A DNA stretch of 48,123 nucleotides. Source: Gemmatimonadota bacterium. GTDB lineage: Bacteria; Gemmatimonadota; Gemmatimonadetes; Gemmatimonadales; Gemmatimonadaceae. The position numbers and the translations under genes are program-made. The stretch covers positions 1 through 48,123 of the forward strand of contig JAHFCU010000014.1 of NCBI GenBank assembly GCA_023249305.1, in the 5' to 3' direction. Below are positions 1 through 48,123 of this stretch, in pieces. The notes below the pieces were generated by a model. That model was not told the DNA's origin and searched no databases. It was given only the letters and a program-made list of their open reading frames with translations. Positions within the stretch are counted from its first letter, which is position 1, and each line of letters starts with the position of its first letter.

Positions 1-24
1 GAGGCACTCATCGAACTCGAGGAA

Positions 25-62
25 GAAGCGCGCGACGGACCTCTCAGTCCGGCGCGCGCTTC
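25..62. terminator. Candidate hairpin terminator downstream of the beta-oxidation operon
   Basis: Positions 25-40 and 47-62 form an inverted repeat of 16 bp with one mismatch around a 6-nt loop. It lies just beyond the stop of the minus-strand thiolase at 76, where an end-of-operon terminator is expected. There is no long T-run on either side; the minus strand continues TTCCTC after the stem. It is therefore a strong hairpin with a weak tail. The first 24 bases of the window are too short to assign to a gene. Confidence 0.4.
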
Positions 63-75
63 ATTGCGAGTGCGG

Positions 76-1251
76 CTACGCCGCGTAGATCTCGAAGATT
101 CCCGCCGCCCCCATCCCACCGCCGATGCACATCGTCACCATCCCGAGCCCGCCGCCCGCCTTTCCTAGCGCGTGCACGAGCTGCGTGGTGAGCTTGGCGC
201 CGGTCGCGCCGAGTGGGTGACCAAGCGCGATCGCACCGCCGTTCACGTTGGTGCGCGCCGCATCCATCTCGAGATCCTTCATCACCGCGAGCCCTTGCGC
301 GGCGAACGCCTCGTTGAGCTCGATCATCTTCAGGTCGCTGAGCTTGAGTCCGGCCTTTGCCAGCGCCTTGGGCACCGCCTTGATGGGACCGACGCCCATG
401 ATGTCAGGCGCGACACCTGCCGTCGCGAATGTCACGAAGCGCGCGAGTGGCTTGAGCCCGAGCGCCTTCGCCTTCTCCGCACTCATCAGCAGCAACGCCG
501 CGGCGCCGTCCGACAGCGGCGACGAGTTGCCTGCGGTTGACACGCCGTCCGCCGTGAAGGCGGGCTTGAGCTTGGCCAGCCCTTCGATGGTGGTGTCGGC
601 GCGCGGCATCTCATCCACTGCAAACTGCGTCATCTCGATGGACTTCTTCGTCCCCTTCCACGTGACCTTCGGCACAGGAATCGGGACGATCTCATTGGCG
701 AACGCCCCGCGCTGGATCGCGGCCACCGCCTTCTGCTGAGAAGCCAGCGCAAACTGGTCGGCCTGCTCACGCGTGATCCCCCACCGCTTCGCGACGCGTT
801 CGGCGGTGTGCCCCATGCCGATGTTCGACTCGGTCATCTCGGGGTGTAGCCGGGTATGAAAGCCCGACATCGGCACGGCGCTCATCATCTCGATGCCGCC
901 GGCGACGACGACGTCACAGAGTCCCGTCATGATGCTCTGCGCCGCGATCGCGACGCTTTGCAGCCCCGATGAGCAGAACCGGTTGATGGTCGCTCCGGAC
1001 ACTTCCACGGGGAACCCGGCGCGGAGCGCGCTAAGGCGCGCGATGTTGAGCCCCTGCGATCCTTCGGGGAACGCGCAGCCCCAGATCACATCCTCCACGA
1101 GCGCCGCGTCGAGGTGCGCCTTCTGCACTACGCCCTTGAGCAGTTCAGCGCTCAGGTCCACCGCATGTACGGTGGCGAGTCCACCGTCCTTCTTGCCGCG
1201 AGCGACGGCCGATCGGACCGCGCTCACGATCACTGCGTCCTTCAGTTGCAT
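76..1251 (-). CDS. fadA: Acetyl-CoA C-acyltransferase (3-ketoacyl-CoA thiolase), FadA-like
   Basis: This 391-residue thiolase performs the last step of beta-oxidation, cleaving 3-ketoacyl-CoA with CoA to give acetyl-CoA and a shortened acyl-CoA. The nucleophilic cysteine is C93 in NRFCSSG. The C-terminal signatures GHPLGATG (H345) and CIGGGMG (C375) supply the other catalytic residues. The length is normal for the family. The open frame extends 47 codons upstream, but those codons are Arg/Cys-rich and overlap the neighbouring gene. The ATG at 1251 begins the typical thiolase N-terminus MQLKDAVIVSAVR, so I use it. It is the second gene of a two-gene minus-strand operon, 52 nt after the FadN-like gene, matching the fadN-fadA pairing of Bacillus-type beta-oxidation loci. 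A biosynthetic acetyl-CoA acetyltransferase role is possible, but the neighbour favours degradation. Confidence 0.93.
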   Translation of the reverse strand: MQLKDAVIVSAVRSAVARGKKDGGLATVHAVDLSAELLKGVVQKAHLDAALVEDVIWGCAFPEGSQGLNIARLSALRAGFPVEVSGATINRFCSSGLQSVAIAAQSIMTGLCDVVVAGGIEMMSAVPMSGFHTRLHPEMTESNIGMGHTAERVAKRWGITREQADQFALASQQKAVAAIQRGAFANEIVPIPVPKVTWKGTKKSIEMTQFAVDEMPRADTTIEGLAKLKPAFTADGVSTAGNSSPLSDGAAALLLMSAEKAKALGLKPLARFVTFATAGVAPDIMGVGPIKAVPKALAKAGLKLSDLKMIELNEAFAAQGLAVMKDLEMDAARTNVNGGAIALGHPLGATGAKLTTQLVHALGKAGGGLGMVTMCIGGGMGAAGIFEIYAA

Positions 1252-1303
1252 GGTATCATCTCCCGGCGCGAACACGTCGCGCCCGCAGTCGTCGTGGTGT
1301 CGG

Positions 1304-3619
1304 TCAGTTCCGCAGCGGCTTGCCCGTCTCGAGCATGTACTGCAGGCGGGCCTGCGTCTCCTTGGTGCCCAGGAGCCGCAGGCACGATTCACGTTCGAGT
1401 TCGATCAGATCCTGCTCGGTCACCTCGCGCGGCGGTCCATCGCCGCCCGAAAGCACGAGCGCAATCTCGTGCCCGATGCGCACGTCATGCGCCGTTGCCT
1501 GGCCGCCCTCTTGGAACGAGAAGAGCGCATAGTCGAGGTTGGCGAGCGCCTCCCGGCCGAGCGCACGCATGGTCATCGGCGGCGGCGCCACATAACCCGG
1601 CGCAAGATCGAGCACGCGTGCCTTGGCGTCGTTGAGCAGCACGTCGCGGTTCATCGAGATGCGGTCGCTCCCGCGGAGGTAGCCAAGCTTCACCGCTTCA
1701 TGCGCGCTCGTGCTCACCTGCGCGAGCGCAATGAGCTTGAACGCGCGCTTGATGCCCTCAAACGGATCGGCCTCCTCGTACGCCGCGAGTTCACGCGTGA
1801 AACGGAAAGCGAGTTCCTTGGTGCCGCCGCCGGCCGGGAGGATCCCCACGCCGACCTCGACGAGTCCCATGTACAGCTCGGCGTGCGCCTGCACGACGTC
1901 GCAGTGCATGGAGAACTCGCAGCCGCCGCCGAACGCGAGCCCGAACGGCGCGGCGACCACCGGGAAGGGCGCGCGGCGTAGTGACATGGAGGCGTTCTGG
2001 AACCGCTCGATGCCGGCGGCGATCGCCTTCCAGTCACCGCTCATCAACGCCGGCCCCTGCTGGGCGAGGTTCGCGCCCGCGGTGAACGTGCGTGGATCGT
2101 CGTTGCCGAGCACGAGCCCCGCATACTTGCCCTTCGCCACGCGTTCAATCGTCCTGGCGATCATCTCGACGACGCCATTGCCGAGCGTGTTCATCTTGCC
2201 GCAGAACTCGAGGCAGAGCACACCATCGCCAAGGTCGACGACACGTGCTTCCTTGTTTTCGTCCACCATGTGACCATCGGCGCGGCGAGCGGCGAGCGCG
2301 ATGCGCCCCGCGATTGCGGGCACGCTCGAATAGCCCGACGTCGTTGCCATCTGCTCGGCGCTACCGGCGCCCGCGTAGAAGCCCTTCGTGGCCTGCGCGA
2401 AGAGCGGTGGCTCGGCGAAGCCGTGCGCCTTGAACTGTGTGCGCAGCCAGTCGAGGCCCAGCGCGTCCATGACGCGGAACGGACCGATTTCCCAGCCGTA
2501 GCCCCACTCAAGCGCACGGTCCACGGCCGCGATGTCATGCGCGAGCTCTGGCGCGAGACGCGCGGCGTGATAGGCCACGATCGTGAGCATCTTGCGCAGG
2601 AAGTCGCCGTAGTTGCCCGGCAGGTCGCGCACCTTCGCGATGCGCTCGGCCACGGGGAGCTTGAGCAACGCGTCGATTTCCGGCGTGGACAACCGCACCT
2701 GCGGCACGTACTCCAGCGAGTGCCAGTCGAGTGTTTTGATCTCCTTGCCTTCCTTCTTGTAGAAACCGCCGCCGGTTTTGTCGCCCAGCCAGCCGCGCTT
2801 GATGATTTCGTGCACCCAGGGCGGGAGCGTGAAGTCCTCGTCCGTCGCCTGCGAGAGCCCGGCGCTTACGTGCGCGAGCACGTCGAGGCCCGACAGATCG
2901 CCCGTGCGGAACGTCGCCGTCTTCGCGCGGCCGATGAGCTGCCCGGTGAGGCCGTCCACCTCGTCAATCGTGAGGTTGAACTCCTCCATCAGCTTGAATG
3001 TCGTGAACATCCCGAAGACGCCCAGGCGGTTCGCGACGAAGCCCGGCACGTCCTTGCAGAGCACGATCCCCTTGCCCATCGCGCGCTCGGAGAAGTCACG
3101 CACGGCCGTGAGCGTCTCCGGCGCCGTGTGCGGCGTCGGGATGATCTCGAGCAGGTGCATGTAGCGCGGCGGATTGAAGTAGTGCGTGCCCAGGAAGTTC
3201 CGCTTGAATGCGTCGTTGCGTCCCTTGAGCAGGATCTCCATCGGGATGCCGGACGTGTTCGACGTGACAATCGCGTTGGGCGCGATCTTCTCAATCTTCG
3301 CGAACAACTCCTGCTTGGGGCCCGGCTGCTCGATGATGACCTCGACAATCCAGTCGCAGTCCGCGAGCAGATCGAGGTGATCGATGGTATTGCCGGTGGT
3401 GATCAGCGCGGCGCGATCACCGTCCATGAACGCGGCGGGTTTGGCCTTTCGCGCTTTCTCGAGCGCCTTGCGGGCCGGCGCGGAACGGTCGGGCGATTTG
3501 GGATCGTCGTTGCCGGGAATATCGAGCAGGACCACGGGGAAGCCGGCGGAGGCGGCGAGTGCGGCGATGCCGCTCCCCATGACGCCGGCGCCGACGACGC
3601 CCACTTTCGTGATGCGCAT
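1304..3619 (-). CDS. fadN: 3-hydroxyacyl-CoA dehydrogenase / enoyl-CoA hydratase, FadN-like
   Basis: This 771-residue bifunctional enzyme should hydrate 2-enoyl-CoA and oxidise the resulting 3-hydroxyacyl-CoA with NAD. The N-terminus has the Rossmann motif GVVGAGVMGSG (residues 8-18), followed by the dehydrogenase region with SNTSGIPM and THYFNPP, then two C-terminal dehydrogenase-type segments (one with DVPGFVANRLG). A crotonase-like domain fills roughly residues 480-700, with AGANLAQQG and FGGGCEFSMHCD. Dehydrogenase-first, hydratase-last order is the FadN arrangement and the reverse of E. coli FadB. The frame extends 31 codons upstream, but the ATG at 3619 is preceded by GAGG at good spacing and begins directly before the Rossmann fold. 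It is the first gene of the operon with the thiolase. The divergent 146-nt gap to the glycosylase gene should hold promoters for both sides. Confidence 0.93.
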   Translation of the reverse strand: MRITKVGVVGAGVMGSGIAALAASAGFPVVLLDIPGNDDPKSPDRSAPARKALEKARKAKPAAFMDGDRAALITTGNTIDHLDLLADCDWIVEVIIEQPGPKQELFAKIEKIAPNAIVTSNTSGIPMEILLKGRNDAFKRNFLGTHYFNPPRYMHLLEIIPTPHTAPETLTAVRDFSERAMGKGIVLCKDVPGFVANRLGVFGMFTTFKLMEEFNLTIDEVDGLTGQLIGRAKTATFRTGDLSGLDVLAHVSAGLSQATDEDFTLPPWVHEIIKRGWLGDKTGGGFYKKEGKEIKTLDWHSLEYVPQVRLSTPEIDALLKLPVAERIAKVRDLPGNYGDFLRKMLTIVAYHAARLAPELAHDIAAVDRALEWGYGWEIGPFRVMDALGLDWLRTQFKAHGFAEPPLFAQATKGFYAGAGSAEQMATTSGYSSVPAIAGRIALAARRADGHMVDENKEARVVDLGDGVLCLEFCGKMNTLGNGVVEMIARTIERVAKGKYAGLVLGNDDPRTFTAGANLAQQGPALMSGDWKAIAAGIERFQNASMSLRRAPFPVVAAPFGLAFGGGCEFSMHCDVVQAHAELYMGLVEVGVGILPAGGGTKELAFRFTRELAAYEEADPFEGIKRAFKLIALAQVSTSAHEAVKLGYLRGSDRISMNRDVLLNDAKARVLDLAPGYVAPPPMTMRALGREALANLDYALFSFQEGGQATAHDVRIGHEIALVLSGGDGPPREVTEQDLIELERESCLRLLGTKETQARLQYMLETGKPLRN

Positions 3620-3765
3620 CAGGGTTCCTCTGGGGGGCGTACGAAGTGTGAACGGCACGGGTCGCAATGCGTGCCGCGCCACGGATGAATCTACAGTTCT
3701 CCGCGCGGACATGACGGACTCGGCGCATAGTCCCCATACGCGAGAGCGGCTAACTTCCGCCGACC

Positions 3766-4386
3766 ATGAAGATCCCCGCCCGCGACGCCGTTTCGCACCT
3801 GCGCAACGCCGACCCCGTGTTCGCCCGTGTCATTGATCGCGTGGGCCCATGCCAGGCGCGCGCATACACGGACGGGACGCACTTCGGGGCGGTGATGCGC
3901 TCGATCGTTTATCAGCAACTCAGCGGATCAGCCGCCGCCACCATCCATGGTCGCGTGCTGGCACTCTTCGGCGACCGAGAACCTTCGCCGCGCGCGCTGC
4001 TGCGCGCTGACGATGCGCAGTTGCGCGCCGCCGGACTCAGCGCACAGAAGACCCGCTACGTGAAAGACCTGGCGGCGCATGCGGCGACGCGGCGGTTCCC
4101 GATGGAACGCTTGCATGAACTCGACGATAACGCGGTCATGGCCACGCTCACGCAAGTGACGGGCGTGGGCCGCTGGACCGCGCAGATGTTCCTGATGTTC
4201 CGGCTCGGCCGACCCGACGTTTTGCCGGAGCTTGACCTCGGCATTCAAAAGGGGATTCAGCTCGCGTATGGATTGCGCTGGCTTCCCACACCCAAGCAGG
4301 TGCTGCGGCGCGGCGCACCTTGGGCACCTTACCGCACCGTCGCGAGCTGGTATCTGTGGAGGCTGCTGGATCTGTCCGCGTGCTGA
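3766..4386 (+). CDS. DNA-3-methyladenine glycosylase, AlkA/MAG-type HhH-GPD protein
   Basis: This 206-residue base-excision-repair protein should remove alkylated purines from DNA. The helix-hairpin-helix is VTGVGRWTAQMF (residues 131-142). The downstream GPD segment LPELDLGIQKG places the catalytic aspartate at D157. The hairpin carries Trp/Thr where Nth-type glycosylase/lyases have a catalytic lysine, so a monofunctional glycosylase is expected. The SIVYQQLSG motif near residue 50 is typical of the yeast MAG/AlkA branch. It lacks the N-terminal AlkA_N domain of E. coli AlkA, which fits the length. It opens a plus-strand run with the SDR gene (23 nt downstream) and the CpsB-like phosphatase. 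No clear Shine-Dalgarno was seen before the ATG. Confidence 0.9.
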   Translation: MKIPARDAVSHLRNADPVFARVIDRVGPCQARAYTDGTHFGAVMRSIVYQQLSGSAAATIHGRVLALFGDREPSPRALLRADDAQLRAAGLSAQKTRYVKDLAAHAATRRFPMERLHELDDNAVMATLTQVTGVGRWTAQMFLMFRLGRPDVLPELDLGIQKGIQLAYGLRWLPTPKQVLRRGAPWAPYRTVASWYLWRLLDLSAC

Positions 4387-4409
4387 GTACGCGCGAGCGG
4401 CGAGGACAA

Positions 4410-5294
4410 ATGCGAATCGGAGTGACGGGGGCGAGTGGATTTCTCGGGATGCACCTGTCGGCGGCACTGCGCGCCGACGGCCACGAGGTGATCGGCATCG
4501 GACGCGGCGTGGAGAGCGACATTCAGTGGAATCCCGCTACAGGAGTGATGAACACCGCGGCGTGCGCTGGGCTCGATGCGTTCGTGAACCTCGCCGGCGC
4601 AAATGTCGGCCGGCGATGGACGCCCGAGCACAAACGGGCGATCCTCGAGAGCCGCGTGCTCGGCACTACGCTCATTGCCCACACTGCCGCAGCGCTCACG
4701 CCGAAGCCGCGCGTGCTCATCAATGCATCGGCTATCGGCATCTACGGGGACGCCGGTGATGCTGAGTGTGACGAAGAAGCACCAGCGGGCCACGACTTTC
4801 TCGCCGAGGTCGGCAAAGCGTGGGAGGCCGCGGCCGAGGCGGCGCGCGCGGCCGGCATTCGCACGGTGTTCCTGCGTCTCGGTGTTGTGTTGTCGCGGCA
4901 CGGTGGTGCGCTGCCACGCATGCTGCCAGCGTTCCGCATGTGTGGCGGTGGGCGCATGGGCAGTGGGCGGCAATGGATGAGCTGGGTCTCGCTCGACGAC
5001 GTGCTCGGCATCGTTCGCTTCGCGCTGGAAACGAACGCGCTCGACGGCGCCGTCAACGCTGCCGCACCGTCGCCGGTCACAAACGCCGAGTTCACCCGCT
5101 CACTGGCGCGAATGGTGCACCGTCCCGCGCTCTTCCCCATGCCAGCGTTCGCGCTCAAGTTGATGTTTGGCGAGATGGCGGAGGGTACACTGCTCGTGTC
5201 GCAGCGTGTCGTCCCCCGCCGGTTGCTCGCCGCGGGGTTCGAGTTCCGCCACCCTACTCTCGAGTCGGCGCTGCGCGCCGCGGTGAACGCATGA
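4410..5294 (+). CDS. TIGR01777-family SDR epimerase-like protein (YfcH/SulA-like)
   Basis: This 294-residue protein belongs to the extended short-chain dehydrogenase superfamily. The nucleotide-binding motif GVTGASGFLG occupies residues 4-13. The family signatures INASAIGIYG and the RLGVVLSRHGGALPRM block follow. The C-terminal part, with PMPAFALKLMFGEMAEG and LLVSQRVVPRRL, is the DUF1731 tail that defines this group. The longer open frame starts inside the glycosylase gene. The ATG at 4410 has GAGG upstream and begins at the Rossmann strand, so it is preferred. The stop overlaps the next gene's start by 4 nt (ATGA), indicating coupling with the CpsB-like phosphatase. The substrate is unknown for most of the family, so none is assigned. 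Confidence 0.88.
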   Translation: MRIGVTGASGFLGMHLSAALRADGHEVIGIGRGVESDIQWNPATGVMNTAACAGLDAFVNLAGANVGRRWTPEHKRAILESRVLGTTLIAHTAAALTPKPRVLINASAIGIYGDAGDAECDEEAPAGHDFLAEVGKAWEAAAEAARAAGIRTVFLRLGVVLSRHGGALPRMLPAFRMCGGGRMGSGRQWMSWVSLDDVLGIVRFALETNALDGAVNAAAPSPVTNAEFTRSLARMVHRPALFPMPAFALKLMFGEMAEGTLLVSQRVVPRRLLAAGFEFRHPTLESALRAAVNA

Positions 5295-6103
5295 CGACCG
5301 GCCCCGCCACCGACTTCCATAGCCACCTGATTCCGGGAGTCGATGACGGGGCCGCCGATCTCGTGGAGTCGCGCGCCGCGGTGGCCGCGGTGGTGCGCGA
5401 CGGCGTCATGACCGCGATCACGACTCCGCACTTCGACGGGTCGCTGACAATGGCCCCGGCGATGGCCGACGAGAGACTGGCGCAGTTCGACGCCGGGTTC
5501 GAGGCGCTGACGGCCGACGCCGAGATAACCGCGAGCGGCGTGCGCCTGCTGCGGGGCGTCGAGTTGATGCTCGACATTCCCGATCCCGACGTCAGCGATC
5601 CGCGGCTCCGGCTCAACGGCGGCCGCTTCGTGCTCGTGGAGTACCCCGGGCTGCGGTTGCCGCTCGCGCACGCCGACTTTGCCATCCGCGCGCTGCGCGA
5701 CAAAGGATGGCAGCCGGTGCTCGCGCATCCCGAGCGCTATCGCAACGTGGATGACTCACTGGAGCAACTGCTCGCCCTCCGCTACGTGGGCGCGTACTTC
5801 CAGGTGAATGCGGGATCATTGGTGGGTCACCACGGCGACTTCGCGCGACGGCATGCCGCCGCCTTGCTGGTGAAGGGATGGTTGGAATACGGATCGAGCG
5901 ATTATCACGGGCGTGGTGCGCCGGCCGTGTCGGCGGCGCGCGCGGCGCTCGCGGCGAGCGGCGCCGGCGAACAGGCCGAGCTGCTGTTCAGCGAGAATAC
6001 CGCGCGCCTTGTGCGCGACGAATCGCCGCGACCGGTTCCGGCGATTGGAAGAAATGAAGAAGAGCCGCGCCCGTTCTGGGCGCGGCTCTTTGGCCGGCGT
6101 TGA
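5291..6103 (+). CDS. cpsB: CpsB/YwqE-like PHP-domain tyrosine-protein phosphatase
   Basis: This 270-residue PHP-fold metallophosphatase should dephosphorylate the tyrosine tail of bacterial tyrosine kinases that control polysaccharide polymerisation. Metal-binding motifs appear in order: DFHSHLIPGVDDG (H10, H12), TTPHFDG, RGVELML, LAHPERYRN and YGSSDYHGRG. These are the landmarks of Streptococcus CpsB and Bacillus YwqE. The start is the ATG at 5291, which overlaps the preceding stop (ATGA); the frame is open far upstream inside the SDR gene, but that extension is not PHP-like. The expected substrate, a Wzc-type BY-kinase, is encoded at 9818-12178, beyond an oppositely oriented PilT-like gene. 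The last codons overlap a perfect hairpin (6060-6090). Confidence 0.9.
   Translation: MTTGPATDFHSHLIPGVDDGAADLVESRAAVAAVVRDGVMTAITTPHFDGSLTMAPAMADERLAQFDAGFEALTADAEITASGVRLLRGVELMLDIPDPDVSDPRLRLNGGRFVLVEYPGLRLPLAHADFAIRALRDKGWQPVLAHPERYRNVDDSLEQLLALRYVGAYFQVNAGSLVGHHGDFARRHAAALLVKGWLEYGSSDYHGRGAPAVSAARAALAASGAGEQAELLFSENTARLVRDESPRPVPAIGRNEEEPRPFWARLFGRR
6060..6090. terminator. Perfect 13-bp hairpin, likely bidirectional terminator inside the cpsB 3' end
   Basis: Positions 6060-6072 and 6078-6090 are perfectly complementary (13 bp, mostly G/C) around the 5-nt loop GTTCT. The minus strand downstream of the stem continues with a pyrimidine tract, CTTCATTTCTTCC, suiting termination of the convergent PilT-like gene whose stop is at 6115. 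The plus-strand side has only TTTGG. The whole element lies within coding sequence, specifying EPRPFWARLF near the CpsB C-terminus. Confidence 0.7.
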
Positions 6104-6114
6104 GCGCAAACAGC

Positions 6115-7278
6115 CTAGCGGCGCAGTCCGCGCAGCTGCAGTTCGAAGTCGAGCGAATTCGTGGCGAGGATGACCGCCACGTCGAACGAGACCCGCCCCG
6201 CGATGACCAAGTCGGCGAGATGCTGGTCAAACGTCTGCGTGCCGAACTGCGCGCGCCCTTCGGCGAGCACGCCGCGCAGCTCGTGCAGACGGCCCGGGTC
6301 GCTGATCACCTCGCGAACCCCAGGGTTCATGAACAACAGTTCGGCGGCAAGCACGCGGCCGTTGCCATCAGCGCGCGGCAGCAGCCGCTGGGCCAGCACG
6401 CACCGCAGTGATTCCGCCAGATGCAGCCGCACCTGGTCCTGCGCGTCGGCCGGGAAGTTGGCTAGCAGCGACTTGATGGCGCCGGAGACGTCGCTCGACT
6501 GCGTCCGGGCGATTACCATGCGGCCCTGTTCAACCGCACGGAACGCCATCTCGATCATCTCGGGGCTCGACAGCTCGCCGACAACCACCACGTCGGCGTC
6601 CTGGTCCAGCGCGGCGCGCATGCCGGCGGCGTACGAGTCTGTGTCAATGCCCACCTCGCGCTGCGTGACTGAGCACTTCTGACTCTTGTGCAAGAACTCG
6701 ATCGCCGGCTCCACCGACACGACGTGACGACGCACCGGCGAGTTGAGATTCAGGTGGTGCACCATCGCGGCCATCGTGCTGGTACGGCCCGACCCCGGAA
6801 CGCCGCTTATCAACACGAGCCCGAACTCGGCGAGCACGGTGCGGCTCAGCGCGGCGGGCAGACCGAGCGCCTCGAAGGTGGGAAGCACGTCGGGAATGAC
6901 GCGCATGACCACCATGTAGCTCGAGCGTTGCTTCAGGATGCTGATGCGGAAGCGGGCGATGCCGGGGGCGCTCCACGGGCCCGTGTAGTCATGGACCTCG
7001 TCGAGCGTCGGCGCAGTGGGCGCGGTAGCCAACATGTGCATCGCCAGCTCGCGCGTGTCGAGCGCGCCGAGGACTGGGGTGTCGAGCGGTACCAATTGCC
7101 CGTGAATGCGCGCGTAGACCACGTCACCTGCGCGAATATGCACGTCACTCGCGCCGCGCTGAATTGCTTCCGTCAGGAACTGCCGAAGCCGCTCGACTTG
7201 GGCGGCGCTTCCGCCGGGGCGGAACCGACGCTCCTCCCCACTAGCGGGTGCTTCGTCGGTCTTCAGGGTGGCGGGCAT
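6115..7278 (-). CDS. PilT/GspE-superfamily ATPase-like protein with degenerate catalytic motifs
   Basis: This 387-residue protein follows the PilT retraction-ATPase fold throughout: an N-terminal GASDVHIRAG segment (42-51), FEALGLP before the P-loop, QREVGIDT (206-213), and a C-terminal region with FGTQTFDQHLADL. Key catalytic positions are changed. The P-loop reads GVPGSGRT (159-166) with Arg165 for the invariant lysine. The Asp box VEDPIEF is VEPAIEF. The Walker B Glu235 is kept, but the following RD is SS. The His box GTLHT is ARTQS with Gln260. ATP hydrolysis is therefore doubtful; a binding, scaffold or regulatory role is inferred. The frame opens to a TTG at 7440, but that overlaps a good promoter, so the ATG at 7278 is chosen. 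No pilus genes are in the window. It separates cpsB from the exopolysaccharide operon. Confidence 0.85.
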   Translation of the reverse strand: MPATLKTDEAPASGEERRFRPGGSAAQVERLRQFLTEAIQRGASDVHIRAGDVVYARIHGQLVPLDTPVLGALDTRELAMHMLATAPTAPTLDEVHDYTGPWSAPGIARFRISILKQRSSYMVVMRVIPDVLPTFEALGLPAALSRTVLAEFGLVLISGVPGSGRTSTMAAMVHHLNLNSPVRRHVVSVEPAIEFLHKSQKCSVTQREVGIDTDSYAAGMRAALDQDADVVVVGELSSPEMIEMAFRAVEQGRMVIARTQSSDVSGAIKSLLANFPADAQDQVRLHLAESLRCVLAQRLLPRADGNGRVLAAELLFMNPGVREVISDPGRLHELRGVLAEGRAQFGTQTFDQHLADLVIAGRVSFDVAVILATNSLDFELQLRGLRR

Positions 7279-7540
7279 CTGCACGATGGGAATCCGAGAG
7301 ATCGAGAGCAGAGTTGATGCAAGTACATCAATAAGGACGATAGTCAGCGAGGTTCGGCCACTAAGGCCGAGGCCTGCTCGCGAACTGTACCATTCTTGTA
7401 TACTGGACGAAAGATAGACAATTAGGTAACATACTGTCAACCCTAAAGTGCCCGCTCATCCCTCACTGCCATTACTCGTTTCTGCTCTTGGGGATGGGGC
7501 CCCTATCCTCTTGATTCCATACTGTTAAGTACGGGGCCGA
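7279..7540. other. Divergent intergenic region upstream of the exopolysaccharide operon
   Basis: This 262-nt region is less GC-rich than its surroundings. It holds the minus-strand promoter at 7411-7440, a short inverted repeat TCGGCC-ACTAA-GGCCGA (about 7354-7370), and near 7492-7508 a near-palindrome centred on GGGGCCCC. The plus-strand operon promoter must lie here, but I see no clear -35/-10 pair with correct spacing. A TATACT (about 7399-7404) lacks a matching -35. The near-palindrome, about 40 nt before the operon start, is a possible operator. Confidence 0.4.
7411..7440 (-). promoter_or_regulatory. Sigma-70-like promoter for the PilT-like gene
   Basis: On the minus strand, a consensus -35 TTGACA (7440-7435) is followed after 18 nt by TATCTT (7416-7411), which matches TATAAT at four of six positions. 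Transcription would begin near 7404, giving an untranslated leader of about 125 nt before the ATG at 7278. This excludes the upstream TTG at 7440 as a realistic start codon. Confidence 0.55.
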
Positions 7541-9082
7541 ATGCACCAGCCCGACCAGTTCCGTTCGCACCCCAGCCATGACCCGCCCCACCTCCCGCGA
7601 CCCGTGATGCCCACGCAAGCTCACCTGACCCGACTCGAGCTGCGTCACCGCGCGCTCGATCTCCAGCGCCGGCGATTCTGGCGTGAGGTCAGCTACGGCG
7701 CGATCATCGTGGCGGCCGACGTCCTAACGCTCGCGGCGGTCTTCACGGCGTTCACGATGCTCTCGCTCGACCGGTTCGTGCCGGCGCTGGGCCCGGATGG
7801 CCGCTCGTTTCTCAGCGGCCTCATTCCATTGTCGCCGCCCGCGCTCACACGTCGTCTGACGTCGTTGATCTTCTGCCTCATGGCGACGGGGTCGTACACG
7901 TACACCGAACGGCAGTCCATTCCGTGGCGAGTGTTCATTGCGTTGCTGCTCGGCTTGGCATTGCCGCGCTGGACAGAGGTGTGGGGACCGGGCGTGCTCA
8001 CGCGCTGGATCGCCGTCGCTTCGGTACTTGCGGCCGCGTGGATAACCTTGCTGCTCCAGCGGCGCGGACTCGCGCACGCTTTGAGCCCCATTGATCCGCG
8101 CCGTCTGGACGCAGGACGCACGCTCGTGGTCGGTCCGGCGGCGGAGATCGAGCGGCTGCGCCGTGACCGCACGGAGGACGCCCAGAGCCGCGCCATGCCG
8201 GCCGTCTACGAGCTGCCGCCGCACTGGGGTAAGGCCGGCTCCGAGGGCATGCCCAACCTGTACGACCGCATCGCGGACTCTAATGCCGACGCACTGGTGC
8301 TTGTGGGCCCCGTGTCGGACATTGCGCTCCAGAGCGTGATGATCGCCGCGTCGAGCGCCGGTGCGCGCGTCTACGCCACACGCCGTGAGGCCTTCCGTAA
8401 GTTTGACGAGCCATCGTTCGTACTGCGGCACTCCGAACCGCTGATGCTCCTCTCGCGCCCGGCACTCGTAGGATCGCAGCTCGTGCTCAAACGCCTGATT
8501 GACGTTGTCGGGGCTGTGCTGGGCCTGACCCTGCTCTCGCCGGTGCTCGCCGTAGTGAGCCTCCTCGTGAAGTTCACGTCGCCGGGGCCAATCTTCTTCC
8601 GTCAAGTACGCGTAGGACTCGGCGGCGATCCGTTTATCTGCCTGAAGTTCCGCACCATGGTAGCGGACGCCGAGCGGCGTCAAGCGGCCCTGGCGAGCGA
8701 CAACATCCACGACGCAGAGCAACGGATCTTCAAGCTCTCCAATGACCCGCGCCTGACGGCGGTCGGCAGGTTCCTCCGCCGCTCGAGCCTTGACGAGCTG
8801 CCGCAACTTTGGAACGTGCTCTACGGCGAGATGTCGCTCGTGGGTCCGCGGCCAGCGCTCCCTGCGGAAGTGCTTCACTACGAGCCCCATCACTTCGTCC
8901 GATTTGAGGTGCTGCCGGGGATCACCGGGCCATGGCAAGTCGGCGGGCGGAACGCCATTCGCGATTTCGAGGAGGTCGTACGCCTCGAGTCGGAGTACGT
9001 ACGCGGGTGGACCCTGTGGCGCGATCTTGCCATCCTGCTTCGCACGGTCCCTGCCGTGCTCTCCATGAAGGGGGCGTTCTAG
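7541..9082 (+). CDS. Initiating undecaprenyl-phosphate sugar phosphotransferase (WbaP/WcaJ-type)
   Basis: This 513-residue polyprenyl-phosphate hexose-1-phosphate transferase should place the first sugar phosphate on undecaprenyl phosphate at the inner membrane. The N-terminal half has several hydrophobic segments (about residues 48-70, 100-120, 128-145 and 155-172), then a CoA-binding-like cytoplasmic region. The C-terminal bacterial sugar transferase domain starts near residue 315 with a membrane-entry helix (KRLIDVVGAVLGL). It continues through SPGPIFFRQVRVG, LKFRTMV, RRSSLDELPQLWNVL, SLVGPRP and PGITGPWQV, the hallmark motifs of the family. It is the first gene of the operon. The sugar cannot be read from sequence. 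An alternative start is the ATG at 7607, since the first 22 residues are Pro/His-rich and lie before the conserved part. Confidence 0.93.
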   Translation: MHQPDQFRSHPSHDPPHLPRPVMPTQAHLTRLELRHRALDLQRRRFWREVSYGAIIVAADVLTLAAVFTAFTMLSLDRFVPALGPDGRSFLSGLIPLSPPALTRRLTSLIFCLMATGSYTYTERQSIPWRVFIALLLGLALPRWTEVWGPGVLTRWIAVASVLAAAWITLLLQRRGLAHALSPIDPRRLDAGRTLVVGPAAEIERLRRDRTEDAQSRAMPAVYELPPHWGKAGSEGMPNLYDRIADSNADALVLVGPVSDIALQSVMIAASSAGARVYATRREAFRKFDEPSFVLRHSEPLMLLSRPALVGSQLVLKRLIDVVGAVLGLTLLSPVLAVVSLLVKFTSPGPIFFRQVRVGLGGDPFICLKFRTMVADAERRQAALASDNIHDAEQRIFKLSNDPRLTAVGRFLRRSSLDELPQLWNVLYGEMSLVGPRPALPAEVLHYEPHHFVRFEVLPGITGPWQVGGRNAIRDFEEVVRLESEYVRGWTLWRDLAILLRTVPAVLSMKGAF

Positions 9083-9814
9083 ATGGTTACGGCCCCCGTG
9101 CACCAATCGTTCTTGTCTCGGATTCCTGCATTCCCGAACGCCTTCGTAACGACCATGCGACGCTTCCTGCATAGACTCCCGCGCCTCACCGTGCCGCTGG
9201 CGATTGCGCTCATCACCGCCTGCGCACGCCAAGTACCCGTTGTTCTGGCGCCGTTGCCGGACCGTCCGTGGACGGTGCTCCCCGGCGATCAGGTGAAGGT
9301 TCGCGTGTATCGCGAGCCCGACTTGGGCGGCCAGTACATCGTCAACGGCAAGGGCGAGGTGTTCATTCCCGGCATCGGCCGCATCATGGCGGCGGGGATG
9401 ACGGCCGATTCGCTGTCAGCAGCCATCACGAGCGGGTTCACCCGCCGTATCATCGACGCCATCGTTGATGTGGGCATCGTTCGCTCCTTGCCGGTGTTGG
9501 GGCAGGTGAAGGCTCCGGGCGTCTATGACGCCGAGCCGACCATGTCGGTGCAGCAGATCGTCGCCAAGGCGGGCGGCATTCGTGGCGCGTCGCTCGAGAT
9601 GCCGACATTCCTGCTGCAGAAGGGTCGCGATGGCACTCGGTATTCCTTGGCGGCCGATTTGCGCCTCGACCGCGTGGCCCTCGACGAAGGGGACGCCATC
9701 GTCGTGATGGATCCGTCGTTCCAGGAGCGATGGGCGCCATGGATCTCCACGTTCAACCAGTTCGCCTCCGGAATCTCGATCTTCCTCAGTATCCTCCTGC
9801 TCTCGAAGAAATAG
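9083..9814 (+). CDS. Polysaccharide export outer-membrane lipoprotein (OPX, Wza-like)
   Basis: This 243-residue OPX protein should form the outer export channel. The lipobox is ITAC with Cys47, after the hydrophobic stretch LTVPLAIAL. The Poly_export domain follows with LPGDQVKVRVYREPDLGG, then an SLBB-like domain carrying VLGQVKAPGVYD and IVAKAGGIRG. The C-terminus ends in a hydrophobic helix (FASGISIFLSILLLSKK) that could be the outer-membrane-spanning helix. It is much shorter than E. coli Wza (about 380 residues), with one SLBB-like domain visible. The ATG at 9083 directly follows the previous stop and has AAGGGGG upstream. The ATG at 9155 would give a more compact lipoprotein signal peptide. 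It is followed immediately by the Wzc-type kinase, its usual partner. Confidence 0.9.
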   Translation: MVTAPVHQSFLSRIPAFPNAFVTTMRRFLHRLPRLTVPLAIALITACARQVPVVLAPLPDRPWTVLPGDQVKVRVYREPDLGGQYIVNGKGEVFIPGIGRIMAAGMTADSLSAAITSGFTRRIIDAIVDVGIVRSLPVLGQVKAPGVYDAEPTMSVQQIVAKAGGIRGASLEMPTFLLQKGRDGTRYSLAADLRLDRVALDEGDAIVVMDPSFQERWAPWISTFNQFASGISIFLSILLLSKK

Positions 9815-9817
9815 CCC

Positions 9818-12178
9818 GTGGAACAGCTGCCTATCCTCGCCGATCCGGGCGACGCGAATCAGGAAATTGACCTTCGGCGCGCGTGGCAGACGGTCGCGCG
9901 CAGCGCGTGGATCATCGTTATCTGCATCGGCCTCGCCGCCGCGGCCGCCATGCTGGCCGTGCGGCGCATTGATCCGGTGTTCACCGCGTCCACCACGGTG
10001 CGCATCGAGGAGAAGCCGAGCGGTGGCGCGTTCGGGATGTTCGCGCCGGACTACACCAACGTCCTCGCGACGGCGACGCAGATCTTGACCAGCCGTCAAC
10101 TGGCGTACGACGTCGTCGACTCGCTGGGCATGCGGCTCAGTATCTACCAGCCGGTGCGCCGACTCAAGAGCGAGGTGGTGCGTGCGGCGCACGTGAACGC
10201 CAATGCCCCATCGCAGGCCTACCGGCTGGACCGAATCGGGCGTGGCATGCGCGAAGTGCGGCTGCTCCCAAGTGAGAAGGTCCTCGGCGCCTTCCCCGAC
10301 TCGATGCCGATTCCGATCGAGGGGGGCTGGATCCAGCTGGCGGGGGGAGCGACGCGGTATGATCGGCTGGTCTTCACGGTCTATCCGCGCAACGACGTCG
10401 CCTCCGCGCTGCGCGACGCAGTCCGCGTGTCGCAGCCCAGCCGCGAGGCGAACGTGTTGCGCCTCTCGTACACCGGCAAGGATCCGGCCGAGGCGATGCA
10501 GGTGCCGAATGTGCTGGCGCGGGCGTATGTGCAGCGTCGCATTGATCTCGCGGCGAGCGGCGCGCGGTCCACGGTGAGCTACCTACAGCGTCAGGTCGCC
10601 GTGGTGAATGATCAGCTTGCAGAGCAGGAGCGGGCGGTTCGCGACTACCTGCTGGCGCGGGGTGTGTCGAGCATTGACGGAAGGATCCAGGACCTCGTTT
10701 CGGAAATGGACCTCCTCCGCGGCAACCTGACGACGATCACGCTCGAACGTGATGCAATTGCGCGTGCCATCGCCCCGCTGCGCGACAAGGGCCCGAACGG
10801 TGCGGACGAGTTCCTGCGCCGTGCGATGGCGACGCCCGAGTTCCTCGGCATCGCCGCCTCTGAGGTAACGCTGCTGCAGTCGCTCCGCACTGAACGTGAC
10901 GGCCTACTGCAGCGCCGCACCACTGACGATCCGGACGTGCGCTCGGTGACGTCGCGAATGGAGGTGGTGCAGGAGCGCATTCAGGACCGTGCGGCGGCTT
11001 TCCTGAGCCAGCGCAGCTCGCTGGTTGAGGACCGCGAGCGGCGCGTAGACTCGCTGCAGCGGCTGCTCGCGCGGATGCCGGAGGAGGCGATGGGATTCCA
11101 GCGCCTTGAGCGGGACCGCGCGGTGTCGCAGCAGACGCTGGAACTGGTGCAGAGCCGGCTGAAGGAGGCGGAGATCTCAGCCTCGGTGCCGGACTCGTCG
11201 GCGTCGGTGCTCGACGAGGCCGTCGGGGCGGACCAGCAGGCGAACTCGTCGCAAACATTGATCTTCGCCGTCGCGATATTTTCGGGCCTGCTCGTGGGCG
11301 TCGGTGTCGCGTTCCTGCGCGACTGGCTGGACACGACGATTCATGACGAAGCCGACCTGCGCTCCATCGTCGGCGTGCCGGTGGTGGGTATCATTCCCAA
11401 CCTGCAGCAGCAGGCGCGCTCCGGGGCGTACCGCCTGCCGCCGCCGCCCGATGCGGACGGTGCGCGCGAGCGGACGGCGGCAAGCGGCGCGGCCCCGGGG
11501 TCGTCGCGCGACTACCACACGCCGGCGGCCGAGGCGTACCGCGCGCTCCGCACCAACCTCAACTATCTGACGCCACCGCGGGCGCCGCGCGTCATCGTCG
11601 TGACCAGTGCCCTGCCGGGCGACGGCAAGACAACGACGGTGGTGAACCTCGCCATCACGCTGGCGCAGCAGGGACAACGCGTCATCCTCATCGACGCGGA
11701 AACCCGGCGCGGCACCGTGCACGAAGCGTTCGGCATTCCGCCCGCCCCCGGCTTCTTCGACCTAATGTACGGCCAGGCGTCGCCGGGCGAGTGCATCCGG
11801 CGCGTCTCCATGGAAACGGGCGGGTCGGTGGACGTCCTGCCCCTCGGCAGTTCGCCCAGCGTGAATCCGGCGGACCTGCTCGTCGCCACGCGACTGCAGC
11901 CGCTGTTTGATCGACTGCGGCAGCAATACGACTATGTGCTCCTCGACACGCCGCCGTTGAACCTCTTCACGGACGCCGCGCTGATCGCCACCAATGCGGA
12001 TGCGCTGTTGTTGGTAGCGCGGTCCGACAAGACCGACCGCGAGGAGCTGCGGTTCGCCGTGTCGCAGCTGCGAAACGTGAAGGTGGTGCTGGCGGGCGCC
12101 GTGCTCAACGACGTGGAACTGCGCCGCGGCTCGCGCTATCGGCAGGGGTACGGCTACTATTACGAATACGGCAGATAG
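9818..12178 (+). CDS. wzc: Wzc-type polysaccharide co-polymerase with BY-kinase domain
   Basis: This 786-residue inner-membrane protein fuses a Wzz chain-length domain to a bacterial tyrosine kinase. TM1 is near residues 28-46, followed by a large periplasmic region with long helices and the conserved PDSSASVLDEA segment. TM2 lies near residues 484-503. The cytoplasmic kinase carries the AEAYRALRTNL activation segment, Walker A LPGDGKTTT (K604), Walker A' VILIDAETRR and Walker B YVLLDTPP (D710). The tail is tyrosine-rich (six Tyr in the last 14 residues), the usual autophosphorylation cluster. The start is a GTG 3 nt after the OPX stop. Wzz and kinase in one chain is the arrangement usual in Proteobacteria, here paired with a PHP phosphatase best known from Firmicutes. 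Confidence 0.94.
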   Translation: MEQLPILADPGDANQEIDLRRAWQTVARSAWIIVICIGLAAAAAMLAVRRIDPVFTASTTVRIEEKPSGGAFGMFAPDYTNVLATATQILTSRQLAYDVVDSLGMRLSIYQPVRRLKSEVVRAAHVNANAPSQAYRLDRIGRGMREVRLLPSEKVLGAFPDSMPIPIEGGWIQLAGGATRYDRLVFTVYPRNDVASALRDAVRVSQPSREANVLRLSYTGKDPAEAMQVPNVLARAYVQRRIDLAASGARSTVSYLQRQVAVVNDQLAEQERAVRDYLLARGVSSIDGRIQDLVSEMDLLRGNLTTITLERDAIARAIAPLRDKGPNGADEFLRRAMATPEFLGIAASEVTLLQSLRTERDGLLQRRTTDDPDVRSVTSRMEVVQERIQDRAAAFLSQRSSLVEDRERRVDSLQRLLARMPEEAMGFQRLERDRAVSQQTLELVQSRLKEAEISASVPDSSASVLDEAVGADQQANSSQTLIFAVAIFSGLLVGVGVAFLRDWLDTTIHDEADLRSIVGVPVVGIIPNLQQQARSGAYRLPPPPDADGARERTAASGAAPGSSRDYHTPAAEAYRALRTNLNYLTPPRAPRVIVVTSALPGDGKTTTVVNLAITLAQQGQRVILIDAETRRGTVHEAFGIPPAPGFFDLMYGQASPGECIRRVSMETGGSVDVLPLGSSPSVNPADLLVATRLQPLFDRLRQQYDYVLLDTPPLNLFTDAALIATNADALLLVARSDKTDREELRFAVSQLRNVKVVLAGAVLNDVELRRGSRYRQGYGYYYEYGR

Positions 12179-12193
12179 GACAACGAACCGCAC

Positions 12194-12841
12194 GTGCCCA
12201 TGGCCAGACACGCAGAACACGAATCCGAACATCCCGAGCTGGTTCCTGACATCTTCGACACGGGGACCGAGCGGTTGCCGTCGTCGGGGCAGTTCAGCGC
12301 GGCCACGATCTCGGGCGTGCTGCTCGCGATCACCGAGGCGCTCGTCGCACCGCTCATTTTCGGGAGCACGGTCGTGGTCTCGGTGCTTACGTGGTGGATC
12401 CTCGACGCACCGTGGGCGGGCCGCCGCCGGCGGTCGTCGCGCGCCACACGCAGGTGGTACCTGCCGGCGCCGCGCGTCGTCTACCTGAGCACCCTCATGC
12501 TGGTCGGGCTCTGGCTGGCGACGATGTTCGTCTTCCGCGCGAGCGATCCGCAGCTCAGTCCGGGCTTCAGCGCCACGCTCCCGAACGTCATGGGCTTGGA
12601 TGTCTCCGTGCTCTCTAAGATCAACGGTATGCAGGGGCCGATTGACACGGGGCCGAGTCTGCAGCGGATGACGGATTCAGGCATCGCGCCGTTCTCCCTT
12701 TTCGCGCACGGCACGGCGTCGACCATCGCGGTGGCCCTGCTCGCGTACGCATTTCAGGCGGCGCGCCGCCGCATCCGGCGGGTGCGCCGGTTCCGGGATG
12801 GGGAGGGGCATCGCGCGCGGCACTCGGGTGCTGCGCATTAG
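12194..12841 (+). CDS. Unknown membrane protein between wzc and the polymerase gene
   Basis: I do not recognise this 215-residue protein. It has an acidic N-terminal stretch (about residues 8-33), a long hydrophobic region (about 36-72), a second transmembrane helix (about 95-114, YLSTLMLVGLWLATMFVF), a loop of about 55 residues, a third helix (about 165-185), and a basic C-terminus rich in RRR. Three membrane spans with a mid-sized loop are predicted by eye. The start is GTG at 12194, with ATG at 12200 as alternative. It sits 15 nt after wzc and 12 nt before the polymerase-like gene, so it is very likely co-expressed with the assembly machinery. It is too small and has too few helices to be a Wzx flippase. 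Confidence 0.8.
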   Translation: MPMARHAEHESEHPELVPDIFDTGTERLPSSGQFSAATISGVLLAITEALVAPLIFGSTVVVSVLTWWILDAPWAGRRRRSSRATRRWYLPAPRVVYLSTLMLVGLWLATMFVFRASDPQLSPGFSATLPNVMGLDVSVLSKINGMQGPIDTGPSLQRMTDSGIAPFSLFAHGTASTIAVALLAYAFQAARRRIRRVRRFRDGEGHRARHSGAAH

Positions 12842-12853
12842 TCACCCGGGCGT

Positions 12854-14341
12854 GTGATGGAAGCCACAGCGATCCGCCCGCTACTGGCACCCGCCGGGCG
12901 GCGTGGTACGCGAACGTCGCTGTCCACGGTGGCGTTCGGCCTGTTCATCGCCGTCACGATCTTCGGCCTTGCCGGCGTCGGCGGCAGCATCTTCCCACTG
13001 TTCTTCGTCGCGGCCGCCACGGTCGCCGCAGTTGTCGCGTACTATCGCGAGCCGCAGCGCTACGTGGCGTTCGTGTTTGCGATGTGGTTCTTCACGCCAT
13101 TTGTCCGCCGCGTCGTGGACTACCATCACGGGTTCAGGCCGGCGAGCTTCGTGCTCGCGGCGCCGACGATTGTCACGCTGGTCGCGGTGCTCACGCTGTT
13201 CTACCGGGCGCGCGAACTCCGCGGCGCGATGTTGTATCCGTTCACGTTCATTCTGGCCGGGATCGCCTATGGGTACTTCATCGGCGTCCTGAAGGTCGGC
13301 GCGTTTCCGGCCACGTACGCGCTGCTGACCTGGCTGGGACCGGTGAGCTTCGCCATGCATTTGAACCTCAACTGGCGAATGTTCCCTGCGTTGCGCAAGT
13401 CATTTCTTGACTTTCTGCAGTGGGCGCTGCCGGTGCTTGGCGCGTACGGTCTCTATCAGGTGATCGCCCTCCCGGCATGGGATCGCTACTGGATGGAGGC
13501 CGCGAATGTCGCGTCCATCGGCCTTCCCGTTCGATTCGGATTTCGCGCGTTCGGTACGATGAACTCTCCGGGGCCGTACGCGGTCACGCTGATGACCGGA
13601 ATCCTCTTCCTGCTCGGTACGGCGCGACGCGGGATGGTACTCACGTTACCGCTGGCGCTGCTAAGCCTGTTGCTGACCCGCACGCGATCGGGTTGGGTGG
13701 CGCTGGTGATCGGCCTATTCATCATCCAGTTCATGGGGCCGCTGCGCCGGATGGCGCGCAACTGGTTCTTCTTGGCGTTGATGGCCGCGGTTGCTGTGCC
13801 GGTGCTGTCGCTCGACGTCTTCCGCGAATCCATCACGCAGCGAATCTCCTCCTTCGCCTCTCTGCACAAAGACAACTCGGTCCGGAGCCGCCTGATGCTG
13901 TCCGACCTCGCTACGCAAGCCATCGGCGTACGCGCCGAGGGTGAAGGGCTCGGGTCGACCGGCAGCGGCACGAAGCTCGCGGGCGGCGTCGAACGCCAGG
14001 CGTCGATTGACAATGGGTTCCTCGAGATCTTCTATGTCTTGGGCTGGCCGGGCGGCTCCCTGCTGCTGCTGGGTCTCATTGGACAGCTGCTGACACTGGC
14101 GCGATTCCGCGACTCGCGCGAGGATCCCTTCGCGAATGCCTCCCGGGCCGTGTTCTGGTCCTTCCTGAGCGTCTTGCTCATCGGCGACATCTTCAGCGGC
14201 AGTTCGGGGACGATGTTCTGGGGGACGTACGGTTTCGCATGCTGCGCGCACGCGTACAACTATGCGACCGGCAAAGGCCTGCGCTCGCGACAGCTCGCTC
14301 GCGACTTTCAAGCGCAGGCGCTGACTCCCGCGTCGGGGTAG
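12854..14341 (+). CDS. O-antigen ligase/polymerase-like membrane protein (Wzy/WaaL superfamily)
   Basis: This 495-residue integral membrane protein has about ten to twelve hydrophobic helices. The central part has the superfamily pattern: a loop with FRAFGTMNSPGPYAVTLMTG followed by LLLTRTRSGWVALVIGL, corresponding to the conserved R..G...P and TxSRxgw-type motifs of O-antigen ligase/Wzy proteins. A large periplasmic loop follows (about residues 325-390), then more helices. From its place after wzc it is most likely the repeat-unit polymerase (Wzy); sequence alone does not exclude ligase activity. The start could be GTG at 12854 or the adjacent ATG at 12857. Confidence 0.85.
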   Translation: MMEATAIRPLLAPAGRRGTRTSLSTVAFGLFIAVTIFGLAGVGGSIFPLFFVAAATVAAVVAYYREPQRYVAFVFAMWFFTPFVRRVVDYHHGFRPASFVLAAPTIVTLVAVLTLFYRARELRGAMLYPFTFILAGIAYGYFIGVLKVGAFPATYALLTWLGPVSFAMHLNLNWRMFPALRKSFLDFLQWALPVLGAYGLYQVIALPAWDRYWMEAANVASIGLPVRFGFRAFGTMNSPGPYAVTLMTGILFLLGTARRGMVLTLPLALLSLLLTRTRSGWVALVIGLFIIQFMGPLRRMARNWFFLALMAAVAVPVLSLDVFRESITQRISSFASLHKDNSVRSRLMLSDLATQAIGVRAEGEGLGSTGSGTKLAGGVERQASIDNGFLEIFYVLGWPGGSLLLLGLIGQLLTLARFRDSREDPFANASRAVFWSFLSVLLIGDIFSGSSGTMFWGTYGFACCAHAYNYATGKGLRSRQLARDFQAQALTPASG

Positions 14342-14433
14342 CGGATGCGCGCGGCGAGGGCACGCCACGGGCGCGGGTCGCTGCGTCTCGCGGAGATGCC
14401 CGGCCCGGCGTCCGGCACGTGCGGAGCGAGGGT

Positions 14434-15273
14434 ATGAGCGAGTCGTCAATCGATCGCGCGATCGCGCAGAACATCGCGGCGTACGATGCCGTGGCGTCCA
14501 GGTACGACGCGACGCATCCGGAGATCTTCAACCCCGTCGAGCAGGAGCGGCTGGCGCGCGCGGTGCGCGACGTGTTGGTCGCCGCTGACCACCAGACCGA
14601 CCGGCCGGTGCGGGTGCTCGACGTCGGCGCAGGCACGGGCAATTTGACGGCGCACTTTCTCGCGGCGGGTGCGGTGGTGGTATCAGCGGATGTCTCCCCG
14701 ATCTGCCTCCATGCCACGGCGGAGCGATTCGGCGCCACCGGACGGCATCAGGTGCAGCAGATTGACGGCCGCTCGCTCGGCGTGTTTGCCGACGGATCGT
14801 TCGACGTGGCTGCCTGCTATTCCGTGCTGCACCACGTGCCCGATTACCTGGCCCTGATTGCCGAGATGGCGCGCGTCGTTCGCCAGGGTGGCCTCGTATA
14901 CATTGACCACGAACGCCATGATGCCTCGTGGACCGATCAGGCGCGCGAACAGTTCATGTTGGAGGCATGGGTCTTTCCGCCGAGAGTCTGGACTCGCTTC
15001 CTCAGGCCGCGCAATTACTGGAATCGCGTGCGGCCGCTGCTGCAGTGGCAGCGCTGGTTCAACCGCCGCTGGATGCCGGAAGGCGACCTGCACATCTGGC
15101 CCGACGATCATATCGAGTGGACACGCGTTGAGGCTTGCGCACGAGCGCACGGCGTGGTGGCGCTCATCGTCAGCGATTACCTGCTGTGCGATGCCTCCCT
15201 TGATCGTGGCGTGTGGGAGCGGTGGAAGGACCGCATGACAGATCACCGTCTCTGGGTGGGGCGCAAGGCATGA
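14434..15273 (+). CDS. Class I SAM-dependent methyltransferase
   Basis: This 279-residue methyltransferase carries motif I VLDVGAGTGNLTAHFL (about residues 68-83), motif II VVSADVSP, and the post-motif SFDVAACYSVLHHV. Its C-terminal half is rich in Trp and aromatic residues (MPEGDLHIWPDDHIEW), unlike simple Methyltransf_11 proteins, and is probably acceptor-specific. The open frame extends into the polymerase gene; the ATG at 14434 has GGAGCGAGG just upstream, and YDAVASRYD follows soon after, so this start is preferred. In this operon it probably methylates a sugar or a lipid-linked glycan. Its stop overlaps the next start (ATGA). Confidence 0.88.
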   Translation: MSESSIDRAIAQNIAAYDAVASRYDATHPEIFNPVEQERLARAVRDVLVAADHQTDRPVRVLDVGAGTGNLTAHFLAAGAVVVSADVSPICLHATAERFGATGRHQVQQIDGRSLGVFADGSFDVAACYSVLHHVPDYLALIAEMARVVRQGGLVYIDHERHDASWTDQAREQFMLEAWVFPPRVWTRFLRPRNYWNRVRPLLQWQRWFNRRWMPEGDLHIWPDDHIEWTRVEACARAHGVVALIVSDYLLCDASLDRGVWERWKDRMTDHRLWVGRKA

Positions 15274-16424
15274 CGCCCGGCGAGGCCATGATTCGCATCG
15301 CCCTGCCGTGCACTGGGCTTGGTCACCAACACCGCGGCTTCGAGCGCTTCACTCGCGAACTCCATGCTGCCGTGCGGAACGCGACCGGCATCACGCTATC
15401 CGTCTATGGCGGCGGGGGCGAGATGCAGGCCGACGAGCGCGCTATCTGGAATCTCCCGCGTGCGTCCACGGCGGCAGGAGCGTTGTCCCGCGTTGTCGGA
15501 TGGGATCGGTATTTCATCGAGCAGGCGAGCTACTTCGCCGGATTCCTGCCGCACCTGCTCGCCTGGCGGCCGCATCTGGTCTACTTCTCCGACCTGAACC
15601 TCGGCAATGCCTGCTGGCACTGGCGGCGTATCACCGGTCAGCGATTCCGCCTGCTCTTCTACAACGGCGGCGCGACGACGCAGCCTTTCACGCGGTGCGA
15701 CTGGGTGCAGCAGACGACGCCAGAGCACTTCGACGCTGCCCGAACGCGCGGCGAGTCGGCGAACCGGATGTTCGTGCTGCCGCACGGCGTGCAGACGCCG
15801 CCGGTCCTCGCCGCACGCGAGGCGGTGCGCATCGCCGCCACACGGCGCGTATTTGGCGTGCCGGAGGGACGGGAGTTGCTGCTGAGCGTCGGCATGCTCG
15901 ACTGCTCCATCAAGCGTATGGACTCACTCATCGAGGCGGTGGCCGCCCTGGGCCCGGAGCGTCCCTACCTGGTGTTGCTTGGACAAGAAACGGATGAAAC
16001 GCCGCGGGTCCGCGCGCGTGCACGGGAACTCCTGGCTGACGGTTGGTGGATGGGGACGTGGCCGGCCGATCGAATGGTGCAGGCGTATGAGGCGGCCGAT
16101 GCCTTCGCGTTGTTATCGCTGCGCGAGGGATTCGGACTTGCCTACGCGGAAGCCCTCGCGGCAGGGTTGCCGTGCGTGGCGCACGAGTCGCCGGGCACCA
16201 GGTACATCTTCGGCAACCACGCCTTCCTGGGTGACACGCGCGATGTGGCGACGGTTGTCGCGCTGATTCGGCGTGCGCTCAGTGCATCATCCGCTGAGGC
16301 ACCGCGACTCGCACGGCACCAGCACGTCCGCAGACAGTTCGGCTGGGACGCACTTTCGCCGCGCTATGCGGAGATGCTGCGTGCATGCGCCACAGGCCGG
16401 CGGCCCGCATGGAGTGACACATGA
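15270..16424 (+). CDS. Family 4 glycosyltransferase
   Basis: This 384-residue GT-B enzyme should transfer a sugar from a nucleotide donor to the growing lipid-linked glycan on the cytoplasmic face. The acceptor-binding half includes GLGHQHRGFERF near the N-terminus. The donor domain starts near LLLSVGMLDCSIKRMDSLIEA and contains the E(x7)E motif EGFGLAYAE followed by ALAAGLPCVAHESPG. The start is the ATG at 15270, overlapping the methyltransferase stop; an ATG at 15288 begins the first strand and is possible. A 4-nt overlap links it to the following GT2 gene. The sugar is unknown. Confidence 0.9.
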   Translation: MTPGEAMIRIALPCTGLGHQHRGFERFTRELHAAVRNATGITLSVYGGGGEMQADERAIWNLPRASTAAGALSRVVGWDRYFIEQASYFAGFLPHLLAWRPHLVYFSDLNLGNACWHWRRITGQRFRLLFYNGGATTQPFTRCDWVQQTTPEHFDAARTRGESANRMFVLPHGVQTPPVLAAREAVRIAATRRVFGVPEGRELLLSVGMLDCSIKRMDSLIEAVAALGPERPYLVLLGQETDETPRVRARARELLADGWWMGTWPADRMVQAYEAADAFALLSLREGFGLAYAEALAAGLPCVAHESPGTRYIFGNHAFLGDTRDVATVVALIRRALSASSAEAPRLARHQHVRRQFGWDALSPRYAEMLRACATGRRPAWSDT

Positions 16425-17281
16425 AGGGTGCGCCCGAGTGGTCGGTCGTGGTGCCCACGCGGAACCGTCGGCGCGAGCTAACCGCCTGCCTCGCGGTGCT
16501 TGCGCCCGGCGCGCAGACGATGGACGCCGTGCGCTACGAAGTCATCGTCACAGACGATGGTGATTTCGAGGCAACGGATGCGTGGCTGCGCGTCGAGTTC
16601 TCGTGGGCACGACACGTGCGCGGCCCGCGGCGCGGGCCGGCGGCCAACCGCAACGTCGGCGCGCGCGCGGCGCACGGCACGTGGCTCGTCTTCGCCGACG
16701 ACGACATCGTACCATCGCCCGGTTGGATTGCCGCGTTCGCCGATGCCGACGGCCGCGGGGACGTGCTCGAAGGGCAGACGATGTGCGCGGCCGGATTACG
16801 GTCGCCGCGCTGCCATGCACCGGAGAATCGGACGGGCGGCGTGCTCTGGTCCTGCAACTTCGCGGTGCGCCGTACGGCGTTTGTCTCCATCGCCGGATTC
16901 GATGAAGGGTTCGTCTTTCCGCACATGGAGGATGCAGATCTGCGCGAACGACTACGCGCCGCCGGCCACGCGATCACCTGGGTTCCCGAGGCGCGAGTGG
17001 ACCATCCACCACGACGGCTGCCCTCGGGAACGCGGATGGGTGCGTATCGGGAAGCGGAAGTGCGCTATCTGTACAAGTACAGCGCGCCGCGCCCGGTGCA
17101 CTGGCGACTCATCCGAAACATCACGTTGAGCCGGCTCGTGAACATTCGCACCATGCCCAAGGGAATCGACTCCGTGCTCGCGCTCTGGGCGCTGGGCGCC
17201 GAAGTGTGGCACGTGGTGCGGCACGGCGCGGCGTGGGAGCGCGCCTATGCGCGGGAGTTTCCAGTGGAGCCGCGCACGTGA
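16421..17281 (+). CDS. Family 2 glycosyltransferase
   Basis: This 286-residue GT-A enzyme begins with SVVVPTRNRRRELTACL, the classic GT2 N-terminus. The nucleotide/metal-binding DDD is in WLVFADDDIVPSPGW (about residues 87-101). Downstream GGVLWSCNFAVRR and GFDEGFVFPHMEDADLRERL correspond to the acceptor loop and the ED catalytic motif. The C-terminal segment, with ITLSRLVNIRTMPKG, is soluble or peripheral. It overlaps its neighbours by 4 nt on both sides (ATGA before, GTGA after), placing it firmly within the glycan-assembly operon. Donor and acceptor cannot be inferred. Confidence 0.9.
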   Translation: MKGAPEWSVVVPTRNRRRELTACLAVLAPGAQTMDAVRYEVIVTDDGDFEATDAWLRVEFSWARHVRGPRRGPAANRNVGARAAHGTWLVFADDDIVPSPGWIAAFADADGRGDVLEGQTMCAAGLRSPRCHAPENRTGGVLWSCNFAVRRTAFVSIAGFDEGFVFPHMEDADLRERLRAAGHAITWVPEARVDHPPRRLPSGTRMGAYREAEVRYLYKYSAPRPVHWRLIRNITLSRLVNIRTMPKGIDSVLALWALGAEVWHVVRHGAAWERAYAREFPVEPRT

Positions 17282-18237
17282 CGGTGTGGGTGAGCGTGCT
17301 GGTGCCGAGCTACCGGCGCCCGGACTCACTGGCGCGCTGCCTTGCGGCGCTCGGCGCGCAAACGCAGGTGCCCAACGAAGTGATCGTCGGCGTCCGCGCA
17401 GACGACGCCGAGACCATGGGTGTGGTGGAGGCAGCGTACGCCGCCGGGCTGCCCGTGCGTATCGCGACCACATCGACGCCGGGAGTGGTGGCGTCAATGC
17501 AAGCCGCGCTCGACGCGGCCACGGGTGACGTCATCGCGTTGACCGACGATGATGCGCGGCCGTTCCCCACGTGGATCGCTGGACTGCTCGCGCATTTTAC
17601 CTCCGCGACCGACGTGGGCGGCGTGGGCGGCAGGGATTGGCAGCCCCACGAGCGCTGGGACGAACGCCGCGTTGGCGTGGTCCAGTGGTTCGGTCGTGTG
17701 GTTGGCAATCATCATCTAGGCGCCGGACCGGCGCGTACGGTGGACGTGCTCAAGGGTGCGAATTGCTCGTTTCGCGCGCCGTTGCTGCGTGCGGTTGGGT
17801 TCGACGACCGGCTCCTCGGGGCAGGGGCGCAGATGTACTGGGAACTCGGCGTCTGCCTGCCGCTGCGCCGGGCGGGATGGCGCCTGATCTACGACCCGGC
17901 GGTTGCCGTAGATCATGACGTAGCCCCGCGGCACGGCGACGATCATCTGCATCGAGGTGTGTTTGCGGCACCGCCGCTGCGTGAAGCCGTGCACAACGAA
18001 ACGCTCGAGTTGCTCGACGCCCGAGGGTTTCTCTCCCGCTGGGTGTTCATGTCGTGGGCGCTGTTGGTGGGGACGCCCGAGGGACCAGGCCTCGTGCAGC
18101 TCGTGCGGCGCGCGCTGAGAGGCGACTCGACGGCGACGGCCCGTTGGCGCGCTGCGCTCGCGGGGAGGCTGGCGGGATGGGCCACCGCACGCCGCGTCCC
18201 ACGGCGACTGGCAGTGCCATCGCCACCGACACGATGA
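17278..18237 (+). CDS. Family 2 glycosyltransferase
   Basis: This 319-residue GT2 enzyme starts at a GTG that overlaps the preceding stop (GTGA). The first strand follows at once: VSVLVPSYRRPDSLARCL. The DXD-type motif is ALTDDDARPFPTW, followed by the acceptor region with VLKGANCSFRAPLLR and GFDDRLLGAGAQMYWELGV, where the catalytic acidic residue is less canonical than the usual ED. The C-terminus has a hydrophobic helix (WVFMSWALLVG) that could give membrane association. It is a distinct family member from the preceding GT2, so the two probably add different sugars. Confidence 0.89.
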   Translation: MTVWVSVLVPSYRRPDSLARCLAALGAQTQVPNEVIVGVRADDAETMGVVEAAYAAGLPVRIATTSTPGVVASMQAALDAATGDVIALTDDDARPFPTWIAGLLAHFTSATDVGGVGGRDWQPHERWDERRVGVVQWFGRVVGNHHLGAGPARTVDVLKGANCSFRAPLLRAVGFDDRLLGAGAQMYWELGVCLPLRRAGWRLIYDPAVAVDHDVAPRHGDDHLHRGVFAAPPLREAVHNETLELLDARGFLSRWVFMSWALLVGTPEGPGLVQLVRRALRGDSTATARWRAALAGRLAGWATARRVPRRLAVPSPPTR

Positions 18238-18286
18238 CGAGGCGCCATTCCGCCCGGCGAGGGCGGATGGCAACTTCCGGAGATCC

Positions 18287-19408
18287 ATGAGCTTCTCGCT
18301 CGCATTCATCGCGCACCAAGTGCATCGACACGGCGGACAGGAGCGGGCCGCGGCCGAGGTGCTTACGCGCATTGCGCAGCGCGTGCCGGTGACCGTCATC
18401 GCGTCGCGGTGCGATCTCCCGGGCGCGCCCGTGACGTGGAGCCGCGTCGCGCCGGCGCCGCGGCCCCTGGCCGTGGGATCGTATGTGTTCGCCCACGCCG
18501 CGCGCGTGGCTGAGCGGCGCGCGGGCTGCACGTTGACCAACAGCATCGGCGCCGCGGCGTTCGACGCCGACGTCATCACGGCGCAGTACTGCCACGCGGC
18601 ATTCACGGCGCGGTTCGGCGGTCTTCGTGGCGGCGGCGCGCTGGGCCGCATGTGGCAGCGCACGGCCCAGCAGGTGTTCGTCCATCAGGAGCGGAGCGCC
18701 TATCGCGCGGCGCGATTGCGGCGTGTGATCGCGGTCTCGCGCGGCACTGCACGCGAACTGCACGAATACTACGGCGTTCCCGAGCAGCGTATCGCGGTCG
18801 TGCCGAATGGCGTAGATCACTCGGTGTTCAGCCCGGCGGCCGACGCGAACGCGAAGCGCGCGTTGCGCACGTCACTCGGCGTGAGGGCCGACGCGTTCGT
18901 TGTGCTCTTCTGCGGCGGCGACTGGGAGCGCAAGGGCCTGCGCGATGCGATCGACGCGATTGCCGGCCTCTCCGACACGTTGCTCTGCGTGGTGGGGCAG
19001 GGCGATGCCGCGCCGATGCAAGCGTATGCCGCCCAGCGGAACGCCGGTGCGCAGGTGCGCTTCGTGGGGGAGACGATGACGCCGGAGCAGTGGTACGCCG
19101 CCGCCGATGTTCTGATGCACCCCTCGCGCTATGAGGCCTTCTCGCTCGTAACGCTCGAAGCCGCGGCATCGGGGCTGCCGGTCATCACGCACGCGCTCAA
19201 CGGCACGGAAGAACTCATTGAGTCGGGCGTGAACGGCTTCCTCACGCCATTCGGGGGAGAGGCGCTGCGCGTGCCGCTGCTCGCCCTGCGCGACGACACG
19301 ACGCGGCGCGCGGCGATGTCAGCAGCCGCCCTCGAGCGTTCGCGCCGGTATGCCTGGGACCGTGTGGCCGCCGAGTACTTCGACGTGCTGACGGAGGCGG
19401 CGTCATGA
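18287..19408 (+). CDS. Family 4 glycosyltransferase
   Basis: This 373-residue GT-B enzyme starts at an ATG preceded by GGAG. The N-terminal Rossmann-like half begins LAFIAHQVHRHGGQERAAAE, the glycine-rich acceptor loop typical of GT4. Between the domains it has AVSRGTARELHEYYGVP and AVVPNGVDHSVFSP, a strong GT4 hinge signature. The donor half includes VLFCGGDWERKGL, EQWYAAADVLMHPSRYEAFSLV (with E(x7)E motif EAFSLVTLE) and ASGLPVITHALNGTEE. A 49-nt spacer separates it from the previous GT2. It sits 20 nt before the AsnB-GT4 fusion gene. Confidence 0.91.
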   Translation: MSFSLAFIAHQVHRHGGQERAAAEVLTRIAQRVPVTVIASRCDLPGAPVTWSRVAPAPRPLAVGSYVFAHAARVAERRAGCTLTNSIGAAAFDADVITAQYCHAAFTARFGGLRGGGALGRMWQRTAQQVFVHQERSAYRAARLRRVIAVSRGTARELHEYYGVPEQRIAVVPNGVDHSVFSPAADANAKRALRTSLGVRADAFVVLFCGGDWERKGLRDAIDAIAGLSDTLLCVVGQGDAAPMQAYAAQRNAGAQVRFVGETMTPEQWYAAADVLMHPSRYEAFSLVTLEAAASGLPVITHALNGTEELIESGVNGFLTPFGGEALRVPLLALRDDTTRRAAMSAAALERSRRYAWDRVAAEYFDVLTEAAS

Positions 19409-19428
19409 CGGCGCCGCGCGGCTGACCG

Positions 19429-22400
19429 ATGTGCGCCATCTGCGGCCTAGTGCGTCCGGGCGCCGGACAGGAGCGCTCGCGCATCGAGGCTGCAATGTCG
19501 TGCATGGTGCATCGTGGGCCGGATGACGGCGGCGTCTGGCTAGGCGACGGCATTTGCCTTGGCGCGCGGCGCCTTGCGATACAGGACCTCTCCCCCGCCG
19601 GGCATCAGCCGATGGTGAGCGAGGACGCGCGGCACGTCATCGTCTTCAACGGCGAGATCTACAATTTCACGCGCCTGCGTGCCGCGCTCGACCATGGCGC
19701 GCACTTCCGCGGACACTCCGATACTGAAGTGCTGCTGCATGCCGTGCAGGCGTGGGGATTCGATGAGACAGTCCGGCGCGCGCACGGCCAGTTCGCACTC
19801 GCCGTGTGGGACAGCGATTGCCGCATCCTGCGCGCGGCGCGCGACCGTGCGGGCAAGAAACCGTTCTTCTACGCGCACGACGGCGGGTCACTTGCGTTTG
19901 CCTCGACGCTCAACGCGCTGCTTGAGCTGCTGCCGAGGCGGCCAGAGGTCAACCCGCTCGCCATCGACGCATTCCTCACCTATCAGGCCGTGCCCGCGCC
20001 GATGTCGGTGTGGCACGGCGTGAAATCGCTGCCTCCTGCGCACTGGCTCACGTTTGACGCGAACACCGGCGCGTGCCGCGTGGAGCGGTACTGGGATGTC
20101 TCGTACGCCACGAAGACGTCAATGGACGAGCGGGAGGTGCTCGCCGAGGTCGAGCGTATCGTGCGCCGCGCCGTGGACGATCGGCTCGTCGCCGACCGCA
20201 CCGTCGGCGTCTTCCTCTCGGGCGGCGTGGACTCGTCGCTCATCACGGCACTTGCGGCGCAGTCGGCGCGTACACCGGTTGAGGCCGTCTCGGTCGGTTT
20301 CGACGATCCAGAGTTCGATGAGCGACCGTTCGCCCGTCGCGTAGCCCAGCATCTTGGAGTGCGCCTGCACGAGCGACTCCTGCGTCCGGACGTCGTGAAT
20401 GACCTGCCGGGCATCATCTGGCACTATGGGCAGCCGCTCGCCGACGTCTCTATCGTGCCGAGTCACGACCTGTCGCGCATCGCGCGCGACGTCATGGTCG
20501 TCGCCCTCAATGGAGACGGTGGCGACGAACTGTTCGGAGGATACACGCGCCCGATGGTGGCCCGGGCTGCCAGCATCTACCGCCGCGCCCTCCCGCAGTC
20601 GTTCCGCCGGCTCGCGGATGCGGCGCTGCGCGGGCAAGAGATGGGGCCGCTGAAGCGCGCCATGCTGCTGGCGCGCGCCGGACGTGCCGACGCGCGCGAG
20701 ACGTTCACCTACGATCGCGGGTTTCGCAAGCTTCGGGCGGCGGCGTATTCTCCCACGCTGCTCGCAGCCGTTGGCTCCGTCGATCCAGATGCGATGTACC
20801 GCGACGTATGGGCGCGGGCGGACGGCGTCGATGACGCTGACCGCGCGCTCTACGGCGATTTCTGCACGTATTTCCCAGACCAACTGTTGGCCAAGGCCGA
20901 CGTTGCCTCCATGGCGCACTCGCTCGAGGCGAGGTCACCGCTGCTCGACACTGAGTTGATCGAGTTCGGGGCCACGATTCCGACCGCCCTTCGCCTTCGA
21001 GGCTGGGAAACGAAGCACTTACTCAAGCGGCTGGCCGCGCAGTTCGTGCCGCGCGACGTGCTGTATCGGCGCAAGCGCGGCTTTGTGATCCCAGCCTCAC
21101 GCTGGCTGCGTGGCGCGCTGGCACCGTACGTCCGCGCCGCGCTCGACAGCCCGTCGTTCCACGATCGCGGATGGGTGCAACCCGCGTTCACGCGGCGGCT
21201 GCTCGACGAACATCATCGGTGCGTCCACGACTGGGGCGAGCAACTCTTCACGCTGCTCGTGCTCGAACTCTGGGCGCGCCTTGCGCTGGACGGCTCACTG
21301 CATCGTGACGATTCGCTCGAGGTGCTGCGCGCCGGCGGTGCGGGCGGTGCGGGCGGTGCGGGCGGTGCGGTGCGGGGCGCGCCGCGCGTCTCCATGCACA
21401 CAGTGCAGGTCGGCATGGAATGGTTCGACGAGAAGCCAGGCGGGTTGAACCGAGTCTTCCACGAACTCGTGCGCCACCTCCCAGGCGCCGGCGTGGAGGT
21501 GCGCGGGCTCGTCGCGGGCAGTGAGCAGGTGTTGTCGCACTCGGGCGGCCGAGTGCGCGGCGTGGCATCGCACACCGCCGCCTTACCGCGGCGCCTCCTC
21601 CAGTTGCGCGCTGAGGCGCGGACGCTGCTGCGGGACGATCCGGACGCGATCGTCGTCGCCCACTTCGCGCTCTACGCCGCGCCGCTGCTTGGCCTGCTGC
21701 GCGACCGGCACCGTCGCTTCGTCTTCCATTTCCACGGACCGTGGGCGCAGGAAACGGCGGCCGAACGAGTGCACGGCCTGCAAACGTACCTCAAGGGCGG
21801 CGTCGAACGCGCAGTCTACTTGCGCGCCGATGCGTGCATCGTGCTCTCGAGCGCATTCGGGCGCATCCTGCACGACTCATTCGGCGTGCCGTGGGAGAAG
21901 ATCCATGTTGTCCCCGGCGGAGTGGACTGCGACCGCTTCGCCATCACCGCTACGCGCGCCGAATGTCGGACCCGGCTCGGCTGGCCCACGGATCGCCGCA
22001 TCGTGCTCGCGGTGCGCCGGCTCACGCGCCGCATGGGACTCAGCCAACTGGTCGCCGCCGCCAGCCTGCTGCGCGACCGTGTGCCGGACGTGCTCGTGCT
22101 CATCGCCGGCCAGGGACCGTTGGAGGACGAACTGCGCACACTGATCCGGCGCGCCGGGCTGGACGAGCACTGCCGGCTCGTTGGCTTTGTCAGCGAGGAG
22201 AGCCTGCCAGAGGCGTATCGCGCTGCGGATCTCACGGTCGTGCCGTCGGTCGCGCTCGAAGGCTACGGTCTGGTCGTTCCTGAATCGCTCGCTGTCGGCA
22301 CGCCGGTGCTCGTCACCCCGGTTGGCGGCCTGCCGGAGACGCTGGAGGGATTCGCGCCGCAACTCGTGCTCGCGGAGGCCTCGGCGCCGGCGATTGCCCA

Positions 22401-22539
22401 CGGACTGGGCGATGCGCTGACCGGACAAGTGCCGTTGCCGTCCGCCGAGGCGTGCCGTGCGTATGCGCGGCAGCAGAACGACTGGCCCGTGATCGCCGAG
22501 CAGGTGCGGCGCGTGTACGCGGGAGTGCGGCAGCCATGA
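19429..22539 (+). CDS. Asparagine synthase (glutamine-hydrolysing)-like protein fused to a family 4 glycosyltransferase
   Basis: This continuous 1036-codon frame encodes two complete enzymes. Residues 1 to about 628 are AsnB-like: Cys2 of MCAICGL is the class II glutamine amidotransferase nucleophile, VFNGEIYNF and HSDTEVLLH follow, and the synthetase domain has the PPi loop SGGVDSS (264-270) and NGDGGDELFGGY. A linker of four perfect GGA triplets (636-647) leads to a GT4 domain (about 655-1036) starting HTVQVGMEWFDEKPGG. That domain has VVPGGVDCDRF, AVRRLTRRMG and the E(x7)E motif EGYGLVVPE. AsnB homologues in polysaccharide loci may amidate carboxyl groups of sugars. The fusion suggests amidation and glycosyl transfer are coupled, which is inference. 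Met656 (21394) could be a relic or alternative internal start. The stop overlaps the next GT by 4 nt. Confidence 0.9.
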   Translation: MCAICGLVRPGAGQERSRIEAAMSCMVHRGPDDGGVWLGDGICLGARRLAIQDLSPAGHQPMVSEDARHVIVFNGEIYNFTRLRAALDHGAHFRGHSDTEVLLHAVQAWGFDETVRRAHGQFALAVWDSDCRILRAARDRAGKKPFFYAHDGGSLAFASTLNALLELLPRRPEVNPLAIDAFLTYQAVPAPMSVWHGVKSLPPAHWLTFDANTGACRVERYWDVSYATKTSMDEREVLAEVERIVRRAVDDRLVADRTVGVFLSGGVDSSLITALAAQSARTPVEAVSVGFDDPEFDERPFARRVAQHLGVRLHERLLRPDVVNDLPGIIWHYGQPLADVSIVPSHDLSRIARDVMVVALNGDGGDELFGGYTRPMVARAASIYRRALPQSFRRLADAALRGQEMGPLKRAMLLARAGRADARETFTYDRGFRKLRAAAYSPTLLAAVGSVDPDAMYRDVWARADGVDDADRALYGDFCTYFPDQLLAKADVASMAHSLEARSPLLDTELIEFGATIPTALRLRGWETKHLLKRLAAQFVPRDVLYRRKRGFVIPASRWLRGALAPYVRAALDSPSFHDRGWVQPAFTRRLLDEHHRCVHDWGEQLFTLLVLELWARLALDGSLHRDDSLEVLRAGGAGGAGGAGGAVRGAPRVSMHTVQVGMEWFDEKPGGLNRVFHELVRHLPGAGVEVRGLVAGSEQVLSHSGGRVRGVASHTAALPRRLLQLRAEARTLLRDDPDAIVVAHFALYAAPLLGLLRDRHRRFVFHFHGPWAQETAAERVHGLQTYLKGGVERAVYLRADACIVLSSAFGRILHDSFGVPWEKIHVVPGGVDCDRFAITATRAECRTRLGWPTDRRIVLAVRRLTRRMGLSQLVAAASLLRDRVPDVLVLIAGQGPLEDELRTLIRRAGLDEHCRLVGFVSEESLPEAYRAADLTVVPSVALEGYGLVVPESLAVGTPVLVTPVGGLPETLEGFAPQLVLAEASAPAIAHGLGDALTGQVPLPSAEACRAYARQQNDWPVIAEQVRRVYAGVRQP
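21334..21369 (+). repeat. Four perfect 9-bp tandem repeats encoding the GGA linker
   Basis: GGCGGTGCG is repeated four times without change and in frame, encoding (Gly-Gly-Ala)x4 exactly between the AsnB and GT4 domains. Because the unit is 9 bp, slippage would change linker length in three-residue steps without breaking the frame. Confidence 0.95.
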
Positions 22540-23687
22540 CCGCGCGTGTGCTTGCGCTCGATCACGTGGGCGTCATGGGTGGCGCCGAACTCTCGATGCT
22601 CGACATCATCGCCGGCCTCGGTGCCGACGCCACCGTGCGGCTCTTCGCCGACGGGCCGTTTCGTGAGGCGCTCGAGCGACGGGGCGTGGACGTGCGCGTG
22701 TTGCCAATGGGTGCGCTCGGCGACGTGCGACGGGAGAGCCGTGGATTATCACCGTTCGCCGCGCTGGCTGCTTGGCGGCTCGCGGGTGTCGTGGCACGCG
22801 AGGCTGCGCCGGCACGGCTGATCTACGCGAACTCGCAGAAGGCTTTTATCGTGGCGGCGCTTGCCGCACGGCGCGCCGCGCGCCCGGTGGTCTGGCACCT
22901 TCGCGACCTGCTTGGACCGCCGCACTTCAGCGCGCTCAACACGCGGGCGGCGGTCACGCTGGCCAACTGGCGAGCGGCGCGCGTGATCACCAACTCACAA
23001 GCAACGGCTGACGCGTTCGTGGCGTCGGGCGGCGAGCGCCGCCTCGTGCGTGTCGTGTACAACGGCGTGGACGCCGCGCCCTTCGACACGATCACCAACG
23101 AGGCAGCCTTGGCGATACGCGTCGAATGCGCACCAGGCGCGGCGTTCATCATGTCTGTTTTCGGGCGGCTGCATGAGTGGAAGGGCCAGCAAGTCGCGAT
23201 TGATGCGCTCTCGCAGCTGCCTGCTGATTGTCATCTGTGCGTTGTCGGCGCACCGTTGTTCGGCGAGCGCGAGTTTGAAGCGGGTCTGCGCGCGCAGACC
23301 GAGCGCCTTGGCGTAGCCGCCCGCGTGCATTTCCTTGGCTTTCGCAGCGATGTCGCGGCATTGATGCGCGCGACGGACGTGATCGTGCATGCGTCAGCGT
23401 TGCCGGAGCCCTTTGGGCGCGTTGTGGTCGAGGGCATGCTTGCGCGACGGCCCGTCGTTGCCACGGGAGCGGGCGGCGTGCGCGAGATCATCAGCGATGG
23501 CGAGACTGGAGTGCTCGTGCCGCCGGGCGATGCTGCGGCGATCGCCCGGGCGGTGGCGGCGCTGCGCGCCGATCCAATGCGCGCCTCGGCGATCGCGCAA
23601 GCTGGCGCGACGCGCGCGCGCCGGGTGTTCGGGGTGGATGCGATGGTACGCGGCGTGCGCGCCGTACTCGACGAGGTCATCGGATGA
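22536..23687 (+). CDS. Family 4 glycosyltransferase
   Basis: This 383-residue GT-B enzyme starts at an ATG overlapping the stop of the fusion gene (ATGA). The longer open frame lies inside that gene and is not GT-like. The N-terminus VLALDHVGVMGGAELSML is a GT4 acceptor loop. The central portion has VWHLRDLLGPPHFS and a hinge with RVVYNGVDAAPF. The donor domain carries SVFGRLHEWKGQQVAIDAL, DVIVHASALPEPFGRVVVEG (E(x7)E motif EPFGRVVVE) and GVREIISDGETGVLVPPGD. It overlaps the following GT4 gene by 4 nt. Confidence 0.91.
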   Translation: MTARVLALDHVGVMGGAELSMLDIIAGLGADATVRLFADGPFREALERRGVDVRVLPMGALGDVRRESRGLSPFAALAAWRLAGVVAREAAPARLIYANSQKAFIVAALAARRAARPVVWHLRDLLGPPHFSALNTRAAVTLANWRAARVITNSQATADAFVASGGERRLVRVVYNGVDAAPFDTITNEAALAIRVECAPGAAFIMSVFGRLHEWKGQQVAIDALSQLPADCHLCVVGAPLFGEREFEAGLRAQTERLGVAARVHFLGFRSDVAALMRATDVIVHASALPEPFGRVVVEGMLARRPVVATGAGGVREIISDGETGVLVPPGDAAAIARAVAALRADPMRASAIAQAGATRARRVFGVDAMVRGVRAVLDEVIG

Positions 23688-24772
23688 TGCGCGTCGCGAT
23701 CGTGCATGACTATCTGAACCAGATGGGTGGTGCCGAGCGTGTTGTCGAGAGCTTCCATCGACTGTGGCCCTCGGCCCCGATCTTCACGACCCTCGCCGAC
23801 CGGGACGCCATGCCAGCGTCGCTGCGCGGCGCGGACATCCGCGTGTCGTGGATGCAACATCTTCCAGGGTGGCGCCGCCACTTCCGCGCGTACCTGCCGT
23901 TCTATCCGCTTGCCATCGAAAGTTTCGACCTGCGCGGCTACGACCTGATCATCTCAAGTAGCAGCGCGTGGGCCAAGGCAGCGCGTACGCCGGCCGGCGC
24001 GGTGCACGTCTGCTATTGTCACACGCCGATGCGTTGGGTGTGGGACTACGATCACTACGTGGCGCGCGAGGGATTCGGGCCGCTCACGCGACTCGCGTTA
24101 CCGCCGCTGATCGAGGTGCTTCGGCGATGGGACGTGCGCACCTCGCAGCAGCCGACGCACCTAGTCGTGAACTCTCGGGTGGTGCAGGAGCGCGTGCAGC
24201 GCTGCTGGGGACGCGCCAGCGAACTGCTTCATCCGCCGGTGGAAACCGGGCGATTCGCCGTGGGAACGGGCGAGGGACGGGCGCATCTCGTCGTGGCGCG
24301 CCTTGCGCACTACAAGCGGATCGACCTAGCCGTCGCCGCTTTCAACCAGCTTGGCCGGCCGCTGGAGATCATCGGCGACGGCCCGGCGCGCCGCTCGCTG
24401 GAAGCGATGGCCGGGCCGACGATCACATTCCGCGGCCGTGTGGACGACGCGCTCGTGGCGCGGGCGATGCAAGAATGCCGTGCGCTGATCTTCCCGGGTG
24501 AGGAGGACTTTGGCATCACTCCTCTCGAGGCGAACGCGAGCGGCCGCCCGGTGATCGCTTACCGTGCGGGCGGTGCCACCGAGACCGTACACGACGGCGT
24601 CACCGGCGTGCTGTTCGCCGAGCAGATGCCGGCCGCGCTCGCCGACGCGGTGCGCCGTGCCGAATCCATCGCCTGGGATGCGGCGACGATCCGCCGACAC
24701 GCGGAATCACATTCCGTGGCGAACTTCGAGGCACAGTTCCGCGACATCGTTGAGCGCGCCGTCCATCGCTAG
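23684..24772 (+). CDS. Family 4 glycosyltransferase (WbaZ-like branch)
   Basis: This 362-residue GT4 enzyme is the last gene of the long plus-strand operon. It starts MMRVAIVHDYLNQMGGAERVVE, and the middle has CYCHTPMRWVWDYDHY, both typical of the WbaZ-like mannosyl/rhamnosyl-transferase branch. The donor half includes VVARLAHYKRIDLAVAAF, IIGDGPARRSLE, and the E(x7)E motif EDFGITPLE followed by GRPVIAYRAGGATE. The start overlaps the previous stop by 4 nt. It ends 22 nt from a convergent gene; I see no strong terminator hairpin in that gap. Confidence 0.91.
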   Translation: MMRVAIVHDYLNQMGGAERVVESFHRLWPSAPIFTTLADRDAMPASLRGADIRVSWMQHLPGWRRHFRAYLPFYPLAIESFDLRGYDLIISSSSAWAKAARTPAGAVHVCYCHTPMRWVWDYDHYVAREGFGPLTRLALPPLIEVLRRWDVRTSQQPTHLVVNSRVVQERVQRCWGRASELLHPPVETGRFAVGTGEGRAHLVVARLAHYKRIDLAVAAFNQLGRPLEIIGDGPARRSLEAMAGPTITFRGRVDDALVARAMQECRALIFPGEEDFGITPLEANASGRPVIAYRAGGATETVHDGVTGVLFAEQMPAALADAVRRAESIAWDAATIRRHAESHSVANFEAQFRDIVERAVHR

Positions 24773-24794
24773 TCGTACCGCACGCTGCCGACGC

Positions 24795-25829
24795 TTACGC
24801 AGCGCCGCCGCCACGCCCGCTCGACTTCACCAGCACGAGGATGCGCTTTGCCGTCCGTCGCATCAGCGCATCCCAGTGCGCGACCATCGCGAAGACGCGT
24901 CCGAGGCCGAGTCGTAGCAGAAAGACCCGCAGGCGCACGCGGACGCCGCCATCGAGTGCGTACAGCATCGGCACGAGTTCCGCGCGTTCGTCGTCGGTGA
25001 TCCACGGCATGAAGATGGACGTCGCGAATCGGACCGCGACGCGGGTCTGCGCGCCGTGCACGTCGCGCAGGTTCCAACCGCGGCGCAGGAACGCCGCGAC
25101 AAACGAACGGTGGAAGAGGTGCGTGAGGCCGCGCAGGTGCTCAGCCTTGCGGTGATGTCGCGTGCCCTGCGCGTCGCCCCACACCCGGTACTGCGCCAGC
25201 ACGCCATTCACGAAGACGTTTCCGTAGCCGAGGTCGGCGAGGCGCACCGAGAGGTCGTAGTCCTCGGCGAAGTTCGGCCGGCCATGGTAGTAATTCGCCC
25301 GCCGCAGCGCCTCGGCGCGGAACATCAGGATGTTCGCCACGGTCTTGTAGCCCTTAAGCGACTCCCGCAGCGCGGTGTCGGCATCCACGTACTCGCGCGG
25401 GCGGAACATGTGGCTCACGCTTTGCACAGCACCATCCTGGTCGATAACCTGGACGGCGGAGTGCGCGTAGCCGGCGGCCGGATATGCCATGAGGCGGTCG
25501 TACAAAACGCGCACATAGTCGGGGAGGAGCAAGTCGTCCGAGTCCAGCCGCACAACCACGTCGGCCGCGGGTTGGCTGAGCACCCACGAGGCATTCTCGG
25601 CGATGCCGAGATTGCGCGCGTGCCGGTGATAGTGCACGCGCGGATCGCGCGCACATAGCTCCGCCATCACGGCGGGTGTGTCGTCGGAGCTTGCATCATC
25701 CGACACAAAGACGTCGACCTGCGGATAGCCCGTCTGGTGCAGCGCGCTCTCCACAGCGCGCGCCACGAACTGGGCCTGATTGTAGGTCGGAATGCAGACG
25801 GCAATGGCGGGCGCACCCGTGCCGGTCAT
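24795..25829 (-). CDS. Family 2 glycosyltransferase
   Basis: This 344-residue GT2 enzyme begins AIAVCIPTYNQAQFVARAVE. It carries VFVSDDASSDDTP (UDP-binding Asp), RNLGIAENASW and the DXD-type motif VVRLDSDDLLLPDYV. The acceptor part has MFRPREYVDADTALRES and NFAEDYDLSVRLADLG, with the ED catalytic pair. The C-terminal 100 residues are amphipathic or hydrophobic with basic patches (RRTAKRILVLVK at the end), suggesting peripheral membrane binding. It is convergent with the main operon and 49 nt downstream of the outer-membrane protein gene on the same strand. No partner or sugar can be assigned. Confidence 0.9.
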   Translation of the reverse strand: MTGTGAPAIAVCIPTYNQAQFVARAVESALHQTGYPQVDVFVSDDASSDDTPAVMAELCARDPRVHYHRHARNLGIAENASWVLSQPAADVVVRLDSDDLLLPDYVRVLYDRLMAYPAAGYAHSAVQVIDQDGAVQSVSHMFRPREYVDADTALRESLKGYKTVANILMFRAEALRRANYYHGRPNFAEDYDLSVRLADLGYGNVFVNGVLAQYRVWGDAQGTRHHRKAEHLRGLTHLFHRSFVAAFLRRGWNLRDVHGAQTRVAVRFATSIFMPWITDDERAELVPMLYALDGGVRVRLRVFLLRLGLGRVFAMVAHWDALMRRTAKRILVLVKSSGRGGGAA

Positions 25830-25878
25830 CGCGTGCGAACCTGACGGATTGCCGTCACAAGCCGCTCCGGCGCGACGT

Positions 25879-26646
25879 CTAGCGCCAGGCGATGCCCGCC
25901 GTCAGGCGGAGCCACGCGCCGTCCGGGCCGAGATCTGGTCCGCCAATCACCTTGCGGCCGTCGAGTTTCCAAGCGGCGCGATTGGGCGCGATCTTCCGCC
26001 CGAGGCGCGCACCAAACGTCACGCCGAAGCGATCCGCGACCGAACGAAGCACCAGCCAGTCGGCACCGATGGCCGGTTCGAACAGTAGATAGCGGGCGTC
26101 GAGCTTCGACGAGTAGTTGGGATGCAGGATGATGTCGGTGAACGTCGGGTCCACGCCGGCGGGTGGCTCGAAGCCGCCGGCCCGGTCGGAGAGCGTCACG
26201 ATCATGGTGCCGGCACCGATTCCGAGCATCGGGTAGATGTTCAGATGGCGTCCGGCCCACACGGCGTAGCCGATCTGCCCCATGTAGAAACGACTGCGCA
26301 GCGCCGATGTCTTGCCGCTGGCCGGATTTCCTTCCTCACCGAAGTCGGTCGTGGCGAACTCGCCGCCGAGCACCATGCGTCCAAAGCCGACTCTCCCGCC
26401 AACCCCATACGAGATGGCATCGTTCGACACCGCGAAGTACTTCGCGGTGTCGAGGCGCGCGTTCAGTTCCCCGGTCGTCGCGTAGCTTCCACCAGTCGCG
26501 ACGAAGAACGTTGCGTATGGGAACGTCCCGCCGGGACCCACGCCCTCGCCGCGGGCACCCTGAGCCGCGAGCGGCGCGGTGGAAACGGAGACAAGCAAGG
26601 CCAGCGCGGCGACGCGCAGGACGGCGAGCGACAGTGGATTCTTCAT
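25879..26646 (-). CDS. Predicted outer-membrane beta-barrel protein
   Basis: This 255-residue secreted protein starts at an ATG with GGAG 8 nt upstream. A Sec signal peptide spans about residues 1-28 (MKNPLSLAVLRVAALALLVS, then APLAAQG), with likely cleavage after AAQ. The mature part shows alternating glycine/aromatic strands (ATFFVATGGSYATTG, YGVGGRVGFGRMVLGGEF, YMGQIGYAVWAGRHLNIYPMLGIGAG) and ends LRLTAGIAWR, as barrel proteins often do. I place it in the general outer-membrane-barrel class without a specific function. The frame extends 15 codons upstream, but signal peptide and ribosome site favour 26646. An upstream hairpin and G-tract are listed separately. Confidence 0.8.
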   Translation of the reverse strand: MKNPLSLAVLRVAALALLVSVSTAPLAAQGARGEGVGPGGTFPYATFFVATGGSYATTGELNARLDTAKYFAVSNDAISYGVGGRVGFGRMVLGGEFATTDFGEEGNPASGKTSALRSRFYMGQIGYAVWAGRHLNIYPMLGIGAGTMIVTLSDRAGGFEPPAGVDPTFTDIILHPNYSSKLDARYLLFEPAIGADWLVLRSVADRFGVTFGARLGRKIAPNRAAWKLDGRKVIGGPDLGPDGAWLRLTAGIAWR

Positions 26647-26667
26647 GCGGCTTCGGCTCCAAGGTGA

Positions 26668-26726
26668 CGCCCCGTCGTGACGAGGCGCCAATAAATTAGC
26701 AATCCGCGACTGAATGCGCCCCCCCC
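26668..26726 (-). promoter_or_regulatory. Leader hairpin, AT-rich -10-like patch and G8 tract upstream of the barrel-protein gene
   Basis: On the minus strand, the leader just before the ribosome site can fold into a hairpin (26668-26687, nine pairs including one G-T, minimal loop). Upstream is an unusually AT-rich patch, GCTAATTTATTGG, with a possible -10 TAATTT. About 20 nt further up is a run of eight G (C8 on the plus strand, 26719-26726). No consensus -35 was found. The promoter assignment is tentative. Confidence 0.35.
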
Positions 26727-26787
26727 GTCGGCCGCTACAGCGACGGATGCTTGAGGTGGTGCGGTGTGGCCTGCCTGTCGGCGACCC

Positions 26788-28860
26788 CTAGCTCGCGCCG
26801 TGTGCAGTCCGCGGTTCCGTGAGCAGCACGATCGCGGCAGCCACAGCCTCGTGCGTGCCGGCGAGCGCGAGCACATCGCCCGCACAGATCTGATCGCCAC
26901 CGCGCGGGAGCAGTATCCGCTCTTCGCCCCGCGTCATGGCGAGCACCGCGGCGCCGGTGCGGGCGCGAATGTTAAGCTCGCGCAGTGTGCGTCCAGCCGC
27001 CGCATGACGCGCCGTGATGGCGACGCCCACCGGCGCGCCCATGCCTGGAAGGAGTTCCTCGGCGTGCGCGATGGGCTGCGGCACCGCGTGCACGCCGGTC
27101 TCGATCATCTGATGACGCAACGCCGACACGAGCAGTTGCGCACCAGCTTCGGCGTGCCCCTGCAAGTTCGTCGCGCTGCGCCAGAGTAGCACGCCCATGA
27201 CGAGCACGAGGACGAGCAACGCCGCGGTGCCGCGCAACGGGGGCAGGAAGGGCTGCGCGACGGCTACAACCGGAACGCCGGCCAACAGGAGGATCGCGCC
27301 CTGCAGCGACACCGCCAACGCGCGACGGGGGGCGTAGCCGAAATCAGCGCCGCGCTGCGGCAGGGGCAGGGCGCGCTCGGACAGCAGGTCGCCGAGCACG
27401 CGCGCGGTGCGGACGAGCCCGAGCACGATTGGTGCGGCGGCAAGTGCGGCCAGCGCGAGCACGAGCAGTTGCGCCGACTGCGGGCCAGTGCCCAGCCACT
27501 TGTTCAGCAGGACGACGCCACGGGGCATCTCCACCGCGGCCGCGATTACGATGCAAAGAAGGACGGCCACGTCCATCGCGATGAGCCCGGCGAGCTGCCG
27601 GGAGCGCGAGCGATGGTGCGGGGCGGTGCCGCGTCGCATCGCCTCGAACCACGACCCGTACAGTGCGCCAAAGGTCTGCAGCGGCGCGGGAAGCGCGCGG
27701 TCAATGCGCGCCGCCACGTCCGGAGAGGCGGCAATCAGCGCCGGCGTGGCGAGCGTTGTGATCGCCGAGGCGGCGACCGCGACGGGAAGCAGCCGGTCGC
27801 CTACCACCCCCGCTGCCGCGCCGACGCCGGCGATGATGAACGAGAACTCACCAATCTGGGCGAGGCTCATCGCCGCGCGCACGCTGGTCTGCACGCCGCG
27901 TCCAGAGAGAAACGCGGCAATCGCCACGGTGAGCACCTTGCCCACGATGACCACGCCGGTGATCACAAGCACCGCTACCCACTGGCCCGCGACAAGAGCC
28001 GGGTCAATGGTAATCCCGACCGCCACGAAGAACACGGCGGCGAAGAGATCGCGCAGCGGGGCAATCAGCTTCTCGACAGCGTGCTGCACTCCCGACTCGG
28101 CGACGAGCGCGCCCATGAGAAAGGCGCCGAGTGCCACGGAGTAGCCAAAGGCCACGGCGAGGAGCGCGGCGGCGAACGCCAGTCCGACGGTGGCGACGAG
28201 CAGTGTTTCGTCGCGGTGCAGCCGTGCCACCGAACGCATCAGGCGCGGAACGACGAGGAGCCCGACCCCGATGAGCGCCGCGAGGAAGGTGAGAAGCTGC
28301 AGCACCGTGTCGCCAAGCGCACGCGCCGTGAGCGCGCTCCCGCGGCCGAGCGCCGACAGTGCCGCGAGTAGCAAGATCGCGATCAGGTCCTCGAAGACCA
28401 AGATGCCGAACACCGTGTCGCGTACGGCTGGTTCGACGGGCCGCTCGCGGAACGCGCGGCCGATGATAGTCGTAGACGAAATGGCGACGATGGCGCCGGT
28501 GAACACCTGCTCGCGTGGCGTCCAGCCGAGTAGTTCCGCCGCCGCGACGCCAAGCCCGAACATCGCCGTCGTCTCGAGCAATGCGACGAGCCCTGACACG
28601 GGAGCCAGGCGCAGCATGCGGCGCAGGGAGAACTCGAGGCCGATGGAGAACATCAGGAGCACGACGCCGATTTCAGCGAGTGACGACACCGTGTCCGTGT
28701 CGGCGACCAGCGGGATGGGGACGTGCGGTCCCACAATCATGCCGGCGAGCAGGTACCCGAAGACGACCGGCAGACGGATGCGCTGGCAGAGCACCGTCGT
28801 CACCGCAGCCACGCAGCAGACGACCGCCAGCGTGTAGAGGAAGGGTCCGGCGTCGAGCAT
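26788..28860 (-). CDS. CPA2-family cation:proton antiporter with C-terminal TrkA-C-like domain (KefB-like)
   Basis: This 690-residue membrane protein should exchange K+ or Na+ for H+. About twelve N-terminal helices cover residues 5-385, with GYLLAGMIVGPHVP, VVLLMFSIGLEFSL, GAIVAISSTTIIGRAF, VFEDLIAILLL (the conserved ED pair) and SLAQIGEFSFIIAGVG, all landmarks of CPA2/KefB antiporters. Another hydrophobic block lies around residues 425-580. The C-terminal ~90 residues resemble a RCK C-terminal (TrkA-C) domain (GRTLRELNIRARTGAAVLAM; DVLALAGTHEAV). The usual Rossmann TrkA-N domain of KefB/KefC was not evident. The start is set at 28860, where the conserved N-terminus begins; ATG at 28899 is an alternative. 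It is probably monocistronic and unrelated to glycan synthesis. Confidence 0.9.
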   Translation of the reverse strand: MLDAGPFLYTLAVVCCVAAVTTVLCQRIRLPVVFGYLLAGMIVGPHVPIPLVADTDTVSSLAEIGVVLLMFSIGLEFSLRRMLRLAPVSGLVALLETTAMFGLGVAAAELLGWTPREQVFTGAIVAISSTTIIGRAFRERPVEPAVRDTVFGILVFEDLIAILLLAALSALGRGSALTARALGDTVLQLLTFLAALIGVGLLVVPRLMRSVARLHRDETLLVATVGLAFAAALLAVAFGYSVALGAFLMGALVAESGVQHAVEKLIAPLRDLFAAVFFVAVGITIDPALVAGQWVAVLVITGVVIVGKVLTVAIAAFLSGRGVQTSVRAAMSLAQIGEFSFIIAGVGAAAGVVGDRLLPVAVAASAITTLATPALIAASPDVAARIDRALPAPLQTFGALYGSWFEAMRRGTAPHHRSRSRQLAGLIAMDVAVLLCIVIAAAVEMPRGVVLLNKWLGTGPQSAQLLVLALAALAAAPIVLGLVRTARVLGDLLSERALPLPQRGADFGYAPRRALAVSLQGAILLLAGVPVVAVAQPFLPPLRGTAALLVLVLVMGVLLWRSATNLQGHAEAGAQLLVSALRHQMIETGVHAVPQPIAHAEELLPGMGAPVGVAITARHAAAGRTLRELNIRARTGAAVLAMTRGEERILLPRGGDQICAGDVLALAGTHEAVAAAIVLLTEPRTAHGAS

Positions 28861-28949
28861 CAGAGAGAGAGTGGTGTACAGCCCGCCGGGATGCAACATT
28901 AACGCAGGCCGACGACACCGTCGTGCCTTCTCCTCACTTGGTCCCAGCC

Positions 28950-30053
28950 ATGACGGATTCACCGGCGACGCAGCCGCGCCTCACCGGCGCCACCGTGCTG
29001 GTCACGGGAGGCGCGGGTTTCGTTGGTTCCGCGATCGCGCGTCGCCTTGCCGCACCCGACGTCGGCGCTCGCGTGGTGGCGCTCGATAACTTGCGTCGCC
29101 ACGGAAGCGAGCTGAACGTTCCGCTGCTCGCGGCCGCCGGCGTGGAGTTCATTCACGGTGACGTGCGCAGCGCCGACGATCTTGCGCTTGGCGGGCGAGC
29201 GATAGACCTCATCGTCGAATGCGCCGCCGAGCCATCGGTGCTCGCCGGCTACGGCGGCGGGTCACGCTACATGGTGGAGTCGAACCTTGGCGGCGTTGCC
29301 AACTGCCTCGAGCTTGCGCGGGAGCAAGGAGCGAAGATGCTCTTCCTCTCGACGAGCCGCGTCTATCCCGTGGCGCAAGTAAACGCGCTCGCTGTGCGCG
29401 AAACCGAGACGCGCTTCGCCCTCGTGGAGCAGCCCGGTGTGGCTGGGGCGTCGGCCGAGGGGATCGCGGAAGGTTTCGCACTGGCCGGCGTGCGGACGCT
29501 CTACGGCGCAACGAAGCTCGCGGGCGAACTGCTGGTGGCCGAGTACGCGGCGTATGACGTGGAGTCGGTGGTTACGCGCTTCGGTGTCATCTCCGGACCG
29601 GGCCAGATGGGCAAGGTGGACCAGGGCGTGTTCGCGCTCTGGATGGCGCGCCATGTCTTTGGCGGCGAGCTGCAGTACCAGGGTTGGGGCGGCGCGGGGA
29701 AGCAGGTGCGTGACGTGATGCACATTGACGACGCCTGCGACCTGCTGCTCGCGCAGTTGGCGCAGTGGCCGGCTGTGGTCGGGCGCACGTGGAACGCCGG
29801 CGGCGGGCGCGTGAATAGCCTGTCGCTGCTTGAGACAACGGCGCTCTGTACGGAGATCTCCGGCACGCGCCGGGGCGCGTCGTCGGATCCGGAGACGCAC
29901 CCGAGCGACGTGCGCGTCTACATCACCGACCAGCGCGCGCTCTCAGCGGCGCTGGCGTGGACGCCTCGCCGCAGTCCACGGCAGGTGCTGGGCGACCTGC
30001 ATACTTGGATGACGGCCAACGAGACAATGCTGGCACCGGTCTTCCGTCCGTGA
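28950..30053 (+). CDS. NAD-dependent epimerase/dehydratase resembling CDP-paratose 2-epimerase
   Basis: This 367-residue extended SDR enzyme has the NAD-binding motif VLVTGGAGFVGSAIAR (about residues 16-31). The segments ECAAEPSVLAGYGGGSRY, MLFLSTSRVYPV and FGVISGPGQMGKVDQGVFAL follow, then GKQVRDVMHIDDACDLLL. STSRVY, GPGQMGKVDQG and GKQVRDV closely match the CDP-paratose/CDP-tyvelose 2-epimerase group. The catalytic YxxxK is YGATK. Nucleotide specificity (CDP versus UDP) cannot be confirmed by eye. The frame extends far upstream over the antiporter gene; the ATG at 28950 is the first sensible start. The stop overlaps the next gene's GTG start by 4 nt, coupling it to a Dpm1-like GT2. Confidence 0.88.
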   Translation: MTDSPATQPRLTGATVLVTGGAGFVGSAIARRLAAPDVGARVVALDNLRRHGSELNVPLLAAAGVEFIHGDVRSADDLALGGRAIDLIVECAAEPSVLAGYGGGSRYMVESNLGGVANCLELAREQGAKMLFLSTSRVYPVAQVNALAVRETETRFALVEQPGVAGASAEGIAEGFALAGVRTLYGATKLAGELLVAEYAAYDVESVVTRFGVISGPGQMGKVDQGVFALWMARHVFGGELQYQGWGGAGKQVRDVMHIDDACDLLLAQLAQWPAVVGRTWNAGGGRVNSLSLLETTALCTEISGTRRGASSDPETHPSDVRVYITDQRALSAALAWTPRRSPRQVLGDLHTWMTANETMLAPVFRP

Positions 30054-30847
30054 CGACGGGCGCTGCCCCAAGTGCACCGATGCGCTTGACAGTGCTGATC
30101 CCCGCGCACAACGAGGGCGGGGCCATCGTGCCGACCATCCGGGCCATCGAGGGCGTCCTGCAAGGCGCCGGTATCCCGCACGAAATTCTGATCTCGCTTG
30201 ATCATTGCACCGACGACACCGCGCAGGTCATCGCGGATCTCGCAACCCAGCTGCCGTCGCTGCGCGCTACGGTGAACCCTAACCCCGGAGGCTACGGCTT
30301 CGCTGTGCGGCACGGTCTCGATGTGTATCGTGGCGATGCGGTGGTGGTGGTAATGGCCGACGCCTCGGACGACCCGCGCGACATCGTCACGTACTACCGC
30401 AAGCTGGAGGAAGGATTCGACTGCGCGTTTGGGTCGCGGTTCATCCACGGCGCCGCCGTGCGCAACTATCCGTGGAGCAAACTCGCGCTGAATCGCATGG
30501 CCAACTGGGTGGTGCGCGTGCTCTTTCGCGAGCGGTACAACGACTTCACGAACGCCTTCAAGTGCTTCCGGCGTGAGGTGATTGACGGCTGTCGGCCGCT
30601 GCTGTCGAACCACTTCAACTTGACCGTCGAGCTGCCGCTGAAAGCGATCGTGCGCGGCTACTCGTGGACCGTGGTGCCGACCAACTGGTATGGACGCGCA
30701 GCCGGCGAGAGCAACTTCCTCATCAAGGAGATGGGAAGCCGGTATGTCTACATCATCCTCTACGCGCTGATCGAGAAGTACTTCTCCCGTGGCGACTATC
30801 GGCGCGATGACTACCGGCGCGATGACTACGGGCGCGGCGCCGCCTGA
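30050..30847 (+). CDS. Dpm1-like family 2 glycosyltransferase (polyprenyl-phosphate sugar synthase)
   Basis: This 265-residue GT2 protein begins LTVLIPAHNEGGAIVPTI and carries ISLDHCTDDTAQV, VVVVMADASDDPRDIV (metal/nucleotide site), DCAFGSRFI and NDFTNAFKCFRREVIDG, motifs of the dolichyl/undecaprenyl-phosphate sugar synthase group. The KYVYI-type C-terminal helix (RYVYIILYALIEKYF) could be amphipathic, but the multi-helix tail of GtrB is absent. The start is GTG at 30050, overlapping the epimerase stop (GTGA); ATG at 30080 is possible. The enzyme may load the epimerised sugar onto polyprenyl phosphate for the convergent GT39-like enzyme. The last 19 residues hold an Arg/Asp/Tyr repeat and overlap that convergent gene. 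Confidence 0.88.
   Translation: MTTGAAPSAPMRLTVLIPAHNEGGAIVPTIRAIEGVLQGAGIPHEILISLDHCTDDTAQVIADLATQLPSLRATVNPNPGGYGFAVRHGLDVYRGDAVVVVMADASDDPRDIVTYYRKLEEGFDCAFGSRFIHGAAVRNYPWSKLALNRMANWVVRVLFRERYNDFTNAFKCFRREVIDGCRPLLSNHFNLTVELPLKAIVRGYSWTVVPTNWYGRAAGESNFLIKEMGSRYVYIILYALIEKYFSRGDYRRDDYRRDDYGRGAA
30800..30829 (+). repeat. Two perfect 15-bp tandem repeats at a convergent gene overlap
   Basis: The unit CGGCGCGATGACTAC occurs at 30800-30814 and again at 30815-30829. A degenerate copy precedes it. In the plus-strand GT2 it encodes RRDDY RRDDY. The stop codon of the minus-strand GT39-like gene (30826-30828) lies inside the second copy. Confidence 0.9.
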
Positions 30848-32436
30848 GCGTCGGCGCGCACCACATCGCAGCGCAGCGCGGCCGCCGGGATCGCGAACAC
30901 CACCAGCCGGTTCGAAATCGCACAGGGCCGCCGGCCGGGAAACCAGATCGAATCGGCGACCGCTTGCGACGGATCACGCAGGAGCGCCACGGCCGTGTCG
31001 TTGCGCGCCTGCTCGAGCGTGACGACGGCGGGGAAGTCGAAGGTGTGTTGCACCGCGCGGCCGAAGCCGCGCTCGACGAGCAGGGACTCCCGCGACAGCC
31101 CGACCTGTGGCGCGACGGCAGCGCGATCGATCACGGAATCCGGCACAACAACCCACGCGACCGCGCGCACGCCGGCCGAGGGCAAGCTCGCGCGGTAGGC
31201 GTCATGACGAAAGGGGGATACCGTGGGAATGCCGCGCGCGGAGAGCCGCCCGACGGCGTCACGTTCGCCCGCCAAGAGCACCGTGCTTGCGTGCGCACCA
31301 GACGCGGTGGATTCAAACGAGAAGAGCGTAGCGCGCACGAGCAGGAGCACGGCCAGCCACCGCGCCGGCGACGGGAACGCCTCCACTGCGAGCGCGGCGA
31401 GCGTCGCCACCGCCAGGGTCGCCGGTGCTGCATAGCGCAACACCAGTACCGGCTTGTAAAGAACGCTGACGGCAACCACCAGCAGCGGTACGACTGCGGT
31501 GGCGAGCAGCGCTGCGATGGTGACCCCCAGCGGCTGCTGACGCACGCGAGGCCAGCGTGTCGACACCAACGGGATGCGGCGTACCGCCGCCACGAGCACA
31601 CCGGCCACGATGAGCCGCGCAGCCGGGCGCCAGCCCCACGGGAAGCTCAGGAAGTCGGCAAACTGCGCGAAGGTGGCGGGCGGCACCCAACTATGCCCTC
31701 CCGTCGCGGCCAGTTGCGTGCGCGCCAGTGGTAGCAACGCGAGCAGCGCGGCAACACCAGCCGCGAGCGGTACCAAGGCGCGCGCGACACCGCCCCACGG
31801 TGTGCCGCGCATAAGCCCGACGACACCTGCGCCGATGGCGATGGCGGCGAGCGAGAGCACGCCGAAGTAGTGCGTGGTGCACAGCGCCGCCGCGGCGGCG
31901 GCCAGCAACCAGGAGCGCGACGCGCGTTCCTCGCGCAGCGCTTCCGCCGTCAACGCCGTCGCGAGAATCCACAGCGCGTACGCCCGCGCTTCGACGGCTT
32001 GGGCGAGGAAGAGCGGGTGCGCCGCGAGCACGAGCACGCCGGCGAGCGTGGCCGCCACGGACAGGGACGCACGCAAGGCCGCCGCCAGCGCGAAGAGGGT
32101 GAGTGCCGACGCGACGAGTGACGGAAGACGCGTGGCGAAAGAAGACGGACCGCCGGCCAGCGCATCGGCGAAGCGTACAAGCGCGTAGTGAAGCGGGGGC
32201 TGGAAGTCGGCGCCGCTGCGCATCGCGTGCCAGATGCCGCGGGGGTCATTGGCGATGAGTTGGCTGACCACCTCGTCGAGCCACAGCGGCCGCCGCATTG
32301 CCTCTCCAACGCCACTCCAAACGGCGATGATGCTCACCGTGAGCAGCGCAACCAGACCGACGCTCATCGGCGTGCCCCGCAGCGACCAGCCGCTCACACG
32401 CATTACGGCGCGGTTAGTGATAGAGGAGGGACTCAT
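30826..32436 (-). CDS. GT39/ArnT-like integral membrane glycosyltransferase (GT-C fold)
   Basis: This 536-residue protein has about ten to twelve helices. The first periplasmic loop holds the GT-C signature MRRPLWLDEVVSQLIANDP, with an acidic DE pair. It is followed by SGADFQPPLHYALVRF, which matches the conserved PPL-Y region of dolichyl-phosphate-mannose/ArnT-type enzymes. A C-terminal soluble portion (about residues 390-536) includes GERDAVGRLSARGIPTV. These enzymes use a polyprenyl-phosphate sugar on the periplasmic side, so the adjacent Dpm1-like GT2 is a plausible donor supplier. The start at 32436 gives a short cytoplasmic segment before TM1. The 3' end overlaps the convergent GT2 by 22 nt. 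Confidence 0.84.
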   Translation of the reverse strand: MSPSSITNRAVMRVSGWSLRGTPMSVGLVALLTVSIIAVWSGVGEAMRRPLWLDEVVSQLIANDPRGIWHAMRSGADFQPPLHYALVRFADALAGGPSSFATRLPSLVASALTLFALAAALRASLSVAATLAGVLVLAAHPLFLAQAVEARAYALWILATALTAEALREERASRSWLLAAAAAALCTTHYFGVLSLAAIAIGAGVVGLMRGTPWGGVARALVPLAAGVAALLALLPLARTQLAATGGHSWVPPATFAQFADFLSFPWGWRPAARLIVAGVLVAAVRRIPLVSTRWPRVRQQPLGVTIAALLATAVVPLLVVAVSVLYKPVLVLRYAAPATLAVATLAALAVEAFPSPARWLAVLLLVRATLFSFESTASGAHASTVLLAGERDAVGRLSARGIPTVSPFRHDAYRASLPSAGVRAVAWVVVPDSVIDRAAVAPQVGLSRESLLVERGFGRAVQHTFDFPAVVTLEQARNDTAVALLRDPSQAVADSIWFPGRRPCAISNRLVVFAIPAAALRCDVVRADAQAAPRP

Positions 32437-32575
32437 CGCCAGGGACGTGCGTTCAGGACGTGGTACGTGCGAATGCCCGCGGCGAAAGATGCCATGCCGT
32501 TGGCGTGGTGGCGAGGCAGGAGGCGCCGTTAGACTTCACTCGTACGCTCCGCCCCGCCTGCCGAGGATCGTTCCG

Positions 32576-33073
32576 ATGCCCGTCATTCCCTTCAACGAAT
32601 TGCCCGGTGCAGGCCGCGTTTGGCTTTTTGGCGCTGCCGCGCCCGTAGACGACGTTGACGAACGGCGCGTGCTCGCCGCGGTGGACGCATTCCTCCTCGC
32701 GTGGGAAGCGCACGGACAGCCACTCTGGTCCGGACGTGATTGGCGCGACGGCCGCTTTCTCGCGGTCGGCGTGGATTCGTCGCGCGAAGGAGCGTCGGGC
32801 TGCTCGATTGATGGGCTGTTCCGAGCGCTGAAGGCACTCGAGGGTGGCATCGGCACAACCCTACTCGACAGCTCGCTTGTCTACTACCGCGACCCGGGAG
32901 GGTTCGTGCACGCGGTGTCGCGTGAGGATTTCGCGCGCTTGGCGCGCGGCGGGCACGTGGGACCTGACACGCCGGTGATGGATTTCTCCATCACCGAGGT
33001 CACGGCCTACCGCACGCACTTTGAGCGGCGCGCCGCCGACAGCTGGCACGCCGCCCTGTTGCCTCATGCGTGA
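32576..33073 (+). CDS. Conserved small protein of unknown function
   Basis: This 165-residue soluble protein starts at an ATG preceded by GAGG. It begins VIPFNELPGAGRVWLFGAA, continues through WEAHGQPLWSGRDW and FLAVGVDSSREGASGCSIDGLFRAL, and ends with GPDTPVMDFSITEV. I recall similar small proteins (IPF.ELP..ARVW and SGCSID motifs) in Bacteroidota and Gemmatimonadota genomes, sometimes mislabelled as ABC transporter ATPase. There is no Walker motif here, so that label is not supported. No signal peptide or membrane segment is seen. The frame is open upstream, but the added codons overlap the divergent GT39-like gene. Confidence 0.82.
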   Translation: MPVIPFNELPGAGRVWLFGAAAPVDDVDERRVLAAVDAFLLAWEAHGQPLWSGRDWRDGRFLAVGVDSSREGASGCSIDGLFRALKALEGGIGTTLLDSSLVYYRDPGGFVHAVSREDFARLARGGHVGPDTPVMDFSITEVTAYRTHFERRAADSWHAALLPHA

Positions 33074-33080
33074 ATGCCGC

Positions 33081-33518
33081 CTACGCGCGCTGCCAGTCGG
33101 CCTGCCAGTCCTTGATGGCGAGCTTAATGGCCTTCTGCTCCTGTAGTTCGCCGTTCAGCACGCGCTTGACCAACTCGGGCAGCTCGGCATCGCTCGCGAA
33201 GCGCAGCGCGACGAGCTGGCGCACTTTCAGCTTGCCGATGTCGGCGTGCATGGACGCAGGGAGCAGCTCGCGCAGCTTGAGCCGCATCTCGAGGCGAATG
33301 AGACGATCCTGCACTGTCACAACCATAAGACGCGCGGACGTGACGAGGGCGAGGACACCGAAGGCGAAGAGCGCATTCCACCAGGCGTAGCGGCCACCCA
33401 TGTAGTACGCGTGCCGGACCTGGATGAGGAAGTTGAGGAGGACGATGGGGCTCGCGATGAAGTGATAGAAGGGCTCCCACCGCGTGTGGTTGCTGTAGCT
33501 CTGTACCTTGTCGGGCAT
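33081..33518 (-). CDS. DUF6526-like small membrane protein
   Basis: This 145-residue protein begins MPDKVQSYSNHTRWEPFYHF. It has two hydrophobic helices (about residues 20-38 and 48-70) followed by a mostly soluble helical C-terminus with LKVRQLVALRFASDAELPEL. The opening and the two-helix layout match the DUF6526 family as I remember it; the function is unknown. The ATG at 33518 has GAGG 9 nt upstream, while the frame's earlier TTG at 33530 overlaps that site and is rejected. It is convergent with the preceding small gene, with only 7 nt between stops. Confidence 0.82.
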   Translation of the reverse strand: MPDKVQSYSNHTRWEPFYHFIASPIVLLNFLIQVRHAYYMGGRYAWWNALFAFGVLALVTSARLMVVTVQDRLIRLEMRLKLRELLPASMHADIGKLKVRQLVALRFASDAELPELVKRVLNGELQEQKAIKLAIKDWQADWQRA

Positions 33519-33721
33519 CTGATACCTCAAGAGTAGGGGGGACCTGCCCCTGCATGGACTGACTGGAGGGCGGCGCGTCGGCGTACGCGGTGCGCCGAGC
33601 GACCATCGGACGCGACCGCATTGGCGTACGCCTGTTCGCCGGCGTGCAATGGCCCTCGCACAATGGTATTGCGCGGCGGAGGCCCCAGCAAATGCGCGAC
33701 GGATCCCCGTGCCTCAACCGG
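33519..33721. other. Intergenic region, no gene seen
   Basis: These 203 nt lie between two minus-strand genes and show no convincing ORF on either strand. GGCGTACGC occurs twice, about 30 nt apart. I see no clear promoter pair. The region should contain the end of the methyltransferase/GT2 operon and the promoter of the DUF6526-like gene. Confidence 0.5.
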
Positions 33722-34465
33722 CTACGGAGCATTCGGGCGCGCCGCCGGCGCGGTGGCGATGAGTAGCAGCGAACTGCCGAATCCCGGGGCGTGGCGTCCA
33801 AGCAACCGCTGCTCCAGCAAACAGGCGTGTCGAGCCAGCGCATTCACGAATATTGGCGGCACCCGCGGCGTCTGCGGCGTGATTGGCCGCCACGCCTCAA
33901 CGAAGCGCGTGGCTAGCTTCGCTGCGGCGAGCAGGACGAAGAAGTAGCGTGCGTGCACGATAGCGAAGCCATGCCGCCCGAAGAGCGAGACGAGTTCTGA
34001 ACGCGAGAAACGGGTGACGTGGCCGTTGAGATCGTCATGCGCTGTCCAGAGCAGCCGAAGCGCGGGAACAGTCACGAGGCAGACGCCGCCGGGCCGCAGC
34101 ACGCGCTTGGCCGACGCAAGGAATGCGTCGGGATTGGTGAGGTGCTCGATGACGTCGAGCGCAAGGAGGAGGTCAACCGGCCGGGGTGGCGTGTACGTGT
34201 CGTCCAGTGGACCGGCGTGGATGCGCGCGCGGTACGGTCCCTGCGGGTCGAGCACCTCGGTCACCGGCTCGACGCCGTACGTTTCAGCAAACCGCTCGAG
34301 CGATGGGAAGAACAGTCCATTGCCGCAGCCGACGTCGAGAATCGTCGACAACGTCGTCTCCGCGGAGAGCGCGCTGATCTCGCGCAAGAGCAGGGCCTCG
34401 CGGGCACGCCACCACCAATGCGAGCGATACAGCGCTTCGTACGCCGCGAGGTAGGCCGCGTCCAT
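33722..34465 (-). CDS. Class I SAM-dependent methyltransferase
   Basis: This 247-residue methyltransferase has motif I STILDVGCGNGLFFPSLE (about residues 40-57), the DLLLALDVIEHL segment and the post-motif RVLRPGGVCLVTVPAL. The WTAHDDLNGHVTRFSRSEL stretch is common in methyltransferases of surface-polysaccharide loci. A hydrophobic C-terminal region (HARYFFVLLAAAKLATRF) suggests membrane association. Its ATG overlaps the preceding GT2 stop by one base (TGATG), so it is the last gene of a three-gene minus-strand operon. It probably methylates a lipid-linked or membrane-proximal sugar. Confidence 0.86.
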   Translation of the reverse strand: MDAAYLAAYEALYRSHWWWRAREALLLREISALSAETTLSTILDVGCGNGLFFPSLERFAETYGVEPVTEVLDPQGPYRARIHAGPLDDTYTPPRPVDLLLALDVIEHLTNPDAFLASAKRVLRPGGVCLVTVPALRLLWTAHDDLNGHVTRFSRSELVSLFGRHGFAIVHARYFFVLLAAAKLATRFVEAWRPITPQTPRVPPIFVNALARHACLLEQRLLGRHAPGFGSSLLLIATAPAARPNAP

Positions 34466-35418
34466 CAGTGCGCGCGGGGCGGCTTATCGACGCCGACGAG
34501 ACGTTCTACGAGGTAGAGCGGACGCCGCTTGACCTCAAAGTAGATGCGACCCACGTACTCGCCGATGATCCAAAGCGCGATCAGCAAGACGCCGACGAGG
34601 AAAGTGAGGACAACAATGAGTGCGGTGAACCCTTGCGGCGACTGGCCGAGCACGAGCTTGGCGTAGATCGCGTACAGGCTGAAGAGCAACGCTCCGGTAA
34701 ATGCCACAAAGCCAAACGCCGCGCTGATGCGCAGCGGAATGATGGAGAACGAGAAGGCGCCGTCCAAGGCGAGCGAGAAGAGTCGCCCAAGGGAGTACTT
34801 GCTCTCGCCCGCCGCACGCGCCTCGCGCGGTACCTGCACGGTGGTCTGCCGGTACCCCACCCAAGAGCGAAGGCCGCGCAGATATCGCTCGCGCTCGGGG
34901 AGCGAACCCATCGCATCCACCACGCGACGAGACATCAGTGCGAAGTCCCCGGCGTCCACGGTGAGCGGAATGGCGGACATGCGAGCAATGAGCCGGTAGG
35001 CTGTGTGGTAGCCGAGGCGAAGCCACCATGGTTCCTTGCGTTTCATCCGCTGCACCACCACCACATCGAACCCCTCGTCTAGCTTCGCCATGAGCGTCGG
35101 GAGCACCTCAGGCGAATCTTGCAGGTCGGCGTCCATCGCGAGCACGGCATCCCCGGTCGTGTGATCGAGAGCGGCGGTGAGCGCTGCCTGATGGCCGAAG
35201 TTACGAGTGAGCGAAACAACACGGATGCGTGCATCGCCCTCGGCGGCCGCTGTCAACACGCCCAGCGTGCCGTCACGACTGCCGTCGTTCGCGAAGACGA
35301 TTTCATGCGGGCCGCCCGGCAGCGCATCGAGCACGGGGAGCAATCGGCGAAGTAGCTCCGGAATGACGGCTTCCTCATTGTAGACCGGAATGGCGAGGCT
35401 CAAACGGTGCGGCGTCAT
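34465..35418 (-). CDS. GtrB/ArnC-like polyprenyl-phosphate glycosyltransferase with two C-terminal TM helices
   Basis: This 317-residue GT2 enzyme begins LSLAIPVYNEEAVIPELL and has IVFANDGSRDGT, LTRNFGHQAALTAAL, VLAMDADLQDSPEV and DAGDFALMSRRVVDAM, the canonical GtrB/ArnC series. REARAAGESKYSLGRLF precedes two hydrophobic hairpin helices (about residues 230-255 and 268-290). It should transfer a sugar to undecaprenyl phosphate on the cytoplasmic face. The start at 35418 overlaps the upstream methyltransferase stop (ATGA). It probably feeds a GT-C enzyme; the closest candidate is the divergent membrane protein at 36201. Confidence 0.9.
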   Translation of the reverse strand: MTPHRLSLAIPVYNEEAVIPELLRRLLPVLDALPGGPHEIVFANDGSRDGTLGVLTAAAEGDARIRVVSLTRNFGHQAALTAALDHTTGDAVLAMDADLQDSPEVLPTLMAKLDEGFDVVVVQRMKRKEPWWLRLGYHTAYRLIARMSAIPLTVDAGDFALMSRRVVDAMGSLPERERYLRGLRSWVGYRQTTVQVPREARAAGESKYSLGRLFSLALDGAFSFSIIPLRISAAFGFVAFTGALLFSLYAIYAKLVLGQSPQGFTALIVVLTFLVGVLLIALWIIGEYVGRIYFEVKRRPLYLVERLVGVDKPPRAH

Positions 35419-36023
35419 CGCGGCTTCCCCTTGCAGTAGACCATCCGCCACAGCTCGAGACCGGCGAAGCCGAGCGGGAACTCGACGAACGTCTCAATGG
35501 AAAACGATGCCGAGAACAGCACCCGCCATGCGGTGATGGAACGCGCGTGCCGGCCGCGATCAAGTCGCGCAAACATCCACGCCGCGTTCAGGGTCAGCGG
35601 CATGACGAGGTCGAGGATGTACATGTGCCCGCCCGGCGCGACGACGCGGGGAAGACGCGACAGCAATCCACGCACCGCTTCGTCGTCGAGGTGGTGCATC
35701 AGCGAGTTGACGAGCACACAGTCGAAGCGTTCGGCGGGGAAGACTGAGGCGTCGGTGACATCACCGACGAGAAAGCGTCCCGCAAAGCGTCGCTGAGCGC
35801 TGGCGATGTAGTCGGGGTTGAGATCAATGCCGGTGTACCGCGCATTGCGGAAGTGTCGAGCGTTGGTGCCCGGGCCGCAGCCGACATCGAGGATCGACTT
35901 CGCCGGTCCCTGCCGGAAGTCGCGCAGGAACGGTGCAAGCTTCTTTTCGGCGAACGGCGCCTGCAGGCTGCGGTACACGAGCGGTACTTCGAAGGCGCGG
36001 TCGGCGATCTGGCGAAGCGTCAT
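35415..36023 (-). CDS. Class I SAM-dependent methyltransferase
   Basis: This 202-residue methyltransferase has motif I SILDVGCGPGTNARHF (about residues 44-59), IDLNPDYIASAQ, LVGDVTDASVFP and DCVLVNSLMHHLDDEAV, followed by RVVAPGGHMYILDLV. The C-terminal half has hydrophobic stretches (ITAWRVLFSASFSIETFVEF) typical of membrane-associated glycan methyltransferases. The longer open frame adds 42 Cys-rich residues that look non-coding, so ATG 36023 is used. It is the first gene of the three-gene operon, divergent from the membrane protein at 36201. Confidence 0.86.
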   Translation of the reverse strand: MTLRQIADRAFEVPLVYRSLQAPFAEKKLAPFLRDFRQGPAKSILDVGCGPGTNARHFRNARYTGIDLNPDYIASAQRRFAGRFLVGDVTDASVFPAERFDCVLVNSLMHHLDDEAVRGLLSRLPRVVAPGGHMYILDLVMPLTLNAAWMFARLDRGRHARSITAWRVLFSASFSIETFVEFPLGFAGLELWRMVYCKGKPR

Positions 36024-36200
36024 GTGCAAGAGGCGGGCGCCGAGTAGGGACGTGCCCGGGAACGTATGCCACTGCCCAAGAGCGGGCAAGCAACACACGG
36101 CGCACCGTCTCTCGCGACCGCATAGACCGAGTGCACATATTCCCAACACTCGGCGCCGTCTTGATCAAGCGACGCGCCTGCTCGTCGCCGCCCGGCACAC

Positions 36201-38063
36201 GTGGAGCGATTTGTGTCCCAGACGTACCCACAATGGACCAGAGCCGACCGCGTGGCGCTTGCCGTCGCGCTGGTCGTGTCGCTGGCGTTCGTGGTCCCGG
36301 TTCTCTATCGCGGCTGGGTTCCGTTCGACGAAGGATGGATTATCGAGCAGGCAACCCGCGTACTCGCGGGCCAGCTGCCGCACCGTGACTTTGACGATCT
36401 GTGGACCGGTGGCTGGAGCTTTGTGCACGCTGCACTCCTCCGGCTATTCGGGCCGTCAATGGCCATCATGCGCAGCGCAATCCTCGTCGCATGGACCGCC
36501 GGGCTCGTGGCGCTTTTCGCGATTGTCCGCCGCCGTCACGACCCAGTGCTAGCCGGGGCGTCGGTCATCGTCTCAGCGCTGTGGACGCTCTGGGCGTGGC
36601 AACTGCCGCTCCTCAACTGGTTCTACTTCCCTGGGGCACTGCTCGCGGTCCTTGCCGTGATGCGGTTCGAGGAGACAGGACGGCATCGCTGGCTTGTGGC
36701 GGCGGGAACATTGGCGGGCATCCTGTTCGTGTTCAAGCTGACCGGACTGTTCCTTCTTTCCGCCCTGCTCCTGTGGAGCGTCGTGCGGGCGGCGCACGAT
36801 GGGCAGGCCAATGATGCTCGTTCCGCGCGTCGGTCGGCCATCGCCGATGCGCGATGGGCGGCGCTGGTGCCATGCGCCCTGCACGCCACGTTGAGCGTGC
36901 GTCTCGCATCAGGCATGCCAGGCGCGGAGAGTGCCGTCGTGCTCATCGCCGGACCCAACGTGGTCTTGGCGGCCGGCCTGGCCGTCGTAGTCTGGCGCGG
37001 CGGCCCGCTGCCGTGGATGCGGTTTATCGCCTCGATGCTGCGCATCGGCGCGCCCGTAGTTCTCGGCTTTGCGCTTCCCGTGCTTGCCTTGCTCGCGCCG
37101 TACCTGGCCAGTGGTTCTATCGGTGCACTGTGGCATGGTGTATTCGTGACGCCGTTGCGGCGCCTAGCCGACGTGGCCTTTCCCCCGCCGTGGTGGCGCA
37201 TTGCCGCGAAGCTCAGCGGGCCTGCGCTGCTGCTGTGGCTAGGCGTGCCGCGGACGCGGGGAGGCGACGGCGCCACCTGGCCTGCGGTGGCTCTGGGCGC
37301 CGTGCTCGGGACTACGTACGTGTTGCTCCCGGCATCGCGCGAATACCTGATTCCCACGCTGGCCACGCTGCCGCTCGTGATCGCCACCGCCTGGGCATGG
37401 ACGAGCGTCGCGCGAACGCGCGACGGAACCGCGCTGCTTCTCGTGAGTGTCGCGGCATCAGCGCAGTTGCTGCAGGTGCCCTTTGCGACCGTCAACTACT
37501 TCCTTGCCTCGGCACCGCTCCTCGTCGCTGCGTCCCTCTTCCTGCCGACGCGCGGACCGCGCCGCACGGCCACGCTTTTTGCCTTCGCCGCACTCGGCGT
37601 CGCCGGGGCGTGCGGCGTGCGGCGTCTGCCGCCGCTGAATGCGGAGATCCGCCTCGACGGGGACGCCCGCATGCCACACGGTGACGCGATCTGGATTCCT
37701 CGCGACGACAGCATCCGGTATGCGGAGGTGACTCGACGCATTGCCGCGCATCTCGGTGGCGGCGGGCTGTACGTCTTTCCGTGGCACAACGAGTTCTACT
37801 ATTTCACGGGGACGCGCAACCCGGTTCGTTCGCTCACCGCGCTGCTTGCTCCCGACGCCGAAATTGATCCTGCCGTGCTGGTGCCGCGGCTCGATGCGGC
37901 ACGCACAACGGTCGTTGTGCTCTTCCCTCCAACGCACGACGAATGGATACCGCGATTGCGCAACACGGTGCGCGCGATCCGCGAGAAATGGTCGTGTAGC
38001 GAACGTCTGCATGGATGGGCCGAGGTGCGTTGGCGTCCGTCGACCGAAACGAGCTGCCAATGA
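36201..38063 (+). CDS. GT-C-like multi-spanning membrane protein, putative glycosyltransferase
   Basis: This 620-residue membrane protein has about ten to twelve helices. The first periplasmic loop has WVPFDEGWIIEQATRVLAG followed by QLPHRDFDDLWTGG. The DEG acidic motif and HRDF are GT-C (GT39/GT87-like) features seen in transferases that use polyprenyl-phosphate sugars. A soluble C-terminal domain (about residues 475-620) includes YFTGTRNPVRSL and VVVLFPPTHDEW. The start is a GTG at 36201. It is divergent from the methyltransferase/GtrB-like operon, with a 177-nt shared upstream region. Substrate and exact family are not certain. Confidence 0.8.
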   Translation: MERFVSQTYPQWTRADRVALAVALVVSLAFVVPVLYRGWVPFDEGWIIEQATRVLAGQLPHRDFDDLWTGGWSFVHAALLRLFGPSMAIMRSAILVAWTAGLVALFAIVRRRHDPVLAGASVIVSALWTLWAWQLPLLNWFYFPGALLAVLAVMRFEETGRHRWLVAAGTLAGILFVFKLTGLFLLSALLLWSVVRAAHDGQANDARSARRSAIADARWAALVPCALHATLSVRLASGMPGAESAVVLIAGPNVVLAAGLAVVVWRGGPLPWMRFIASMLRIGAPVVLGFALPVLALLAPYLASGSIGALWHGVFVTPLRRLADVAFPPPWWRIAAKLSGPALLLWLGVPRTRGGDGATWPAVALGAVLGTTYVLLPASREYLIPTLATLPLVIATAWAWTSVARTRDGTALLLVSVAASAQLLQVPFATVNYFLASAPLLVAASLFLPTRGPRRTATLFAFAALGVAGACGVRRLPPLNAEIRLDGDARMPHGDAIWIPRDDSIRYAEVTRRIAAHLGGGGLYVFPWHNEFYYFTGTRNPVRSLTALLAPDAEIDPAVLVPRLDAARTTVVVLFPPTHDEWIPRLRNTVRAIREKWSCSERLHGWAEVRWRPSTETSCQ

Positions 38064-38222
38064 GGCGAGCCCGGCGCCGCGAGGAGCGTCCCACACCGTG
38101 GGGAGAGTCCGCCGCGAACACCATCTGATCGGCGTTGCACTCGCGGTCGGGGCATGCCACCCCTTCCACCGAGACCTCAGGCTGGCACGGCCGTGGGCGA
38201 CGCCGGCCTCCTCGACGGCGTC

Positions 38223-39230
38223 CTACCAGTACGACCCACCTTCTTCCATGTCGCGCCAACGAGGCGGCTTGCGGGTCGGAGCGGGGCCAACCCAGGCGTC
38301 GTTGAACAGGCGCTGGAAGAATGGGATGGCGTCCCATCGGTTGCCGCGAATTCCAAACAGGACCTGTGTGGCGCCGCCGAGGTGTACTTCCTGCCGCCCC
38401 ATCCGCTTTGCGGCAGCCGCCAACGGAAACCCATAGGCTCCGGCGCCGATGATGCAGACGTCGAATGTCTCGCTCGCGATCGCATCGGTCATGAAATCAA
38501 GTGCCGCGAACCAGTCGGCGAAGCGCGGCCGCGTTCCGCCGTGTGACATAACCGCCGCGATCGTCTTCAATTCGAACGGGGGCAGCACCTCTCGTCCCGG
38601 AAACAACTCCTCACGTCGCGCGTACTGCTGGCGCACGAGGTCCGCCAGGGGATGCACGACCAGCACAACGCGGTCACGCAAGACCCGAGACCACGGGTTC
38701 TCGTGGTAGTAGGGCTCCAGGTCCTGCAACGGCACGCGCACGTGGGGAAGACCGCGGTCGTGCAGTAGTCATTCGCCCGGGAGCCATGACCCAAGGATGT
38801 CGACAAGTGGCAGGTCCGTGAGCATGCGGTCGACGAAACGGGCAAGCGTTTCAGGCGTGACCGGAAAGAAACCCGGGTGCAACTCCATCTGGTCGATGAA
38901 CCCGGCGTCCCACCACGGTGGCGGCGTCTTGCCCATCATATACCCGATGGAGTGTGGCCACCGTGGTCCGGGAGCGCTGATGGCGAGCTGGCGCAACATC
39001 GCGTCGAGTTCGCCGGCTCCCAGGCGAGCGATCATGGTTGGCGTTGGCTGCACCAATCGTTGGTAGATCAAATCACCGGCGGCCTGGCCCGACGCGATGG
39101 GCAACCACGCCTCGCCGAGCGGGGGAGCGGGGAAGAATCGCTCGCGCATCTCATGCAGTCGGCGCCAGATCCGTTGTTCGACCGACAGGCGCGCGGCGAT
39201 GCGGCCCGCCGCCGCGCCTTCGTCACTCAC
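38223..39230 (-). pseudogene. Polysaccharide-locus protein gene split by a single in-frame TGA
   Basis: Two adjacent open segments (39230-38769 and 38741-38223) are in the same reading frame, separated by one TGA at 38771-38769. Reading through gives 335 residues that look like one protein: MIARLGAGELDAM, VDILGSWLPGE, the TGA, LLHDRGLPHVRVPLQDLEPYY, and then CIIGAGAYGFPLAAAAKRMG and VHLGGATQVLFGIRGNRWD. I recall intact homologues of this length in polysaccharide loci; the ARLG.GEL start resembles DUF1792/GT-D-type glycosyltransferases, but this is tentative. Everything after the stop is conserved-looking, so decay is recent, or the stop is read through, or it is a sequence error. The start is a GTG overlapping the wzt stop by 8 nt, consistent with co-expression with the ABC exporter. 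Confidence 0.8.
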
Positions 39231-40458
39231 GCGCGATGCTCCACGTGTAGTCCTCCATGTAGGTCATGTGCTCCGGGCGCCAGTCATAGTCGGGTCGCAC
39301 GAGCCCGTCCATGGTAACCTCGAACGGGCAGATGTTGATCAGGCGATCGAAGACCTGGTGTGTTGCCCGATTGTTGAGCCAAACCTCGAGCGAATACCGA
39401 CCGAGTACCAGCCGGAACTTCGGCACGTCGATGCGCACTTTGAAACATCCGGTCGTGTTTCGGAATTCAGGCCCATCGCCGTAGATCCAGAAATGATTGA
39501 TTGCGCGCTCACTCTCGTCGGCGACGTGCACCGAGAAGCACAGCTGCGGCACTGGTTCGGGGATCACCAATTCGAACTCGATACTAAAGGGATCGCCACA
39601 ACGCTGAACGCCGTCGCTGATTGAGGTCACGAGTCGCGCTGACCGTACGTGGATCCCGGTGCGATCGGAACTCGCGGCGTAGGCATGCGGTGACTCCGCC
39701 CCGGCCACCTGCAGCGCGCGGTAAAACGCGAGACCGTCGGCGGTGGCGCCGTCGAAGACGATGCGACCCTGGTCGAGCACCAATGTGCGCGAAGTCAGCG
39801 TGGAGATGGCGTGCAGCGAGTGGCTCACGAAGAGCACGGTGCGGCCGGTGTCGGCCACCTCACCCATCTTTCCAAGGCACTTGCGCTGGAACTCTTGGTC
39901 GCCCACAGCGAGCACCTCATCCACCACAAGAATCTCGGCGTCAAGGTGCGCGGCCACGGCGAACGCGAGCCGCATGTACATGCCACTGCTGTAGCGCTTC
40001 ACGGGAGTGTCGAGGAACCGCGAGATCCCCGCGAACTCGACAATCTCGTCGAAGCGCCGTGCTACCTCATGTCGGCGCATGCCGAGGATAGCGCCGTTCA
40101 AGAAGACATTCTCGCGACCGGTAAGCTCCGGATGGAAGCCAGTGCCGACTTCGATGAGCGAACCGACGCGGCCACGCAGCTCCGCCCAGCCCGCGGTGGG
40201 AGTCGTGATGCGGCTGAGCAACTTGAGCAGCGTGCTCTTGCCGGCGCCGTTGCGCCCGATGATGCCCACCGCCTGGCCGCGCGGGATCTCGAACGCCGCA
40301 TCACGGAGCGCCCAGAAGCGCTCGCCATCGCCACGCCCGAACGGATGGCGCACCGCGTCCACGAGCCGCTCGGCGAGGGTCGTAGCCCGCGGCCCCTGCC
40401 CGATGCGATACGCCTTGCCGAGTCCCTCGGCCCGGATGGCGGGCGCCTCAGATCTCAT
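39223..40458 (-). CDS. wzt: Polysaccharide ABC exporter ATPase with C-terminal Wzt-like domain
   Basis: This 411-residue ABC protein powers export of a lipid-linked glycan. The nucleotide-binding domain has Walker A IGRNGAGKST (about residues 65-74), the signature YSSGMYMRLAFAVA, Walker B AEILVVDEVLAVGD and the switch histidine in LFVSHSLH. Residues from about 250 form a beta-rich Wzt_C-type carbohydrate-binding domain (GIHVRSARLVTSI; CFSVHVADESERAI; GRYSLEVWLNN). Such tails in E. coli O9a/O8 Wzt recognise the modified non-reducing end of the polymer, so a capped glycan is plausible. The ATG at 40458 is preferred over an upstream TTG; it overlaps the permease gene by 11 nt. Confidence 0.93.
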   Translation of the reverse strand: MRSEAPAIRAEGLGKAYRIGQGPRATTLAERLVDAVRHPFGRGDGERFWALRDAAFEIPRGQAVGIIGRNGAGKSTLLKLLSRITTPTAGWAELRGRVGSLIEVGTGFHPELTGRENVFLNGAILGMRRHEVARRFDEIVEFAGISRFLDTPVKRYSSGMYMRLAFAVAAHLDAEILVVDEVLAVGDQEFQRKCLGKMGEVADTGRTVLFVSHSLHAISTLTSRTLVLDQGRIVFDGATADGLAFYRALQVAGAESPHAYAASSDRTGIHVRSARLVTSISDGVQRCGDPFSIEFELVIPEPVPQLCFSVHVADESERAINHFWIYGDGPEFRNTTGCFKVRIDVPKFRLVLGRYSLEVWLNNRATHQVFDRLINICPFEVTMDGLVRPDYDWRPEHMTYMEDYTWSIARE

Positions 40459-41275
40459 CGGCAAAGCTCCGCTCGATGCCGCGGAAGATCGCGGCGCCGA
40501 TGATGAGCAGCAGCACGGCGGCGCCTACACTGAACCACAGCGCGCCGAGTGACGGCGCCGGCGTGCCGAGCAACGACCATCGCATCAACTCGAGCGGTGC
40601 GGCCAGTGGGTTGGCATAGTAGAACGCGAGCCAGCGTGCAGGGACCGCCGAGGAGGAGTACGCCACCGGGCTGGCATACAGCGCGAGTTGAATGGCCACC
40701 GGCAGGAGGTACTGCACGTCGCGGTACCGCACGGCGAGTGCGGCGGCGGCAAAGCCGGCGCCCGCGGCAAGCACGCCCAGCATAATGACGGCAACGGGGA
40801 ACCCGATGAGCCGCGCGTCCGGCGCGTGTCCCTGCGCGAACGCGATCACGGCGAACGCAGCGACCGTGACTGCAAGGTCAACGAGCGCGGCGGGGATCAC
40901 GGCCAGGGGCAGGATGAGCCGCGGGAAGTAGACGCGCGTGACGAGCTGCGGGTTCTGGACGAGCGACGTGCTCGCGCGCGTGAGCACGCTGGAGAAGAAA
41001 TTCCAGCCGATGAGTGCGGCGAGCGCGAACAGCACGTACGGCTGGCCGTCGGTCGGCACGCGCGCGATGCGGCCGAACACGAAGGCGAAGATGCCGGCCG
41101 CCGCCAGCGGTTGCAGCACGACCCACGCGATGCCAAGAAACGTCTGGCGGTACCGCAGGCGCAGGTCGCGCGTACCGAGCGCGAGAAACAGATCGCGGAA
41201 GTGCCAAATCTCGCGCACGGCACGGAGCGGCGACGCGCGCCCCGCGTCAATGCGAACGACCGGGGCGACCGTCAC
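40448..41275 (-). CDS. wzm: Polysaccharide ABC exporter permease (ABC-2 type)
   Basis: This 275-residue ABC-2 permease has an amphipathic N-terminus (REIWHFRDLFLALGTRDLRL) followed by about six helices. The RYRQTFLGIAWVVLQPL segment is the conserved entry into TM1 of Wzm/TagG-type permeases. VYFPRLILPLAVIPAALVDL and the C-terminal FYYANPLAAPLELMRW motif are also typical. It starts at GTG 41275, overlapping the mechanosensitive-channel stop by 4 nt (GTGA), and is followed by the ATPase with an 11-nt overlap. Together these two genes make a complete glycan exporter, independent of the Wzc/OPX system in the plus-strand operon. Confidence 0.92.
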   Translation of the reverse strand: MTVAPVVRIDAGRASPLRAVREIWHFRDLFLALGTRDLRLRYRQTFLGIAWVVLQPLAAAGIFAFVFGRIARVPTDGQPYVLFALAALIGWNFFSSVLTRASTSLVQNPQLVTRVYFPRLILPLAVIPAALVDLAVTVAAFAVIAFAQGHAPDARLIGFPVAVIMLGVLAAGAGFAAAALAVRYRDVQYLLPVAIQLALYASPVAYSSSAVPARWLAFYYANPLAAPLELMRWSLLGTPAPSLGALWFSVGAAVLLLIIGAAIFRGIERSFADEI

Positions 41276-42462
41276 GCCGTGCCCCGTGCCGACGTGACCG
41301 TCGCCATGCCTGAGGCGAGGGCAATGCCCTCACGCTGGAACGCCGAGTAGACGCGCAGCAGGATGGCCTGCCGCGCGTTGAGCGCGATCAGCCAGTCGGC
41401 GTTCGTGACTAAGAACGCGGTCTCGAACTCATGGCCGGCGGGCGTCGTACCGATCAGGTGCGAGCGCTGAAACGTGACGTACGGCTGTCCCTCCACGGCC
41501 TGCTTGAACAGCTCGGGTATGCCCGAGAGGCGCACCGCGTCCGTGCCGAGCGCCACGGTTGTGTGCAACACGTACCGGCGCCCTTCGCGCCGGGCGAGGT
41601 TACGGATTCTACTCTTGAGCAGGTCGGCGTTGGAGAAGATGATCTCCTCGCCGTTCACGCTGCGGATGCGCGTCGTCTTGAGCCCGACTTTCTCCACCGT
41701 TCCCTCGAGCTGGTCCACGACGATGTAGTCGCCGAGCACGAATGGCTTGTCGAGCACGATGGACAGTGCCGCGAACAGGTCGCCGAGGATGTTCTGCACC
41801 GCCAGCGCGATGGCGATGCCACTGACGCCGAGCCCGGTGATGAGCGTCGTGATGTTGACGCCGTAGTTCTGCAGTGCCAGCAGAACGAGCAGGCTCCACA
41901 GCACCAGGCGCACGCCGAAGCCCAGCGCGGCCATTGTCGTGCGGTCGCTCTGCCGCGGGTTGTTGCGCGCCCACTGCTCGAGCCAGAACGTGACGCCGAC
42001 GTTCGTCCACGCGACGCCCTGCAGTACCAGCGCGAGGATCTTGATGATCCGCACTGCCTCATCTGCGGGTGGCGGGAACGCGATGAACGCGTCCACGCCG
42101 ACAATCGCGACATAGACGAACAGCGAGGTGCGAATGCCGTGCACCAACGCCACGGCGAAATCATCGGCAACTGTATCAGTCTGCTCGGCGAGCTTGGCCA
42201 GTCGGCGCTCGGTGAGCGTGCGCAACACCCACAGCAGCGTAACACCGCCGGCCGCCGCCGCGATCGCCTGCAGCCACTGCGCCGGGGAGTTCCCGAGGAA
42301 GCTGCCGTCGGTGATAAGACGGTCCCTCGCGGCGGCGGCCTGTTGAGCGAGGCGGGTCACCGATGCACTCGTTTCGGCGGTGGGGATCACGGAACGGCGG
42401 CGGCGAGCAAGGGACGGGGAAGCGGCGTTAGCCGAGAGGCCGGGAGGTTGCCCGCGCCCCAT
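41272..42462 (-). CDS. MscS-family small-conductance mechanosensitive channel
   Basis: This 396-residue protein has four or so N-terminal helices (about residues 65-215) and the MscS pore/vestibule block: ITGLGVSGIAIALAVQNILGD (glycine/alanine-rich pore helix), then FVLGDYIVVDQLEGTVEKVG and LKTTRIRSVNGEEIIFSNAD in the beta domain. The C-terminal alpha/beta domain ends in QREGIALASGMATV. It should open under hypo-osmotic membrane tension. The ATG at 42462 directly abuts a GGAGG with no spacer, so a slightly later start (GTG at 42390) is possible. Its stop overlaps the wzm start, so it is the first gene of the exporter operon. Confidence 0.91.
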   Translation of the reverse strand: MGRGQPPGLSANAASPSLARRRRSVIPTAETSASVTRLAQQAAAARDRLITDGSFLGNSPAQWLQAIAAAAGGVTLLWVLRTLTERRLAKLAEQTDTVADDFAVALVHGIRTSLFVYVAIVGVDAFIAFPPPADEAVRIIKILALVLQGVAWTNVGVTFWLEQWARNNPRQSDRTTMAALGFGVRLVLWSLLVLLALQNYGVNITTLITGLGVSGIAIALAVQNILGDLFAALSIVLDKPFVLGDYIVVDQLEGTVEKVGLKTTRIRSVNGEEIIFSNADLLKSRIRNLARREGRRYVLHTTVALGTDAVRLSGIPELFKQAVEGQPYVTFQRSHLIGTTPAGHEFETAFLVTNADWLIALNARQAILLRVYSAFQREGIALASGMATVTSARGTA

Positions 42463-42563
42463 CCTCCAAGTTACGCTCCCTGCACGGACCCGTCATCCCA
42501 CACGAGGGAACTTCACCACTCGTGCGCTGGTAGTTCGGTTGACTCTCAACGCCCCCCCGCCCG

Positions 42564-43511
42564 ATGCTCATTCGACACCCCGTTCCGTCCGATCTCCGGT
42601 CCTCGGACATCACGCCCGAGTCGCTGTATCTCACGCGCCGCGAATGGCTCGCGGCCGCCGGCCTGACCGTGGGAGCCATCGCCGGCGCCAGCATGCTGTT
42701 GCCGCTCGGCGCCGATGCGCAGCAACCCCTCGGCACACCGTACGGCCTACAGCCCGACGACAAGGCAACGCCGTGGGAAGACGTGACGGGCTACAACAAC
42801 TTCTACGAGTTCGGCACCGCCAAGGACGATCCGGCGGTTGAAGCCAAGGGCTTCAAGCCGCGCCCGTGGACGGTGAAGGTGGACGGGCTCGTGAAGAAGC
42901 CCGGCGATTACGCGCTCGAGGACTTTGTGAAGGCGGGTCGCATGGAGGACCGCATCTATCGGCACCGCTGCGTCGAGGCGTGGTCCATGGTGATTCCTTG
43001 GCGCGGTATCATGCTGGCCGACGTGCTCAAGCGGGCGGAACCGGCGCCGGGAGCCAAGTTTGTCGAGTTCACGACGCTCTACGACCCCGCACGCATGCCG
43101 GGCCAACGATTACCCGTGCTGCGCTGGCCGTACACCGAGGGGCTTCGCCTCGATGAGGCGATGCATCCGCTGACGCTGCTCGCTACCGGCGTGTACGGTC
43201 GCGACCTCCCGAACCAGAACGGCGCGCCGCTTCGCCTCGTGGTGCCGTGGAAGTACGGGTTCAAGGGGATCAAGTCCATCGTCCGCATTCGGCTGACTGA
43301 CCGGCAGCCAGGGACGGCATGGAACATCTCCGCGCCCGACGAATACGGCTTCTACTCCAACGTGAATCCCACGGTGGACCACCCACGGTGGAGCCAGGCG
43401 AAGGAGCGGCGCATCGGCGAGTTCCTGCGCCGGCCGACGCTGATGTTCAACGGCTACGCCGATCAGGTCGCGTCGCTGTACGCCGGCATGGACCTGCGTC
43501 GGAACTACTAA
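42564..43511 (+). CDS. msrP: Protein-methionine-sulfoxide reductase catalytic subunit MsrP
   Basis: This 315-residue periplasmic molybdoenzyme repairs oxidised methionines in envelope proteins. A Tat signal is clear: [11 protein letters not shown] with twin Arg at 25-26, a hydrophobic core to about residue 48, and cleavage near ADAQ. The mature part matches E. coli MsrP (YedY): [16 protein letters not shown], the molybdenum-ligating Cys136 in [15 protein letters not shown], and [15 protein letters not shown]. The length is normal. It is followed 4 nt later by msrQ, its membrane electron donor. No ribosome site is obvious before the ATG. Confidence 0.95.
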
Positions 43512-43515
43512 CTAA

Positions 43516-44217
43516 ATGAGGGACGAGGGCGGAGTGCGGAGGTTGCGGAACGTGCAGGGGTGGCGGAACGTGCGGGGGTGGCGGAAACCGCGATGGTGGC
43601 GGTGGGCCGTCTGGATCATGGTGCTCGTCCCCGGGCCAGCGGTCCTTGTCGCGCTGCTCGCGGACTTCCTGCTTGGCACGCGGTGGCTCGGCTCGAATCC
43701 CGTGAAGCAAGGGGAGTTGATCCTCGGCCAATGGACAATCAAGTATCTCGTGGCGGCGCTCGCTGTCACGCCGGTACGCCGAATCTTCGGCTGGAATTGG
43801 GTGCAGAAAGACCGGCGGACGTTCGGCCTCGCCGCGTTCTTCACGGGATTGGCGCATTTCCTCTGGTACGCACTGCTCGACATCCAGTTCGACGGCGACG
43901 AGCTCGCGAAGGACCTGACCAAGCGCGCATACATCATCGTTGGCTTTACCGCCCTGCTGGTGATGCTGCCGCTTGCGCTCACGTCCACACGCGCCGCCAT
44001 CGCGCGCCTGAAACGGCGCTGGGTGACGCTACATCGCGCCGTCTACGCCGTGCCGGTGCTTGGGATCGTCCACTGGTGGATGTCGGTGAAAGCGGACGTT
44101 GGGCCGCCGGCGCTCTACAGCGCGATCTTCGCACTGCTGCTCGGCTGGCGCTGGTGGCATGCGCGACGCGAGACTTCGGAACATGCCACGTCGCCCGCCG
44201 TCCGATCCACCGCGTGA
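43516..44217 (+). CDS. msrQ: Heme-binding membrane subunit MsrQ
   Basis: This 233-residue protein passes electrons from the respiratory chain or a flavin system to MsrP. The ferric-reductase-like core has about six helices. Histidines likely to ligate heme are H114 (GLAHFLWY), H173 (LHRAVYAVPV) and H186 (GIVHWW). TIKYLVAALAVTPVRRI and GFTALLVMLPLALTS match MsrQ. The first 30 residues are atypical: rich in Arg and Trp, with an internally repeated segment (NVQGWRNVRGWR). A GTG at 43534 preceded by GAGG is an alternative start but would remove only six residues. The 3' end overlaps the RNA methyltransferase gene by 35 nt. Confidence 0.92.
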   Translation: MRDEGGVRRLRNVQGWRNVRGWRKPRWWRWAVWIMVLVPGPAVLVALLADFLLGTRWLGSNPVKQGELILGQWTIKYLVAALAVTPVRRIFGWNWVQKDRRTFGLAAFFTGLAHFLWYALLDIQFDGDELAKDLTKRAYIIVGFTALLVMLPLALTSTRAAIARLKRRWVTLHRAVYAVPVLGIVHWWMSVKADVGPPALYSAIFALLLGWRWWHARRETSEHATSPAVRSTA

Positions 44218-45352
44218 CGCACTGATCATCACCGCGCCCGGGCTCGAGTCCGTCGCGCGGCGGGAACTCGCGGCGCTCGGTGTGAGCGCGACGTCCGCCG
44301 AGCCCGGGGCCGTGGAGGCGCGGCTGACGGCACGCGATGTCATGCGCGCCAACCTGCACCTGCGCACCGTGAGTCGCGTGATCGTGCGACTCGCTGAGTT
44401 CAAGGCGCTGACCTTTGCCGACGTCGAGAAGCACGGCAAACGCGTGGCGTGGGAGACGGTCGTCACAGCGGGACGGCGCGTGCGATTCCGCGTCACGTGC
44501 CGCAAGTCGCGGTTGTATCACTCGGGCGCGGTCGCCGAGCGATTGATGAACGCGTTAGTCCAGCAAATTCCTAGCGTCGTGCTCGAGGGCGCGGTGGACG
44601 CGGATGAGCATGACGGCGGCGACGAGCAGCTGTTCATCGTCCGCCTCTTTCGCGACCAGCTGGTGCTTAGCGCTGACACGTCCGGCGAACTGTTGCACCG
44701 CCGCGGCTATCGCCAAGCGACCGCCAAGGCGCCGCTGCGCGAGACGCTCGCGGCCGCGATGTTGCTCGGCGCGGAATGGAATGGGGGCGCGCCGCTCGCC
44801 GATCCGTTCTGCGGGTCGGGAACGATACCGATCGAGGCGGCGATGATTGCGCGCCGCATCGCGCCCGGCCGTGCCCGGTCGTTCGCGTTCGAACAGTGGC
44901 CGGGGCACGACGTGGCGTTATGGCGTGCGGTGCGCGACGAGGCCGCGGCGGCGGAACTTCCGCACGCGGGCACGGTGATCATTGCCGCCGACCGCGATAC
45001 CGGTGCCGTATCGGCGGCGATGGCCAACGCAGGGCGCGCCGGTGTGACGGACGATCTGACCATCGCGAAGCAGTCGCTAAGCGCCCTGCGGCCGCCGCCG
45101 GGACGCGGACTCCTTGTGGTCAATCCGCCTTACGGCGTGCGAGTAGGCAAGAAGAAACCGTTGCGCAACTTGTTCGCACAACTCGGCAACGTGGCGCGCG
45201 CGCACGCTCCGGGGTGGCGGCTCGCGATGCTCAGCGCTGACCGTGATCTCGAGCGGCACGTCAACCTGCCATTTAGGGAGATCTGGAAATCAACGAACGG
45301 AGGCATCCCCGTCCGTCTTGTGATCGCGGAGGTTCCAGCGCATGTGCAGTGA
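44183..45352 (+). CDS. THUMP-domain class I RNA methyltransferase (RlmL N-terminal/YpsC-like)
   Basis: This 389-residue enzyme should methylate guanine N2 in rRNA. The N-terminal ferredoxin-like and THUMP regions (ITAPGLESVARRELAALG; VRFRVTCRKSRLYHSGAV) precede the methyltransferase core. The core has RRGYRQATAKAPLRETLAA, motif I ADPFCGSGTIPIEAA and the catalytic NPPYG motif in LLVVNPPYGVRVG, placing it with RlmL-N/YpsC/TrmN-type N2-guanine methyltransferases. The longer open frame overlaps msrQ entirely out of frame, so the ATG at 44183 (28 codons in) is chosen. The MOSC gene starts inside its last codons (11-nt overlap). Confidence 0.91.
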   Translation: MPRRPPSDPPRDALIITAPGLESVARRELAALGVSATSAEPGAVEARLTARDVMRANLHLRTVSRVIVRLAEFKALTFADVEKHGKRVAWETVVTAGRRVRFRVTCRKSRLYHSGAVAERLMNALVQQIPSVVLEGAVDADEHDGGDEQLFIVRLFRDQLVLSADTSGELLHRRGYRQATAKAPLRETLAAAMLLGAEWNGGAPLADPFCGSGTIPIEAAMIARRIAPGRARSFAFEQWPGHDVALWRAVRDEAAAAELPHAGTVIIAADRDTGAVSAAMANAGRAGVTDDLTIAKQSLSALRPPPGRGLLVVNPPYGVRVGKKKPLRNLFAQLGNVARAHAPGWRLAMLSADRDLERHVNLPFREIWKSTNGGIPVRLVIAEVPAHVQ

Positions 45353-45818
45353 GCAGGGAGTCATCGAGTCCATCAATGTGTCGCCGGGCGGCGTGCCAAA
45401 GAGCGCCGTGATGTCTGCCCGCGTGAGTCCCGCCGGGCTCGACGGAGACGGCCAGCGCGACTTGCGGCATCACGGCGGCCCTGATCGCGCGCTGTGTCTC
45501 TACTCGATGGAGCGTATCGCGGCGCTGCAGCGTGAAGGGCACGGGATCGCGCCCGGCACCACGGGTGAGAATCTCAGCATCCGCGGCCTCGACTGGGAGG
45601 CAATCATCCCCGGCGCGAAACTGCGCGTCGGCGACGTGACGCTCGAGATCACGGCGTATGCGTCGCCGTGCCACAACATCAGGCCGTCCTTTGCTGACGA
45701 GAACTCAAATCGCGTTTCGCAGAAACTGTATCCGGGATGGAGCAGAGTGTATGCACGCGTAGTGGGCGAAGGCGAACTGCGCGTCGGCGATGGCATCGCA
45801 CTGATCGCGCGATCATGA
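45342..45818 (+). CDS. MOSC-domain protein
   Basis: This 158-residue protein is a stand-alone MOSC domain, a family linked to molybdenum-cofactor sulfuration and N-hydroxylated substrate reduction. Signatures are SPGGVPKSAV at the start, GQRDLRHHGGPDRALCLYS, GTTGENLSIRGL, LRVGDVTLEIT and the conserved cysteine C110 in ASPCHNI. The start overlaps the RNA methyltransferase stop by 11 nt. It lies near msrPQ, a molybdoenzyme system, but a functional tie is only suggested by proximity, because MsrP uses a molybdopterin that does not need sulfuration. Confidence 0.88.
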   Translation: MCSEQGVIESINVSPGGVPKSAVMSARVSPAGLDGDGQRDLRHHGGPDRALCLYSMERIAALQREGHGIAPGTTGENLSIRGLDWEAIIPGAKLRVGDVTLEITAYASPCHNIRPSFADENSNRVSQKLYPGWSRVYARVVGEGELRVGDGIALIARS

Positions 45819-45866
45819 CCTGGGCCGCACATGCTGGCGCGCGCAGGCGCCGCTGGTGAGCGCCCG

Positions 45867-47165
45867 CTAGAACTCGAATCCCGCGCCGAAGTTCAAGTGG
45901 TCGTTCGACCACGATCGCGTGGCATAGGTCGTGGTGGTGCGCCGCCATTCAAGGCTGAACACCAGGGGACCGCCCGGGTGCACGATCGCGTGCAGTTCGC
46001 TCGTGACGTTCTTCATGCGGCCCGTCGCTGGCAGATCCGCGTCCTTGGGATCGTCGAACCCGTACCCGGCCCCGAGCAGCACGCGCGTCGTCGGCTTCAC
46101 GTTCACCTGCCCCCAGCCGCCACTGCCGCGCACCACCACGCCACCCTTGCCGTACAACTGCCCCACTTGGCCACCGCCCAGCACGCGCATCCCGCATCCC
46201 GTGAACGCCTCGCCGCGAAACTCAACGTGCTTGCTGATGGGAATGCTCGCATCGGCGGTCACGGCGTGATTGCTCAGCATGGAATCGCGCGCCGGGGCCA
46301 GCCAGCCGTGATGCATCCCGATGCCCACTTCGGCCTGCTCGTCGTCCTTGCCCCACCGAATGCGCAAGCGGCCCTCGAAGTACGGCCGACGCGAACGCTC
46401 CGCAGCGTCGAAATCGGTGTCGAAGGTGCCGACTGTCTCGCCCGTCATCGGCGCGAGAATCGCGCCTGAGACGCCGACGCGCACGGTGCCGCGCCGTTCG
46501 ACCGTCACTCGCGCCTGTGGTATCCAGTACCACAGGTTGCCGGCGGCGGTGAAGTCCGGCGTCCCGACGCCGGCGAGCGACACGGGGTTCAAGTTCGACA
46601 CGAGCGGCTGTTCCTGCCCGAGCAGGAGTTCCACGCGCGGCCACGTAAGAATGGCCCGCGCGGTGCGCAGCCGCAGCAACGGCATCGTCCGGCCGCCGAT
46701 GGACGATACCTGCCCACCGAAAAAGTCGAGGTCGAGATCGCCGAGGAACTGCGCGCCAAGAACATTGGGTGACGTCAGGGCGATGCCCAGCGTCGTCTGG
46801 CGTATCTCGATTCCCGCGCCGCCGTCGGGGAGTCCGTTGGCGGTGTCGGCGCGCACGGTGGTCGGCACGTCAACGTTGTTCGTGCGCCGCGTGTTCGCGA
46901 ACGCGCTCATCAGGATGCGGCCGTTGAACTCGAGGGTCATCCCTGACTTCGCCTTCACCGCCGACTCGCTCTGCGCGGCGAGTTGCTGGCGAAGGAGTTC
47001 AATGGTCTCCTCGGCCCGCTCCACGCGAGCGGCCAGTGAGTCCAGAACGGCCTTCGTGCTATCGGGCCGCTGGCCAGCTAACGGCAAGGGAGCGCAGGCG
47101 ATGACGAAGGCCATCACCACTGCGCTGCGTGCCGAAGAGCTTGACCAATCCATTCGCGTCGTCAT
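45867..47165 (-). CDS. Porin-like outer-membrane beta-barrel protein
   Basis: This 432-residue secreted protein has a signal peptide (hydrophobic AVVMAFVIACAPLPLAGQ, cleavage near AGQ). A short coiled-coil follows, AARVERAEETIELLRQQLAAQ, as in the periplasmic stalk of some porins. The remainder is a long beta-barrel beginning LEFNGRILMSAFANT, with repeated strands such as GIEIRQTTLGIALTSPN and RVTVERRGTVRVGVSG. It ends HLNFGAGFEF, with the C-terminal Phe typical of outer-membrane barrels. The start is ATG 47165 (or 47153, which keeps a normal signal peptide); 49 upstream codons in the frame are Cys-rich and rejected. It is divergent from the copper-protein gene with only 34 nt between start codons. 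Confidence 0.84.
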   Translation of the reverse strand: MTTRMDWSSSSARSAVVMAFVIACAPLPLAGQRPDSTKAVLDSLAARVERAEETIELLRQQLAAQSESAVKAKSGMTLEFNGRILMSAFANTRRTNNVDVPTTVRADTANGLPDGGAGIEIRQTTLGIALTSPNVLGAQFLGDLDLDFFGGQVSSIGGRTMPLLRLRTARAILTWPRVELLLGQEQPLVSNLNPVSLAGVGTPDFTAAGNLWYWIPQARVTVERRGTVRVGVSGAILAPMTGETVGTFDTDFDAAERSRRPYFEGRLRIRWGKDDEQAEVGIGMHHGWLAPARDSMLSNHAVTADASIPISKHVEFRGEAFTGCGMRVLGGGQVGQLYGKGGVVVRGSGGWGQVNVKPTTRVLLGAGYGFDDPKDADLPATGRMKNVTSELHAIVHPGGPLVFSLEWRRTTTTYATRSWSNDHLNFGAGFEF

Positions 47166-47199
47166 AACGTGGCCCCATCGACAACAGGACACCTGAAGC

Positions 47200-47898
47200 A
47201 TGACGTACGGACGGCTTCTTCGCCAACAGCATGTCCTTACCGCGGCCGCCGCGACCCTGCTCGCTTCCGCGTCCATCGGCGCGCAGGGTCCAGTGAGCGG
47301 ACGGGTCACCATTCAGGAACGCGCCGGCGTTGTCACAAACGACATCGGCAACACCGTCGTCTACCTCACTGCCAAGGACGGGCGCACACCACGCACAGTG
47401 CCTGTGAAGGTGCCGATTGCGATGAACGAGAAGGAGTTCAGGCCGCACGTGCGCGTCATCACACCCGGCAGCTCGGTGGAATACCCCAACCAGGATCCCT
47501 TCAGCCACAACATCTTCTCCACCGCGCCAGGTGCGGCATTCGACCTTGGGACGTACCCCAACGGCGTCTCGCGGGTCGCAACATTCAAGAAGGCGGGTGC
47601 GTTTCCCATCTACTGCAACATCCACTCGCGGATGACAGCATACGTGGTGGTGGTCCCGACGCCGTACTATACGCAGGCCGGTGCGGATGGCCGGTGGTCA
47701 CTCGATCACGTGACCGCGGGCCGCTATGAGTTGCACCTGTGGCATGAACGAGCGCCGGAAGTCGTGACAACGGTGGACGTCACCGCCGCGGGACTGGCCG
47801 ATATCGCCACGACGCTTGACGCCCGTGGATTCGTCGCCACCGAGCACAAGAACAAGTTCGGCAAGGAATACACCAGCACCGGCAAGGACCGGTACTGA
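47200..47898 (+). CDS. Periplasmic cupredoxin-like (type 1 copper) protein
   Basis: This 232-residue exported protein has a signal peptide (VLTAAAATLLASASIGAQG, cleavage near residue 29). A plastocyanin-like fold follows, with apparent type 1 copper ligands H103 (PFSHNIF), C139, H142 and M145 (YCNIHSRM). The C-terminal third, with GADGRWSLDHVTAGRYELHLW, resembles a carboxypeptidase-regulatory-like or transthyretin-type domain. Similar proteins are often annotated as methylamine-utilisation or plastocyanin-like proteins. An electron-transfer or copper-binding role is inferred. It is followed 12 nt later by a membrane sensor-like gene on the same strand. Confidence 0.86.
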   Translation: MTYGRLLRQQHVLTAAAATLLASASIGAQGPVSGRVTIQERAGVVTNDIGNTVVYLTAKDGRTPRTVPVKVPIAMNEKEFRPHVRVITPGSSVEYPNQDPFSHNIFSTAPGAAFDLGTYPNGVSRVATFKKAGAFPIYCNIHSRMTAYVVVVPTPYYTQAGADGRWSLDHVTAGRYELHLWHERAPEVVTTVDVTAAGLADIATTLDARGFVATEHKNKFGKEYTSTGKDRY

Positions 47899-47910
47899 GT
47901 CACCGCCCTC

Positions 47911-48123
47911 ATGCGCCGCCTCTCGCTCACCTGGAAGATCTTCCTCGGCACCGCGCTCGTGGTGACCGTCGTGCTCGGCGCTACGCTCGCGGTCACCGCG
48001 CTGGAGGCGAACCGTGCGGCAGACGCATCAGTGAACCGGGCCCTGCGATCGGCGCGCGCGCAGGCGTCACAGTTGCTGGCCGCACGTTCGCGTGCGCTGC
48101 GCGGCGGCGCGGAAGTGTTCGTG
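47911..48123 (+). CDS. Start of a membrane sensor-like protein (partial, cut by window end)
   Basis: The first 71 codons are present. They begin MRRLSLTWKIFLGTALVVTV and run into one transmembrane helix (about residues 9-29). A helical extracytoplasmic segment rich in Ala and Arg follows (ANRAADASVNRALRSARAQA). This arrangement is common in sensor histidine kinases, cyclases and chemoreceptors with an N-terminal CACHE or four-helix domain, but no effector domain lies inside the window. The class cannot be decided. It is likely co-transcribed with the cupredoxin-like gene, 12 nt upstream. Confidence 0.7.
   Translation, partial: MRRLSLTWKIFLGTALVVTVVLGATLAVTALEANRAADASVNRALRSARAQASQLLAARSRALRGGAEVFV

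Follow-up and report, generated by a model that had tools for sequence, protein, structure and literature searches.

Background

Surface glycans of bacteria can contain uronamide sugars. The part of PMC7468200 available to us calls WbpS and WbqG members of the TIGR03108 family, relates P. gingivalis PGN_1234 to it and reports that deletion of PGN_1234 loses the uronamide; the position of WbpS in the P. gingivalis pathway is given there as not known. According to the discussion of PMC6025236, HexNAc-HexNAcA is present in an H. pullorum wbpS mutant but is not elongated further, although the results part of the same paper prints HexNAcAN for this mutant. In the Sphingomonas promonan locus, the accessible part of PMC11340318 places an amidotransferase near genes for a dehydrogenase, a PLP aminotransferase, a WxcM acetyltransferase, an MviM dehydrogenase and GT4 glycosyltransferases.

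Here we examine a gene of a Gemmatimonadaceae bacterium in which an AsnB-type amidotransferase half (AsnB) is joined to a GT4 glycosyltransferase (GTf). The window, the whole stretch of DNA analysed, comprises 48,123 nucleotides of one contig.

Results

The gene and its surroundings are listed in Table 1. The coordinates, the length of 1036 aa and the motifs Cys2, SGGVDSS and EGYGLVVPE were all as a preliminary description had given them, and its claim of AsnB and GT4 halves in one protein held, with active-site motifs in both halves of the open frame. The amidotransferase/asparagine-synthase half spans residues 1-617, with GATase_7 (47-165) and Asn_synthase (241-617) both above the Pfam cut-offs. 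Glyco_transf_4 (670-836, 85.1 bits) and Glycos_transf_1 (845-1015, 114.6 bits) were likewise above theirs, which places the C-terminal half in GT4 by Pfam.

Table 1. Features of the fusion gene and its locus (window positions)
Feature	Position	Strand	Evidence or remark
Polyprenyl glycosylphosphotransferase (initiating transferase family)	7541..9082	+	NCBIfam TIGR03025, 308.4 bits, cut-off 295.55
Wza-like export, Wzc-like chain-length/kinase, unassigned ORF, Wzy_C (O-antigen ligase family)	9083..14341	+	
Methyltransferase, GT4, two GT2 genes	14239..18237	+	same locus as the fusion
Upstream GT4 gene, GT4b	18287..19408	+	13 of the 14 fused regions read have it at 57% identity or above
AsnB-GT4 fusion gene, 1036 aa	19429..22539	+	single uninterrupted ORF
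Class II glutaminase domain, residues 1-165; Cys2 (19432-19434), NGE (74-76)	19429..19923	+	Pfam GATase_7/GATase_6
AsnB-type synthetase domain, residues 241-617; SGGVDSS (264-270), GDGGDE (362-367), Lys549	20149..21279	+	Pfam Asn_synthase, 297.7 bits
Tandem array of the 9-bp unit GGCGGTGCG, x5; encodes the Gly-Gly-Ala linker	21334..21379	+	repeat seen in sequence
GT4 (GT-B) half, about residues 657-1036; EX7E, E944 and E952 (22258-22284)	21397..22536	+	Pfam, PDB relatives, fold matches
Downstream GT4 gene, GT4c; start perhaps near 22533	22452..23687	+	found in all 14 fused regions read
GT4 gene, GT4d	23684..24772	+	neighbourhood comparison

The fusion carries the features of a class II glutamine amidotransferase, namely Cys after the initiator Met, NGE and a PP loop. 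Among 16 aligned Gemmatimonadaceae fusions Cys2 and NGE were kept in all, and the PP loop read SGGVDSS in 15 and SGGVDSG in one. EX7E, which we take to be the GT4 glycosyltransferase motif, was present in 13 of 16, counted as those whose pattern was among the four commonest listed for each motif. In the predicted model both halves were confident and the linker was disordered (pLDDT below 50 at residues 638-653, positions 21340-21387). The placing of the halves relative to each other was uncertain (pTM 0.66), and therefore no channel between them is claimed. For the GT4 half, PDB sequence relatives formed a mixed set that included PimA, fold matches included MshA, and none of the NCBIfam glycosyltransferase models listed approached its cut-off; with no such model and mixed relatives, assignment of a donor specificity was dropped.

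The best NCBIfam match of the AsnB half was TIGR03108, the XrtA/PEP-CTERM amidotransferase model (511.2 bits over residues 1-615), below the curated cut-off of 816.9. We suggest that this half works like the WbpS-type proteins of TIGR03108, and do not file it as a member.

A Gly-Gly-Ala linker had also been described at the junction. It is present here as the 9-bp array, but it is not general: the array was absent from the other 16 fusions. Five other members of the genus whose junction was read had one short GG..R element in its place, the remaining 11 fusions had linkers without the array, and linker length varied. Among the fusions seen, the Gly-Gly-Ala linker is confined to the source DNA's own species. 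Because the unit is 9 bp, gain or loss of whole units cannot alter the frame, and a frame slip through the repeat was dismissed. In the four pairs compared, differences at third codon positions outnumbered those at first or second positions by a factor of 2.2 to 5.3 in both halves; the bias was weaker across the 28-30 linker codons, indicating that the linker itself is little constrained.

We surveyed 395 Gemmatimonadota genomes, a sample of the phylum, at a strict threshold of 1e-120. The junction was spanned in one open frame in 17 of them, belonging to four genera. Sixteen genomes, the source among them, encoded the protein in full (from query residue 1 to residue 1031 or beyond) in a stop-free single frame, and the seventeenth (G005) held residues 399-1035 across the junction. 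N-terminal fragments in G003, in G006 and on contig C18 of G005 ended before the junction and were uninformative on it. The possibility raised in the preliminary description, that all homologues are two separate genes, is thus not borne out. In a fifth genus (g13), three genomes had AsnB and GTf as separate genes that overlap as ATGA, so that 17 of the 20 Gemmatimonadota genomes with AsnB beside GTf have them fused. Three genomes of a sixth genus had the same gene order without AsnB, and one genome of a further genus had GTf without AsnB, these two genera being g8 and g23. Of the 24 genomes that carry GTf, 4 have it without AsnB. Transfer can therefore do without amidation, and an obligatory pairing was dismissed.

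The order GT4b-[AsnB-GTf]-GT4c was conserved among the fused regions, and AsnB, GTf and GT4c followed in that order, unfused, in the three g13 genomes and in an Armatimonadaceae locus (L040). A search for UDP-sugar dehydrogenases gave two matches, both on contig C71 and none on the contig of the fusion. The source genome encodes WbpA/WlbA/WbpE/WbpD-like proteins. Co-occurrence was assessed in 49 selected family genomes: 18 that carry the fusion or long fragments of it, 3 in which the two genes are adjacent, and 28 others, among them G006 with its fragment of 137 residues. WlbA-like genes were present in 46 of the 49 and UDP-HexNAc-dehydrogenase-like genes in 47, whether AsnB and GTf were fused or not. 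Genes so nearly universal do not discriminate fusion carriers, and a substrate link drawn from their co-occurrence was dismissed.

A wider search gave at least 593 matches, and the loci of the best 80 were examined; among these 80, four encoded AsnB-GT4 fusions and 14 had a GT4-like ORF directly downstream by a BLAST rule. A survey of C-terminal partners, covering the loci already gathered, found both AsnB-GT4 and AsnB-GT9 fusions in Elusimicrobiota, and in Pseudomonas cedrina (L088) an AsnB fused to a UDP-sugar dehydrogenase whose best equivalog match was TviB (519 bits, below the cut-off of 592). In the AsnB tree, the AsnB halves of the two such AsnB-GT4 proteins included (L041 and L042) fell outside the Gemmatimonadaceae clade. 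Unfused proteins lay between them and that clade, and a single origin for all AsnB-GT4 fusions was not favoured, although the deep branches of the tree were weak. GTf formed its own GT4 clade; pointing the other way, its nearest GT4s in the set searched, after its orthologues and L040, were the GT halves of L041 and L042. This nearness may reflect selection bias, since the entire fusion served as the query that retrieved these loci, or exchange of the AsnB half in an older fusion. In the literature searched, no description of an AsnB-GT4 fusion was found among the matches listed. The earlier statement that no described fusion is known agrees with these searches, but the arrangement itself recurs in sequenced genomes.

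Discussion

A single conserved gene encodes both halves, each with its predicted fold and conserved catalytic motifs, in a glycan locus, and comparable fusions recur elsewhere. We consider it probable that the product is a bifunctional assembly enzyme that couples WbpS-like uronate amidation to GT4 glycosyl transfer, acting within a Wza/Wzc/Wzy-type surface or exopolysaccharide locus. From sequence we infer the chemistry, the substrate, the order of the two steps and the benefit of fusion as follows. The N-terminal half would use ammonia from glutamine, with ATP, to amidate a hexuronic acid at its C6 carboxylate and so yield a uronamide, in the manner of WbpS-type enzymes. The best-guess substrate would be a 2-acetamido- or 2,3-diacetamido-uronate, either as a UDP-sugar or newly placed on a lipid-linked chain, and the GT4 half would add the amidated sugar, or the next one, to that chain. 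By holding two consecutive steps together, the fusion might restrict incorporation and extension largely to amidated residues.

That an assembly or sequencing error joined two genes deserves almost no credence. The repeat does sit at the junction and the assembly is a draft (78.56% complete, 83 contigs), but an open frame runs across the junction in 16 further Gemmatimonadota genomes, which in effect refutes an artefact; none of these has the array. A true asparagine synthetase lying in a glycan locus by chance is very improbable. The AsnB half scored 413.9 bits against the TIGR01536 asparagine synthase model (cut-off 267.1), but reached 230 against a cut-off of 499 for PRK09431, true asparagine synthetase B. 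Moreover, the fusion has ADVSIVPS and GDGGDE where true AsnB has TIRAS and GEG.DE, it sits in a glycosyltransferase locus, and contig C37 of the source genome encodes a separate AsnB that has both classical motifs, TIRAS and GEGADE. It is also improbable, though less so, that the AsnB half has a different amidation target, or that it attaches some amine or amino acid, in place of ammonia, to the sugar or another carrier. Beta-lactam synthetase and the hydroxyamidotransferase TsnB9 belong to the superfamily and were both fold matches, and the loop ADVSIVP is unlike that of true AsnB; against this, the retained Cys2, NGE and PP loop are expected for glutamine-derived ammonia, and the nearest described relatives make uronamides, as far as the available parts of PMC7468200 and PMC6025236 relate.

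The alternative to which we give most weight, still an unlikely one, is a neutral operon fusion, in which a small frame change linked two genes that overlapped as ATGA. The halves would go on working in one pathway as they did before, and would gain co-translation and equal dosage without functional coupling. The ATGA overlap and the unfused state of AsnB and GTf in g13, the linker, which is disordered, under weak constraint and variable in length, and the four genomes with no AsnB beside GTf would all fit such an event. It accounts poorly for the high share of fused pairs among Gemmatimonadota genomes and for the joining of AsnB to GT4, GT9 and UDP-sugar dehydrogenase partners in several phyla. 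Like fusions in distant bacteria suggest a real working link between amidation and transfer. The coupling of glutamine-dependent amidation to glycosyl transfer, as first proposed, appears partly supported and is the best-supported reading: the conserved fusion, its Elusimicrobiota counterparts and the AsnB-dehydrogenase fusion speak for it, and GTf without AsnB shows that it is not obligatory.

A broader and rather unlikely idea is an 'amidate-and-transfer' class in which WbpS-like enzymes would repeatedly have been joined to GT4 or GT9 enzymes in at least two phyla. Joining to such unlike families would arise because the AsnB half amidates a sugar in cis directly after its transfer to the lipid-linked chain, a checkpoint that reserves extension for amidated chains; g8 and g23 would then make a related polymer in the acid form. 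Fusions with GT4, GT9 and UDP-sugar dehydrogenase, together with loci lacking just the AsnB part, make the question of the amidation step testable, and one protein and its halves suffice to ask where WbpS-type amidation falls.

Compared with known systems, the fusion resembles WbpS/WbqG and P. gingivalis PGN_1234 (TIGR03108, eps_aminotran_1) in its AsnB-type fold, length and glycan locus; the source as available describes each of them as a gene of its own, whereas the present protein scores below the family cut-off and is joined to a GT4. Separate genes are likewise reported for the exosortase-associated amidotransferase of the promonan locus in the accessible part of PMC11340318. With asparagine synthetase B (1ct9; human ASNS, 6gq3) it shares the class II glutaminase and synthetase fold, but differs in its motifs and its extra GT4 half. 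PimA, MshA and BshA have the GT-B fold and EX7E in common with its GT half, which differs in being joined to an amidotransferase and in its distinct clade. The P. cedrina protein also has an N-terminal AsnB half with a TIGR03108 match below the cut-off (582.6 bits), but its partner is a dehydrogenase and its AsnB comes from another branch of the AsnB tree than the Gemmatimonadaceae fusions.

Recurrence of the fusion in Gemmatimonadota

The preliminary description proposed that AsnB and a family 4 glycosyltransferase (GT4) are joined in one protein, and this join is real. The whole protein was found in one open frame in 16 of 395 Gemmatimonadota genomes, that of the window included, and one further genome (G005) carries residues 399-1035, across the junction. 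These 17 genomes are distributed over four genera of Gemmatimonadaceae (g1, g19, g45 and g46), to which the fusion is common. Two fusion proteins from the window's genus are identical to named records, L038 from a Gemmatimonas sp. MAG and L039 from a Gemmatimonadetes MAG. Comparison of four pairs showed substitutions gathered at third codon positions in both halves and more weakly in the linker.

As predicted by Pfam, residues 31-617 comprise class II glutaminase and asparagine-synthase domains, and residues 670-1015 a two-domain GT4 (GTf). Both halves were confident in an AlphaFold2 model (mean pLDDT 89.5, pTM 0.66), with residues 638-653 disordered. Foldseek searches with the model matched the AsnB half to TsnB9, E. 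coli AsnB, human ASNS and beta-lactam synthetase, and the GT half to MshA, HepE, BshA, PimB' and others. The Gly-Gly-Ala linker described earlier holds for the window but not as a general feature, the array being absent from the other 16 junctions: five genus members have one short GG..R element at the junction, and the linkers of other genera differ (e.g. DRDARMDDFLRKPERARRTTLRTLQLGMEWF). Two more tandem repeats with units in multiples of three were observed in the window (see table).

As the preliminary description had supposed, no AsnB-glycosyltransferase fusion was found in the literature searched, a scope outside which subscription journals and preprints fell. The enzymes are known; their recurring joining is apparently undescribed.

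Features located in the window and in compared loci
Feature	Location	Strand	Remarks
AsnB-GT4 fusion ORF	window 19429-22539	+	1036 residues, stop-free
Linker-coding 9-bp direct repeat	window 21334-21379		five copies
ORF	window 25879-26691	-	no Pfam match
ORF	window 32234-33073	+	no Pfam match
Tandem repeat	window 43541-43602		18 bp x2.6
Tandem repeat	window 30794-30836		15 bp x2.9
ABC transporter pair	window 39223-41275	-	ATPase with Wzt C-terminal domain, ABC-2 membrane protein
Armatimonadaceae AsnB	L040:8001-9900		frame broken
G655 AsnB-GT4 protein	L205:3249-7661	+	1470 aa; Pfam
AsnB-GT9 (heptosyltransferase family) proteins	L193-L203, L206, L207, L208, L210		~975-998 aa; Pfam in 6/15
Pseudomonas cedrina AsnB-type amidotransferase + UDP-sugar dehydrogenase fusion	L088:8001-11258	+	Pfam PF03721, PF00984, PF03720

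Unfused and AsnB-less relatives

GTf occurred in 24 of the 395 genomes, fused in 17, adjacent to AsnB in three and without AsnB in four. The three adjacent pairs belong to genus g13 (G022, G348 and G368; loci L153, L154 and L155), where gene order is kept and the AsnB stop codon shares bases with an ATG, as ATGA; in L155, GT homology starts about 65 codons past this ATG. A minor frame change at the overlap would fuse the genes, and equally the reverse change would split them. Two of these three unfused AsnB proteins have the glutaminase motif NGA rather than NGE. An Armatimonadaceae locus (L040) has the order AsnB, GTf and GT4c (the GT4 gene downstream of the fusion) seen in fused loci. The AsnB gene there has a disrupted reading frame close to the C-terminus, with a tail in another frame that reaches a stop right at the start of GTf; this is either a MAG error or a decaying gene.

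The genomes without AsnB belong to g23 (L179, L180 and L181), with the order GT4b-GTf-GT4c (GT4b being the GT4 gene upstream of the fusion), and to g8 (L182), where a WbaP-like gene is followed by GTf, GT4c and a further GT4 gene, GT4d. The AsnB half of the window was never among the two best matches (1e-5) of ORFs of at least 150 aa in these four regions. Since the deepest Gemmatimonadaceae branch in the GT tree is a fused g46 protein and g8 and g23 nest inside the tree, with moderate support (91/79 and 92/88), the AsnB-GTf pairing looks old. From this tree, either g8 and g23 seem to have lost AsnB, or it was acquired repeatedly.

Fusions outside Gemmatimonadota

Among 80 loci from a genome-contig scan (the best 80 of at least 593 matches), two more single-frame AsnB-GT4 proteins were found beyond the phylum, in L041 ('bacterium') and L042 (Elusimicrobiota, genome G396). 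In a tree of AsnB sequences, their AsnB halves fall outside the Gemmatimonadaceae clade, and the Gemmatimonadaceae fusion is apparently convergent with that of Elusimicrobiota. Well-supported branches of this tree require at least three changes between 'fused' and 'adjacent' labels, each of which could be a gain or a loss; its deepest branches are weak.

In a census of 294 Elusimicrobiota genomes, matches at 1e-140 were obtained in 44. In nine genomes the match covered both halves of the query, reaching residue 1005 or further, and G655 was a tenth; its protein has about 480 extra residues without a Pfam match at 1e-6. In 15 others of the 44, AsnB is followed by 360-383 residues of a different kind. 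These were assigned to glycosyltransferase family 9 by Pfam in six (all six tested), by BLAST to one of those in three more, and solely by a similar start, ILLVN[ML]AGLGD, in the remaining six. G426 carries an AsnB-GT9 gene followed by a separate GT4 with 63% identity to that fused in L042. Among equivalog models, the dehydrogenase of the Pseudomonas cedrina fusion best matched TviB (519 bits, under the cut-off of 592).

Locus and possible uronate supply

The fusion is preceded by an initiating phosphotransferase gene, by Wza-, Wzc- and Wzy-like genes, by a methyltransferase gene and by GT4 and GT2 genes. Two GT4 genes lie downstream, together with a GT2 gene on the opposite strand. GT4c followed the fusion in all 14 fused regions read, and GT4b preceded it at 57% identity or more in 13, the g46 region giving a weak match only. 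Homologues of the two ORFs without Pfam matches recur near the AsnB-GT4 locus in g19 and the AsnB-less locus in g23, and several g19 genomes have homologues of the ABC transporter pair not far from the fusion.

Elsewhere in the same genome, contig C71 carries genes that in the PDB best matched an oxidoreductase (3q2k, 428.7 bits), an LPS acetyltransferase (3mqg, 239.6 bits), the aminotransferase WbpE (3nyu, 279.1 bits) and Cap5O (3ojl, 237.8 bits); 3q2k and 3mqg correspond to WlbA and WlbB. A second nucleotide-sugar dehydrogenase is present besides the Cap5O-like one. Judged by these matches, the set is plausibly a diacetamido-uronate route. Of two route genes searched out of four, the oxidoreductase occurred in 46 and the dehydrogenase in 47 of 49 family genomes, fusion-bearing or not, so their presence is permissive evidence only.

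Comparison of the AsnB half with known amidotransferases

The top NCBIfam match of the AsnB half was TIGR03108 (511.2 bits, under the cut-off of 816.9). Cys2, NGE and the lysine equivalent in the alignment to the one in E. coli AsnB were conserved in all 16 aligned fusions, and the PP loop was exact in 15, its last residue being altered in one. A separate 567-aa AsnB on contig C37 of the same genome is E. coli AsnB-like, with a DITTIRASTP loop and SGEGADE, whereas the fusion bears ADVSIVPS and NGDGGDE instead. GDGGDE was found in 15 of the 16 fusions (GYGGDE in one), and ADVSIVP in at least 10 among the patterns listed. Residues at these positions presumably influence which amino acid AsnB accepts. 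The fusion likely ties uronamide formation to a glycosyl-transfer step.

In published work, WbpS and WbqG are assigned to the TIGR03108 family and are related to P. gingivalis PGN_1234, whose deletion abolished the uronamide (PMC7468200). For an H. pullorum wbpS mutant, the discussion gives HexNAc-HexNAcA without extension and the results print HexNAcAN (PMC6025236). Published work likewise lists a Sphingomonas exosortase-associated amidotransferase alongside genes for a dehydrogenase, an aminotransferase, an acetyltransferase, an MviM dehydrogenase and a GT4 (PMC11340318), and places Rubrivivax wbpS, whose mutant had a changed colony form, between two group 1 glycosyltransferase genes (PMC3684757).
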